From Punctularia strigosozonata HHB-11173 SS5 (lineage: Eukaryota > Basidiomycota > Agaricomycetes > Corticiales > Punctulariaceae), in contig NW_006767451.1 in NCBI RefSeq assembly GCF_000264995.1, forward strand, positions 366,502 through 430,501: a DNA stretch of 64,000 bases, in the 5' to 3' direction. Below the pieces are notes generated by a model. The model had not been told where the DNA came from. It was given only the letters and a program-made list of their open reading frames with translations, and did not search any database. This document shows positions 1 to 64,000 of this stretch, one piece after another. Positions within the stretch are counted from its first letter, which is position 1; each line of letters starts with the position of its first letter. The translations under genes and the position numbers were made by a program.

Positions 1-1150
1 TAGGGACAGCGGCCCCCTCAGCTGGGGTGGATGTGGTACTGGATGAGGAGCCTGGCTCTGCCGAAACGGGAGGTGTGGTACTAGAGGAGGGGGCGGACTC
101 AGGTCCAGACGCGGACGATGCCGGTGCCGCTGCCTGCTCTTCCGGGCTCTCGACGGGCAAGAACGGGCCCCAGTGTCGCTGGCGCAACAGATATCGCAGG
201 TTGTAGACGTGTATCCGCGCGCGGCGCCGGACGCGCTTCTCAAGCAGGCTCCGGGGGCTCTCCTCGTCCTCGCTCCCGTCCGGCTTCTTCACGCTCCGCA
301 CGTGTGCGGGGAGGATGAAGCCCGTGCAGGCTACCATGCGGTAGAAGTCGCGGCCGGCTTGGCTCGTGTGGAACGCGTCGTCGAACTTGTGCCGCGCGCC
401 GTCGGCGTCGGCGAGGACGGCGTTGAGCGCGGGTGGGTAGCCCTTGCGTCCGTCTAAGAGGATGGAGGCGAGCCAGGGAACGTTCGAAGACGACGGAGCT
501 GCGGGCATGAGCGGGGGCTGTGATAGGGCGTGTAGGTCGGGGAGGAAGATGGGATACTTGTTGTAGGAGAGCGGGGCGAGATCGGGAGGGGATGATGAGT
601 CGGAGGAGTCGGAGGGGGATTGATATTTGACGCCCCAGGAGACGAAAGGGGTACTGGTGAGTAGGGTAGATATAAGCGCACTGAGGGTGACGGCGAGAGC
701 GGAGTCGGTCTCCTGACGGGGGGGCGCGTCGGACCGAGTGGATGCGTATAGGTTCTCCTCCTCTGTGGTGGCTGCTGGAGGTACCATACGCGTAAGATAT
801 TTCTCTGCTTGTATCCGTGCCCGGTACTGTGCACCCCAGTTCCATAGCTTTGGGAGGTTGCTGTTGGCCATTGGTGTCGGTCCGTCCGTCGCTGCCGCAT
901 CCTGGCTCCGTTCTGGAGGGCCGCCGTCGGGATAGACCAATCTCAAGGCTCCATTCAACCTTGGATCATCAAACTTGGCGAGGAATATCTGGCGCCAGAG
1001 ATGGTGATCTTCAGCCTGGTATACCAGATTTCGAAAGCGACGGCAGGTGGAAGCCAACGTCGAGATAACGGATGGCTCGTGGGCAGCTGCAGCGGTCACT
1101 AACGTCAGCTCGACGATTTCCGAAGGCAACGAGAATATCGTAGCCGCCAT
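1..1150 (-). CDS. F-box-type protein, 3' end beyond the window
   Basis: Reading frame open without a stop from the ATG at 1150 to the window edge, 383 codons seen. The N-terminus looks like an F-box: a short helix with LPSEIVELTL, then STCRRFRNLV, then LWRQIFLAKFDDPR, a pattern I know from large Agaricomycete F-box families. F-box proteins are expected to bind Skp1 and present substrates to an SCF ubiquitin ligase; the partner and substrate cannot be read from sequence. Downstream come Ser/Pro-rich linkers and a charged helix (RRRARIHVYNLRYLLRQRHW). There is no intron in the visible part. It is transcribed away from the next F-box gene, with about 370 bp between them. The start was chosen as the first ATG in the frame that precedes the F-box. 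Confidence 0.65.
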   Translation of the reverse strand, partial: MAATIFSLPSEIVELTLVTAAAAHEPSVISTLASTCRRFRNLVYQAEDHHLWRQIFLAKFDDPRLNGALRLVYPDGGPPERSQDAAATDGPTPMANSNLPKLWNWGAQYRARIQAEKYLTRMVPPAATTEEENLYASTRSDAPPRQETDSALAVTLSALISTLLTSTPFVSWGVKYQSPSDSSDSSSPPDLAPLSYNKYPIFLPDLHALSQPPLMPAAPSSSNVPWLASILLDGRKGYPPALNAVLADADGARHKFDDAFHTSQAGRDFYRMVACTGFILPAHVRSVKKPDGSEDEESPRSLLEKRVRRRARIHVYNLRYLLRQRHWGPFLPVESPEEQAAAPASSASGPESAPSSSTTPPVSAEPGSSSSTTSTPAEGAAVP

Positions 1151-1516
1151 ATTGGCAGCTAAGCAGAATAACAAAGGTCTGTCTGAGTATTTGCAGGACG
1201 AGTAGTGCAAAATACAAAGAATAGAGGTTGAAATTGAATCGCAAGCTGACTGATCGTCCGTTGCCCCGTGTGAACGCGAGCTTCGGTTCAAGCTTGCTCT
1301 TAACGGTCGTTGTCCCCATCAAGCTGATTGTCATATCCTTCGTTAACACACCCCAAGGGGACAATCGTACACGTCCTAGCAAACAATCGGGAAAACATCG
1401 ACTTGAATACAATTCAGATCGCTCACATATACCTGCAGCGACAGACGCTGTGAATACAAGTCAGTGAGATGTAGTCACATCGTGGGTCCATCTAGACAAT
1501 GATTTGCGCGTTAGAT
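1151..1516. promoter_or_regulatory. Divergent intergenic region between two F-box genes
   Basis: It lies between the start codons of the minus-strand gene ending at 1150 and the plus-strand gene starting near 1517. I see no gene here and no convincing TATA box. Confidence 0.3.
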
Positions 1517-3175
1517 ATGTCATATCATAGGTCTTCTTGTCAGTCTTCGGATGAATCTTCGACCTCGCAAGGTGTAGCAGTCAACGCAGAGGCGCAGATA
1601 CTGGAGCACGATACGGACCCCGTACAATCCCTCGACGATCGTATCAAGTGTCTCGGTCTCTCTACCGGTAACGAGCTTCGCCGCCAGAAGAATTCTTTAC
1701 TGCCTGTCAACCATCTACCTCCCGAGATCCTCCTCGACGTATTCTTCTATCACCGAGACGATCACACTTGCTTCGGTCCTCAATGGGTCAAGATCTCTCA
1801 TGTATGCTCCTTCTGGCGTGAAACCGCCCTTTCGAGTGCCCGCTTGTGGAACGTGCCTGATCTACTTTAACCCGAGCTAGCTGTGGAAATGTCGCGAAGA
1901 TCCCGAGGGACTGCGCTCCACGTTCGTTCTTCGCCGAGCAAGAGGTCTTTTTGCCTCAACATCGGCTATATATCGCGTTTAGATCGTTCGTCACCAATTG
2001 CTTCGATCGATATGTCCTCCACACAGTCCTCGGCGATCCCAGCAATGCTCTGTGCTCGTCCTGGCCAGCTGTCCCAGCTGAAGGAGATAGCAATCGACTC
2101 GTTAGAGACGGGAGGTCAAATTCAAGAAGCCCTGACCGATCGCTATCCTGCCCTCGAGATCATCCGTTTACGCCGATGCAACGCCCCTTGGGACTGCCCG
2201 TTGTTTACCACCCCAGTCAATCTGCGCGAGATATACGTATATTCCCCCAACATCATTAAAGGACGATTTAATCGCGTCGTCCGCCTGCTACGAAAGCATC
2301 CAAACCTGGAGCATCTCGCGCTGACTCGAGCCCTGCCCGAGGTGAACCTGGCGCGCCATCCTCGAGATGCGGGTCTTTGTCTGCAACTCCCTAATCTCAT
2401 TTCCCTGTCCATCACCGACGACGTGACTGTAATGGATGCACTCATCGTGACGCTCAGCCTCGAGCTCCCTAAGCTACGCCACTTTCACTTTAACGTCGTG
2501 CGGAGCGAGGAAGGGCCCGACTACGCGTACACTCAGAGCTCTAACTTGATCGCTTGCACTCGCTGGGCCTTGGCCCACGCTCGCGGGATCAAAAATTCCA
2601 CGCTGTCGGTCACATTCGACGCACAGATCAGGATCCTGTGCGGAGCGCCGAGCAGTCCCCAGTTAGTTCGCGCGCTGTGGCCGACATGCGAGACCCCTCA
2701 AGAGCTACAGCTCGCCCACGCCTGGCTCGTCGCAAGCTTCGGGCATACGTTCGGCGAGCTCGCGCCCTCATTACTTGAGCTTCACTTCGGCGAGCAGATC
2801 TCCGATATCAGGTCGGGAGATTGGAGACGGATGCTGTGCGAAATGACCCAAGTGCGGACCGTGGAGCTCCACATGGGCGGGCGTCTTCCCGTCAGTTTCC
2901 TGCAATCTCTCGCAGACTTTGACGAGAAGAAAGCGCGGCTGCTTCCTCGCCTCGAGATCCTCGTCATAAGCGGCGTCTATCTCGGAAACTTCTCTGCCCC
3001 GCACCACGCTCGCACGATCGACGACCTCCTGGCCGCATTGAAGCGCCGCGCTCGCGACGGCGTGTTCGAGCGGCTGTATGTTACGGAGGAGTTGAAGGAA
3101 GGGGACGAATGGATCAGGAATAGATTGGAAGATGCGATTTCATGGCCGGACCCGAGTCCCTCGAACCCAGGGTAG
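1517..3175 (+). pseudogene. F-box/LRR-like protein with one in-frame stop
   Basis: Single-exon F-box gene. Linker helix DDRIKCLGLSTGNELRRQKN, F-box LPPEILLDVFFY to HVCSFWRETALSSARLWN, then a long leucine-rich tail, ending at 3175. A TAA at 1868-1870 interrupts the frame. The same frame reopens at once with PELAVEMSRRSRGTALHV. The paralog starting at 62699 reads DLLYPELAEETVRRSRGTTL at this point, so a Tyr codon has become a stop. The 5' part alone would give a roughly 117-residue F-box fragment without the substrate-binding tail. The start is set at 1517 (MSYHRSSC) because the paralogs begin similarly; an ATG at 1499 is also possible. It could be a recent pseudogene, a read-through gene or a sequencing error. 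Confidence 0.7.
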
Positions 3176-3600
3176 TGCCTGCCGCTACTGCTGGAAGGCT
3201 CCGGCCCCAGCCCACACGGACTTCGGCGCTGTGATAGAGCGGTTGGACCGCATCAACGGGACGCTGGAGCGGATCGGGGGGTCCATCGCGGAGATGGTCC
3301 TCCGCCTGTCCGCGCTCACTCAGATGGCCGGTGTGTGCATCGGCCTGTTGAGCGCCGACCTTCAAGACCGCTGGCCGGCCGCCTTCCAGGCCTACCAGCG
3401 AGAGGAGCGGCACCTCCGCCAGACAAAGTGCTTGAACAAGCAGGCTCGGTCCAGGGCATAGTTGGACAAGGGGGCGCGTCCCCGAAGAGCGAGGGCGAGA
3501 GCAGCGGCGACGACGACGGAGGTCGCTCGGGCCCACCCTCAATTCCTGACTCGAGAACACGGTGTTCCTAAGAAAAGATGACAAGATTTTCATGATCCTT
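3176..3600 (+). other. Possible coding remnant after the F-box gene
   Basis: Just after the F-box stop, another frame runs from 3132 to 3461 and contains a heptad-like stretch (VIERLDRINGTLERIGGSIA) that looks like an amphipathic helix. A third frame then continues acidic and Ser-rich to 3571. This could be a decayed gene end or chance in GC-rich DNA. I do not recognise a family. Confidence 0.2.
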
Positions 3601-3706
3601 GATGAGATTGCATCACTCAGAGCTAGCGCTATCTTCTGTACTTGACGAGGAACGGTGTACTATACATCGCACACGGCGATAATGCGGTAAGAAAAGGCGC
3701 TAGACC

Positions 3707-3776
3707 GTTGCTAATAAAGAGTTCTGTAGCTCGCACTCGATGTTGCTGATAAAGAGTTCTGTAGCTCGCACTCGAT
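3707..3776. repeat. 35-bp tandem duplication
   Basis: Two head-to-tail 35-bp units, 3707-3741 and 3742-3776, differ at one base. Each contains the core AGTTCTGTAGCTCGCACTCG. They sit just 3' of the minus-strand F-box gene that ends at 3789. Confidence 0.9.
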
Positions 3777-3788
3777 GTGACCATTAGA

Positions 3789-5513
3789 TCATAATTTCCT
3801 GCCAAGGTCATCAACACCCCAGATGACCCTACACGGCGTATCCCTCAGATAGCTGTCAACTGAGGGGCTGAAAGATCTGGAGGCTGCACAGAAGTACACG
3901 TTTCGAAGCTTGCTCGTGCTCACGCGGCGCTTGAGGCATCCGAGTAAGTCATCGAGGAGGACATAAAAAAGAGGGATTGAAACGAGGGTTTCGAGATTCG
4001 GAAGCAACGGCTCTGTTCCTTCCTCGTGATTTGCCAGTTCCTGCATGAACGATAGCGGGATGTGTTCCGAGTCCTCAAATCGCACAACGCGCACTTGTGA
4101 CATGCCGCCGAGTGTTGAGCGCCAGTGATCTTGTGTAGGGTTGAAATGCCCCCTGATGGATATGAAGAGTGACGAGGGAGAGAGCTCCGCGAGCAGATGC
4201 TTGGTAGATATAATAGATTGACGATATAATGCCTCTCTGTCGGCTCGTTCTCTATAGAAATCGCCCAAACCAGTCGATGGCCATAGGAAGTCGATGAGCG
4301 GTTCGATATCTAAGCCAGGTTCTCCGACGCAGCATGCAACGCGGTCCCGATCGTCGTAGCGAAGTGCAAGGTTCAGTGGTGCAGAGCGAGCGGCGTGCGT
4401 GAAAACAGCGCTCGTCAATGCTCGTAACGGTGCAAGAGCAGTTCGGCGACAAGTGCCGTCCAGTTGCACTTTCACGCGGCATTTGTCGGAAAGACGAATG
4501 CAGGAGAGGAAGTGTTGCAACTCGCGCGGATTTTGGTGAAGCGAAAGATACGTCAATTTCTGCAAAATTATTGGCTTCTGGCTGTCCTCCGATTCAATAA
4601 GTTCGTCTTCCTCAATGCGAATGGGTAGAGCTCGACGCAAGATGAGATATTCCAATTCTGGTTGTTGCCTCAAGAATGCCAGCACATCACGGAACGAGTG
4701 CTGTGTCTGGGGCCCTTCTAGCTCTGTCTGGAGGTCGAGCGTCCGCAACCGGACGGGCGTCAACAACAAGTCTGATGTCCACGATAACCAACATTGAGTC
4801 AAACTGAGATGCTCAAGACGAGGATATTGATCGGACCGGAATGCATCTTCCAGATTCTGGTAATGGTGGTCATCGTCGGTTGTGCTCGTCACTGACAGTT
4901 GCTGCAGGTAAGACAACTGTCCGGGATGGAAACACAGCACAGACGTGATAGTGTAGATGTTGGCGGTGAGATTGATCGTGTCAATACGAAGCGACGGTGA
5001 TAATGATAATAGTGCCATAGGTTCGATTTGCACATGGCAGCCATCATTCCAATAGAAATCTTCGTAATCGATATCGTCGGATGTGTTCATCGTCGGCGGG
5101 GGACGCGAGTATTGAACATGCAGCGGCGTTCCGCGGGCTCGCTTTATCATCTCCTCAGCCCATTCTGGAAATCGTAAATCCGGACTATCCCAGAGACTCG
5201 AGTTGGACAGCGCGACCTCCCGCCAGCGAAGGCAGACATGAGAAACAGCGGTCCAATCCAGTGCGGCAGTACTGAAATCGTTCCGGTATAGCAGGAAAAT
5301 GTTTTGGAGTATTTCGGGAGGCATTCGGTTGACTGGGATGTGAGCATTCCTCTGGCGGCGAAGGTCGCATAACTCAGCGACGAGCACGTCGATACGGGCG
5401 TCGAGGAGTCGGATCGCCTCTGGTATCCCTCTACCGTCTAAGTTGAGTGGCGATGAGGCGGAAATCGACGTAGTTTCTCCCAGACACCGACATGACGAGC
5501 AATGAGGTTGCAT
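3789..5513 (-). CDS. F-box/LRR-like protein (intact)
   Basis: Intronless gene of 574 codons. The start at 5513 was chosen over an upstream in-frame ATG (5687) because the protein then begins MQPHCSSCRC, matching MSPHCPSCRC of the paralog at 62699. Parts in order: a Cys-rich N-terminus (C-x2-C-x-C), a helix with DARIDVLVAELCDLRRQRN, an F-box (MPPEILQNIFLLYRND to HVCLRWREVALSNSSLWD, residues about 90 to 140), then a long tail with leucine-rich strands. The expected role is a substrate adaptor of an SCF ubiquitin ligase in cytosol or nucleus; the substrate is unknown. It is convergent with the interrupted F-box gene and divergent from the phosphatase-like gene at 5914. Confidence 0.8.
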   Translation of the reverse strand: MQPHCSSCRCLGETTSISASSPLNLDGRGIPEAIRLLDARIDVLVAELCDLRRQRNAHIPVNRMPPEILQNIFLLYRNDFSTAALDWTAVSHVCLRWREVALSNSSLWDSPDLRFPEWAEEMIKRARGTPLHVQYSRPPPTMNTSDDIDYEDFYWNDGCHVQIEPMALLSLSPSLRIDTINLTANIYTITSVLCFHPGQLSYLQQLSVTSTTDDDHHYQNLEDAFRSDQYPRLEHLSLTQCWLSWTSDLLLTPVRLRTLDLQTELEGPQTQHSFRDVLAFLRQQPELEYLILRRALPIRIEEDELIESEDSQKPIILQKLTYLSLHQNPRELQHFLSCIRLSDKCRVKVQLDGTCRRTALAPLRALTSAVFTHAARSAPLNLALRYDDRDRVACCVGEPGLDIEPLIDFLWPSTGLGDFYRERADREALYRQSIISTKHLLAELSPSSLFISIRGHFNPTQDHWRSTLGGMSQVRVVRFEDSEHIPLSFMQELANHEEGTEPLLPNLETLVSIPLFYVLLDDLLGCLKRRVSTSKLRNVYFCAASRSFSPSVDSYLRDTPCRVIWGVDDLGRKL

Positions 5514-5913
5514 TTCGTTATGGCTATGTGCCAGAGTGCCAAATGTTCGTTGTCCTTCCGAGCGCTGCAACGTAGGCGAGTGAGGTCCTCCAGCTATCCA
5601 CCATCCTTTCTCTACTTCTACTAACCGATTCGACCCGATTTTCGCAGATCCTTTGATTTCCTTGCGGTGGATGAGGGAACAGGTCAAGGGGCGCTGTCGA
5701 CGTACACGCTGCCAGCTGAACGTCGGGTTAGGGTCTCTTCTCGTTGGCGTCGCATTTTGATCAAAGGTTTCGCTTGACCTCCTCCCTTTTGCTCGACGAC
5801 CCGTCCAACTTCACGTACCTAAGCACCCTGGCAGCCCTTTCGCGCTGTCGCTTTTACGCCAGATCGTTTTAAGGGCAGGCGCCCGCCCACCCAGCTCCAC
5901 ACGTACTCGAATC
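5514..5913. promoter_or_regulatory. Divergent intergenic region
   Basis: 400 bp between the F-box start (5513) and the FCP1-like start (5914). It has CT-rich stretches, common in basidiomycete promoters. I see no clear TATA box and no gene. Confidence 0.3.
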
Positions 5914-7819
5914 ATGGGCAAACGCAGGCGACACAACCGGGACAATTGGTCAAACCCGTCCTCGAACGTTCACGGTGCCTCGGATGCGAGGTCTTTCAAT
6001 CGTGCTCACGACTCTGCTCGCGTCGAAAACCCCCCTCCTACATACGAGGGCCAGTCCAGCGCGGAGGAACGCGTCGCGGAGACCGGGCATGGAACGTATG
6101 CCGCCTTCGGAGACGAGTACGGGACGGAAGTTGTCGCTCGGAACACGCACTGGGAGACGAGCGCAATCGATCCTTATTATGACTACTACGACGCGAGCAC
6201 CGTGACCCATCAGAAGCGATCATATCATGATTACGCGTATTCCGACAGGCGTCCCACCCCTCCGCGTGCACCCTCTCCCCCTCTCACTCGCCCTCCTCAA
6301 ATCATGGTGGAGCAAAGACCTCGCTCTCCGACCCCTCCCCCTCCGCCTCGCTCCCCATCACCGACCTACCTCACCCTTGCCACCGTACCGACTATGACGC
6401 TCCCATCCCCTGCCGCGTCCCGCAAACTTCTCATTCTGGACCTGAACGGCTCGCTCCTTCTGCGCTCACGGTTCGCCTCCCGGCATCCTCCAGGTTTACA
6501 ACAACAACAAGGCCCGCAGGTGCGGAAGGTTCATCGACGGCCGTACCTCGAGACCTTTGTGAACTATCTCTTCGCGTCCGACACGCGCTCCTGGCTGGAC
6601 GTGATGGTGTGGAGCTCCGCACAGCCGCACAGCGTCGCCGACATGGTCGACAAGTGTTTCGGCGAGCGGAAGCACGAACTGATAGCGGTGTGGGCGCGGG
6701 ACACGCTCGGACTCAGCAGAGCGGATTATAGTACGCTTCCCCTCGCTCTTTGTACCACAGACCGGGACAATGACATTTTGTTCTTCGTATGCTTCTCTCT
6801 TTCTATGTATCTCCCTCGCTCCGTCACGCGTTTACGTATGTTGCACGTCCTCCGACGGACGGTAAGATCGCAAGTCGCAGACGACTAAGGACCTTGCGAA
6901 ACCGTGGAAGCTGGTCCCCTGGTTCCCGCGTCACGAACCTGCGGCTCCGGTGTCGAAGGCGTCGCAGGAATCCGGCTCCCAAGACGAAGAGGGTGGGATC
7001 CCCGGACTCGCGCTCGCGGACGCGGACGCGGACATCGAGGTCTTCCCGGAGTATCATTCCGCATTGACAACCGTGCTGTTGGACGACTCACCATTGAAGG
7101 CGCGGCTGCAGCCCTGGAACCACGTTTGCTTGAAGGAGTACGTCCAAGCAATGCGAAACCACGACCTCAAGGCGCTCGAGCAGGAAGCTTTGAAGAAGAC
7201 GTGGATGGAACGACGGGAGCAAGATGCGCACATTCCGGCCGAGGCTCAGTCGGGCTCAGTCGATGGCGAGGACGCCCAGTCGTCTTCCGCCTCGGTACCG
7301 GACGCCGAACCTCAATCACCGAGATCGACGACCCCTCCCCTAGGAGCTGAGGGGGGACTTGCTGGTGGCAGCAAACGAAAACGGCCAAGCCGCAAGGAGA
7401 AGCGCGATGCAGAGATCATTGCGCGATTTGCCAGTGGGGAGCCTCCAGTCGAGGAGGCGGAATTCGACCTCTCGCTGCTCGCCGTCATTGGCATCTTAGA
7501 CGCCATCAAGTGGGAGAGCAACGTGGCTGCTTGGATACGCGAGGGTGGCCTATGGGGCGCGTCGAGACCGGACGCTGCGATATCGAGAGGAACGGACGAA
7601 ATGGGGCTAAACCACCTCTCCGAACAGCTCCGGGCGGGTTCGGTAGCGACCACTCCGGCGCCCTTCCCCGGGAACGATGCGGAAACCTCGGCCACGGCGA
7701 GTGCCGTAGCAGCGCCTGTGTGGTTCGACAATCCGGAGGTTGTGCGGTATTGGGCGGCACGAGGGCGGGAAGCGTGCGAGGCGCTTGGGATCGAGGTCGC
7801 GCATGGCATCGAGGGATAG
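5914..7819 (+). CDS. FCP1/SCP-like HAD-fold protein (DLNG motif)
   Basis: Two exons, 5914-6730 and 6867-7819, 589 aa. The junction gives ADYNRKSQTTKDLAKPW, the expected FCP1-homology sequence. Parts: basic N-terminus (MGKRRRHNRD), Pro-rich low-complexity region to about residue 165, FCP1 homology domain (KLLILDLNGSLLLRS from residue 171; YLETFVNYLF; MVWSSAQPHSVADMVDKCF; TVLLDDSPLKARLQPWN), acidic linker, basic stretch SKRKRPSRKEKRDAE, C-terminal helices. The family usually removes phosphate from proteins such as the RNA polymerase II tail using a DxDx(T/V) loop. Here the loop is D176-L-N178-G-S, keeping the first Asp but with Asn for the second. It may be a specialised or inactive member. The basic stretches suggest the nucleus. 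Confidence 0.8.
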
Positions 7820-8054
7820 GGTCGTGAAGGCGGTATATAGTACCGCTCATTGCCTCTTGGTAACGCTCGGCATCCTCAATCAATGCGATGAAGGGCAAGG
7901 TGGAGTGTGATGGGACATGGGCTCCGGTTTATTCGTATGTACCGCTGGCCACGGATTCCAAGTGTATTGCAACTGTAGCTCCACTTCAGAATCGCGAGCA
8001 ATCTGAGTTATTAGCGCTTAAGCACCGGAAAAGAGAGCAAACCACCCCCATCGC

Positions 8055-8402
8055 TGTAATCACACAAGTGGGGTAACATGGTCACACTATGGATTGGAGC
8101 TAACTTACGTAACTGGAGACACCAGAGGCTGGTAGCAGATCCCCTGGGACAATGCTGGAGATGCTGTTGCACAAGGCAGGGAACATCTTAGTATATATAA
8201 AGAGAACTACAAAGAAAAATACACTCACCTGTCGCACAAGGCAGGGAACACCTGAGAGAACAAGTCTAAGGTGCCCTGGTGCAACAGGGAGACATATAAG
8301 TATGAGGTATGAGCCCATCAGCAGATCTGTGGCAGGTGTGATTGTCTGGGGTTTGACGATGTGATGGGGTGGGACTCAGAAGCAGCACAATACCCCCTTA
8401 CA
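8055..8402 (-). mobile_element. LTR-like relic (possible solo LTR)
   Basis: Block of 348 bp. Read on the minus strand it opens TGTAAGGGGG and closes with GATTACA, so the ends form a short TGTAA/TTACA inverted pair typical of LTRs. Inside it has a TATATATAAAG-like promoter motif and a repeated CACAAGGCAGGGAACA unit. No internal coding part is attached, so it would be a solo LTR, possibly Gypsy-like. The flanking bases do not form a clean target duplication, which suggests an old copy. The family call is tentative. Confidence 0.4.
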
Positions 8403-8528
8403 TCGTGTATCGGTACATTATAGAGGGATAACCTTCGGGGCCTCAAATCCGACATCCGGGACCTAATCCTATGAGCACGCGTCTGGACGCGTCCCGCTAA
8501 TGAAACACGTCGCACGTGACACTATCGA

Positions 8529-8535
8529 TATAAAT
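8529..8535 (+). promoter_or_regulatory. TATA box of the small conserved gene
   Basis: TATAAAT lies about 100 bp upstream of the ATG at 8634. This fits a short 5' leader. Confidence 0.5.
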
Positions 8536-8633
8536 ACGGCGCCGACGCAGCTCTACCTGTAGTCGCTGCTTTACCTTCGACTCCCATCATTGCAACATCA
8601 CTTCTCCTTCATTCTATAACTTACGTCGAAACC

Positions 8634-8992
8634 ATGGGTCAGGGCGACTATAAGGTGACTTCTTCCGGAACGAACTCTCAGGCGAGTATATTGCGTCCGC
8701 GCTTTAGTAGCCCCTATCCGCCTTCATGGCATCGATGCTGAAGCGGAGCGATTTTGCAGGGCAACCACTACTGCTCGCGGGACTACGGATCCAGCGCCAG
8801 CAACTCCAACTCGTACCACTATTCTAACACGTAAGCCATCCACCGTGCTCTCGCTTGCGCGCCCCAGCTTATGTTCGCGCTCCCAGCAACGGTTCCTATT
8901 ACTACTCGAACCCGAACGGGTCCACGTATTACAACAACGGAAGTGGTGGCTCGACGTACACGTCTTCGAGCGGCCACGTCACGAAGAAGTGA
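8634..8992 (+). CDS. Small conserved Ser/Tyr/Asn-rich protein
   Basis: Three exons, 8634-8681, 8760-8830 and 8887-8992, 74 aa. The protein reads MGQGDYKVTSSGTNSQ, then GNHYCSRDYGSSASNSNS, then repeats around SYYYSNPNGSTYYNNG, ending HVTKK. I recognise this as a small family seen in many fungi, of unknown function. It has no signal peptide or membrane segment and a single Cys. The first intron has a GC donor (CAG then GCGAGT). No GT site nearby keeps the frame, because the acceptor at 8759 demands phase 0. The second intron is canonical (GTAAGC to CCCAG). A TATA box lies at 8529. Confidence 0.85.
8682..8759 (+). other. GC-AG intron
   Basis: 78-nt intron beginning GCGAGT after CAG and ending TTTTGCAG. 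The exon frames on both sides fit only this GC donor. Confidence 0.75.
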
Positions 8993-9438
8993 AGGCCATC
9001 GAAACGAAGCGAATCTCGTGCTCCACTATCGGCGATGGATTTCGCGGTTCGCATAGCGGCCTACGTCTAGGTCTCGAGTCTGGAATGAAGGCTGTAGTCA
9101 TTGCTGGAATTTGGTCACAGCCATGTTGTTCAGTAGTTTTCTAGCCAATTACTGAATTACAGCACCACCGAAATGCGTGGCCAATTTGGTAAAGATAAAG
9201 CCGTCACAAAGGCAATGCCAGAGTACGTCAAAGGTCCCAGAAGCAGAAAAGATACATCGTGAGCACAGATGGTGGCATAGTGACACCGTTTAGGACGAAA
9301 TAAGGATACACGACTAGATCGAAAGGGTCGCTTCCGCGTTCGAGTACCCGATCGAAGTGTATGTGAGGTAGCGTTCCCAGGGTAGAAATGTGGTCCGTAA
9401 TCTGGAGGGCGAGGCAGCATCCTTCGACAGGAAGTCCG

Positions 9439-11046
9439 CTATACAAGCAACGTCAGAGCCAGGGTTCCGGTGAGCACCGATAAGGCGATGGAGGATACGC
9501 TCTTGAGCGAGGCGGCGCCGTTCACGCCTATCCAAACAACGTTATATTGTGTCAGCCATCCTTCCTCGCACGTCAAAGGGATGCACAGGTGAACGCACCC
9601 TTCTCTCCCAACGCGACCCAGTCCTGCCACGCCGCGTGCATCTGGAGCACGAACGCCTGGCCCTCGGGACTCTTCGACCCCTCCGAGCCGTACGAATCCG
9701 GGTTGACCACGGGCGTCAGCCAGCCCTGCGCGTCGAAGTGGACGAACGCGCCGGAGGAGTTGGTGGAGGAGAGCGCTTTGCGGGAGAGCTCGGCTTGGGG
9801 GATGTGCGTGCGCGGGCCGCCCATGTTGGCGAGGCGGTAGACGGAGGCGGCGAGGATCGCGGTGGAGGAGGCGTCGAGGAAGGTCGAGGGGTTGTCGGCG
9901 TAGTTGTGGAAGAGGGATGTGTTGGTGTCCTGGGAGAGGGACAGGAGGATACGCCCGGTCAGAGGTGGAGGTTTGGGGAGATGAGGAGAGAGAGGAGAGA
10001 CGTACGAGGTGACGGTACATCCCGCCGTGGATCTCATGTGCCCAATTCAGAAGATCCTTGTGCTGGTTCTTCAACGCAGAGGAGAATGGGGAGTTCTGGA
10101 TTGTCGCGGCGACGCGAAGCATGCCTGCCGCGGCCCACCCGTTCCCTGATTCGCCTTCGTATTAGCATCTGCTACGCCTGCACCTTCATGTGATCAAAAA
10201 GTCTGACCGGTTGACCAGTGGCCCGTGTCGTTGAACGAGCCCATCAGAACGTGCTTCCACAGGTTGTTTGCGTGCGTGTCAATGAGATAATTCCGATACA
10301 GTTTGACCTGGTTGTAGGCGAACTGAACCATGGACTGGTTCCCGGTGATGACGCCATAGTAAGCAAGCGTAGGCGGGACCATATACACGAAGTCACTCCT
10401 GGAATCAAGGGAAACGAGACCAAGAATAAGATCAGTCAACCGTAGATCAGAATAAGGAAATAGTAGTCTATATTTGCTCACCATAATTGGAGTTGATCCG
10501 CGCGATGCGATATGGCCCCATCGCTCGTCTTGGGGACTTTGTCGAACAGGAAATCCACCTGATCCTTCGCCGCGCCCGCGTAGTCGTGGTCGCTCAAACC
10601 GGTCCAGTTCGCGAGCACGACTTCGAAGATGTTCGAGGCCGGGTCGGCCGCCGCGCCGTCTTGTATCAGCGGCTGCGGACCCGTCGCGTTGTGGTTCGAC
10701 GCGCTCCGGTTGGCGACGATGGACTGCGCGATGGCGAGCGTCTCGTTAAGCGACGATGGAGCGGTGCGGGGTGGGGGCACGGAAGCGTTGTAGACGGAGA
10801 AGGTGGGCGTGTCGAGCTCGACGAGAGCTTGGGCGCGCGTGCCGAGTTCCCAGCTGGCGCAGATGTTATTTTACGACAGCGTGTACCGGTTTTCGCGTAG
10901 GGGACATACCTGTGCGTGGCACCTTGCGCTAACCGCGCCTTGACGAGACTGATCTGGTCATCCGTCAGGTTCTGCGCGCTGACCCTCGCACCGAGCGAGA
11001 TGACGAGCAGCGCGAGGACTCGCAATGGGGCCCGCTGTATGAACAT
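9439..11046 (-). CDS. Secreted GH105-like six-hairpin hydrolase, probable GPI anchor
   Basis: Six exons: 11046-10910, 10853-10482, 10398-10208, 10145-10006, 9929-9599 and 9527-9439, 419 aa. An N-terminal signal peptide (MFIQRAPLRVLALLVISLG) is followed by a six-hairpin glycosidase fold. The segments SDGAISHRADQLQLWSDFVY, MVPPTLAYYGV and GHWSTGNGWAAAGMLRVAA match GH105 unsaturated rhamnogalacturonyl hydrolases; Asp172 in LWSDFVYM is the likely catalytic acid. Such enzymes trim unsaturated ends of pectin fragments. The last small exon adds NGAASLKSVSSIALSV and a hydrophobic end, typical of a GPI-anchor signal. The start at 11046 was chosen because the TATA-like element at about 11122 lies too close to the ATG at 11112. 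The family-level call is firm and the substrate is inferred. Confidence 0.78.
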
Positions 11047-11118
11047 GGGAGCGCGGTGGATGAAGCGGGTCGTGCGGGGCCCGCGTGTTCGTCGTGTGTG
11101 TGTGAGAGACAAGAGAGG

Positions 11119-11128
11119 GGTATATAAA
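11119..11128 (-). promoter_or_regulatory. TATA-like element of the GH105-like gene
   Basis: TTTATATA on the minus strand, about 75 bp upstream of the chosen start at 11046. Confidence 0.4.
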
Positions 11129-11129
11129 C

Positions 11130-12828
11130 AAGTTCGTGTTTCAACTCCGTTTATTTACACGGTCTCGGAATCAACTCGGTGCGGGTGGGGATGCCGCCCT
11201 TGAGACTTCCTGGACGCCCCTGTGGCGGTGCTCTCACGGCTAAATAAAGTCTCCCGGCCCCGATGGCGTCATCGAGTTTGGCAGGGCGATTGCCAAGTCC
11301 CGCCCAGAGATCGACAAGCAAACAAAACGTAAACCGATCACCGTGTTGGATGGTGCGTGCAGGACATATAAATTGTAGGGAACGCATTTTGTACAATATT
11401 ACTGATGCAAGATCTTCAGAGATGCTAACGAAGTCCAAGGGCATACGAAACCCGTCTAGGAGCAAGTGATATTGGTTGTACATCAATGCAACCCATGGGC
11501 AATGGACTCACTTACAACTTTACCCCTTGTTGCTTGCCATGATGCTTGCCATGATGCTTGTTATTTTCGTGTCAATATAGACAGATATCAAAACCAATAT
11601 ATATCGAGGTTTCGTATCCAAATCGCTCGATTTGGAGCGCGTTTTGGCCACAGGATCTCAATATATATTGAAATTGAATGCTCTCTAATATATTGAGGAT
11701 GGAGATACTTGGTAAGCATCAACCTGTCATCGTAGGGGCGCAGGAGCGTTTCCCACTAGGATCGCCTGTTATTGCGCTGACGATACGCTGACAAGAGGTG
11801 AGCCCTCAACCTAGATACGCTGCTGTGGTGTACAAAGTTACCATCGTAACTCGACCAACATTGTCTGCTTATCCGAGCACTTCCAACTCGTCAACTGCCG
11901 GAGCCAAAGAAGTTCTGCAACGGAGTCGAACGCAACGCAACGTGATGCGAGCGAAGCGCGACCAGCGTACGTACACCCGAGACCGCTGATGTCCGATGTA
12001 GAGTGTGCGCCGACCTAGAGTTCATTAGAAGAATGGACTCGAGTGCGGCACCCTGTCCGACTTCTCGTTGGTAACTGAGGAACTGCGTGACGACGACGGC
12101 AACGGGCCCGCCGCTACGTCGAAACACGCGTTCCTCCGACCTCGCTCTGACGGCCCAGCTTTGGTTTTAGTCAATGTTTCCGTTACTCAGCCAGCTCATC
12201 GCCTTTGCACGAAGGCACGGAAGTAGGGCTGGGTGGGCTCAGAGGTCGGTCGTATGTGGGTTTGGGTACTGCCTTGCAAGTTTGGAGGGAGATATGGAAG
12301 TATTGCGTTGATATACGAGGTTCAAGAGTTTCTGATGCATCGTTCTCTGCGTTCAGTCTCCATGATGTGCGCGTCGTCAGTCGTTTCGACGGTTGGCTGG
12401 TAGTGGTCAGCGTCAGAACGCATTGTTTGCGTCTGTTAGGCAACAGACTGCGCAAGCCGTGGGAATCCGACAGCATCATGCCGGTCCCTTTCGTCTCCGC
12501 TTGCACACCTTCGTTCTTCCGAACTTCTTCTCGTCTTGCTAGCAATTATTCTATCCTGCGTCGTCGCCTCGTCATCAGGCTCTCGCTGCTACTCTACTCG
12601 CGCGCCGATACCTCAGAAGAAATCTAGCTCCGTTTGGTGCTGCACAGCCAGTGCCGGCATGACAAACGGTGTGAACGTGCTGACCCACCACGAGCGCTGG
12701 CGCTGGTCGTACATGGTATCGCGCTCTCGAAGGCGTCGTGATTGGTTCTCCATGCTGTGCGCTCCATCATCTTCTCTCTTAAAGTATTCTTGTCCTGCAA
12801 CAAAGCGGGATCTCTGCGCGTTCATGCG
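11130..12828. other. Gene-free stretch
   Basis: About 1.7 kb with no ORF I can support. It includes a direct repeat CATGATGCTTGC twice near 11540 and an A/T-rich patch at 11570-11700 with small palindromes (TCAATATATATTGA, and CCAAATCGCTCGATTTGG at about 11618). This could be a decayed transposon, but I found no terminal repeats. Confidence 0.4.
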
Positions 12829-12836
12829 TATAAAAG
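12829..12836 (+). promoter_or_regulatory. TATA box of the FAD oxidoreductase gene
   Basis: TATAAAAG about 92 bp upstream of the ATG at 12928. Confidence 0.6.
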
Positions 12837-12927
12837 CCAACGAGGCGTTCGAGTGTTTTGGTCATCCTACCGGCAGATCTATCTCTCGGCTTGTTTTCCA
12901 TCGATATCTGCTATTTGAGCTCATAAA

Positions 12928-14876
12928 ATGGCCACATTGAACACCATCTACTCCTTGTTTCGTAAGGATCAGGTGTTTGCGCCTGAAGATGGTGAGGCAT
13001 ACCGCGAGTCAATCCGTCGATGGGCAGAGAATGCAGGTTGGTCGGTTTCGAGTTGCTCATAGGAGCTACGAGCTACTTATCACCCACCAAACGTCGTCAT
13101 AGAACGAAATGCGCAGTTCGTTGTCTTTGTCGAGTCTGCCGCCGACGTCTCCAAAGCCGTGAGCTCACATTACTCGCTTTCCTGGCATTGACCGTGGTGT
13201 CATCGTGAAACCAAAATCGCCAGATAACGTTCGCGACGAAGCATAACCTCGACATCGCCATCAAAGGCGGAGGCCATTCCTGCTCGGGCGCATCTTCCTC
13301 AGAAGGCCTCGTGATCGACATGGGCCGCCTCAACTCCGTGCGCGTCGACGAAGCCCAGAAGCGCGTGATTGTCGGCGGCGGCGCGCTCTGGGCCGACGTC
13401 GACGTCGAGTCCGCGAAGTACGGCCTCGCGGCCGTGGCCGGCACGGTGAACCACACCGGTAAAATTGCCAGAATCCCGCCCGCGAAGCCTATATCTGGTT
13501 TCTGACTTCGAGTTCCGTGTTGTTGTCAGGGGTCGGAGGATTCACGCTCGGAGGCGGATACGGATGGCTGACGCCCAAGTACGGTCTCGCGATCGATAAC
13601 CTGGTCGAGGCGGAGGTCGTCCTCGCCGACGGATCCATCGTCAGCTGCAGTGAGGAGAAGGAACCGGACTTGTTCTGGGCGATCCGCGGAGCGGGCAGCA
13701 ACTTTGGCGCCGTGACGTCCTTCACCTTCAGAGCGCATCCGCAAAAGAGCACCGTCTGGGCCGGTCTGGTCAGTCCACATGTGCTTCATATTCTCAGTAT
13801 GGCCAGAGACCTATCATTTTGTAGATCATCTACCCGCCTACCGCGCTAGCTGCGGTGTGGAAAGCTGCGGAGACGTGGGTCAAGACCGCCGGTGAGGACT
13901 CCAGTCTGCATCTGTTCATGGCTTGCCCGCCTCCAGCGCATAAGGTACTGTAAGTGCCATCGACCGATTCATCGCTGTTCTGATTGTGCATCACATAGCC
14001 TACCGTTGTCGCAGTCCCCTTCTTCAACGGTAGTGCTGAGGAAGGCAAGAAGAAGTTCGGCGCTTTCTACGACATCGAGATAGTAAAGGACTTGACCCGG
14101 GAGATGCCCTACTCGGAGGTCAATGGGGCACAGGTACGTCTTATAGCAGCTCGATCTTGCTACTTAACTGATTTGGCAAATGGCTAGAACATGTTGGCGA
14201 CGCACGGGGACCGCAAAGCGTTCAAGAGCACCGTTATGACGTCCTTCGATCCAGCGCGTTACCAGGAAGTCTTCAACAAGTATTCCCAAATCGTGACCGC
14301 TCATCCGGAGGCTCACGAGTAAGTTCATTCCCACCTCGTTCTGTGCCTCGCCATCGTGGAATGCAACCAAACTCAACGCACGAGTCAAACAGTACCGTGA
14401 TTATGTACGAGTTACATCCGTTTGAAAAGGTCGCTGCTGTCCCCAACACCGCGACCTCCTTCGCCAACCGAGGCGAATGGTACAACATCAACTTTGCGGC
14501 GCGTTGGAAATCGCCGGAGCTCGACGATACGGTACGTTTTCCCGCTCCACCTAAGCGTAGTGTTCTTCATATCCTGGCCCCTGTTGTAGATGCGCGCCTG
14601 GGCTGGGGAGCAGGTCAAATACCTTCGATCCCGATCGGAGAATGATACGCACGCCAAGCTCGCCGGCACCCGTGCCGTGAGTAGAGGCGGTTTCTTTGCG
14701 CTGCAACGTTTTTGGACTGACAGAACCTTGACTGACAGTACGCAAACTACGGTCTTGGCGACGAGAAAGTGCGAGATATCTTCGGTGACAACTACGATCG
14801 TCTTGCCGAATTGAAAGTCAAGTATGATCCGGACAACGTGTTCCACAAATGGTACCCTGTGGCATCGCAATCATGA
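12928..14876 (+). CDS. BBE-like FAD-linked oxidoreductase
   Basis: Ten exons: 12928-13036, 13103-13158, 13224-13458, 13530-13768, 13825-13944, 13999-14133, 14188-14318, 14393-14531, 14590-14676 and 14739-14876, 462 aa. It has the FAD_binding_4 fold ([11 protein letters not shown] near residue 70, [35 protein letters not shown]) and the BBE C-terminal motif [20 protein letters not shown]. His73 in GGGHS is the expected covalent flavin site. The second attachment Cys of bicovalent members is absent ([11 protein letters not shown]), so a single linkage is predicted. There is no clear signal peptide, so it is probably intracellular. The family oxidises sugars, alcohols or secondary metabolites with oxygen; the substrate is unknown. 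No biosynthetic cluster is visible around it. Confidence 0.88.
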
Positions 14877-15101
14877 GTACAATCGCGCTGATTCGTCGCG
14901 CAACAACGATTGGCGAACGAACGTGTGGACGATTTGGATGCACGATTAATCACGGCGATACAGGTAGTCACATTGTCGTGTAACACCGTGATAGCACAAT
15001 CGCGTAGTACACTATTCTAGCGGTACAAAAATACAATAGACGTGCGATTACACAATAAATACTGTATGCAAGCACAGGCGCAACAGGAGTCCTCGTAATC
15101 G

Positions 15102-18100
15102 TCATTTTCTCGTCGTTCTCCTCGGACCCCGTGCTTCCTCACCACCCTCATTCTCCTTCTCGGTCGTACCGTACAGTGAAGACGCGCTTCTCTGCGCAGT
15201 CCGCTCCACAATACTCGTTCCATCCCGGAAGCGGGTCCTGAAGAGTACGTTCGCGTTGGTGAAGAGGCCCTCCTTCAAACTGACTACGATGAACTGGCTG
15301 CCCTTGAACCGCGTTCGGAACAACTGGCCAATATGTTGAGTATGCGACAAGTCCAGGGCCGCGTCGATCTCGTCTAAAATGTACATCGGCGCAGGCTTGA
15401 ACTGCAGTAGCGACATGATCAAGGACAAAGCGATGAGAGATCTGTGATATCGTGCAGTGAGCGGAAGTCTCAGAATAAACGAACCCACAATCCATACCGT
15501 TGTCCACCGCTGAGTTCCGTCAAGCTTTGCTTCCAGACGCTACCCAGCTGGACCTTGACTTCGAGGCCCTGAGTGAGATCCTGACCTTCGGGGGGTTGCA
15601 GTTTTGCGAAGTTGCCTGGTAGCAACTCGGCAAAGATGCCCCCAAAGTCGCTAGTACCAGTGAGCAAGGATAGAATGTATCAAGATTTTGCACACCTACC
15701 CATTGACTTTCTCCCATGTCTTCTGGAGCGCATCACGTTTGTAACGATCCAGCTCCTCGATCGTCTCCTCGATTTTCTCTTTGTCTTTGAGCACGGTGGA
15801 TAACATCTTCGTCAACGCCTTCTCGCGCTTCTCCACTCTGCGGGAGGAGAGAGGAGAAATGAGCGAAGAATAGCCAAAGAAGTTTGAAGAAGGCGTACTC
15901 TTCAATGACACCAACAGCGCGTTCGTTGACTTTCTTCTTCATGCCCTTCTGCTCGTCCTCCAATTTCTTCGCTTGCTCACGGAGTTGGGCCATGTTCGTA
16001 CCCCGAAAGTCATACGGACCGCCCTTCTTCCCAAATTGACTGTGAATACCATTGATCAGATTCTGTCTCGAGGGCGGCACAGCGGACTGACTCTTTGTCC
16101 TCTTTGATCCATTCGAATTGCTTCTCGAGGTTGGTAACGAAGTTGGTGGCCGCGACTTTCTCTTTCTTCATCACGCCGATGTCGTGCTCGAGCTTGGTCA
16201 ACTCGACGTCGGCGTCTGCAACAAGCGTCTTCTTCTCTTTGATCACAGCGTCTAGTTCCTTCAATTCGGAGTCGAAGCGCGTGAGCGTGGCCCTTTCTTC
16301 TTGCAGCTTGTGAAGCGCCTTGCTATGCGCAGCCTAGAAGGAGCTTAGGTCGAACCACGCGAGGAGGGGGTGAGTATAACACATACTTTCTGCTTATCCA
16401 GCTCTGCCTTGAGCTTTTCTAATTCTTTGCGGGATTTTTCAACAGCTTCCAGAGCCTCCGCAGTACCGTCGATCAGGTTTTGCTTCTCTGCCTCCAGTTG
16501 CTCTGGATGAAATTACATCAACTGCAGTCGCCGCGATCGAAGCCAGGAGGACATACCTAGCTCAAGCTCGGCGGTTTGCAGCTCCTTGTGGTGTGTTTTC
16601 ACCACTACAGATTGCTTCTGGACGGCCGATTTTTGCTTTGTAATGGACGCCTGCGAACCAGTCTCACCAAATGGTGCCATACGGTGAAAATAAGATGACA
16701 TACGCGGAGCTCGTCGATCTTGCCTTCCTTATTGTTCTTGAACTCGGCCATGTCCTTCTCGAGCTTTTTGATCTCGTCGTTGGCGGCCTTCTGCTTGTCC
16801 TGGGCCGCCTTCACAGCCTCCTTCAGCGCGGCGATGGCCTGCTTCTGTTCCTCGATATCGGCAGATAGCTGCCAAAGATGTCAACCAGTGATGTAGCCGG
16901 CACCATTGGCAGTACACATACCCGAGAAGCGTTACTGCCGTTGACCTGTTCCTCCTGGAGGCTCATCTCGTGTTCCTTGAGCTCCAGTTCCCTGGAAAGC
17001 TTACGCCATTGCTCTCGGATCCCTCTGGTCTTCGATTCCTCTCTCTCCAGTTCCTGGAGCCTATTCCTCGCTTCCCTCAGGTTACGTTCCGCAACTTGAA
17101 CCTTCTGGGCACCAATCAGGATGCCGTTACTGGTAGGTGCTGAACCGCCGCTGAGCGTGCCAGACGGATCGTAGACGTCGCCGTCGAGGGTTACGGATCG
17201 TGCCCCGCCGACCGAGGGGTGGAAGGTTACAGTCTTGGCGGTTTCAGCATCTTGACAGACCAAAGTCTCGCCGAATACGTAGTTCATTGCATTTGCAACT
17301 TCGTGCGGATACCCTATGAGCTGGAGAGCGAGGTCGACCTTTCCGGGAGCGAGCTTCTGGGCGGCTCCAAGTTTCTATGACCGACAAGGATGATGAGGGA
17401 TCAGATTCGGGACAGGACGAACAGGGCATACCTGGGCAGCCATCTTCGTCGCGTTGATCTTGTTCAGCGGAATGAGTGTCACTCGCTTCTTCAGCTGACC
17501 TTTTGACAGTAGGTCCTTGCCAATCTTTTCATCGTCAACGACAACATTATAAAGCCGGGCTCCGGCTGTGATCTCCAGAGCGGTTGCCTTATCGTAGTCC
17601 TGCTCCTTGAGTGAGATAAGGCTAGCGACCAGTCCCTTCACCTTTGACCGATCCCAGTCGGGTCGAGGTGGGGTGTAGTCGAACTGAAGGGCAGGCAAGC
17701 CTTGCGTGCTCCTATCTCGCTCCTACCGAGTGACGGAGATGAGACAATGCCACGCATATACCCAGCCAACACGTACCATGCGCGCGCGCTGTTCAGCTTC
17801 TTTCGCGGCGCGGAACGTATTCTCCGCCTCCTGCTCTTTCTCAGCGCTCCATCCACAATCTTGCACCTTCTTCCGCGCCGCATCGACCTCTTTCTGCGTC
17901 TTCTCCAGGTTCTTCTTGCCCTCGCCAGCCTCTCGCTCGACCGCCTTCCACCGCGTCTCAAGCGAAGCTAGCTCACGTTCGCTCATGGCGAGCTTCGTCT
18001 TGTTCTGCTTCTCTTCGGCAGCAGCATTGGCCACACGCACGCGGGCATCGGCGAGCTGGCCCATGTATCCTCCACCGCCGGTGCCCGCAGAGTTTCCGAG

Positions 18101-19562
18101 GCCGGTGAGGAGCGATTGTAGGAGTTCTTCAGAGTTCCTGAGCGCGTTGGCGGCCTCCGCGTGCTTCTCGGCCAAGGTGGCGTGCGCTTTCCTCAAGGCT
18201 TCGACTTGAGCAGTTTTCTCGGCGAGCAATCGATCGTTCTGGAGGACCTTGAGTATCAAACCGCGCGTAGTACACGACGCCACTCACGTCTTGCGATTCG
18301 CCCGATGCGGCCGCGACATGTTTCTCCTCCTCCTTGATCGTCCCCTCCTTGATCTCCACCTGCGTCCTCAACTTCTCCACCAGCTTATCCAACTCACCGA
18401 CCTCCTCCTCAAGCTTCTTAAACTTCCCGCCCTTCTTCATCTCCTTCTCCCTCTGCTTCTCCACCTCGCGCACCCCCTCCTCCGCCGCCTCGATCTCCTC
18501 GCCCAACCGCTCCTTCTCGCTGGCAACAGCTTGCTTCCTTGCCTGCGCCTCGTCGATCTCCCCCTGCTTTGCCTCTACCCGCGCGTGGCCCTCCGTGTAC
18601 TCCCACGCGCGCAGGAGGCGGCCGATGCGTTCGAGCTCCGTCGCCGCCTTCTGGTACTGGAGGTACTGCCGCTTCTCCTCCCGGAGCCGGTCGAGCTTGG
18701 GCGTGATCTCCTCGTCGAGCAGGGTCGTGATCTCCTGCACGCGCTTCTCCTTCTTGCTCATCGTCTTCTTCGCCTTGTCCTTCCGCTCTTCGAACATGCG
18801 CGTGCCGGCCGCTTCTTCGACCATGCCAAGGATCTCTTGCGGGCGCATGTTGAGGACCTGTTCGTGAGGTAATGTAAGGTGAGGACGGAGATGAACGAGG
18901 CTGTGAGGGCCCGGGGAAAAGGCGAGGATGAATGACCTTCGTTATGCGACCTTGCATGATGAGGAAGTTCGGGTTGTTGATGTTCAGTTGCACGCTTTGA
19001 AACAGTGTCTGAATCGTGTTTTGCTGCGACTTGAGGCCGTTGAGGAGGTATTTGGACACGTTGGGAAGCGCGATCTAGATACAATGGACGAGCGTTAGAG
19101 GCGAATCACCATTCGATTACGCTATGGGACGCACCTGACGGGTAACGGTAATCTGTTTGCAATTCTCCAGCCCCACGGGGCTCTTATCACGGTCCGAATT
19201 GTCGAATACGATGGTGACACTGGCCTTCGTGATCCCGGCTTGGCCTCGCTTGTAGATGAGGTCTTGCTGGTTTGCAGCGCGCATCTGTTCAGAAACCGCT
19301 CCGCGTAAGCATGAGACGTCAGAAGCGTAAGGCGTTACGCTCACAGAGGACATGTTGGTGATGCCTAACACGAAGCAGATAGCATCGAGGATGTTGGACT
19401 TGCCAGACCCATTCAGGCCGGTAATCGCGTTGAATGAAGGGTCCCATCCCGTGATTTGTGTCCGAACTGGATAGGACTTGAAGCCTGAGGTATCATGAGA
19501 GATCGGAGTAGTCCCGCGCACTGATCGATGCTACCTTCCAGTACGAGTTCTTCGATACGCAT
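15102..19562 (-). CDS. SMC2: Condensin subunit SMC2
   Basis: Sixteen exons: 19562-19535, 19484-19345, 19284-19135, 19074-18937, 18857-18288, 18247-17777, 17719-17432, 17374-16922, 16868-16704, 16650-16557, 16502-16387, 16333-16092, 16066-15899, 15837-15700, 15650-15498 and 15441-15102. All phases agree and give 1217 aa, the usual SMC2 length. It starts [15 protein letters not shown]. Walker [10 protein letters not shown] (about 32-39), a coiled coil, a hinge ([20 protein letters not shown] to [17 protein letters not shown]), a second coiled coil, signature LSGGQR (about 1100) and Walker [13 protein letters not shown] (about 1124). It is an ATPase that pairs with SMC4 in condensin to compact mitotic chromosomes. 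Essential in yeasts, so the gene is expected to be functional, and no breaks are seen. Confidence 0.96.
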
Positions 19563-20717
19563 GGTGGCGTTCTAGGCTCAAAGCCTGGGGACAAATTGGG
19601 AGAACTTGCAGGGCTTCAAATTCGTGCAGAGCGAGACTATAGCCGCAAAAACAAAGGCGAATCGGCCAAAAGATAATTGACGAACTAGCCCCTAGACAAT
19701 GCCGTCGTCGTCTGCTGCAGAACACGCTGAGTCGCGTCAACCAAACGCGTGGCACGTGTATATTCACACAATCACCTGCCTCTTGTTTTCTCTTCAGGCC
19801 TCTTCAGGCTCCTTCCCGCTTTTCCGCCCTGTTTTCTCCGGCTTCCCTGACTCAATCATGGCCTTACTTCCCCAGCTTCATGTCAACCCTATTCTGCAGC
19901 ATGTTTACTAGAACGACAACTTGATTGATGCTATCGCCGCCTCAATCGCGGATAACGTGCGAATCAACCGCGCTGGAAACACCTGGACAGCCGGATTTAC
20001 GACTAACATGGACTGCGGGATCCCAGCGCATTGGCAGATGTGGCCAGCAACTGTCGAGCGTGTGCGGACGTTGCATAGGTGGCCATGTGGTGTATCAAAA
20101 GAGTTGCCTTCCGGTCAGTGCGTGTGTTATTGTTTACATAAATGCCGATGATGGTTCATATACCGCTGTAAAGCCTATACCAGCTTGTCCTCATCACGCG
20201 CACATGGGCTGTTTGTCTGAATGCCGTCTGAACCGAACCTGTTGCAAATTCGTCGATAACGCGTTCACAAGCGAGGACAAACGTGTTGCTACACAAGGAT
20301 GTGTCTTTGCTGGTGCTGGGAGCTTCCATTAGCTTGTGATCCATGCGCCTAAGATACATATGAGCTTCTCTTCAAGCACAAATGAGTGGGAAGTGTCTCT
20401 TTGGGGGGGGGGGGGGTGCCGATATGGAACGGCTTCTGACAAAGGCAGGTAAAGCAACAATTGCAAAGATCCTCATGTCCGCCATGTCCTTCTCTTCTCG
20501 CCCCTTGCTTTGCCCTAAGACCTTCATGAGAATCTGCCGCTGCAGCGACAAAGCCCAATAGCGCCATGCGCGAGCCTCGCGCCTAAAGAATATGAAATGC
20601 ATCGATATATCAAGTTTAGACTCAGACAACGCGCGCGTAGCGAGACTTCCTATAGATTAGCCGGTCGGTCGATCTGCGGACCACTTTCGTGCAAAATATT
20701 CCAGATCGTGGTCCGGG
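19563..20717. other. Gene-free stretch between SMC2 and the DUF262 gene
   Basis: About 1.2 kb between two divergent genes. It has a run of 14 G at 20403-20416 and scattered short ORFs without recognisable motifs. I see nothing else. Confidence 0.4.
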
Positions 20718-20725
20718 TATATAAA
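20718..20725 (+). promoter_or_regulatory. TATA box of the DUF262 gene
   Basis: TATATAAA about 165 bp before the ATG at 20887, followed by a CT-rich stretch. Confidence 0.5.
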
Positions 20726-20886
20726 CCTTGCCATGGTTTCCGTTGTGCCCCCACAGAAAGAATACCCCAGTTTCCTCCCCCTCCGAGCAGTCGCCACTCC
20801 CTGGCGGTTGCTGGCTCAGTGCTTGGCTATACGCAACTGCTTCACGCGCGCGACGACGGCGACACCGTTGCTCACGCTCGTCCGCC

Positions 20887-23800
20887 ATGGACTTCGACGA
20901 CTGGTCCGATCTCAGCGACCTCACCAGCTCGGACGAGGAGGAATACAAACCTAAAGGGAAGGCGAAGACCTCGAAGAAACAGGAATATGTTGTACACGGC
21001 GCGCTGCGCCCGCCGCGGACCGTTCAGTACACCGCCAAGTCTCTTTATGGTCAGTCCCTCCTGCTATGCCTTGTTACCAAAGGGCGCCATTTGAACCAGG
21101 ACCGCAGATCAGATCATGGACGGCTCGATCGACTTGGATCCAGAGTACCAACGAGGTGAGCCGTCCTTTCCCCCCCTTTTTTTGGCGCCCGTTGGAACCC
21201 GCAGACTCATTTGCAATGTTCCAGACGTAGTATGGACTGAAAACAAACAATCCGGACTCATCGACTCCATTCTTCGCAATTACTACATTCCCCCCATCAT
21301 CTTCGGTACGAGCAGTTCAAGGATGTTCCGGAAAGCTACATTGATGCTCACACTCCACAGCCGTCACGTCTTCGGGGGATGGTACGGAGTCGCGAGTCTG
21401 CATCGACGGGAAACAACGCTTAACCTCCATACAGAGGTTTTTCGAAGGTTTGGTGAGTTTTGAGCATCCGATACCCAAATATAATGCCTGAAGCTAGATT
21501 CCGTGTCTAGATCGCTCGTAAGTCCCTAATTACGTTCTTTCTCGCTACCGTGACCAAACCGGGCCTCTAGATAAAGACTCGTACGCGATGACTCCTCTGC
21601 AACTCGACCCCGGGCTGAATGTGTTCCGCTTAGATTGACCGGCACGAAACGTTGGTACAAGCAGATCGGGAGAACGAAGCGCATGTTGTTGCCCAAGCAA
21701 TATATCACCAAGTTCGCCAATAAGCAGATTGTATGCGTTGAATACGACGGGCTCGATGGGGATCAAGAGCGGGAGATCTTCCAGGTATAGCGCGCTAGTT
21801 TCCTTCTTGAGATAAACCATCGTTGACGGAGAATCAGCGGGTCCAACTCGGCGTTGCATTGACCCCCGCCGGTTCGTTCTCGCCCACCCGGCACTCATCT
21901 TACTTATTCATAGCCTCGATCTGATAACTCACCTCCCCCAGAACGGATGCAAGCCATCACAGGTCCATGGGCCTCGTTCGCCCGAGAACTCCAGAACCAG
22001 ATCCGCCAGCCCGCCCCGGACGGGTTCGGCGACTCCCTGAAGTGGAGTAGCGAGCGTGGCCGAGACTTCCAATGCATCTGCACCGTGCTCTCCCTCGCGG
22101 AAAGTTGGCCGGCCCAGGGCAAAGTCGACTCCTCGAACCTCGAGAAGCTGCTGGAGCGGCGCACGGACCCGCCCGCCAAGCTCCGGGCGGAGGTCACGGA
22201 CTCGTTCAAGATCTTTTCTGCGATCGTCGCCGACAAGAAGTTTGCCTCGGCGTTTAAGAAGCGACTCTCGCCCGTCGAGTTTACGATGACCGTGATCCTC
22301 ATCTACGTCCACCGCAAGAAGCTGTCGATCACTCAGCTCGCATCGGCGATCGACAGCATGCGGAAGGACGTCTGGTCCAAGTACGAGAGGTTTGTACGGC
22401 AGAACCAGATGATTGTGAAGCATATGTCTACCTTCATCAAGAAGATTCAGGACATCGAGCTGCGCAGCGACGGCCAAGGCGATACGCCCGCCGCTAAGCG
22501 TCCTACGAATGCGAATGCGGTTGCTAGTACCAAACGCAGGCGGGTGACCCTGGAGTCCGAAGATGAAGAAGAGGAAGTTGTGAAGCCCCTCAAAGAGCCT
22601 CCACCTGCCAAGAACACCACCAAAGCTATACCCAAAGCCCGGAAATCTGTCAAGGAAGCTTCGACTAGCGCGAGCACATCCAGGGTAACAATCGTGCCGA
22701 AGGCTGAGCGTGTTTCTCCCAAGATTCCACCTGAACCCAAGGCCTCAAAACCCCAAAGGGCTGTCCGGACAGGTGGGCCACCTGTGAAGGCTCCACCAGC
22801 TTCCGCTCCGCCAACTCCCGGCCCCTCTCACTCCGCTCCTGTCGACGAGCCCATGGACCTATCGACTCCGGTAGAGGAGCAGCCACCGGGCCTCCAGCAG
22901 TGGGCCAGCACCGTACCCACCGCGCAACCTCCGCCGATTCAGACCAAGATCGAGGACATCAAGCGGAACGCCGATTTACCTACGCCGAGCCCCTCCCTGA
23001 CGCCACAGCCAGGAGACAGGTCCATTTTACCTCCAAGTTTAACCCGGTTAGCTGATCCTGCGAGGCCTCCTGCCTCGTCTTCTGCGCTCAACTCTCCTAA
23101 CACGACGACGGACCCAAGACGCCGCCCGCCGGGACACAACGGACCGCCGCAATCGTCCCCGAGCATACCCCCGCCTCAATCTGCCTCCGCTCCTCCCGTG
23201 GTCGTTAAACAGGAGCCGATGTCCGAAGCCGACATGCAAGCCCGTCTGAACAACATACTGATGGGCGCGAATCTGTGGACGCAAGCTTACCAAGCTTCCC
23301 AAGGCATATTCCCCGGCACCCCAGTAAGCTATGGGCATAATGTCCAGACAACGCAGCCAACCCCGCATCTGCAGAACACTCCCGGCATGTTCCCAGGTTT
23401 CTCTGCCATGAACCTCAACACCCCCCCGACACAGGGCATGTATCCACAACAAGGTCCACCTCAACCTGGCATGTTCGCCACTCAAGGGCCGCCTCCACCC
23501 GGCATGCGTCAACCTCAACGACCGCTACCGGGGCCACCACCGAACCAACCTCCATCCACGCCGTCGCGCATCCGGCCGACCTGGGGACCAGGTGCTCAGG
23601 CACCTCCCCCTGTACATCCGCCAGCACCAGCACCAGCACCAGCACCAGTGCCCCCGGACCCGCACCCCCAGGGTCCGGCAGCCCCCACACCCGGGTCGGC
23701 CCCGCCGTTCTCGCCGTCTGCAGCGCAACACCCACCTGCGTCCGCGTCCGCGTCCTCGACCCGGACCGCATTCACGGATCGTGACCGGGACGTGTCGATG

Positions 23801-24109
23801 CCGTACGACGGGCCCGATCGGTACGGCGACGACAGGCGGCGCGAGCCCCGACGCGATTACAGCGCTGGCAGCCGCGGATACGACCCGCCGCGGGCGCCCA
23901 GGATGAGCAGCAGCACCTCCCGAGAGCGGGATTTGGACAGGGACTGGCACCGCCGGAGCAGCTACGGCAACCGCGACTACGACCGCGATTATGACCGGGA
24001 CAGGGACCGCGACTACGACCGAGATCGGGACCGCGACTACGAGCGCGGCCGCGGCCGCGGACAAGGGTATAGTGGCTCCAGAGACCGAGGGCGTGACTGG
24101 AGGCGATGA
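20887..24109 (+). CDS. DUF262 (GmrSD/ParB-like) protein with long disordered tail
   Basis: Nine exons: 20887-21049, 21108-21155, 21225-21305, 21361-21452, 21511-21517, 21571-21580, 21634-21784, 21838-21871 and 21942-24109, 917 aa. An acidic N-terminus (MDFDDWSDLSDLTSSDEEE) leads into a DUF262 domain: DGSIDLDPEYQRDVVWT, LIDSILRNYYIPPIIF and the core VCIDGKQRLTSIQRFFEGL (DGKQRL at 113-118, usually DGQQRL). A helical region follows to about residue 390. The tail to 917 is Pro/Ala/Gln-rich, then RD-type repeats (DRDRDRDYDRDRDRDYERGR) and GRG motifs. DUF262 is best known from bacterial GmrSD restriction enzymes, a nuclease or nucleotide-binding fold. The role in fungi is unknown; the Arg/Asp and RG tail suggests a nuclear RNA- or chromatin-associated protein. 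The 7-nt and 10-nt exons are needed to keep the domain intact. Confidence 0.82.
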
Positions 24110-24443
24110 TTCCGGACCACAGGTATAGTCTTTTGGCACTTCTAAACATGGGAATTCTTTCATCGTCCGTAATTACCTGCCGCTCATTACTCTGATTCCG
24201 CGGCTGCTCTTAGGCCATAACTGGAACTTTATTAGCCTGACAGCATGTCCATAATTATATCGCAGAATAACATAATCCGTATGATGCATATTTGAAGCCA
24301 ACAATGCGTGGTTCTTCGTCCTCGCAGCTGACTGCGCGTCCAGGTGGGCTGACCAGGGCAGTACTTGAGGGTGGATTCGCGGCTATGGTCCGCACGCCGG
24401 GCGTAGAGAAGGTGGGGTAACCGAGGTGCGCTTCATGTGTCGT
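24110..24443. other. Convergent 3' intergenic region
   Basis: 334 bp between the stop codons of the DUF262 gene and KSH1. A/T-rich in its first half, as expected for 3' ends. No gene seen. Confidence 0.4.
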
Positions 24444-25333
24444 CTATTGCGCGAGGATAGTCACGGCCATGGCTATGCAAGCCATGGCTACGTAAGGCGA
24501 TAACCGCTCTCCTGCAACGGACGTGATCAGGCGCACGAGTTGATTCAGGAGGAACGAGGCAGTCATACCTATTCGCGCGGACATGAAGAACAGGCCCAAG
24601 AATCTGGGAAAGCGATACGTCAACATAACGGTCGTGGTCGGCATGGGGGTTATCAGCGTGAGGCGAAACGGCGGACGTCTGAGGAGAAACTCGGAAAGGG
24701 CGATGCGAATGCGGGAACGCGGGGGGTTCAGTAGACGATCCAGGGGAGGGTGGGGGGGGGGGGGGAGGAGCCCGTGGTCACATCGCCACCAGCGACCGTA
24801 ACACGTCGTACGAAGGACGCCTGGAAGACTGTTCGAGGAGGGTCCCGTGAGCGAGGAAAGTTCGCCATTCGCAGCGATCCCCAGTGGACCGACGCTCCTG
24901 CGCGCGATGTCCACGACCGCGTGCCGTATATGCGCCTCGGCGGATAATCGCTCTTCGCGAGCAGAGACATTCACCCTCCGGCCATGGCTCAACGTCGCCG
25001 GTCGATGCACCGGTGTCGCCACGACGACATGTCCCCCCGTTCCCCCGAACGTCTCGTGCCCTCGGCTCAATAACCTCCACCCCCACCCTCCTCGAGCGCA
25101 TATCGAATAGTACCTGCGCACTCACCCTTGCTTGTTCTTGTCGATCAGGCTCGGCGCGATGGCGCGTATGTACGTGCATGTGCAGATCGTCAGGATGATG
25201 ACGAGCAGCAACGACTGGAAGTTGAACAGCGCCGACTATAAAAAATAAAATAAAATAAAAACAGAACGAAAACGGCGGGAGTGAGCTTCTTTGCGCAAGA
25301 AACGAGCGGTCGCAGGCAAGAGATACGTGCCAT
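24444..25333 (-). CDS. KSH1: Protein kish (KSH1/TMEM167 family)
   Basis: Four exons: 25333-25331 (the ATG alone), 25235-25126, 24603-24569 and 24511-24444, 71 aa. The sequence [14 protein letters not shown], then [20 protein letters not shown], then [19 protein letters not shown] is unmistakably the kish family, small proteins with two membrane segments acting in early secretion at the Golgi. Length equals that of relatives. The start codon forms its own coding exon. The following 95-nt intron begins GCACGT, a GC donor, and ends TTTTTATAG. An ATG followed by a GT donor exists only much further upstream, inside the foldback element. The third intron is unusually long (522 nt) and holds a poly-G run near 24753-24766. 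Confidence 0.88.
25236..25330 (-). other. GC-AG intron directly after the KSH1 start codon
   Basis: Donor GCACGT follows the ATG at 25333. The acceptor at 25237-25236 is preceded by a long T/A-rich tract. The exon frame (Ser-Ala-Leu-Phe) is conserved in the family. Confidence 0.65.
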
Positions 25334-25497
25334 CCCGAGTGTGTGTGTGCGTGCGCGTGTATAACGGGTCGCCCGCAAGAGGGTATCGTCAGGAATAACG
25401 AGTGGAAGGCGGCGCTGGCGCTGCGTCAAGGCGCGGTTCGATGCAAGAAACGTGGATGAATATACCGTGGCAGTGTTGCGGGACGATAACGTATTCA

Positions 25498-25770
25498 CAG
25501 CCAGAGTATTTCATTACAAACTACATTTGTACAATTTTCTGTTCGGGATCTTATACTTCATCCTCAAATTGCTGTCCAAACAGGGTTTGCACTTACGATA
25601 AAAATATAGCAATATATCTATATTTGCTGGGTAACCTACCATATATAGATATATTGCTATTTCTCTACTTCAAGTAAAGATCTAATTTCGACGGGGACTT
25701 TAACCATTGATATGGATTTTCATAAAGCAAAAAATGTACAAACGTAGTTTGTAATGAAATACTCTGGCTG
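25498..25770. mobile_element. MITE-like foldback element
   Basis: 273 bp, visibly A/T-rich against GC-rich surroundings. The ends are inverted repeats of about 36 bp beginning CAGCCAGAGTATTTCATTAC, with one mismatch. The middle has a second inverted pair (AGCA ATATATCTATAT and its complement, about 25605-25670). No ORF, so a non-autonomous DNA transposon is likely. No clear target duplication was found. It lies about 165 bp upstream of the KSH1 start and could affect its promoter. Confidence 0.75.
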
Positions 25771-26055
25771 CGATTTGCTGTTCCCTCGAGTTTACTCTCT
25801 CTCGCCGACACGCCAAAGTGGGGAGCGAAAGAAAAGATGTGGATAAAACCAGTGGACCGAGGGTATATAATACTCGATACATCGTTGAGTACACTACAAC
25901 TAAGGCTTGCCGACATACATAGATATATGTGTGTTAGGGTCGAAGCCGCTATTTACATGTGTCATCGTCGTCACATCGTGCGCGTGGCGTCTAAGGTGAA
26001 CCGTGAACCGTGAGGAAACGCAAAAACAAAACCAAAAAGTTCCGCGCGTTTCGGT
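25771..26055. other. Convergent/upstream spacer
   Basis: 285 bp between the foldback element and the OPT stop codon, with a TATATAATAC stretch at 25863. No gene seen. Confidence 0.3.
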
Positions 26056-28486
26056 CTACCAAGTGGAAGGACCGAAGGTCTCGCCCTCGGCGAGGACGCG
26101 CATCGGCGTGCCGAGCGCGTCCGCGTTGTTGTACGAGACGGTGTTGCCCCACCACGCCTGGACGGTCGTGAGCCCGATCGTGCCGCTCTTCGGGTACTGG
26201 AGGATGAAGAAGATGAGGACGGTCGCGACGGCGACGCCCGAGTCGAGCGCGGCCGAGAGCACGTAGTTGTACTTGGTCCACCACGCGAAGTGGCGGCGGC
26301 GGACGACGTACTGGAACACGAAGCCGACGATCGTCCAGGGCACGTAGTTGACCGCGGACGCGGGCGGGATCGCGCCCGTGCCGGAGAAGATGACGGGGAA
26401 GTTGACGTACTTGACGAACGAGTTGGGCCACCGGCGGGAGACGAGCCAGGCGACGAGCGGGCAGAGCGCGCCGATGAGGAAGAAGAAGGAGAGCGCGTAG
26501 TAGACCTGGCCCTGCGAGAACTGGCGCTGGGGGCCGATGACGCCCCAGATGATGGACGCGCTGCCGAAGACCTCGGTCGAGGGGCAGATGAAGCCATCCG
26601 GCTGGCTGTCGGAGCACATGTCGGGGATGTTGGTGAACATCCAGGCCTGGACGCCGAGCTGGACGGTGCCCGCGACGACGGTCGCCGCCGTCTGCGCCCA
26701 GAACATCGACCGCGGCGGGATCTTCATGTAGTGCCCGAGCTTCATGTCCGACGCGAAGGTGAGCGCCTGGGCCATGGTGATGTACCCCCACGTCTTGAAC
26801 ATCATCATCGCGACGGGCCGGCCGGGGAGGGCGTAGCCGATGACGAGCTCGGTGATGACGTTCAGCCCGATCTGCTGGTTGGTGATGGCCTGGATCATGC
26901 CGATGGGGATGATGTACACGAAGGCGATGATGAGCGCGAGGACGAAGGCCCAGACGGGGAACTGCGTCGGCCAGACCTCGATCGAGACGACGCCGCAGAC
27001 GAACATGGCGAGGAAGATGATCGCGTACCACCACTCGGGCACCTCGCGGTAGCGCGACATGAGCCGGGCGTGGATGTCGGGCTGCTCCGAGAGCGAGCGC
27101 CGGGCCTGGGTCCAGATCTGCTTGCGGAAGTAGAGGAAGGCGTGCATGACGGTCGAGGTGATGGACGCGAAGGAGAGGCCGTAGGAGATGGCGAAGGTGG
27201 TCGAGATGAAGAGCGGCGAGTAGGCCTTGTACTTGGCCTCGTCGAGCGTCGACTCGGGGGTGAGGATCATGGAGACGTTGTACTTGCCGCCGGTGTTGTC
27301 GTACGACGAGCGGGAGGAGATGGGCATGTACTCGGACCACCAGGTGTTGGTGTAGTACAGCGCCGGGGTGAGGACCCAGAAGAAGGCGACGAAGCCGACG
27401 GCGATGTTGGCCTCGGCCCACCAGGGCGTCGCGAGCGGCGAGCCGATGTACGCGATCTGGGCCCAGTCGAAGGTGAAGAGGGACATGCCCATGCCGTGCG
27501 AGTATCCGAACATCTGGTTGAGCGGGACGTTGTTCGGCTTGATCCAGCAGACCCAGTTGAAGACGGAGAGGGCGGTGAAGAGGTAGCCCGGGAGGACGTA
27601 CCAGCACGCGGAGGCGAGGAAGGCGAGGAAGAAGAACTTCTCGCGCGACATGCCGCCGCGGTTGCCCACGCCCGCGTACTCCTGCGAGTGGAGGGTGTTG
27701 AAGAGCGCGCAGAGGACGAGGTTGGAAGGCCAGATCATGGACGGGGGCGAGACGAGGAAGCGACGCGCGATACCGCCGATGGAGAAGCCGATGAGCTGGG
27801 TGGACATGACGATCATCCACTGGTAGCCGAAGTTGTAGATCTGGCCGTAGTACACGCGCTGGACGGCGACGATGTCCGTGGCGTAGGCAGAACCGGCACC
27901 GACACCGGCCATGATGGTGATGAGCACCTGTCGTTTAGAGATCCGTCAGCACATGCGGACGCGAAACACGGCCGAAGACGAATAAGACTAACGTGTTCCT
28001 TAACGGTGAATGGACCAGGGTTGAGCGAGATGCCGAAGATCTTGACATTGGGCAAGAACTTGGCCCAGGCGCGACCGACGGGGAAGGAGAGCAGCTGGGC
28101 GACGAGGCCACCGACGCTGACCGACGGGTAGCGGAAGAAGAAGAACTGGTTCAGGCCGGGGATGAGGATCGCCCAGGCGAGACCGATGACCCAGGCGCGG
28201 AGGGTCGAGACGGGCATCTCGGGGTCGTCCGTGTTGGACACGGCGGACCGGACCTCGGGGTAGGGGGAGTCGTCCTCGAGCGCGAGGGCATCCTCGTCGA
28301 CGTTCGGGTCCTCGAACTCGGCGATGCCGACGCTGTCAATGACTGTAGGGATAACGCGTGCGTGTCAGATATGGCTGCTGCGTGCTACAAGGTGAGAGAC
28401 GCGGGTGACGAACCGGCATGCTTCTCGGCGTCGAGCTTCTCGTCGAACGAGGCGGAGTGAGCGTCGTCTCGGTTGAACGCAGACAT
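26056..28486 (-). CDS. OPT-family oligopeptide transporter
   Basis: Three exons: 28486-28414, 28342-27993 and 27927-26056, 764 aa. An acidic cytosolic N-terminus (residues 1 to about 75) is followed by many hydrophobic segments. Family marks: ISLNPGPFTVKEHVLITIM (NPG motif), LVLCALFNTLHSQE, AEANIAVGFVAFFWVL, IPIGMIQAITNQQIGLNVI, ALPGRPVAMMMFKTWGY, FASDMKLGHYMKIPPR, IPPASAVNYVPWTIVGF. The family imports tetra/pentapeptides or glutathione with protons across the plasma membrane; related members move metal chelates. Length is normal. Codon use is extremely rich in G/C third positions, which leaves long open frames on other strands. TATA box at 28578-28584 on the minus strand. Confidence 0.93.
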
Positions 28487-28577
28487 GGCTAGTCTGGTCT
28501 CGGGGGGTTTAACCGGGAAGGGGGAGGAGACGACGGGGCGCAAAGGCTGCAGAAGCCGCTCCGGCGGGGCGCTGGCA

Positions 28578-28584
28578 TTTTATA
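28578..28584 (-). promoter_or_regulatory. TATA box of the OPT gene
   Basis: TATAAAA on the minus strand, about 95 bp upstream of the start at 28486. Confidence 0.6.
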
Positions 28585-28599
28585 CGGAGAAGAACCACG

Positions 28600-30820
28600 G
28601 GCACCACTTGGCGATGGAGAGAGGGCAGTCCAGGTTAGCTGGCTTCCTTGCGCGGTACGGCGGCGGCTTCGCGATCAGGGAGGGCGCAGATGCATCTCGG
28701 TGCATGTGGAGACGGAGGATGCCATCACCGGGCCTTGGTATCCGTTCGTCCGGACCCCCGACCCTCTGAGCTACCTGCCGTTCTTCCATGCGGCTCGTGC
28801 CGCGTAGTCATGGGCGCGCACACTTCGTACCGCGCGTCGCGACGCGTGTTCAGCGTGAAGAAGGCGCGAAAGCCCGAGTTCATCGTCATCAGAACTCGGA
28901 ATGACCACAGTCAACGCGTTCACCGTCGGGGAGAGGACGCAAGCCGCGTTCTGTGGCTGTGCCTCTATGTACCGCAGACAGGGGCGGGGGTCCCCCGATG
29001 CTGCACGACGCCCCCGCCAGCATCTCAGCAGCAGATCCCAGTTTCCATGTGGGGCGGGCAGCGTACGCGCGAGGGCTGATGGTCGTGTGCGCGATCCGTT
29101 CGCCCCCGACGATCGACATGGCGAACGATGATCCCATCCGTCCTAGCCGCGCCACCGTCGCGTCCGACCCCTCGACGACCAGGGATTTGCGCGATGTCGC
29201 GAGGGGACGGTCGTGATCGTCGAAGTACTGGGCTGCATATCGGAGTTGGGCAGGACGAGGATTATGTCGGACGATCAGTAATGGCGATATCCTTTCACCG
29301 GGTCGACAGCTAACACGGTGGTGCGCGCCCTCCGGGGCTTGGCAGGTGCGGAACCCCCCCAGCGAACGCGAAACTTCGAAGGCTCTCCCCGTTCGTCAAT
29401 TGTCCCCCCCGTTAAGGAGACGCGCCCGGTCTATCCCAGTTTATCTCACCCTCGCATCAGGAAGCGTGCGTGGTTCTCGTACATATTGCCATGGTGGGTT
29501 CTCTCGTATTGCCTCTGCATGCGACCCGTTTTCCAAGTAAGACCTGCGCATGGAGGGGATTCCATACCAGTACTTGCATCCTCCTTTTGCGGGTCATCTT
29601 CTTTCTCAGAATTTATACTTCCGCGCTCGTGCTCCCGTCCGTGATCGTCGTATCAGCTATCGTTATATTATGGCCTCGTGATTCGTCCGGCGCCTGGTTC
29701 GTGGTGTGGTACACGACGAACACGACTTGGGACACCCCATTCTCCGGACTCGGCTACGCCATTGCAGTCCCATATCGACATGTGTCCACGTCCACGTCGG
29801 TGAGCGGTATCGTTACCGTAACCTCGTGCCGAAGACCGACTTGACAGCTAAGAATCTTCCTGATCTCTTCGTCCCCCGTCCCAACTTTGCGCTCAGTGCT
29901 CGCGTCTCTCCTCGATCCCTCCAGGGATGTTTCTTTTCCGCTCATCAACGCGACCGTACGCGTTGACAAACTACGTCTATCACGCCTACCGACCGACCCT
30001 CACTCCAATCTCTGATCCTCGCCCCCCCCTCCCCGGGCTTCGCCGTGGTCTCGCCATGGTCTCTCGCCTCACCGCCACTACTGATGCCAAGGCGTCGGGT
30101 TGTTGACCGCGGTGTCCAGGGACGGGATAAGGCGGTAGTTACCACCGTGTATGCTGTTCGACAGATCGCGGATCGTCAATACTCGATAGATACTACACGC
30201 ATCGCGAAGAGCAACCACCTATTACACTCTTACCATTCCTCAGATTGGCGTGCACAAACGAGACGCAACAAAACGCCATCCGTTCCCCAATGTCGACTAC
30301 GTTCTGGACCTTTTTTTTATACTTTTTTTGTTTGGTCTTGTCGCCTTGATCTCATGAATCAACGATAAAGGCGTGGTCAGGGGCATGAGTGTGGAAACTC
30401 CTATAGCGTGCCTGGATGTGGCCCTCGCATGCCTCAGCTCAGTCCCCGCACCCGCGCATACATGCATACCTTAACTGCATGCACGCGTCGCTGGTCGGGT
30501 ACCTTTCGTGCGGTCCAGCCCGGGGCACCGTCACACCGAACCGAGGACGACGGTCGTCGCCGTAATACTCTTACCGTCGTCCCTCTCGTGCCTATGCACC
30601 CGGGGCGAATCGAGGCACCCGCCCGCACCGAGCCCTTGGTCTCTTCGTCCAATCTGACCAGTGGACCGTGGTCGTGCAAGTCCAGAGGATCGAAGGTCTC
30701 GGAGCGCGGTGCGAGCGAGTAGATATCGATGATACGTACTCGACGACATCGACCAGCGAACCGGTGGTTTCGCTGTGCCTTTCGCGTGCGACAGAGCAAT
30801 CGATCGACCGCAACGAGGCT
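28600..30820. other. Gene-poor stretch
   Basis: About 2.2 kb upstream of the OPT gene. A hydrophobic plus-strand ORF (29470-29844) and several GC-rich ORFs show no recognisable motif. CT-rich runs and a T tract near 30310 are present. I cannot support a gene, though exons of the Ser-rich tail at 30838-30952 may lie here. Confidence 0.35.
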
Positions 30821-30837
30821 AACGAAATCGAAACCCG

Positions 30838-30952
30838 TCGGACGTACTCCTCGGACTCATCCATTGTATCGTCGGGCTCCTCTCAATCTCAATCCTGGTC
30901 GTCCCAAACCCGCTCCAACACCCCTGGTCTCAGTGGTATAGGTGGTGGATAA
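30838..30952 (+). other. Conserved Ser-rich coding tail (copy 1)
   Basis: Frame ending at the TAA 30950-30952 reads TYSSDSSIV, then SSQSQSWSSQTRSNTPGLSG, then a Gly tail. The duplicated copy at 41624-41737 keeps the same frame and stop with a 6-nt in-frame difference, which argues for coding. Upstream exons could not be found. It is convergent with the kinase gene. Confidence 0.35.
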
Positions 30953-31302
30953 CACGAGTTCCATTACAACATAAGGCATAAAATACATGCAGGGAGCATA
31001 GCATCGTTAAGGAGCGACTGGCATATCCGATTTTGTAGAATATAAAGGTCAAGAATCAGGGGGACTGTCATCAAACCAGTCGTTCGTGTATGCGGCTGAA
31101 GTCGGAAGACGGTGGAAATGAGGAACGGGGAGTGATAGCCCACGAGAAAGCCTTCCGTGTTTGCGGCTTCGTGGATAAAGGAAAGAGAAAAGAGGGAAAG
31201 AGAGACTGTCCAACCTCGATGCGGCCATTCGTGTATGCGGTTTGACACAGAGGAAGATATATTCGACCAGGCCCCGTTCGGCCTGGTATCGATGTTAGCT
31301 CG

Positions 31303-34241
31303 TTAATTCTTCGTCGTCTTGAGCTTCTTGTTCCTCGTGGAGCTCCTCGTCTTCCTCCGCTTGTTGTTGAGCCCATTCGACTCGTCGTCGGAATCCTGCT
31401 GTTCTCCTTGGTCGACTCTCGCAGTCGTGGTGCCTGCTTCATCTCCTCGGCCTCGACCGGCGGTCCTGCGTGCAGATCGGCGAGGCCGGGCAACATGGTT
31501 GCTTGATTCCGCAATGTCGTTCCCGGCATGCGCGTCTACAGCTGGATCATCCTCGCGAACGGTGTCTTGAGCAGGTCCGGCTAGGTCGGGTGAAGTGGAA
31601 TCCTCCTCGACCGCCGCCAACAGCTGCATCTCGACCTCGGCAACGCTGTCCATCACAACAAGGCCCGAGCGGCCAGTGGACGAGAGGGGGATGGGGTTTG
31701 CGCTCGCCTCGCCTGGAGGACCAGCCATCACGGTGTCGTCGCTCCGGGCGCCATTGTCGACTTCAGGAGGGTCACAGTCGAAAACGCGCCAAGCGTACCT
31801 CAAGGCGGCTTCCGGAACATCCGCGCCTGGCCACACCGACGCCATACGAGAAAGGCCGGACCGATAGCCCGCTTCCCGGAGAGCTTGTTCTGCAGCCTGT
31901 CTAGTCGGGAGGACCGGAATGGGAGCCTGTGGAGGTCCGGGTAGCTCGTTCGGATCGGCTACGTCCACGACGATCGCCTCGCTGCGGTAGTTTTCGCAAT
32001 CATGGTCAAGGTGGTGGCCGCCCGTAAGCTGGCCGCGCAGCGTCAAGGGGCCGCGGATCAGCGCCTCCCCTAGGACCTCCACCGTCCCGTTGACTATCAC
32101 CCCGCCAGTCACGACCACGTTGCCATTAATCACCAAGCTGCCGTCGAAATTGACCTCGCCATGGATTTGGGTCGTGCGGATGACCTCTGGAATGTTGCTC
32201 TTACGGGGGCTCCCATCGCCGTTGCCAAGTATAGCGTGCTGAAGTGTGGGCGTCTCAGGAGGCTCCGTCTTTTCGGGCGGGCCAAGGTCATCGGGGCCGG
32301 CAAACTGGGGGATGGCGGTCCTCGCGGCGCTGTAGTTTCCCTTGCTGCCCTTCGTCAAGAAGTTTTGCACAAGAGGATTGTTGAAAGCGAGCGGTTCAAG
32401 TGGTTTAGCTGGAGCCAGGAACGAGTGGTCAGATGCATCCTCAAGGCTGATCCGCTGGTCGTTTTGCGGCTCCAACAGGCGTTTCAACAGTTCGCCTAAT
32501 CGGGACACGAATGAATCAGAAATGGGAGGAGGAGGAGGAGGAGGAGGAAGAGGAGGAGGAGGTGGGAGTTCACTCTCACCTGCATCACCGATCTTTTTCA
32601 TCATTTCCTCAGGTACCTTGTCCATTTGCGGCACTCTGGATAAGATGCGGGTAGGCAGTGGGCTCTTTTTCTTCTCGGAAATTAGCAGGAAAGGGCGCAT
32701 TGCGAACAACCTGTCGGATCAATGAGCCAAAAATCGCGAGAATCTGTGGGCAACGCGCACAAGAAGAACATGATTGCGCCGACGCCGAAGGACTCGCTTT
32801 TCTCGTTGTATACGTGATTCACGATATCAGGAGGTGCCCAGCCAGCGCTGCCTGCGGGCTCCTACAAATTATCCGTTTCAATTCGCTCAGTGCTAGACGA
32901 TCAATATGTACTTACGACATTCCGAGAGGGATCCTTCTTCCTTTGTCTAATAAGGCCGAAGTCGCATATCCTGACTGTAATAGAGCCTGCGTCCTTCCGG
33001 AAGACCAGTATATTCTAGGCGTGCAAGTGCATCAGTCCCACGAAATCGGTTGCGCGAAGGAGATGAGACGAACCGAGGGCTTTATGTCGCCATGCATTAT
33101 ACCCTGGGAATGCATGTACTGCAAGGAATTCTTAGCTCAACATAGCAAACACGATGGACCTAACCTACCAGAAGGCCGTCGATGATCTGGATCAACACCG
33201 AGCGAGCAAGGGGCGGCGCTAGGGGCAGAAATAGCATGTCAGGGGTCTGGAATACATGACTATCGAGGAGTACTGCTCACAGAGTGGTCCTTCGTGCATG
33301 ACGTAATCCTTCAGGGTCCCATAGGGCGCCAGCTCGGAAACCATGTCTGCAAAACAGTCAGCGTACAAACGAGGATACTAGATAAGATTACCTACAAACT
33401 CGGAGAGTTTCCGGGGCCTTGTCGTCGGTTTCAAACCAATAGTCACGCAAGGGAAGGACAGCCGGATGGTCCAGTGCTTCCCAAACGCTTAACTGTAAAG
33501 CCATGTTCTGCAGCTGCCAGGGTTTCACCTTCGTGCGCTTGATGGCAACGGCCAAAGCGTCCTCATCGTTGACGGTTTCACCAAAACGCACCACTGGAGT
33601 AGACGGTCACCGACGAGCTCAGCACAGATAAACAACATGCTCACCTCCTTGCCCTCCTTCCTTGACCATTTCGGACGCGATCTTGTAGCGGGAGGCATGA
33701 GAAGGCGATTCCACGACATCCGTCAGACAACGGAAGATGTACTCTGTCTTGCCGATGTACACGGTGGCGTCACGAGGTAAGTCGTGCCCTTTAAGCGTGA
33801 GGTACTTCTCGTAGACCTGATAGATGATTGTCAAAACGAGAGAAGGTCAACAGCAGTTGTCAGCACGCGCACCTTGATGCCCACGTCATTATGTATCGGT
33901 GTGATGCTGAACGTGATCCCTTCCGGTTTCTCGTGCATGGAAATCGAAGCGATTTTCTCAAGTGGCTCTGCGGTAATAATATGATAACAATGCGATAAGT
34001 CACTTTCCGCAAAAGAAATGTAAAGCTCACCTCGGGCATGCCTATTGGCTTGGACAAGTCCGAGCACGTCGCGACAGATGAACAACGTTGTCGACTTTTT
34101 GTTGAAGACAACATCCGGTTCACCGTCAGTACGCGACTCCAGTAAGCCCCAGTGCGTTCTACGCAGCAACTGATGCTTGATTGCGATATGGCGAGCTGCC
34201 AGCCGAGCGTCCGGCAGCAGTGTTGGAACTCGCTCAGCCAT
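31303..34241 (-). CDS. FHA + Ser/Thr kinase + bactofilin-like beta-helix protein (copy 1)
   Basis: Eleven exons: 34241-34031, 33967-33873, 33816-33645, 33593-33396, 33346-33281, 33218-33169, 33118-33074, 33014-32916, 32861-32755, 32710-32580 and 32495-31303, 788 aa. The N-terminus looks like an FHA domain (HWGLLESRTDGEPDVVFNKK; then NDVGIKVYEKYLTL and ATVYIGKTEYIFRCL). Kinase domain: ALAVAIKRTK (Lys178), YMVSELAPYGTLKDYV, YMHSQGIMHGDIKPSNILVF (Asp275; HGD, so non-RD), RICDFGLIRQRKK (297-299), EPAGSAGWAPPDIV. This FHA-kinase order recalls Chk2/Rad53. Residues about 504-551 form eight hexapeptide repeats (GNVVVT, GGVIVN, GTVEVL) like bactofilin. The tail is acidic then basic (RRSARRTAGRGRG; NKRRKTRSSTRNKKLK), suggesting the nucleus. 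All key residues are present, so it is probably active. Confidence 0.78.
32017..32160 (-). other. Hexapeptide beta-helix repeat region (copy 1)
   Basis: Eight consecutive six-residue units beginning with Gly: GEVNFD, GSLVIN, GNVVVT, GGVIVN, GTVEVL, GEALIR, GPLTLR, GQLTGG. Alternating aliphatic positions fit a beta-solenoid such as bactofilin or hexapeptide folds. Confidence 0.7.
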
Positions 34242-34839
34242 GCTGGCGAAACGCGAGTTTGGGGGGCCGAGACCAAGGAGGCTTGGACCTCAATTTATAC
34301 TCATTTGACAAAGTCCCGTTGAGGCCACTGCTCGACAGTGGCCTTGTAAGATCTCGATGTTGTGGCGAAGACAATTGTCTGGGACTCTGGCCTGGTCCGC
34401 GTTGCACGCCAGAACTCCTTAGCCAGTGATGAGAGAAGAAGAATCAATTGCAAAGCCTCTAAACCATGGTTGCAGCTGTGTCTTTCGCAAGAATCTAGCA
34501 TCGAGGGTGGTATTGTGATGTTGGCGATCGCGAGTTGGTCGTCGTGGTGGCTCCTCTCGATTGAGCCATGTTCGATGATCGCCACGTTGCTGCGCGCCCG
34601 GCAACGCCACTCGCATTGCACAAGCTGCACGCAATTGCCCAGCTCACAGAATGTATCTATATCGTCCTGTTCGTCCAGGGCGACGGCAAGCTGCTCATCA
34701 GGCGGATGCGATGAGGCGGCAAGTTTTCAAGGCGCGTTCGGGAGCTCCTCACGACTGATTACTTGAATTGTAATACTCAAGCCAACCTCTGTCCTATTGA
34801 AAGGATGAGAGGACAATGCCGAGAACCAATTATTGCTAG
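34242..34839. other. Spacer within cassette copy 1
   Basis: 598 bp between the kinase start and the stop of the cysteine-pair gene, both on the minus strand. A minus ORF 34301-34630 has no counterpart with conserved frame in copy 2, so it is not called. Confidence 0.35.
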
Positions 34840-36438
34840 CTATTCGTTGAGCGCGTCATAGTCAATCAAAGCTGTCCAAGGTACAGATGCTCGTCCAGTG
34901 CCGTTGACGATTTTGGGGTCAGCCGTGCTGTCGCTGGGCCTCTCCTCCAATTCCTCGGCAGGTATCCACCTGTAATGGTCAAGAACCAGATACCGCCACT
35001 GTCTTCGCTCCTCATCCCATTCCGCCATCTCATCCTCTGCACGATTTTCATATACAGGGCACCCGTCCTCCTTAGCTGCAGGCAATACAACATCAATGAT
35101 CCAAGGTGGAAAAGTCCGCATGGCCCTGAGAATACAATTCCCGCATCGCCCCGATCCGATGTGCCAGCGCTCCAAATCGACGAGAACGCTGGCAGGTAGG
35201 TGTTGAAATTGGACTGTGAACTGCTGTTTGAACACCCTCGGAGTTCTTGGACGAAGAGGTACTGGGAGGCCAGGAAGGTTGTCCACGAACGCGTCTTCGT
35301 GTCTATGAGCAAGCATATCTTGAACGTCTCTTTCCTTCCTCATAAGGCGCCCGGGATGAAACTCGGGCGTTGACCATGCATCGCTCATATCGTGGAATTG
35401 GAATCCTTGTGCATCCGCGCCGATACGAGGCCTCGGACGCGTAAACGCGGTCTCCTGGATGCGCGACCGTTGATTCGATGTAGGTCGGCACGTACAGCAA
35501 CTCTTGTTCTCCAGCGGATCCGCGTCAATCAACGCGTCAAGTACAGGGCGGAGAGTGTCGTCTGCTGCGCGCTTCCCGCTGCCATTGGCTCGCGCTTGTT
35601 TGAGTGCAGCAAGGACAGTCTGCAGGTCCGTACCCGTGACGCTGCTCGCCGGTTCGGCAAGCGATGTGACGTTGTCGTTCACGAGGGTTCTGTTCAAGGC
35701 ATCGTAAGTCCATGCGCGGCAGAGAACACGGAACGTAGGACGCACGGATGAGTTTGAACCCCACGACATTGGCGAGTGCTCCTGTCCTGCGAGGATGATA
35801 CTCGTCGCGCGTCGAGCGTCTCGACGCCTTGCATCAGATTCTGCACGCCCTCCGTAGCGCGCGCTATCGCTGTTTCTGTTTTCGTCAGAAGCTTGTGAAC
35901 CACGCTAGCTTCGTGTCGCATCTTCTTCAGCTCATTCGCAGCGCGCACGGCTTGCCTAACTCTACGAGATTGCTGCCGCGAGCTGCCCGTCACAGCATCG
36001 TCGCTCGTGCGACGACATTTGGAACTGCGTTCCTCAGGATCAGGAGATGTGGGTCGTTTGGCGGAATGTCGAGGGCGGGGAGGGACGTCATCGTCGGGAA
36101 CTTCTTTTCGCGGGCGAGGAGGAGCTTTGGCTTTACGAGTTGCGTGAGCCGATTGAGGGAGTGCAGCGAAAGCTCGAGGGTTGGCTTCGCGGCGACGGCG
36201 GAGATTGTATATCGGTTCCGTACTACCTGTGAGGTCGACAATGAACGGGCATGCATGGTTATAACGAGAAGAATTTGCGCGTACCGGATGCAACTTGCGA
36301 GGTCATGTTTCCCAAATAATTCGCAGCATCATGCCACCCAATAAATGTAGATGCTGTACGTTCTGCCGAGCGCGCAGTGCGCTTGGTCAATTTGGGAGTG
36401 CTAGATCCCAACGGATAGTTCTGAGCTGGTCGTTTCAT
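34840..36438 (-). CDS. Unknown nuclear-looking protein with Cys pairs (copy 1)
   Basis: Three exons: 36438-36285, 36226-35746 and 35689-34840, 494 aa. I do not recognise the family. The start at 36438 (MKRPAQ) was chosen because copy 2 has MKRRAQ and the N-terminus aligns from there. Parts: basic Pro-rich region with possible nuclear signals (KRPTSPDPEERSSKCRRTS), an amphipathic helix (AANELKKMRHEASVVHKLLT), then a conserved half with CCTCRPTSNQR and RCGNCILRAMRTFPPW, which could bind metal, and FKQQFTVQFQHLPASV, CPVYENRAEDEMAEWDEERR and VLDHYRWIPAEELEERPSD near the end. It sits about 600 bp upstream of the FHA-kinase on the same strand, and the pair is duplicated together. That hints at a shared role but does not prove it. 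Confidence 0.7.
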
Positions 36439-37446
36439 GTCTCGTCCGTTCCTTGTCGGGTTGTTCGCCCCAGTTTAAGAAGATACAGTTCTCACTACAG
36501 CTCAGGTACTCAGAGAATATTAGCGGTAACAAGTTTCAATGGATGAAACAAGCCTTTTGTTGCGTATCCGGTCGACTTGACGCTGCTCGCAGCTCAACGA
36601 GCTCCTTTGCCGGGCCGGTTTGGTCCCACGTGACACTGTGGACTCGTGGGCGCGCGACGCGACGCGACGCACTTGCTAGTCTACGCTAGCCTGCCATCGT
36701 CGATGTCTACGGTTTCCTTCGTGAATAGTTCTGCAGGACTACATCGTACGTCTCTCTGGGGAGGGAGAACGAGTTTCGTTATCGGAGCCGCAGCTGATGG
36801 AATACAAGTATTGATTGCACTGGTACACCTTCGCATTGTCCGACATTGTGACCTCGACTCGACCAAGCTCGACTGAGCGCCTTGCTCGACCGTGACAAAA
36901 GAGCACAATACACACAATTGAAACTCACATGACAAGGCACTATTTCTATACTGTTCTCTCGATACGCCAAGAAGACGCAGCTCGTAGACTTGTTCAACGC
37001 AAGCTGCAGTAGGCTCAGACAGCAGATGATCGCGAAAGCTAGTTTTGTTTCCACTCATCTCATCGGCTTTGCCGAGTGCGAATGTGTAGCCTCGTGGCCT
37101 TCAAGAAGGGAACAACATCCGCCCTTCTCATTGGCTCCTCGTCTCCGGTTCTACTTGGGCGGCTGCTGGTGGACCGTGCCAATGTTTCATCGTTGCTGAA
37201 ATTTCCGGCCATCTCACGGAGCTGAAGACTCCATACATAGACGCTTCATGATCGAGACGACATTCCGAATGCAAGCTCAACGTATGCGCGATGGAAGGCG
37301 ACACCACTGAAACCGGTGTGAGACTTTCCCTTGTTAGTGCCGTCGATTTCAAAATCCCTCCTGTACTATAGTATTAGATGACTGCTGATATGAAAACGAT
37401 GGTAGGGTGTGATCCTATTCGCGATTCACCTTTCCGGGCTCCTCGC
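36439..37446. other. Intergenic region
   Basis: About 1 kb. The first 430 bp resemble 47155-47620 (for instance GGATGAAACAAGCC), so this is the upstream region of the duplicated cassette. The rest shows no gene. Confidence 0.4.
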
Positions 37447-39963
<2,517 letters not shown>

Positions 39964-40179
39964 NNNNNNNNNNNNNNNNNNNNNNNNNNNNNNNNNNNNN
40001 NNNNNNNNNNNNNNNNNNNNNNNNNNNNNNNNNNNNNNNNNNNNNNNNNNNNNNNNNNNNNNNNNNNNNNNNNNNNNNNNNNNNNNNNNNNNNNNNNNNN
40101 NNNNNNNNNNNNNNNNNNNNNNNNNNNNNNNNNNNNNNNNNNNNNNNNNNNNNNNNNNNNNNNNNNNNNNNNNNNNNNN
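39964..40179. other. Assembly gap (216 N)
   Basis: Run of N. Sequence across it is unknown, and the order of the flanks depends on the assembler. Confidence 1.
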
Positions 40180-40425
40180 GGTATCGCGGGCTTGACGTCG
40201 AGATGCAATCATTTGCCTTTGTGCCAACACAGTAGCATGGCGTGCACGACGGAGTGGGGGTAGTAGTTCGTGCCGCCGGTGTCGCTGAAGGTGAAGAGGA
40301 AAATGCATCGGGTCATTTATTTCGTTTGACAGACGGATCTGTGACATACACGCGGTTGTGTATGCTGTACTGTAGTAGCGGTAGAAAATACAACGATTCT
40401 TACCGCACGCCATGGTCGCCAACGC
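40180..40425. other. Unplaced 246-bp segment between gap and repeat
   Basis: Unlike anything else in the window. No family recognised. On the minus strand it continues the monooxygenase 5' fragment into an unrelated frame. Confidence 0.5.
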
Positions 40426-40560
40426 GAGCTTGTGCAGTAGGTAAACTCCGCCGAAGCCGGCACCAACAATGAGCACATCGACCTCCAGATGATCCACATA
40501 GCTGTCGGCATGTTCATCCCTCGGCGGCTGTTCCGAACCGATGTCTCTGCGGAATGGCAT
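40426..40560 (-). pseudogene. Truncated 5' end of the Baeyer-Villiger monooxygenase
   Basis: The first 45 codons ([11 protein letters not shown] to VYLLHKL) are identical to those at 39231-39097, then the sequence changes abruptly. It cannot encode an enzyme. It is either a real partial duplication or a product of a failed contig overlap beside the gap; I favour the latter. Confidence 0.8.
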
Positions 40561-41292
40561 AACTCTAGAGTGAAATGCGCTGCAAATTGCGCGACGAAGC
40601 GATAATACTAAGTGACTCGGTGCAGCTTTCGGGAGCGAACGAGTGGCCTCAAGTGGGGCAGTCTCGACTCATATATACGCGTGGTGACCTTCTCGATGTG
40701 CTTCCCCAGCATGAGGTCCATCTCCCGCTTACACGTAGGCCGCCTTCTTCCAATGCGATGATCACCCACTTCTGTGTGGGCCGTGACGGGCTTGAGAATG
40801 CATGCCGGTACGACAAGTAGCCTATCCCCCAGGAGAACATATCTGAACTATAAGTACATCCAAGATCTTGTTCGCGAAGCACGGACGTACAACTTCGGAA
40901 AGACGCTCTCACTTCCGTGAGTACCTCGCGGTGGCGAAGTTGCCGTTCGGCGCGAATGACACATTCTGATGTTACCCAGCGGATACATGATGCTTTCGGT
41001 GGTGCGCGCCCTCGCCTTCCTCATCTTCGTGGCGATGGGTCGAACATCGCACGACCCGGCCGACGGGTTCTTGAGCTCCTTTATACATGCAGAGCTCGCT
41101 CACTCCCTTTTCCTAGGCGCAGCGAACCCATGTCGGCGGAAGGAGAGAATGGTCAGGCATGTTTTTGCGTATCACCTGTGAGATGGTCGGTGACTGGATA
41201 CGGAGCATAAATATAATGAGTGTACCTTCCACAGAAATGTTGAAGCGTCATGCGCCGGAGTCCGGACGACAGCTCATAGTCATACGTTTGAG
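40426..41292. repeat. 867-bp identical direct repeat, copy 2
   Basis: Second copy of 39097-39963. It ends where unique sequence resumes (after CATACGTTTGAG). Confidence 0.9.
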
Positions 41293-41597
41293 GTGTCCTT
41301 GAATTCTCTCCAGTATCTCATTGCACTCCTTCTGCGAGTCCCTCCTACTCTTCCCGCTCAGATCGACAGGCATGGACATGGAGGAAATAGTGCCTGTTCC
41401 GGATCCCATCGTACAAGGTTCGCGAAAAGAGGTAGTCGTAACTAGTTCCGAGGGATCCGTTCTCCTAGATATTCACCTGCGCCGGAAACGACGCATTTGC
41501 TCTTGGCTCCGCGACGGACATTTCGAGAAAACGGCGGAGGCGTGAACAGGGAAAGCAGCCCAAACTGAGTCAGCTTCTCCCGTCTGAATCACGCGTC
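41293..41597. other. Spacer before duplication copy 2
   Basis: A plus frame from ATG 41372 (MDMEEIVPVPDP...) to 41545 looks weakly protein-like but has no recognisable motif and no counterpart in copy 1. Confidence 0.25.
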
Positions 41598-41623
41598 ATC
41601 GAAACCCATTGGACGCGTCGAGG

Positions 41624-41737
41624 TACTCATCGAACTCATCGATTGCATTGTCGGACTCCTCTCAGTCTCAATCCTGGTCGTCCCAAACCCGCCCCAACGG
41701 CAACATGCCCGGTCTCAGTTGTGTAGGTGGTGGATAA
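41624..41737 (+). other. Conserved Ser-rich coding tail (copy 2)
   Basis: Frame ends at the TAA 41735-41737: RYSSNSSIALSD, then SSQSQSWSSQTRPNGNMPGL, then a Gly tail. It keeps the frame of 30838-30952. Confidence 0.35.
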
Positions 41738-42097
41738 CACGAGTTTCATTACAACATAAGGCATAAAATACATGCAGGGAGCATAGCATCATCAAGGAGC
41801 GACTGGCAGGCGTACATCCGTGTATCCGATTTTGTAGAATATAGAAGTCAAGAATCAGGGGGACTGTCATCAAACCAGTCGTTCGTGTATGCGGCTGAAG
41901 TCGGAAGACGGTGGAAATAAGGAACGGGGAGTGATAGCCCACGAGAAAGCCTTCCGTGTTTGCGGCTTCGTGGATAAAGGAAAGAGAAAAGAGGGAAAGA
42001 GACTGTCCAACCTCGATGCGGCCATTCGTGTATGCGGCTTGACACAGAGGAAGATATATTCGATCAGGCCCTGTTCGGCCTGAATCGATGTAACACG

Positions 42098-45055
42098 TCA
42101 ATTCTTCGTCGTCTTGAGCTTCTTGTTCCTGGTGGAGCTCCTCGTCTTCCTCCGCTTGTTGTTGAGCCCATTCGACTCGTCGTCGGAATCCTGCTGTTCT
42201 CCTTGGTCGACTCTCGCACTCGTGGTGCCTGCTTCATCTCCTCGGCCTTGACCGGCGGTCCTCCGTGCAGATCGGCGAGGCCGGATAGCATGGTTGCTTG
42301 ATTCTGCGATTTCGTTCCGGGCATACGCGTCCACAGCTGCACCACCCTCGCGTTCGGTGCCTTGCGAAGGTCCGGCCAGGTCGGGGGAACTGGCATCATC
42401 ACCTACTGCCGCCGAAAGCCGCATCTCCACCTCAGCAACGTTATCCATCGCAAGAAGATCGGCGCCGCTGGTGGACGAGCGCGGGATAGGGTTTGCACTC
42501 GCTTCTCCTGGAGCACCAGCCATCACGGTGTCATCGCTCCGAGCGTCATCGTCGACCTCAGGAAAACCATAGTCGGCATCCGGAACCTCCGTGCCTGGCC
42601 AAACCGACGCCATAAGCGAAAGGCCGGATCGGTAGCCCTGAGTTGCAGCCCGTCTCTCCGGGGCAAACGGGACGGGAGTCTGTGACGGCTCCGGCAGCTC
42701 GTCCGGATCGATCGACTCGTCATGGCTGTCGGAGTTGCTGGCTTCATCTTCCGCGTTCGTCTCGCTGCGGTAATTTTCGCAATCGTGGTCGAGAGGATGC
42801 AGGCCCATGAGCTGGCCGTGCACCGTGAAGGGGCCGCGAACCTTCGCCTCTCCTAGGACTTCCACCGCCCCGATGACTACCACCTTGCCAGTGACGACCA
42901 CGTTACCATGAACCACCAGGTTGCCATCGAGCTCGACGTCGCCACGGATCTCGTTCACGCCGGTGCTCCCAACCTCAGAAACGGTGCTGGCTAGCTCACG
43001 GGGGCTCCGAACCAGATTGCCGAGTACACCGGGCTGACGTCTAGGCGTCTCGGGAGGCTCCGTCGTTGCGGGAGGCCCAAGGTCGTTAACGCCGATAAAC
43101 TCGGGTATCGGGGTCCCAGCGGCGCTGTAGTTTCCCTTGCCGTCCTTGTTCGAAAGGAAGTTCTGCACGAGAGGGTTGTTGAAAGCGAGTAGTTCGAACG
43201 GTCTAGTGGGAACCAGGAACGGATGGTCGGAAGCGTCCTCCAGGCTGATCCGCTTGCAGTTTTGCGGCTCCATCAGGCGTTTTAATAGATCTTGGCCTAC
43301 GAATCACCAATAAATCAGAAGTTGGAGGAGGAGGAGGCGGAAGTCCAGTTTTACCGGCATCACCAATGTCTTTCATCATTTCCGGAGTGACCTGGTCTAT
43401 CTGTGGCACTCGGGTTGAGATGCGGGTGGGCAGTGGGCTCCGTTTTTTCTCTCGAAGCAGCAGGAAGGGGCGCATTGCGAACAACCTGCCATAACAATGA
43501 GATACAGGATCGCCAGAACTTGTGAACAGCACGCACAAGAAGAACATGATCGCGCCAACGCCGAAGGACTCGCTCTTCTCGTTGTACACGTGATTCAAAA
43601 TATCAGGAGGGGCCCAGCCAGCGCTGCCGGCGGGTTCCTACAAATGACTCAATTCAGACTGGCTCGCTGCGAGGTGAGCGATGTGTACTTACAACATCCA
43701 AAAAGGGATCCCTCTTCCTTTGCTTAACAAGGCCGAAATCACAGATCTTGACTGCAATGGAGTCTGCGTCCTTGTGGAAGACAAGCACATTCTGGTTGCG
43801 GTGCATCAGCGCCGCGAGGTCGGTGTTGGGAAAGAGACGGGACGAACGGAGGGCTTCAAATCACAATGCATTATACCCTGGGAATGCATATACTGCAACA
43901 ATTCTGAGCTGAGCAAAGCATACACGATCGACTCAACTCACGAGGAGGCCGTCAATGATCTGAGTCAGCACCAAACGAGCGAGGGCCGGGGCTGCGGGAA
44001 ATAACGATGTCACGGGTCTGGAGTGCATGGTTCATAAGGATTATTGCTCACAGAGAGGTCCTTCGTTTTGTATGCAATCTTCTAGGGTGCCAAAGGCTGC
44101 GAGCGCGGAGACCGTGTCTTGTGGGACAGTCAGCGCATGTTCACAGCAATAGACTTCGTACCATTACTCACAGACTTCGACGACATCGGGTTTACTGTCG
44201 TCGGTCTCAATCCACCAGTCATGCAAGCGAAGGATCGCGGGATGATCCAGCGATTCCCAGATGCTCAGCTCCAATGCTATGTTCTGCAACTGTCGATATT
44301 GCACATCCATGCGCTTGATAGCGACAGCGTATTCGCGCTGGTTGCCAACGGTTTTCCCGAATTGGACGACTAAGTGCGGAGTTCATTAACGAGCCTCGTC
44401 CTAATGATAGGCGACGCTCACCTCCTTGTCCGCCTGCCTTCGCTAATCCGTGCCTAATCTGGTAGCGAGAAGCATGAGAGGGAGGTTCATCAACATCCGT
44501 TAAGGAACGGAAGATGTACTCTGTACCAGCTGGATAAGCCGACTTGGAGGTGAGTCACAATGAGGTACGGACCTGTCTTGCCAATGTACACAGTGGAGTC
44601 GCGGGGCAAGGTGTACTCTTCGGGCTTGAGGAATTCATCGTTCACCTGATAGAAGATCGTGAGATAGAGGAAACCGATCGCAGTAACGGTGGCGCACCTT
44701 GATCCCATAGAGGTCATTGGCCGGCGTGATCTTGAATGTCTCCGTCCCCTGGTCCCCCTGCTTGGAAATAGTGACGATGGTTTGGAATGACTCTGTAGTA
44801 GTGAGTGATCAGATGCATTTCGTGCGAGATCATGTACTACTCACCTGGGACATCATTGCTGGCTCGAACGAGTCCAGCCGTGTCGCGGCAGACCAGCCAA
44901 GTTGACGATGACTTGTTGAAGATGACGTCTGGTTCTCCGTTGGTGCGAGACTCTAGTAGTCCCCAGTGGGTCCTGTGTAGCAACTGGTGCTTGATTGCGA
45001 TATGTCGGGCAGCAAGCCTGGCGTCCGCCAGCAGGGTTGGGACGCGTTCAGCCAT
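42098..45055 (-). CDS. FHA + Ser/Thr kinase + bactofilin-like beta-helix protein (copy 2)
   Basis: Twelve exons: 45055-44845, 44792-44698, 44645-44573, 44520-44422, 44369-44172, 44117-44052, 43991-43942, 43892-43848, 43791-43693, 43637-43531, 43485-43355 and 43296-42098, 790 aa. FHA-like part: HWGLLESRTNGEPDVIFNKS, then LYGIKVNDEFLKPEEYTLPR and TVYIGKTEYIFRSL, a clear FHA-style end. Kinase: EYAVAIKRMD, HCDLKPSNVLVF, KICDFGLVKQRKR, GWAPPDIL-type activation segment. Catalytic Asp kept, preceded by Cys (HCD, non-RD). Residues about 510-557 hold the hexapeptide helix (GNLVVH, GNVVVT, GKVVVI, GAVEVL). The basic tail ends like copy 1. Compared with copy 1 it has one extra intron (44572-44521) and a GC donor after 43531. 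No break was found. Confidence 0.75.
42800..42943 (-). other. Hexapeptide beta-helix repeat region (copy 2)
   Basis: Eight units: GDVELD, GNLVVH, GNVVVT, GKVVVI, GAVEVL, GEAKVR, GPFTVH, GQLMGL. The Gly spacing is preserved relative to copy 1 despite many substitutions. Confidence 0.7.
44521..44572 (-). other. Intron present only in kinase copy 2
   Basis: 52-nt intron, GTCCGTACC to GGTACAG. Copy 1 reads straight across the same place (GGCAAGACAGAGTACATC). The length is not a multiple of three, so removal is required to keep the frame. Confidence 0.75.
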
Positions 45056-45545
45056 GCAGGTGCGAGTGCGAGTTTGGTGGGGTGAGACCAAGGAGGCAAC
45101 CTCCTTCAGATTTATATCTGTTTGACAAAGTCGCCCCAGGTCCACTCATGGACGGTGGCCTTGCAAGAATTCGTTGTTGTTACGAGGACAATTGTCTGCG
45201 ACTTTGGCGTCGGTCGGAGTTACGCTGAAGAAGTTTTGCAAGGCCAAGAGTGTGAAAAGATACACTGGCAAGGCCACGACCATGATTAAGCTGAGTCTCA
45301 TATCGCGCAGGGGAAGAAATAATCGAAGGTAGTTGTGCGTTGTAGCACAACGGTGGCCGGCTGCGCGTGACGGCCATATTTGGTAATGGCCCAAATCGGA
45401 TCGATGTGGCGTTGCACGAGCGGGGGCACAGACATCAACTTGCTCGAGGGCAAATAATGCGCGATCACTCTGATACGTGTTGACTTCTTAATTGATCCGG
45501 TCCCGAAAGGACGGGTGGAGGTTTGCCGGCAATCACGATTAATGG
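45056..45545. other. Spacer within cassette copy 2
   Basis: 490 bp between the kinase start and the stop of the cysteine-pair gene. No conserved ORF. Confidence 0.35.
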
Positions 45546-47154
45546 TTATTCATTGAGGGCATCGTAGTCAATCAAAGCGTCCCAAGGTATAGATGCATGT
45601 GCTGTCCCATTGACAACTTCAGGATCTGCCGCACTGTCGCTGGGTCTCTCCTCAAGTTCTTCAACGGGTATCCAACGGTAATGATCTAGGATCAGATGAC
45701 GCCACTGTCTTCGCTCCTCATCCCATTCGGCCACCTCAGCCTTTGCTCGGTTCTCATATACGGGACATCCGTCCTCCGCAACTGCCGGCCATTCAACCTC
45801 AATAATCCAAGGAGGGAACGTCCGCATCGCCCTCATTATACAATTTCCGCAGCGGCCCAGTTCGACATGCCAACGCTCCATCTCGGCGAGAACGCCGGGG
45901 GGTAAATGTTGGAATTGGACGGTGAACTGTTGCTTGAACACCCTTGGAGCCCTTGGTCGTGGTCGTACCGATAGCCCAGGTAAAGAATCCATGAACGGAT
46001 CTGGTCGACCCAAAGCGAGCATTTTTTCGACGTTTCGTTCCTTACTCGTAAGGCGGTCCGGATGAGGGTCGGACATTGAACATGCGCTGCGGTCGTCGTA
46101 TGGGAACCCTTGTGCGTCCGCGCCGATGCGAGGCCTCGGTTTCGAGAACTTCGTTTCCTCGATGCGCCGTCGTTGACTGGCTGTAGGTCGACATGTACAG
46201 CATGTCGTGTTTTCTCGGGGGTCGGCGTCAATCAGCGCATCGAGTACAGAGCGAAGAACGCCATCCATTGAACGCTTATCAGTGTCCTTGTTTTCATCAA
46301 CTCGCGCTTTTATCAGCGCAACGAGGGCGGCCTGAAGGTCGGAGGTCTTTTCTGCGTCTGTGCCGCTTCTCGGGACGGATGGCAGGGACGCCGTCTCGTG
46401 GGCGGGTGTTCTATCGTGAGCATAATGAGCACACGCAGGACAAGAGTCGCAGTTTGTCAAACGTACGAATGAATCGGGACCGCAGTACTCTGGCGAGTAC
46501 GGTTGGCCCGCGAGGATGCCGTACGGCGTGCGTCGAGCATATCAACGTCGTGCACCATGTTCTTCACACTTTCCGAGGCGCGTGCTATCGCTTGTTCCGT
46601 CTTCGTTACAAGCTCGTGAACCCCATTGGCTTCGCGCAGCAGCTTCCTCAGCTCGCCCGTAGCTCGTTTGGCTTTTTTCACCCAACGTGATGGCTGCTGC
46701 GAGCTGCCCGCTTCTACGTCATCGCTGGTGCGACGACGCTTGGGAACCCGTCCTTCTGGAGCGGGAGGCATGGGTCGTTTGGTGGAACGTCGAGGACGAG
46801 GGAGGACCTCATCTTCGAGAACTTCATGTCGTGGGTGGGGAGCTTCGGGTTTACGGGGTTTAGGAGGTGGGGGGCACGGTTTGGATGGTGCAGTAGAAGC
46901 TCGAGGGTACGCTTCGCGACCGCGGCGGAGGTTGTATACTGGTTCCTTACTACCTACGAGGTCGGCGATCACGGAACGTCCATAATTATAAGATGGATTG
47001 GGCGCGTACCGGATGCAGCCCGCGACGTCGCCTCTCCAAGCTGGCTTGCGACACCGTGCCAGTTAAATGCTAGCCGATTTGTGGAGCGCGCAATACTCCT
47101 GGTTACTTTGGGAGCGCTAGTTTCCGGCGAAGGGTGCTGGGCTCGCCGCTTCAT
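45546..47154 (-). CDS. Unknown nuclear-looking protein with Cys pairs (copy 2)
   Basis: Three exons: 47154-47010, 46953-46467 and 46410-45546, 498 aa, with the same intron positions and phases as copy 1. N-terminus MKRRAQHPSPETSAPKVTRS; possible nuclear signal EGRVPKRRRTSDD; helix RATGELRKLLREANGVHEL; Cys pairs TCCTCRPTASQRRR and RCGNCIMRAMRTFPPW; C-terminal half VFKQQFTVQFQHLPPGVL, CPVYENRAKAEVAEWDEERR and RWIPVEELEERPSD. The C-terminal half is much better conserved between copies than the first half, so it is likely the functional domain. Two upstream in-frame ATGs (47205, 47187) exist. 47154 is preferred because copy 1 starts there. A copia-type element begins about 470 bp upstream. Confidence 0.7.
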
Positions 47155-47622
47155 GCTTCGTTCGTTCCCTGTCGGGTTGGGGGCCATTTGTGCGGAGAAA
47201 ATCAAAGATCCAGTTCAAAAAGATATAATTCTCAGCTCAGCCTCAGCAAGATGAAACGAGCAAGTTTCGATGGATGAAACAAGCCTTTTTGTTGCGTATC
47301 CGGTCGACTTGACGCTGCTTCAACGAGCTCCTTTTCTGGCCTGTTTGGTCCCACGTGACACGGTGGACGTGGGCGCCTCGAGCCCGCGACGCGACGCAAC
47401 GCGACTCACAAGCTGCCCTACTAGTACTAGCGACGTCTACATTTCCATTTGGGAAGAGTTCTACAGGACTACATCGTAGAACTTCTGGGAGGTATAATGA
47501 GTTACGACATTTGCACTTCAGTTGATGAAACACAAATATTGACCATACCGGTACAACTTCGCATCGTCCGACAATTTAATTACGTCGACCACGCCGAAAT
47601 AGGACACGACACACGATCAAGT
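47155..47622. promoter_or_regulatory. Upstream region of cassette copy 2
   Basis: Similar to 36439-36870. Conserved blocks include GTATCCGGTCGACTTGACGC and TTTGGTCCCACGTGACAC (contains CACGTG). It is cut by the copia-type insertion. Confidence 0.45.
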
Positions 47623-47627
47623 CTTCA

Positions 47628-47894
47628 TGTTGAACTAGGCTCTACACAGCCTTGGTCACATGCGACACAGCATGGCTGTTCTCACAGCCTTCCACATCAT
47701 TGGACAGCGTAGCCATCTGCACTGGTATGATAGCGTACAGCCCTGCATAGCCACTCCTTTGTAGTATATAAGAGCAGGCCTGTCGGCCCCTAATGATAAC
47801 TCGCTTCCTATCAGCAGTCCCCACCAGTAAGCTCTACAAGCTCACCAGGTCAGTCCCAGCCGCGTGCCACTGCGTGCACTAGCGCTGTCCAATA
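47628..47894 (+). repeat. 5' LTR of the copia element
   Basis: 267 bp, begins TGTTGAACTAGG and ends GCTGTCCAATA. It contains a TATA-like GTATATAAGAGC about halfway. Confidence 0.95.
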
Positions 47895-48195
47895 GGTTAT
47901 GAGCCCTGTCAGGCGCTGGGGAGCGCACTCTGCTGCTGCACCCTGTGCGACTGACAGACTGGCCTGAGCGCCGTCGTTATCGACGTGCTGCTATGGTGGT
48001 CATTGCGCACTGCTGCTGCCCTAGGCGCGCGGTTGCTGCATGGCGCACTGCTGCTGCCTATGGCGCGCAGTTGCTGCCTAGGGCGCGCTTCGGCGCTGCC
48101 CAGAGGGGTCTCAGCGCCATGGACGGCTGCTTGCACATTGTCGCTGACATTTTAGCTGACTCTGTTGCCTCACCAGACCTCTCATCGTTCTCGCA

Positions 48196-51100
48196 ATGTC
48201 CTCGTCCAAAGGATCCTCTGTTGTCGACCTCGTCCCCATCTTCAATGGCACCAACTTCGTCATGTGGGAGCAGAGCATGAAGGCTTATCTCATGCAGCAG
48301 GGGCTCTGGCATATCATCAATGATGCTCGCCCCGATACCCCAGCCTCCGGCGATGAGGAAGCCGTGAAGATAGCCAAGGAGGACCGCCAGCGGTCCTATG
48401 ACGAGAAGAGCGACAAGGCCCTTGGCTCCATCCTCCTGCGCGTCTCCGAAAGCATCCGCCAAACGCTGAAGGACCAAGACGAGCCTGACAAAGTCCTGGA
48501 CCTCCTTCGCCGCAACTACGGCCAGCAGCGTGTCGGCAACGCATACTCCGACTTCGTCTCTATGCAGCGGGTTCAGATCCCAGACGACAAATCCCCCGTG
48601 CCAGCGCTTAACGAGCTGCAGGCCTGTTGGGACCGTCTTCAGCAGATCAAGGTCCGCCCTTCCACGGGTAAATCCTCGGACCCATCCACCGAATCCCTGC
48701 CGAAGTGGCTCTTTGGTATGATGCTTCTGTCGAAGCTCCCGAAGAACCTGGAGGTGGTTCGCCAGAACCATGCGAATACCGACCCTGCGCAGATCGACCC
48801 AGAGACGATCAGGACGGCCGTCATTAGCGCCTGGGAGTCTAACTCTCTGCGCAAGAGGAGCCAGCCACCTGATGCCAAGCGCATCACTGCCATCAAAAAG
48901 AAGAATGGCGATAAACCCTTCGACGCCCAGCTGAAGAATAACCGTGACAATAACTCCGGTTCCAGCGGCTCGAACCAGCAATCCTCCGGGTCCAACAACA
49001 AGAAGCGAGGGAAGCGCGGTGGTAACAAAAAGAAGAACCACTCGCAGCACACCCATATCGCTGATGTTGACTCTGAGGATGGGATGCACGTCATCGCATC
49101 GGGAGTCTCGCATATCGCGAGCGTCGCCTCTGTCCCTACTCCTGGAGTACCTGGTCCTACCGACATGCGCATGCATCGCCCCGTCGTCAAGTCTAGCGGC
49201 AAGCCCTCCGTCTACCGCGATGTACAGGCCGGCTTTGAGATCGCTCACGCTCTTGGTATCCCTACCACGAGCAATACGCTCCGCAACATCGAGCTCGATT
49301 TCAACGCCGCCAAGTCATCGCTGCCGCCTCCCTCACAGGAGGAGTGGCATGCCTACTTAGAGGAACGCGCCGACTTCCGTCTGCAAACCTATGGCAATGC
49401 GTTTAGCGACGACGACGACGTGGACGACTTCTACCCCCCTATTAAGAAGATGCGCCTAGAAGATCGGATTTCTGAGGGCTCGAGCGACTCCTTCATGCAA
49501 AGCATAGGGAGTGCCGAAGTAGCGGACACGACCGGAGCGCCGACCTTAACGGGTCAGGCTGCCGAAGGTTCTTCCTCTGAGCAGGACATCGCGGCTCCCA
49601 TCCCAGTTGGCTGCCAATCGCTGCTCGACATCTTCGCCGACAGCGATGTGGACATGGTCTCTACCGGTCACGTCGAGATCGACGACCTGTTCCCCTTTGG
49701 CGACCAGTTTGTGGAGGATGCGAGCGCGCTCCCTGAGCCTGCGCACTGGGCCGACCGCCCTTGGGCTGATGACGGGTATGTCCCTCTCACCCACATGTCA
49801 GCGTTACATGATGCTAACGTGCTCTTCTGCGCCTTGCGCAATTTAGACGCATGTAAATACTATATCGCATCGAACCCCTGTTGTAACGACCGTAATGACA
49901 TGTACCCTCACGGGCTTACTTATGCTGCATGTGCGCATTGTAAGGGGAAGAGAAAGCAAGGGACGAATCCTAAGCTTGAGGAGATCCGGCGAACTTGGAT
50001 GCTCGACTCCGGTGCTTCATTGCATATAACGGGTAACATGGACGACTTCCTCGATTTTGAAAAGTTCAAACCCTCGGAGCGCATACCTACCCTAACCGCA
50101 AATGGTGTCGTCTTCATTGAAGGACGCGGTACCTCGGTACTCCGTTACAATGACATTTGGAACGGACCATCGGTTGTTCGCATCGGACCGGTCTACTACC
50201 TGCCAGGGCTCCTAGGACCGCTCATCTCAATGGGCACCTTCTTGAAGCAAGGAATGAAGGTCCGAGGCGATGCTGACCACATCACCCTGACTGAGAACGA
50301 TAAACCCTTCATGGCATTTCCAGTTAGACGTCCCGGAGATACGGTCTACGCCATCAAGACGTTAAATCCTACCGTCGGTTTCATTGGTGTTGCAAACTCT
50401 GTTGACCACGGAGTCATGCACCGTCGCTTTGCCCATGCTGGGCGCGATGCTCTTCGCCATGCTCGGGATCATACCCTTGATTTCCCTGAGATTGAGTTCC
50501 CTAAAAAGGATCCTCTTTGCCGTGGATGTGCGCAGGGCAAGATGCCCTTGCGGCCGTTCCCTGAGAACCCACGTCGCGCAAATAAGCCCTTTGAGCTCAT
50601 CCATTCGGACTTGAAGTCTTTCCCTGTGGAGTCGTACCACAAATTCAAGTATGCAATCATCATGCTTGACGACTACACCTCCTATGCCTGGATTGTTTGT
50701 CTGCGCTCGAAAGATGCTGCGACTACGGCCATTAAGCAGTTCATTGCAATGGTCAAAAACCAGCATAGTGCCACCGTCAAACACTGGATGTCTGACTTCG
50801 GCGGGGAATACAAGTCAAAAGCTCTCAGCGACTATCTGCGTTCTCAAGGCATTGAGATTCATGAGAGTGCTCCGCACACGCCACAACAAAACGGTCGTGC
50901 TGAACGCTTTATGCGCACTTTCATGGATAAGGCTGAAGCCATGCGGCATGACGCCTGCATCCCTCAATCTTGGTGGGAATTCGCCATCGAACATGCGTGC
51001 CATGTTTACAACAGAACACCCCTGAGGCGCCATCAATGGGCGACTCCGCATGAGAAACTACTTGGAGAAGCTCCTTCGGTGAAGCATCTTCGAGTATTCG

Positions 51101-53466
51101 GCTGCGGTGCCTATGTACACATCCCAACCGACGTTCGCGCAAATAAACTTGCTGCAAAGTCGGAGTTAATGACTTATATTGGGGTGCATCCTGGCAATAT
51201 CGCAAATTTTCGCTTTATGCGATCGCCGAACAATGTGGTTTTCACTAGCGCTCATGCTCTGTTCGATGAGGGTTTATTCCCTAAGTGCGAAAAGACCGAG
51301 AAACGACGTGTTACGGATAGGTTGCCTACGGCACCACCAACCGACCCACACGATCAACCTCTTCCTTTGCCGGAATTGAGCGATGATGATGAGCTGCCAC
51401 CGGCAGCTCCTCCCAAACCACCTTCCTCAAAGGGTAAGGGCAAAGCGCGTGACGACGCGCCGGAGCAGCATAATGCGCCCAGCCCGACACCGCCTGAACG
51501 CGCTTCGGGAGAACCTGACGCACCGCAAGGGGGAGCGGAGCAGCCAGAGGCGCCTGCACCACCTGGTCCGCGTCGTTCTACGCGCGAAAGGAGAGTTACT
51601 CGTCGAGAGGGTAATATCTATGGCGAATCACGACCGCCTGTAGATCAATATCGGGATATTGAGCGACGGAGCAATTGGGAAAAGACAGTTGGAATCCGCT
51701 CGGGTCGCGACCGAGCAGAACCACATCGTCGAGATGAACAGGTTCCCGGACCTAGTTCTGACCAACCCAGCTCCAGCGAACGTCGCCAACCTGAGCCCAC
51801 CGATAACGGCGAGTCCAAACTGGCAAAACTATGCCGGGAAGGGGGAGTCCGTTGCATCGAAATGCTGCTTAATTGCGCAATTCCACCATTTGATGCTCAT
51901 CCCGCCGATTCCAACGTTCGAGAATGGACGTATCGTGACATACAGCGACTTCCACCCGCTGAGCAAAAGGAATGGAGGGCTGCATGCGAAGATGAGCTAA
52001 CTATGCTCCGCAAGCGCCGAGTTTTCGAACTTGTTGATCGCCCAAGTGACCGAAAAGTCATAAAGAACCGTTGGGTCTTCGACGTCAAAACTGACGGTCG
52101 AAAGAAAGCTAGGCTTGTTGCCAAAGGCTTCTCCCAGATAGAAGGCGTTGACTTCGACCAAGTCTTCTCTCCTGTCGTCCGATTCGAGTCAGTGCGACTT
52201 ATACTCGCACTTGCTGCACTGGAAGGGTGGTATATCACCGCTCTCGATGTGCGCAGCGCCTACCTCTATGGCAAACTCGATGAAGAAATCTACATGGAGC
52301 AGCCTGAAGGTTTCGTTGAACCTGGCTCGCGCGGAAAAGTATACCGGCTACTCCGCGCACTATACGGACTAAAGCAAGCGGGATTAGCGTGGTGGCGCAC
52401 CCTTGACAAGTCCATGTCAAAGCTCGGCTTTACACGCTTGAGATCTGACGCCGGTATCTTCGTCATGAAACGTGATGGAGAAACAATTGTCGCCGTCGTC
52501 TATGTCGACGACTCATTCTTCTGCGGAAGGAACAAACCCTTTGTGGACAAGGTCAAGGCCGAGTTCATGAAGATCTGGGAATGCCGCGATCTTGGACCCT
52601 TGTCTGAGTTTCTGCGCATGCGCATCACCAGAGATGGCAGCACAATAAAGATTGATCAATGCGCCTACCTGGAGAAAGTGCTTGAGCGCTTTGATATGCA
52701 GAATGCAAAACCTGCGCAAACCCCTCTCCCAGATGGTTTCCATCCACTTCCTAACCCAGACGCGGTCAATATAGACCTGCGACACCGGTACCAGCAAGTC
52801 ATTGGGTCACTCATGTACTTGATGATTGGTACGAGACCTGACATCGCCTTTGCCGTCACTCAAATGGCTCGTCATGCTGCCAACCCGTCCCAAGAGCACC
52901 TTGATAAAGCGCTGTATATCTGCCGCTATCTCGCTGGGACGCGGACGTACTCTATTGTGTACGATGGCGCAGACAGAATGGGCTTCTCGGCATACACAGA
53001 CTCTGACTGGGCCTCTGACCCTATCACTCGTCGGTCTCAAACCGGTTATTTCACCAAGTTGGCCAAAGGCATATTCTCTTGGCAGTCTTCATTGCAGAAG
53101 ACAACCGCTCTCTCTAGCACTGAGGCGGAGTACATGGCGCTCTCTGATTGTAGCCGCCAAATCACCTGGATTGTTAGCCTGATGCGAGAGCTCGGTTATA
53201 ATCTAGGGCCAATTGAGATTGCTGGTGACAATGAAGGATCCTTGCATCTTGCAGGAAATCCTGTCACGGAAAAGCGGTCAAAACACATCGACATCCGCTA
53301 CCATTTCATCCGTGACCGCATAGACGACAACACTGTGCGCGTTGTTCACATCGATGGGCAAGACAACCCAGCCGACATGCTCACGAAAAATCTGGGACAT
53401 GTGAAGTTCCTCAAGTTCCGACCGTTCCTAGGAATGGTATTCCCCACGGCTGCGAAGCGCGCCTAG
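48196..53466 (+). CDS. Copia gag-pol polyprotein (element-borne)
   Basis: One frame of 1756 codons. Domains in family order: a Gag-like N-terminal part, aspartic protease, integrase with its zinc-binding HHCC region and catalytic core, reverse transcriptase with YVDD, and RNase H. The order protease-integrase-RT-RNase H defines Ty1/copia. The element looks whole. Confidence 0.95.
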   Translation: MSSSKGSSVVDLVPIFNGTNFVMWEQSMKAYLMQQGLWHIINDARPDTPASGDEEAVKIAKEDRQRSYDEKSDKALGSILLRVSESIRQTLKDQDEPDKVLDLLRRNYGQQRVGNAYSDFVSMQRVQIPDDKSPVPALNELQACWDRLQQIKVRPSTGKSSDPSTESLPKWLFGMMLLSKLPKNLEVVRQNHANTDPAQIDPETIRTAVISAWESNSLRKRSQPPDAKRITAIKKKNGDKPFDAQLKNNRDNNSGSSGSNQQSSGSNNKKRGKRGGNKKKNHSQHTHIADVDSEDGMHVIASGVSHIASVASVPTPGVPGPTDMRMHRPVVKSSGKPSVYRDVQAGFEIAHALGIPTTSNTLRNIELDFNAAKSSLPPPSQEEWHAYLEERADFRLQTYGNAFSDDDDVDDFYPPIKKMRLEDRISEGSSDSFMQSIGSAEVADTTGAPTLTGQAAEGSSSEQDIAAPIPVGCQSLLDIFADSDVDMVSTGHVEIDDLFPFGDQFVEDASALPEPAHWADRPWADDGYVPLTHMSALHDANVLFCALRNLDACKYYIASNPCCNDRNDMYPHGLTYAACAHCKGKRKQGTNPKLEEIRRTWMLDSGASLHITGNMDDFLDFEKFKPSERIPTLTANGVVFIEGRGTSVLRYNDIWNGPSVVRIGPVYYLPGLLGPLISMGTFLKQGMKVRGDADHITLTENDKPFMAFPVRRPGDTVYAIKTLNPTVGFIGVANSVDHGVMHRRFAHAGRDALRHARDHTLDFPEIEFPKKDPLCRGCAQGKMPLRPFPENPRRANKPFELIHSDLKSFPVESYHKFKYAIIMLDDYTSYAWIVCLRSKDAATTAIKQFIAMVKNQHSATVKHWMSDFGGEYKSKALSDYLRSQGIEIHESAPHTPQQNGRAERFMRTFMDKAEAMRHDACIPQSWWEFAIEHACHVYNRTPLRRHQWATPHEKLLGEAPSVKHLRVFGCGAYVHIPTDVRANKLAAKSELMTYIGVHPGNIANFRFMRSPNNVVFTSAHALFDEGLFPKCEKTEKRRVTDRLPTAPPTDPHDQPLPLPELSDDDELPPAAPPKPPSSKGKGKARDDAPEQHNAPSPTPPERASGEPDAPQGGAEQPEAPAPPGPRRSTRERRVTRREGNIYGESRPPVDQYRDIERRSNWEKTVGIRSGRDRAEPHRRDEQVPGPSSDQPSSSERRQPEPTDNGESKLAKLCREGGVRCIEMLLNCAIPPFDAHPADSNVREWTYRDIQRLPPAEQKEWRAACEDELTMLRKRRVFELVDRPSDRKVIKNRWVFDVKTDGRKKARLVAKGFSQIEGVDFDQVFSPVVRFESVRLILALAALEGWYITALDVRSAYLYGKLDEEIYMEQPEGFVEPGSRGKVYRLLRALYGLKQAGLAWWRTLDKSMSKLGFTRLRSDAGIFVMKRDGETIVAVVYVDDSFFCGRNKPFVDKVKAEFMKIWECRDLGPLSEFLRMRITRDGSTIKIDQCAYLEKVLERFDMQNAKPAQTPLPDGFHPLPNPDAVNIDLRHRYQQVIGSLMYLMIGTRPDIAFAVTQMARHAANPSQEHLDKALYICRYLAGTRTYSIVYDGADRMGFSAYTDSDWASDPITRRSQTGYFTKLAKGIFSWQSSLQKTTALSSTEAEYMALSDCSRQITWIVSLMRELGYNLGPIEIAGDNEGSLHLAGNPVTEKRSKHIDIRYHFIRDRIDDNTVRVVHIDGQDNPADMLTKNLGHVKFLKFRPFLGMVFPTAAKRA

Positions 53467-53504
53467 AATGCTTGCGACCCTTACGGGCACTTAGCAAGGG
53501 GGAG

Positions 53505-53771
53505 TGTTGAACTAGGCTCTACACAGCCTTGGTCACATGCGACACAGCATGGCTGTTCTCACAGCCTTCCACATCATTGGACAGCGTAGCCATCTGCACT
53601 GGTATGATAGCGTACAGCCCTGCATAGCCACTCCTTTGTAGTATATAAGAGCAGGCCTGTCGGCCCCTAATGATAACTCGCTTCCTATCAGCAGTCCCCA
53701 CCAGTAAGCTCTACAAGCTCACCAGGTCAGTCCCAGCCGCGTGCCACTGCGTGCACTAGCGCTGTCCAATA
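53505..53771 (+). repeat. 3' LTR of the copia element
   Basis: Same 267 bp as the 5' LTR, with no difference noticed by eye. Confidence 0.95.
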
Positions 53772-53776
53772 CTTCA

Positions 53777-54120
53777 CAGTACAAGGTGTGCTTTCCTGGG
53801 GCTTTTTTAATGCGCCACGTAGAGTTACTTACCAAAGTAAGCTGTGGGTATGCTCAGACAGCGGACGGTCATGGGCATCATATTGGTTAGACTCGAAGGC
53901 CATCGATTACACATATAACCCTAGGCATACTGATCGCCCTTGTGGAGAGCCGACCATTGCATATACATTCCAGGGACAAGCATTCCAAACGAGAGAGCTC
54001 AAGGCGATGTTAAGTCTACTAAGCCGCACACGAGACCGCCCTCTCCCTTCGACATATGCCAGCACAGACGGCATCGCATGCATTCTAATCATCACTGCGA
54101 GGTAAACCACAACACGGTTC
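53777..54120. other. Intergenic region
   Basis: 344 bp between the copia element and the dynamin stop codon. No gene seen. Confidence 0.4.
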
Positions 54121-57120
54121 CTAAATCTTGAACTCGTTAAGCTTGCGTTGGATATCGGCGAGTCGCCTCCGCTTGTCCTCCAGTTCGCGTCTCTTCGCCG
54201 CCACAATCGGGTTCTCGCTCATTAGCTCCTTGAACCTTTCCGAGGCGTCTTCAGAGGTGAAATCCAGATTGGCGAAGAGCTGATCCTGCAAGCCTTCCGC
54301 GAACGCCTGGTTCAGCGCGTGTTCTATAGCGAGCGGAACGTAATCGATGATGCGCTGTCGGATGAAAACGAAGTGAGCGTCGCTGCTCTGAATCGCGAGC
54401 GAAGATGCGGGGCAGAAATCACCTTGTACGCGACCTGGAAGTAGGCCCGCACGTCCGCCATGACGACCAGCTCATTCTCGAAGTCCTCCTGTGGGTGAAG
54501 GCATTTCAAGTTGCTCAGCTTGATCCCACCGTAGCCTCGCATCGCCAGCGCCCTCAACGCCGACTGATCGGATGACTCGCCCTTCACACCCGCGAAGACG
54601 CTCGTGTCCTCGTCCTCGTCCTCTTCGTCGGTGCTGTACGGAGTCTCGGCCTGGGCTTTCGCTAAGGCAGCGCGCTGCAGATGAATATGCCGGTCTCGGC
54701 GAACTTCGTGGTAATGCGCGAGCCATTTGCACCGGGCGTCCTCGAAGTAGTAGTCGTTTTGGGTGAAGAGTGGCGCATTCTCTAGTTTGAGGAGGGACAG
54801 AAGAGCTTGATTCGCTGCCCCGCGACATTCCACAATTTGCCTCTCAACCGCGACGCTGCGTTGCGCCTTTCAGCAGCGACCCTTGTACAGATGAGTATGA
54901 ATGCCGCGCACCTTATCCGATCCCGGAGGCGATCGAACGTGCCGAAGTACTTCTCGATCAACATCTGTACGGTATTCACCAGACCGGCATAAACCGCCTT
55001 GAAACATGCTATTGCAGGCGTGTTCCAGAGCGCCGTGAAACCTTGGATGAGCGTCTTCTTTGCCGCGAACGGGACGTTGTTCTTTAGCTCCCATCCAATC
55101 GATCTGCACGTACGGTAAGAAGGCTGTCGTACTCCAGAAAAGGCACCTACTGTTGCACTACGCCGCGCACTGTCCAGAGGTTCATTACCCGGACGCCCGC
55201 ATCTCTCATCACGTACTCGTCGTCGAACTCAGGTTCTCCTTTCAACAGTGGAAGCCGGTACCGCGTGTGGTCTTCGAACGGCCGAAAATCGGGCGCTGTC
55301 GCGCGCACGGCCTTCTTGAAGATGGCGTACAGCGCACGGTTGCTCTGCACAAGCCGCATGTCGTCCTGCTTCTCGCCATAAACAATGGAACGGACATCGG
55401 CACAGAAGCCAGTAATCATCCGGAGGAGCTCCGCGGCAGGGTCGCTGGTAAGCTGCAGGGGTAGTCTGGCACGCAGGGCAAGGTTCTCGAGAGAGAGTCG
55501 GTTGACGTCGGCTTTCAGCTTGGGTAATCTGTGGGCATGTTAGGCAGAACACCAAGCACTTGGAAGTAGAGGTCGTACGCGGATTCGATGACGCCCATTA
55601 ACCTATCAAGATCATCGTCAGAGTGGAGCGCGGGCGCAGTGATTGAGAAGTGCCCACAAGTTGCTCATGTTGAAGATGAAGTTCGGCACCCCGAAACGCG
55701 TTCGCTGGTTGCCGATTATCTCGTCCCATGGATCAGTCGAGTCGAAGAATTCGCTCGCAATCTTTTCAGCCTCATCGCGGCCAATTCCCCGATTTCTCTC
55801 GTCGTCGTCGGGGAGTCTCACACAGTAATAGCCTGCAGATAGCGAGGGTCAGATTAGACGATTGGCCCACACGAGTGCCTACCATGTTTGAGTGGGTGTG
55901 CGGTGCCCTCGAGGACTGCTTTCCATTTCTGGCGAGCGCTGGTCGCTCCTTTGGTGAGCGTATCCGGTTTCGTGAGGATGCCTGCGTTCGTGATGCACAT
56001 GCAATTTCAGAAGAAGGTAAGGGTATAGCGTCAGGTGTCCGTACCTATGATGCGTTTGCCCTGAGGGTCGGCTTCACGTGCCAGACGGACGGCCTGCTGG
56101 TTCTCCATGTCGTCTACACGGATACGAGTTAGTCAGGGATTACAATCGCGACAGCACAACTGACCACTAGCTGGGATCGTAACAAGTATGAGGGTAGATT
56201 CGCCTCTGATGTTGACTTCTACCAATTCACGGACGAGCTTGATGGCCGCTTCAGTCTCGTTCTGGATCAACCCTACATAGGAGGGCATCGGTCCGATGAC
56301 ACCCGAGAAACACGGACAGAATGTAAGGTACCGGGCAGGTCCACGAAAGAAAGGTCGGTCGCATCTGGATCCATGATATTCACGCAGACGATGTTTCGAG
56401 AAAACTTCAGCATGTTCGGATCCGTCTTCAGCAGGTCCCGTATTTCTTGCGCCGTGCGAGCTTGGAATATACGATGGTCGTGGTGCGGGCTCAGGATGGC
56501 CGCCTGAGCGCGACGGATCCAGATCTCGACATCAGCTTTGTCGGTGAGGCGAGGGCTAAACTCGAATTTGGTGGGCTGGGAGAGGGCTTGGCCGTCCTTG
56601 TCGAAGTCAAAACGGAGGAAGATCTGGCAGGACCACTCTGCCGCGTTGCCTATGAGGGAGCATTCAACCGGGCAGCTGCATCGCATTTAATCGGTAGACG
56701 AAATAAGAATTATTTAGATGAAGCGTACCGCGTGCAGGTACCGCTGTCCCGAGGAACGTTGATCTAATCTTTCGCTCAGCTCAATCGTCTCGTGAGCGGA
56801 TCATGTTGTACTCACGCCGCTCACGGCTTCTACTAGAGAACTTTTTCCCGCTATCGTGTGATGTCGGCAGCGATTGCACCTCAAGGGAAAGCTTTCTCAC
56901 CTGACTGTCCGCCGATAACCGCAATTCGAGGCAGATCGATCAGCGTTTGTGCACTGTAGATAGATCAGATCCTCATCGTCAAGTTTGGCACGATCGAGGA
57001 GATCACTCACCCCATGGCAAACAAGTCTCTCGTGAGCTCCATCAGCTCTTTGCGCTTTAGTGCGTAGGCGCTGGTCGAAATGACGACCGTTTCGGTCATG
57101 ACAAAGTCATCGGATGACAT
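54121..57120 (-). CDS. Dynamin-like large GTPase
   Basis: Many exons; start ATG 57120 (MSSDDFVMTETV), first exon to 57011, last exon 54387-54121 ending FKI. GTPase domain: IDLPRIAVIGGQSAGKSSLV (P-loop), INVPRDSGTCTRCPVECSL, DLSFVDLPG (G3), IPASDDMENQQAVRLARE, GILTKPDTLTKG (G4, TKPD). Stalk and GED-like parts: RTRFGVPNFIFNMSNLLPK, VNTVQMLIEKYFGTFDRLRD, TQNDYYFEDARCKWLAHYHE. No PH domain or membrane segment, so closest to Mx/Vps1-type dynamins that polymerise on membranes or other scaffolds. One junction, between RLRDRIR (about 54915) and QRSVAVERQIV (about 54860), has no canonical splice that keeps the frame, so a break or a missed intron is possible there. Confidence 0.85.
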
Positions 57121-59077
57121 CTCGTCAGCAAGCTCCTCTAGATGACTTCCGAGGGAACTATCGGTCTCGCAATCGTTATTTGGGGAAAACAATCCCGAGA
57201 ATGTCTAAGAGGAGCAGTTTATGAGCATCGCCACAACAATGAGCACAGCAATGTACCTTCGTATTTCCGTTCGACCTGTAAACAATGGAGAGACGAATGA
57301 GCAATGCGAACAAGTAGGAGCGCGAATACGAGTGACTGTACGTCCAATGTTTTCTGTGCGGGATTTTCTACGCCTCGACGAGACATGCAGTAGAGGTTGA
57401 AGATGCGCTGCGAGCGAAAGCGTCAGCGTCGATTTCAGGCATTTCTTACATCTTATATCCCATGAGCCTGCCTCGTGTTCGACGCATTTGGATTTTCTTG
57501 AAAGCAGCCTTGCTACGGTGGTGATCGTCGAGTGTGTGTACGTCATCTCCTGTCAGCCATATGCCTTGCGGACCGCAATGGAGATTTCATGCTGCTCCGA
57601 GGTCGAAGCATCTAACGCAGCTTGTAAACGGAGCGATAAGCTCTCGCTGAAAGGTCTCGTTGACCGTCAACATTGTCAACAAGGTTTGAGCTCTGGATAG
57701 ATATAGCTGGAATGGCGTCAATCGACGTACTGGTAAGTAACCCGGGTGCAATAAACTTTGGGACCCAACAACAAGTACAAAGAGATGGAGAGTTCTGGTG
57801 CCGTACAAGGCAGTCTTTGCGAGGATTCCGCGCGACCTCGAGGCGCGCGCGGAAAAAGAACCAGAACGCATGGCGCCATCTCCATATCCGCAGCCATACA
57901 GTAGACATTGGCAGGGATATGCGTCTAGCACGCTTGTCACAATAAGCAGGTAGAACAGCGTCCGCGCAATCGTATGTACTGTAGACATGGCCAACACGAA
58001 CGCGCGGAGAACCATGAGTTTTGTCGATCAAGCCTCTTCCGAGACTCTCTTGAGTCCATTTCACTCGGAGGGTGTTATTCCACTAGGTAAGAGCACCGCA
58101 GCTGAAAAGCGACGCGACATCTCGAGGTCGACACGAAAGTCAACGAGAGGAAGGCTCGTGTACGACGCCACAGTGCCAAAACAAACTCAAACAATGCCAG
58201 CGCAATCAGCGGCAAACCCTGGCGAATCGTCATTCTCTTCTAACTTACCGGTCACAATACAGACATGCACAACAAAAACCGGCTTTGTTAATCCTGGACT
58301 GGCAAGCTTGCTTGCCTCCTATCCTTTTATGTTTCAGTTCCGACTTGACTGTGGGCCAGGCGTCCACGGAACTTCCTCGAAAGAAGTTACTATGCATGAT
58401 TCGTGACTGCCGATGAGTGCCCGCGATGCATTGTACTGTCTCTACATCACAACGATCCTCGCATTTTCCATCTTCGCGGACCGCACAACTCAACATCACC
58501 TTTTACCGCTAGAGGCCTGTCGTTATCCGCACACACGACTTGGAGTGAGCTGCATGATGCATCAGCGTTGTTGACCGAGCCCGCGACAATGCTCACTCGC
58601 TCCAATTCAACGATTGTTAAGGCACACCGAAGCATCGAACGTTTGCATCCCGATATCGCTCGCCTTGGCGACTCGCACACTTGTCAGTGTTCAAAGACTC
58701 ATCTATGATGTTCTCGCACGTTTCATCTTGCCATGAACTGTCAAGTCCGGCGATGAACAATCCTCCGTGAGCATCGGGTGTTCTTGTGCTATGAGCGCTC
58801 CTGATGCCCGCGATATTGTTCTAAAGCGCACTCACGACCAGACATCGAACACGTCGTTGAAGTAATCGCCCACTTATCAGCAAGATGACTTGATAGGAGC
58901 TTCGTTGTCGATCACTTCTGCCTGCGCCGTGAAGCACGCGTTTTCGCTTAAAGGAGAAGCGGGTCACCGCAAGTCGGATTCCCCGTTCCTGGCCATGTCG
59001 GGGCGGACTGACATGTTTCCTGGGACAAGGACAATGGGCGCTCCTAAAGAATCGCCGTTCAAAACGCGACCAAATCT
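57121..59077. other. Gene-free stretch
   Basis: About 2 kb upstream of the dynamin gene and of the WSC gene. Short ORFs on both strands lack recognisable motifs, signal peptides or consistent splice sites. Nothing supported. Confidence 0.4.
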
Positions 59078-59084
59078 ATAAGTA
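59078..59084 (+). promoter_or_regulatory. TATA-like box of the WSC gene
   Basis: TATAAGT about 40 bp before the ATG at 59118, which implies a very short 5' leader. Confidence 0.4.
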
Positions 59085-59117
59085 CGCTCTTTGCATTCAT
59101 CGATTCCCCAGAGAACG

Positions 59118-59928
59118 ATGTATGCCATCCTGGCCGTCGCTCTCGCAATGCTCGTCGAGACTGTGGTCAATGTTGCCGTGCCGGACGGTTGCACCCCTGT
59201 CTGCGCACCTATAGACAACGACGGACACCCGCTCACGTTCCAATCTTACTTTGCATCCTTCTCCGAACTCGAGTGCTCTTGCTCCTTTTGCGACGGGCTG
59301 AATGAAGAAACGTTGTCGTGCTCCTATACCTACCTCGTGAGTGACCCGACGCAATTCCCTCGAATTTTTGTGACGAGAATGTACGCAGGAGTCCGGCACC
59401 ACCATCAGCGGCGAGACCGTTGTGAACGACATGGGACTCTTCGGCTTGAGCGCCGCCGGCTGCCCGCAGTCGCTCGATCCCAACTGCGGCCCGCCGCCTA
59501 CGCCGACGACCGAGCCTGCTTGCGTACCGACTGCGCCCCCAGGCGGAGGCTGCGGCTGGTTCCCGCTCATTCCGTGCGCGGTCGACTCGACGGTCCGCCT
59601 GTGGGACAGCGCGTCGCTTTTCTTCCTCCCCACGAACAACACGCCCGACGCGTGTATTGCGACGTGCTCGGCGCACCAGCACGCGTTCGCGGGCGTCGAG
59701 GATGCGCAGGAGTGCTGGTGCGGTGATCGGTGGACGAACGATCATCTGCCAGATGTGGCCGACCCGGACGAATGCGATATGCCATGCACGGGCGACCCGG
59801 ACGAGACGTGCGGAGAGGCGTTCAGGATCCAGGTTTACGCGCTGGTGAGTGCGGTGCTCTGTTGCCGTCGAGCGATCGTCGGATCGGCTCGTGTCTTTTG
59901 GCTGGGTTAGGTGGATGAGCTGACGTAG
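59118..59928 (+). CDS. Secreted WSC-domain protein
   Basis: Three exons: 59118-59336, 59389-59844 and 59911-59928, 230 aa. Signal peptide MYAILAVALAMLVETVVNV, then a Cys-rich segment (DGCTPVCAPIDND, ECSCSFCDGLN), a Pro/Thr-rich linker (PPPTPTTEPACVPTAPPGGG), and a WSC domain (SHORT Cys pattern CIATCSAHQ, ECWCGDRW, ECDMPCTGDPDETCGEAF, residues about 165 to 225). WSC domains bind cell-wall glucans in surface sensors and secreted enzymes. No membrane helix or catalytic domain, so it is probably a secreted wall-binding protein. The start at 59118 is the first ATG before the signal peptide. The last 6-codon exon (VDELT) is the least certain part. Confidence 0.8.
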
Positions 59929-60721
59929 ATGGGTTAGAATTTTCATTGTTAGAGACAGGACATGCGACAAAGGAATAATATATACGTAAATCGGTCAGTA
60001 GTCCTTGCTTTGGCTCCATTGTTCTCGGGCTTAGCAGTCTTCGTAGCAGGAGTGGTTGCGGAGAAGATCGTGCTCTGTACATAAACCGTGGTGGTCTCAA
60101 AGAATGGGAAATTCAAGTCCATCAAACGAATGACTATTACGTCTTAGCGCAGCATGAAACGCTGGGCGAACGACAAGCATTTTCTGCGAGCGATTTGGAA
60201 GACTTATGCATGCTTCCATCATGGTGCATAGACTTTGCATAGGCATGCCGGAAGCGAATGATGGTGCATGAGGTGCTTTGAAGCGCGCCTCCCGAAGGAA
60301 GTTCCCGACGTGATGCGATCTTGGGGGGTGCTGGCTCAAGGTTTCGTTTCAGATCGGCAAGACATAGCGACAACTTCCGTCAAGCAGTTCTGTAGAACAT
60401 GCAAGCAGCATTTGAGCAACATGCAAAAGACGTGTCTATCCGGCCCTGGGCGCTCTGTGACCGTATCTATGGGTACCGATTAGCGCTCGCGATCTCTTGG
60501 CGCGGTTGCGAGCGAACCCGGTGCCGGGACGTTGGATTGCATCCGTGGGCACCGCCACAAGGACTGTTCACCCCGAACTCGCTTCTCCGAAACCCACCCA
60601 GAATCCATCCGAAAATCCATGTGTTCTCGCGGGGGCTGTTTCCCGAGACCATCTAAAAAGCACGACCGTCGGGACATGGACGTCCAGACTCGGTTCTTGT
60701 CGCAACCATCGACGACCTAGC
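59929..60721. other. Intergenic region
   Basis: About 790 bp. A plus frame 60497-60925 overlaps exon 1 of the next gene but its upstream part is not conserved in the paralog. Nothing else supported. Confidence 0.35.
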
Positions 60722-62194
60722 ATGATGATCAACAAGTTCGCCCAAGCCCTCGCGCTGACCGCGTTCACCTTCGGCACGGTTACGTCCAGCGTCCGTGGTC
60801 AGACGTTGACGGATGCCGATCTTGACAAAGTCAAAGCGCGTCTGGCGGAAGGGGCTGTCCACAGGTACGTCTCGTCTTCAACTCCATTTCACCTGTCTCT
60901 CGGTGTAACACCCGCGTCTGCATAGCTGGGAACTCGGCACGCGCTCCGAGGCGCTCGTCGAGCTCGACTCGCCCGCCTACTCGGTCTTCAACGGCCAAGT
61001 GCCCCCTCCGCAGCACGCGCTGTCCTCGCTCAACGAAATCCTCGACATCGCGCGCTCGATCGTCGCGAACCGTGCAACATCCAACAACAACACCGTCGGC
61101 CCGCAGCCGCTCATCGCGGACGGCGCCGCGGCCGACCCGGCGTCGAACCTATTCGAGGTCATCGTTGCCAATTGGACGGGACAGAAGGACCAGGACTATG
61201 CTGGCGCGGCGAAGGACCAGATCGATTTTTTGTTCCAGAATGTGTCGCACACATCGGATGGCGCGATTTCGCACCGCGCGGACGACCTCCAGCTGTGGTG
61301 CGTTCGTTTTCCCCGAACCCGGTTTCGTCTTTTGGGCGTGCGACTGATTGTACCCCGAACCGCAGGAGCGACTTCGTGTACATGGTACCCCCTTGCCTTG
61401 CGTACTACGGCGTGATCACCCGGAACCAGTCGATGGTCGCGGAGGCGTATAACTAGATCAAGCTGTATCGCCAGTATTTCAGGGATACGGCCGCCGGCAA
61501 CATGTGGCAGCACGTTCTGCTCGGCTTCTGGCAGGACCACGGGCACTGGACTACTGGTGCAATACCCTTCATGATATACATCGTTGCACAGCATACTCAC
61601 ATATAAATCAGGTAACGGCTGGGCTGCAGCGGGAATGCTTCGCGTCGCCGCCACGATGAAGAATTCGCCGTACAACTGGGCACTCCTGAAGGAACAGAGT
61701 GACCTCCTCGCCTGGACGTCCGAGATTCATACCGCCATCTACCCATACCAGGTCCGTATCTCTCTTTTCCCTGCATATGCTGCCGCTGAGCTTCAACTCT
61801 CACCTCGCAGGACAAGAACACCTCACTCTTTTGGAGCTACGCGGACAACAACGCGACCTTCATCGAAGCCTCCGGCGCGACGCTCCTCGCCGCGACCGTC
61901 TACCGGCTCGTCAACCTAGGCGGCCCGACGACGCACATCCCGAACGCGGAGGCGACGCGCAAGGCGATCTCTGCGAAGAACGCTACGACGGGCGCCTTTA
62001 TTCACCTGGACGCGGACGGCTGGCTCACACCCGTCGTGAACCCGGATGACTTCTCGCTCGAGGGCTCTGCGAGCCCCGAAGGCCAGGCGTTCGTGCTCGA
62101 CGTGTACTCGGCGTGGAAGGATTGGGTGAAGGCTGGGTCCAAGGGCGCGCCGCGCAAGGCAAAGAAGTCCCGTCTAGAACGCGAGGAGATGTGA
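60722..62194 (+). pseudogene. Second GH105-like hydrolase, with an in-frame stop
   Basis: Five exons: 60722-60864, 60926-61297, 61366-61556, 61612-61751 and 61811-62194, 410 codons. Exons 2, 3 and 4 have exactly the lengths (372, 191, 140) of the gene at 9439-11046. Signal peptide MMINKFAQALALTAFTFG, then the same fold: SDGAISHRADDLQLWSDFVY, MVPPCLAYYGV, NGWAAAGMLRVAATM. At 61454-61456 a TAG stands where the paralog has Gln (AYNQVKLYR). Every other feature is intact, including splice sites. It lacks the GPI-type last exon and ends with a basic tail (RKAKKSRLEREEM), so a functional form would be freely secreted. Recent loss, read-through or a base-calling error are the options. Confidence 0.8.
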
Positions 62195-62698
62195 GGGCTA
62201 GCGCGTACATTTATGGATACAAACCTTTGCACAAAGTCGGCCTACAATACAATCCTTGGCCATGTCATTCCTTTCTGCCGTGAGACATCAGTGCATTCTT
62301 TATTTATCACTCCCTAATGTACATACTTTTTTTTTTTACTTATTTTTTATACCGCGGTCGTGCTTATAGCACACAGCTGTCCTCGTATTTGGAACACTTT
62401 GCAACTTTCAACGTTCAAAATCCAACCAATTGAGAACCTGAGGACTGAAGAGATCATGCGCTCGTAATGGCGTGACAGCATAAGTCACCTAATGTGACAT
62501 CCATCGCGCGTAGCGTAAAGGCGGCTTGGTTTTGTAGTTTGTCTCTGTTGTACCTGTGGCTCAGGAGAAAAATCACTCTCATACGCTCTCCTGACTTATC
62601 CTCCTCATTGCACCGATTGCAATCGTGCATCTATCAGAGACATCGTTGATGCCGACGGACTCACCTTCCACGGTCAAATACACCTACTTAGGCTAGCA
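62195..62698. promoter_or_regulatory. Upstream region of the right-end F-box gene
   Basis: About 500 bp with a T tract at 62329-62346. No gene and no clear TATA box. Confidence 0.3.
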
Positions 62699-64000
62699 AT
62701 GTCGCCTCACTGTCCCTCATGCCGATGCATGAAGCACGACCTTAGTCCACCAGAGACACTGTCTCAACAAGGCACTGTGCCCGCGGTGAAGATTCTTGAT
62801 GACCGTATCAAGTGTCTTGTCAATGAATTATGCCAGCTTCGCCGCCAACGGAACACCCTGCAACCTATCAGTCGCCTACCTCCCGAAGTTCTTCTCCGAA
62901 TCTTCGTTGACGTACGGAAGGCCACCGAGCGATTGAGTCCCCAGTGGATCAAGTTAACGCACGTCTGCTCCTTCTGGCGTGATGTAGCATTGTCGAGCGC
63001 CATCCTTTGGAACTCGCCCGATCTGCTGTACCCAGAATTGGCAGAGGAGACGGTACGACGCTCCCGAGGCACTACCCTTCGTATTATGCACTCGAAAAAG
63101 AAGGTCTTCAACCCCCCGCGCCTCCTGGGTATATCTTCTTTAGAGACATCGGCGCCAATTACCTCGATTGACCTAACTGGCGTTGAAGGACGCGACATAG
63201 CGATATTACTCAACGCTCGCCATGGTCAGTTATCGCAACTGAGAGAGATCGCCGTCGAAGTCACTGGCGCAACGGAAGCGCAGCTTCACAATGTCCTGAC
63301 CGATGACTATCCCTGTCTCCAATCCATCCAGCTGCGTCGATGCCACCTCGAATGGACGTCCGCGCTTGTGAACACCACCACATGCCTGCACACGATTGAC
63401 GTTCATTCACCCCACCGTGGTATCTTGGGTCGAAAGCCATTCTCTTCCGTCCTGACTGTATTGCAACTGCAAACACGCCTGGTTCATCTCGACCTGGAGC
63501 TGACCCTCCCCTCCTTGCGGGGCGAGGACCTCGAAAATGGTTCCTCACCAACAATTTCCCTTCCGAAGCTCAAACACCTTAGGATCCACGACCTACTGCG
63601 AGAGACCCATCATCTATTCACCCGCCTCCGACTATCCCCGTCATGTTGTGTGACCGTGAGCATTGCGCAAAGCGAAGATGACTACTCGGCCTCGTCTCCT
63701 CTGTTGCCGCTCACGGAATCCGTCTTAGCTCACGCACATACGTTTTCGCCATCCACGCTGGCGATGCTCCTTGGGCCCCCTTTCATGCTCGTTTGCGTAG
63801 GAACACCACGGGCGGGAGAGAAACGGCCGTTGCTCTCCTTCAGGTGGCCCTCCGTGATTCATCCCCAGAGCCAACGAGCCGCACACGCCCTCCTGATTTC
63901 ACTCGGTCCTGTGATCGGCGCCCTCCCCGTCTCAGAGCTCTCCATCACCTTCGACCATTCTTCCTCTCGAATTACGTACGGGGACTGGCGACAGCTGCTG
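62699..64000 (+). CDS. F-box/LRR-like protein, cut by the right edge
   Basis: Open from the ATG at 62699 to the window end, 434 codons, no intron. It begins MSPHCPSCRCMKHD (C-x2-C-x-C as in the gene at 3789-5513). Helix VKILDDRIKCLVNELCQLRR, F-box LPPEVLLRIFVD to HVCSFWRDVALSSAILWN, then PELAEETVRRSRGTTLRI and a leucine-rich tail. It is the closest relative in the window of the interrupted F-box gene at 1517-3175. Expected SCF ubiquitin-ligase adaptor; substrate unknown. Confidence 0.8.
   Translation, partial: MSPHCPSCRCMKHDLSPPETLSQQGTVPAVKILDDRIKCLVNELCQLRRQRNTLQPISRLPPEVLLRIFVDVRKATERLSPQWIKLTHVCSFWRDVALSSAILWNSPDLLYPELAEETVRRSRGTTLRIMHSKKKVFNPPRLLGISSLETSAPITSIDLTGVEGRDIAILLNARHGQLSQLREIAVEVTGATEAQLHNVLTDDYPCLQSIQLRRCHLEWTSALVNTTTCLHTIDVHSPHRGILGRKPFSSVLTVLQLQTRLVHLDLELTLPSLRGEDLENGSSPTISLPKLKHLRIHDLLRETHHLFTRLRLSPSCCVTVSIAQSEDDYSASSPLLPLTESVLAHAHTFSPSTLAMLLGPPFMLVCVGTPRAGEKRPLLSFRWPSVIHPQSQRAAHALLISLGPVIGALPVSELSITFDHSSSRITYGDWRQLL

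What the first reader, a model, noticed from the sequence alone, without database searches (positions are those of the whole stretch)
31303..34241. FHA domain, protein kinase and bactofilin-like beta-helix in one protein
Seen: an FHA-like N-terminus (GIKVY...YIGKTEYIFR), a kinase with all catalytic residues, and eight G-x-V-x-V-x hexapeptides in the C-terminal half, followed by an NLS-rich tail. FHA plus kinase is known from Chk2/Rad53. A self-polymerising bactofilin-type solenoid attached to such a kinase is not an architecture I know. Inference: the helix could cluster the kinase into a filament or scaffold that is switched by phospho-peptide binding.
Basis: partly seen in the sequence, partly recalled or inferred. 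Interest (0 to 1): 0.78.

Follow-up and report, generated by a model that had tools for sequence, protein, structure and literature searches.

The report
Fungal kinase with short beta-solenoid tail
A duplicated fungal gene encodes a protein kinase with a degenerate phosphopeptide-binding-like front end and a short stack of beta-strands at the back that probably lets copies stick together; it resembles known DNA-damage kinases with an unusual extra part, but it is not shown to be a bactofilin filament kinase.

Summary
The gene is real: 11 exons, minus strand, 786 aa (K1). An intact paralogue, K2 (45055..42098, 788 aa, 70% identical), about 8 kb away keeps the architecture. Kinase: certain (E 6e-35 and 8.5e-39), but in K1 the alpha-C Glu is Gln193, and in both copies HRD and APE are altered. 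FHA: no Pfam hit in K1 or full-length K2, a sub-threshold one in the K2 N-terminus (E 0.21); profile comparison supports the C-terminal half only (0 of 200 shuffles; the other half 108 of 200). Beta-solenoid: seven consecutive G-x-h-x-h-x units in both copies, at most three in 20,000 shuffles each, modelled as beta strands. Bactofilin: below cutoff, and five of five pattern-keeping shuffles score nearly as well, so the match reflects the pattern, not shown ancestry. With about 2.5 coils against six repeats in bactofilins, I favour a dimerisation or docking module on a nuclear, Chk2-like kinase over a filament; this mechanism is inference. Fungal relatives could not be searched.

The parts
34031..34241 (-). 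K1 exon 1 (residues 1-70); residues 1-45 are the most constrained part (dN/dS 0.02)
   Evidence: gene model, dN/dS
33730..34151 (-). FHA-like region, residues ~31-131 (with introns); only the C-terminal half (res ~87-130) is supported by profile comparison
32416..33660 (-). protein kinase domain, residues 155-416 (with introns); K178, Q193 (alpha-C), HGDIKPSN 273-280, DFG 297-299, APPD 321-324
   Evidence: Pfam PF00069 E 6.1e-35; motifs
32496..32579 (-). intron 10, holding the GGA/TCC run that reads as poly-proline in the raw frame
31303..32495 (-). K1 exon 11 (residues 390-786): kinase end, linker, solenoid, tail, stop
32017..32160 (-). beta-solenoid: seven G-x-h-x-h-x units (residues 502-543, to 32035) plus a partial eighth (544-549)
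   Evidence: AlphaFold
31306..31491 (-). basic NLS-like tail, residues 725-786
   Evidence: sequence; near-identical in K2 but dS only 0.09 over residues 701-786
42098..45055 (-). paralogue K2, 12 exons, 788 aa, same architecture, 542 of 772 aligned residues identical
42818..42943 (-). K2 beta-solenoid, seven hexapeptide units (residues 508-549)
34843..36302 (-). upstream neighbour reading frames, co-duplicated with the kinase (copy at 45549-47062); no Pfam family at E<=0.1

Best explanation
A divergent serine/threonine kinase of a basidiomycete-like fungus, built like Chk2/Rad53 (FHA-like region in front of a kinase) with an added C-terminal short beta-solenoid and a basic tail. Shown: a gene model conserved between two copies, the kinase domain, the hexapeptide run, an intact duplicate. 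Predicted: the run folds as a beta-solenoid of about 2.5 coils of 18 residues. Inferred: the solenoid's open edges stack with a second copy (or cap on a partner), holding kinases together so that they can phosphorylate each other or shared targets; the basic tail takes the protein to the nucleus; the FHA-like region contributes docking, perhaps with weakened phosphopeptide binding. With only two SQ/TQ sites in K1 and no cluster, the phospho-SCD/FHA pairing that dimerises Chk2 is not apparent, and the solenoid may do that job instead.
For: Kinase E 6.1e-35 / 8.5e-39; the closest solved kinases are CDPK/CaMK-type and PLK4. Seven hexapeptide units in both copies, at most three in 2 x 20,000 shuffles. 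Over the seven units all 5 differences at positions 3 and 5 stay hydrophobic and no repeat Gly changed, while 4 of 10 differences at positions 2/4/6 change class. AlphaFold: beta strands, block-mean pLDDT 79-85 over model residues 21-70, pTM 0.61. FHA C-terminal half 0 of 200 shuffles. Overall dN/dS 0.30. Chk2 has FHA, kinase and a C-terminal NLS in that order and dimerises through phospho-SCD and FHA (PMC4296918, passages). SQ/TQ sites: 2 in K1, 5 in K2.
Against: Solenoid dN/dS is 0.94 (bootstrap 0.41-2.59), so selection on it is not demonstrated; 5 of 5 hydrophobic-keeping changes has a neutral chance of about 0.67^5 = 0.13. Foldseek finds nothing at E<=0.001. The solenoid model rests on two sequences, and only the best of five AlphaFold models is well scored (75.3 against 61.8-55.0; 46.2 against 34.8-26.0 for the whole exon). 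Full-length K2 lists no FHA, the N-terminal half of the FHA fails the profile test, and the margin over the best shuffle is small for residues 28-135 (21.1 against 20.88); K1 alone gives P 0.083. K1 has Gln at the alpha-C Glu position, so it may be weakly active or inactive. Oligomerisation and nuclear location are inferences.
Confidence: 0.45

Rival explanations
1. One reading: a true bactofilin domain fused to an FHA-kinase that polymerises into a kinase filament or scaffold.
For: PF04519 is the best non-kinase Pfam match of both full proteins and the best match of both segments (E 7e-4 and 7e-3 on segments). T. thermophilus bactofilin is the top Foldseek hit of both models.
Against: All scores are below the Pfam cutoff; 5 of 5 pattern-preserving shuffles also hit PF04519 at 15.6-19.3 bits, three of them above the real K2 segment's 16.9; NCBIfam gives YdcK, phage P2 V, LpxD, MinC and others; none of the 12 weak sequence matches among solved structures is a bactofilin; only about 2.5 coils.
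Confidence: 0.1
2. The solenoid is a docking or capping module that binds another protein (as the MinC C-terminal beta-helix binds both itself and MinD) and directs the kinase to a partner rather than self-associating.
For: MinC_C is the second Pfam match of the K1 segment (E 0.045; in K2 it is third, E 0.59). MinC-C uses one face for its homodimer and the other for MinD (PMC6771821, passages). Positions 2/4/6 differ most between K1 and K2 (10 of 15 differences).
Against: No partner known; the MinC match is below cutoff, as the bactofilin one is.
Confidence: 0.25
3. The pair is a fast-evolving, lineage-specific kinase duplicate under relaxed constraint, with K1 drifting to a pseudokinase and the FHA and solenoid as decaying relics.
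For: Alpha-C Glu to Gln in K1, HRD to HGD/HCD, APE to APP; FHA-like region 50% identical with dN/dS 0.42; solenoid dN/dS 0.94. Lineage-specific kinase expansions are known in Agaricomycetes (PMC3937382, passages).
Against: Both frames are intact over more than 780 codons; kinase dN/dS 0.23, N-terminus 0.02; the Lys, HxD, Asn and DFG residues are kept in both.
Confidence: 0.2

Closest known systems
Chk2 / Rad53 / Cds1 / Mek1 FHA-kinases
   Same: FHA(-like) region N-terminal to a CAMK-like Ser/Thr kinase, basic C-terminal tail (Chk2 order and NLS from PMC4296918 passages; Rad53/Cds1/Mek1 recalled)
   Different: No SQ/TQ cluster; FHA degenerate; HRD Arg absent; added beta-solenoid. No Chk2-family name among the 60 best of 2059 PDB matches shown or the 23.
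Bactofilins (PF04519)
   Same: Gly-hydrophobic hexapeptide pattern; predicted beta-solenoid; top but weak HMM and Foldseek match
   Different: About 2.5 coils instead of six 16-18-residue repeats (PMC4372379, passages); score below cutoff and reproduced by pattern-keeping shuffles
MinC C-terminal beta-helix
   Same: Short beta-helix used to dimerise and to bind a partner (PMC6771821, passages); weak Pfam match
   Different: No MinD partner known here; bacterial division context; match below cutoff
Agaricomycete lineage-specific kinase families (FslK)
   Same: Duplicated kinases in a fungal genome of probably the same class (PMC3937382, passages)
   Different: FslK are tyrosine-kinase-related and a search of that paper's main text found no mention of FHA; K1/K2 match CDPK/CaMK-type kinases best

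Membership tests
Protein kinase (PF00069) | family profile above cutoff | tested here: met
   121.3 and 134 bits against cutoff 31.7
Protein kinase (PF00069) | complete catalytic set (beta3 Lys, alpha-C Glu, HRD Asp, Asn, DFG Asp) | tested here: not met
   K1: Glu replaced by Gln193, the other four present; K2 has all five
FHA domain (PF00498) | profile match above cutoff | tested here: not met
   K1 none at E<=10; full-length K2 none; K2 N-terminal pieces 12.5 and 12.4 bits against 20.7
FHA domain (PF00498) | C-terminal half (NG...L..GD.I.iG) alignable beyond chance | tested here: met
   P 0.0011, HHalign probability 20%, 0 of 200 column shuffles as good
FHA domain (PF00498) | phosphate-binding GR and SxxH motifs in the N-terminal half | tested here: not met
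   108 of 200 shuffles score as well for residues 22-80; by eye CRD in both, ANRH (K1) and SND (K2); motifs recalled
Bactofilin (PF04519) | profile match above cutoff | tested here: not met
   16.0 and 11.5 bits on whole proteins, 20.2 and 16.9 on segments, against 27.9
Bactofilin (PF04519) | similarity beyond the shared hexapeptide pattern | tested here: not met
   5 of 5 pattern-preserving shuffles hit at 15.6-19.3 bits, 0 of 5 full shuffles do
Bactofilin (PF04519) | about six solenoid repeats | tested here: not met
   seven hexapeptides, i.e. about 2.5 coils (six repeats from PMC4372379)
Bactofilin (PF04519) | nucleotide-independent polymerisation | not testable with these tools
   needs purified protein
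Chk2/Rad53 family | kinase domain branches with Chk2/Rad53 | not tested
   no fungal or Chk2 set at hand; PDB lists show CDPK, CaMK and PLK4 first
Chk2/Rad53 family | SQ/TQ cluster domain | tested here: not met
   2 SQ/TQ sites in K1, 5 in K2, none before the FHA region

The most novel reading that the evidence does not exclude
A fungal FHA-kinase lineage has replaced phospho-dependent dimerisation by a built-in beta-solenoid that stacks end to end, making an obligate kinase oligomer in the nucleus, in two diverged copies of which one (K1, alpha-C Gln) may act as a regulatory pseudokinase partner of the other.
Probability: 0.15. Interest if true: 0.7.

Novelty: new variant of a known kind. Interest (0 to 1): 0.4.

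Why it matters
If the solenoid oligomerises the kinase, it would be a natural example of a structural, polymer-like module wired onto a Chk2-like kinase, and a route to kinase clustering without a phospho-switch. None of the nine answered full-text searches listed a paper whose title or abstract start describes it; I read passages of six papers only, the library lacks most subscription journals and no fungal genomes could be searched, so the fusion may be common in related fungi.

Tried and rejected
Own genome: not held. Relatives: last exon, full pair alignment and neighbour frame in viral contigs, solenoid alignment in genome contigs: 0 confirmed relatives in each of four scans. PDB sequence search of the FHA region: none at E<=10 for K1 alone and one unrelated hit for the pair (E 1.2); of the solenoid pair: 12 hits, best E 0.034, none a bactofilin; of the K1 C-terminal part (351 aa): two hits, both above E 1. 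Bactofilin homology: not upheld after the shuffle control. Poly-proline stretch in the raw reading frame: rejected, intron 10. A DNA-level 18-bp repeat origin of the hexapeptides: not seen. NCBIfam for the K2 N-terminus: none. PMC5041073 was searched for FHA residue numbers and gave no passage.

Full report
What is there. The reading frames on the minus strand between 34241 and 31303 splice into one 786-aa protein (K1) with 10 introns of 49-84 nt, all GT..AG. The strongest support for the model is a second, intact gene in the same window, K2 (45055..42098, 788 aa, 11 introns), found by comparing the window with itself and modelled in turn. All ten K1 introns have a K2 counterpart at the same coding position (exon lengths), and the two proteins share 542 of 772 aligned residues. 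Aligned intron bases are 68% identical (362 of 530) and overall dN/dS is 0.30, so both copies appear to have been held as coding genes. The duplication also carried the upstream neighbour (34841-36845 and 45547-47573), whose four frames match no Pfam family at E<=0.1.

Host. Short introns and, among the ten frames scanned, an OPT transporter, two F-box-like proteins and a Copia element fit a basidiomycete, probably an agaricomycete. This is inference, since the genome is not held and no fungal collection is available.

Kinase. Residues 155-416 match PF00069 at E 6.1e-35 (K1) and 8.5e-39 (K2). The best-scoring solved kinases are CDPK1-like enzymes, then PLK4, CaMK1 and DAPK. Lys178, Asp275, Asn280 and the DFG Asp are present in both copies, but the alpha-C Glu is Gln in K1 and Glu in K2, the HRD Arg is Gly or Cys, and APE is APP.

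FHA. Pfam finds no FHA in K1 and none in full-length K2; two N-terminal pieces of K2 give a sub-threshold match (12.5 and 12.4 bits, E 0.21 and 0.22). I built an FHA profile from 14 plasmid-borne bacterial domains (14 of 75 matching records, chosen by me for diversity) and compared it with the K1/K2 pair. The pair aligns in register with the C-terminal half of the domain (P 0.0028 for residues 20-145, HHalign probability 11%; 0 of 200 column shuffles as good; nine other segments of the protein score 8-13 against 21.5; the reversed sequence 15.8). Residues 80-135 alone give P 0.0011 (probability 20%) and 0 of 200; residues 22-80 give nothing (108 of 200 shuffles as good). K2 alone carries the signal (P 0.0023); K1 alone is weak (P 0.083). 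I read this as a divergent FHA whose binding half is degenerate or too diverged to recognise. The FHA-like region is the least identical segment tested between the copies (45 of 90), whereas the first 45 residues are 91% identical with dN/dS 0.02.

Solenoid. Seven consecutive G-x-h-x-h-x units (residues 502-543) are present in both copies; 20,000 shuffles of each protein never gave more than three. AlphaFold without an alignment leaves most of the last exon unmodelled (mean pLDDT 46) but gives residues about 491-550 block means of 66-81. With the two-sequence alignment it gives alternating long and short strands at an 18-residue period, block-mean pLDDT 79-85 over model residues 21-70, pTM 0.61; the other four of its five models score lower (55.0-61.8 against 75.3). 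Between the copies no repeat Gly changed and all five changes at positions 3 and 5 stay hydrophobic, but the neutral chance of that is about 0.13 and the segment's dN/dS is 0.94 with a wide interval, so selection on it is not proven. Low dS there and in the tail (0.25 and 0.09 against 0.5-2.0 elsewhere) hints at gene conversion.

Is it a bactofilin? PF04519 is the best non-kinase match but below cutoff in every test. The control shows how to read it: five shuffles that kept the hexapeptide pattern but scrambled residues within each pattern position still hit PF04519 at 15.6-19.3 bits (real segments 20.2 and 16.9), and five full shuffles did not hit it. NCBIfam returns other families, several of them hexapeptide or beta-helix proteins. 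Foldseek ranks T. thermophilus bactofilin first for both models, but with E 0.49 and 0.17. Bactofilins are reported to have six repeats of 16-18 residues (PMC4372379, passages); here there are about 2.5. I therefore call it a short beta-solenoid of bactofilin-like pattern, not a bactofilin. A passage of another paper says bactofilins have been described in eukaryotic stramenopiles (PMC9448923), so a eukaryotic one would not be without precedent.

Mechanism. Chk2 has FHA, kinase and C-terminal NLS in the same order and is dimerised by FHA binding to a phosphorylated SQ/TQ cluster (PMC4296918, passages). K1 has two SQ/TQ sites and K2 five, none in front of the FHA-like region. The open edges of a short beta-helix are natural association surfaces; the MinC C-terminal beta-helix dimerises with one face and binds MinD with the other (PMC6771821, passages). 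The most economical reading is a nuclear kinase kept as a dimer, or tethered to a partner, by its solenoid. Oligomerisation, nuclear location and substrate are inferences.

Verdict. The combination is present twice, which makes it more than a curiosity of one exon model. The dramatic part, a self-polymerising bactofilin kinase filament, is not supported by the tests available.

Noticed in passing
30833-36845 and 41613-47573: Segmental duplication carrying the kinase and its upstream neighbour in the same order (74% and 70% nt identity).
   Followed up: yes
44521-44572: K2 has a 52-nt intron inside the stretch that is one exon (exon 3) in K1: an intron gain or loss between paralogues; the intron ends ...ACAG, as does the exon before it.
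   Followed up: partly
34843-36302 and 45549-47062: Co-duplicated upstream reading frames without a Pfam family; 205 of 325 aligned residues identical in the larger frame, most conserved towards the C-terminal end.
   Followed up: partly
47628-53771: Copia-like LTR retrotransposon with a 1768-aa open frame and two 267-bp LTRs that are 100% identical, so probably recently inserted.
   Followed up: partly
39097-39963 and 40426-41292: Exact 867-bp direct repeat flanking a run of N (39964-40179): probably an assembly-gap artefact.
   Followed up: no
9616-10855 and 60924-62127: Inverted pair of 68% identical stretches, a further duplicated locus.
   Followed up: no
31306-31563 and the K2 tail: Kinase tails (residues 701-786) nearly identical with dS 0.09 against 0.5-2.0 in most of the gene: likely gene conversion at the 3' end.
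   Followed up: partly
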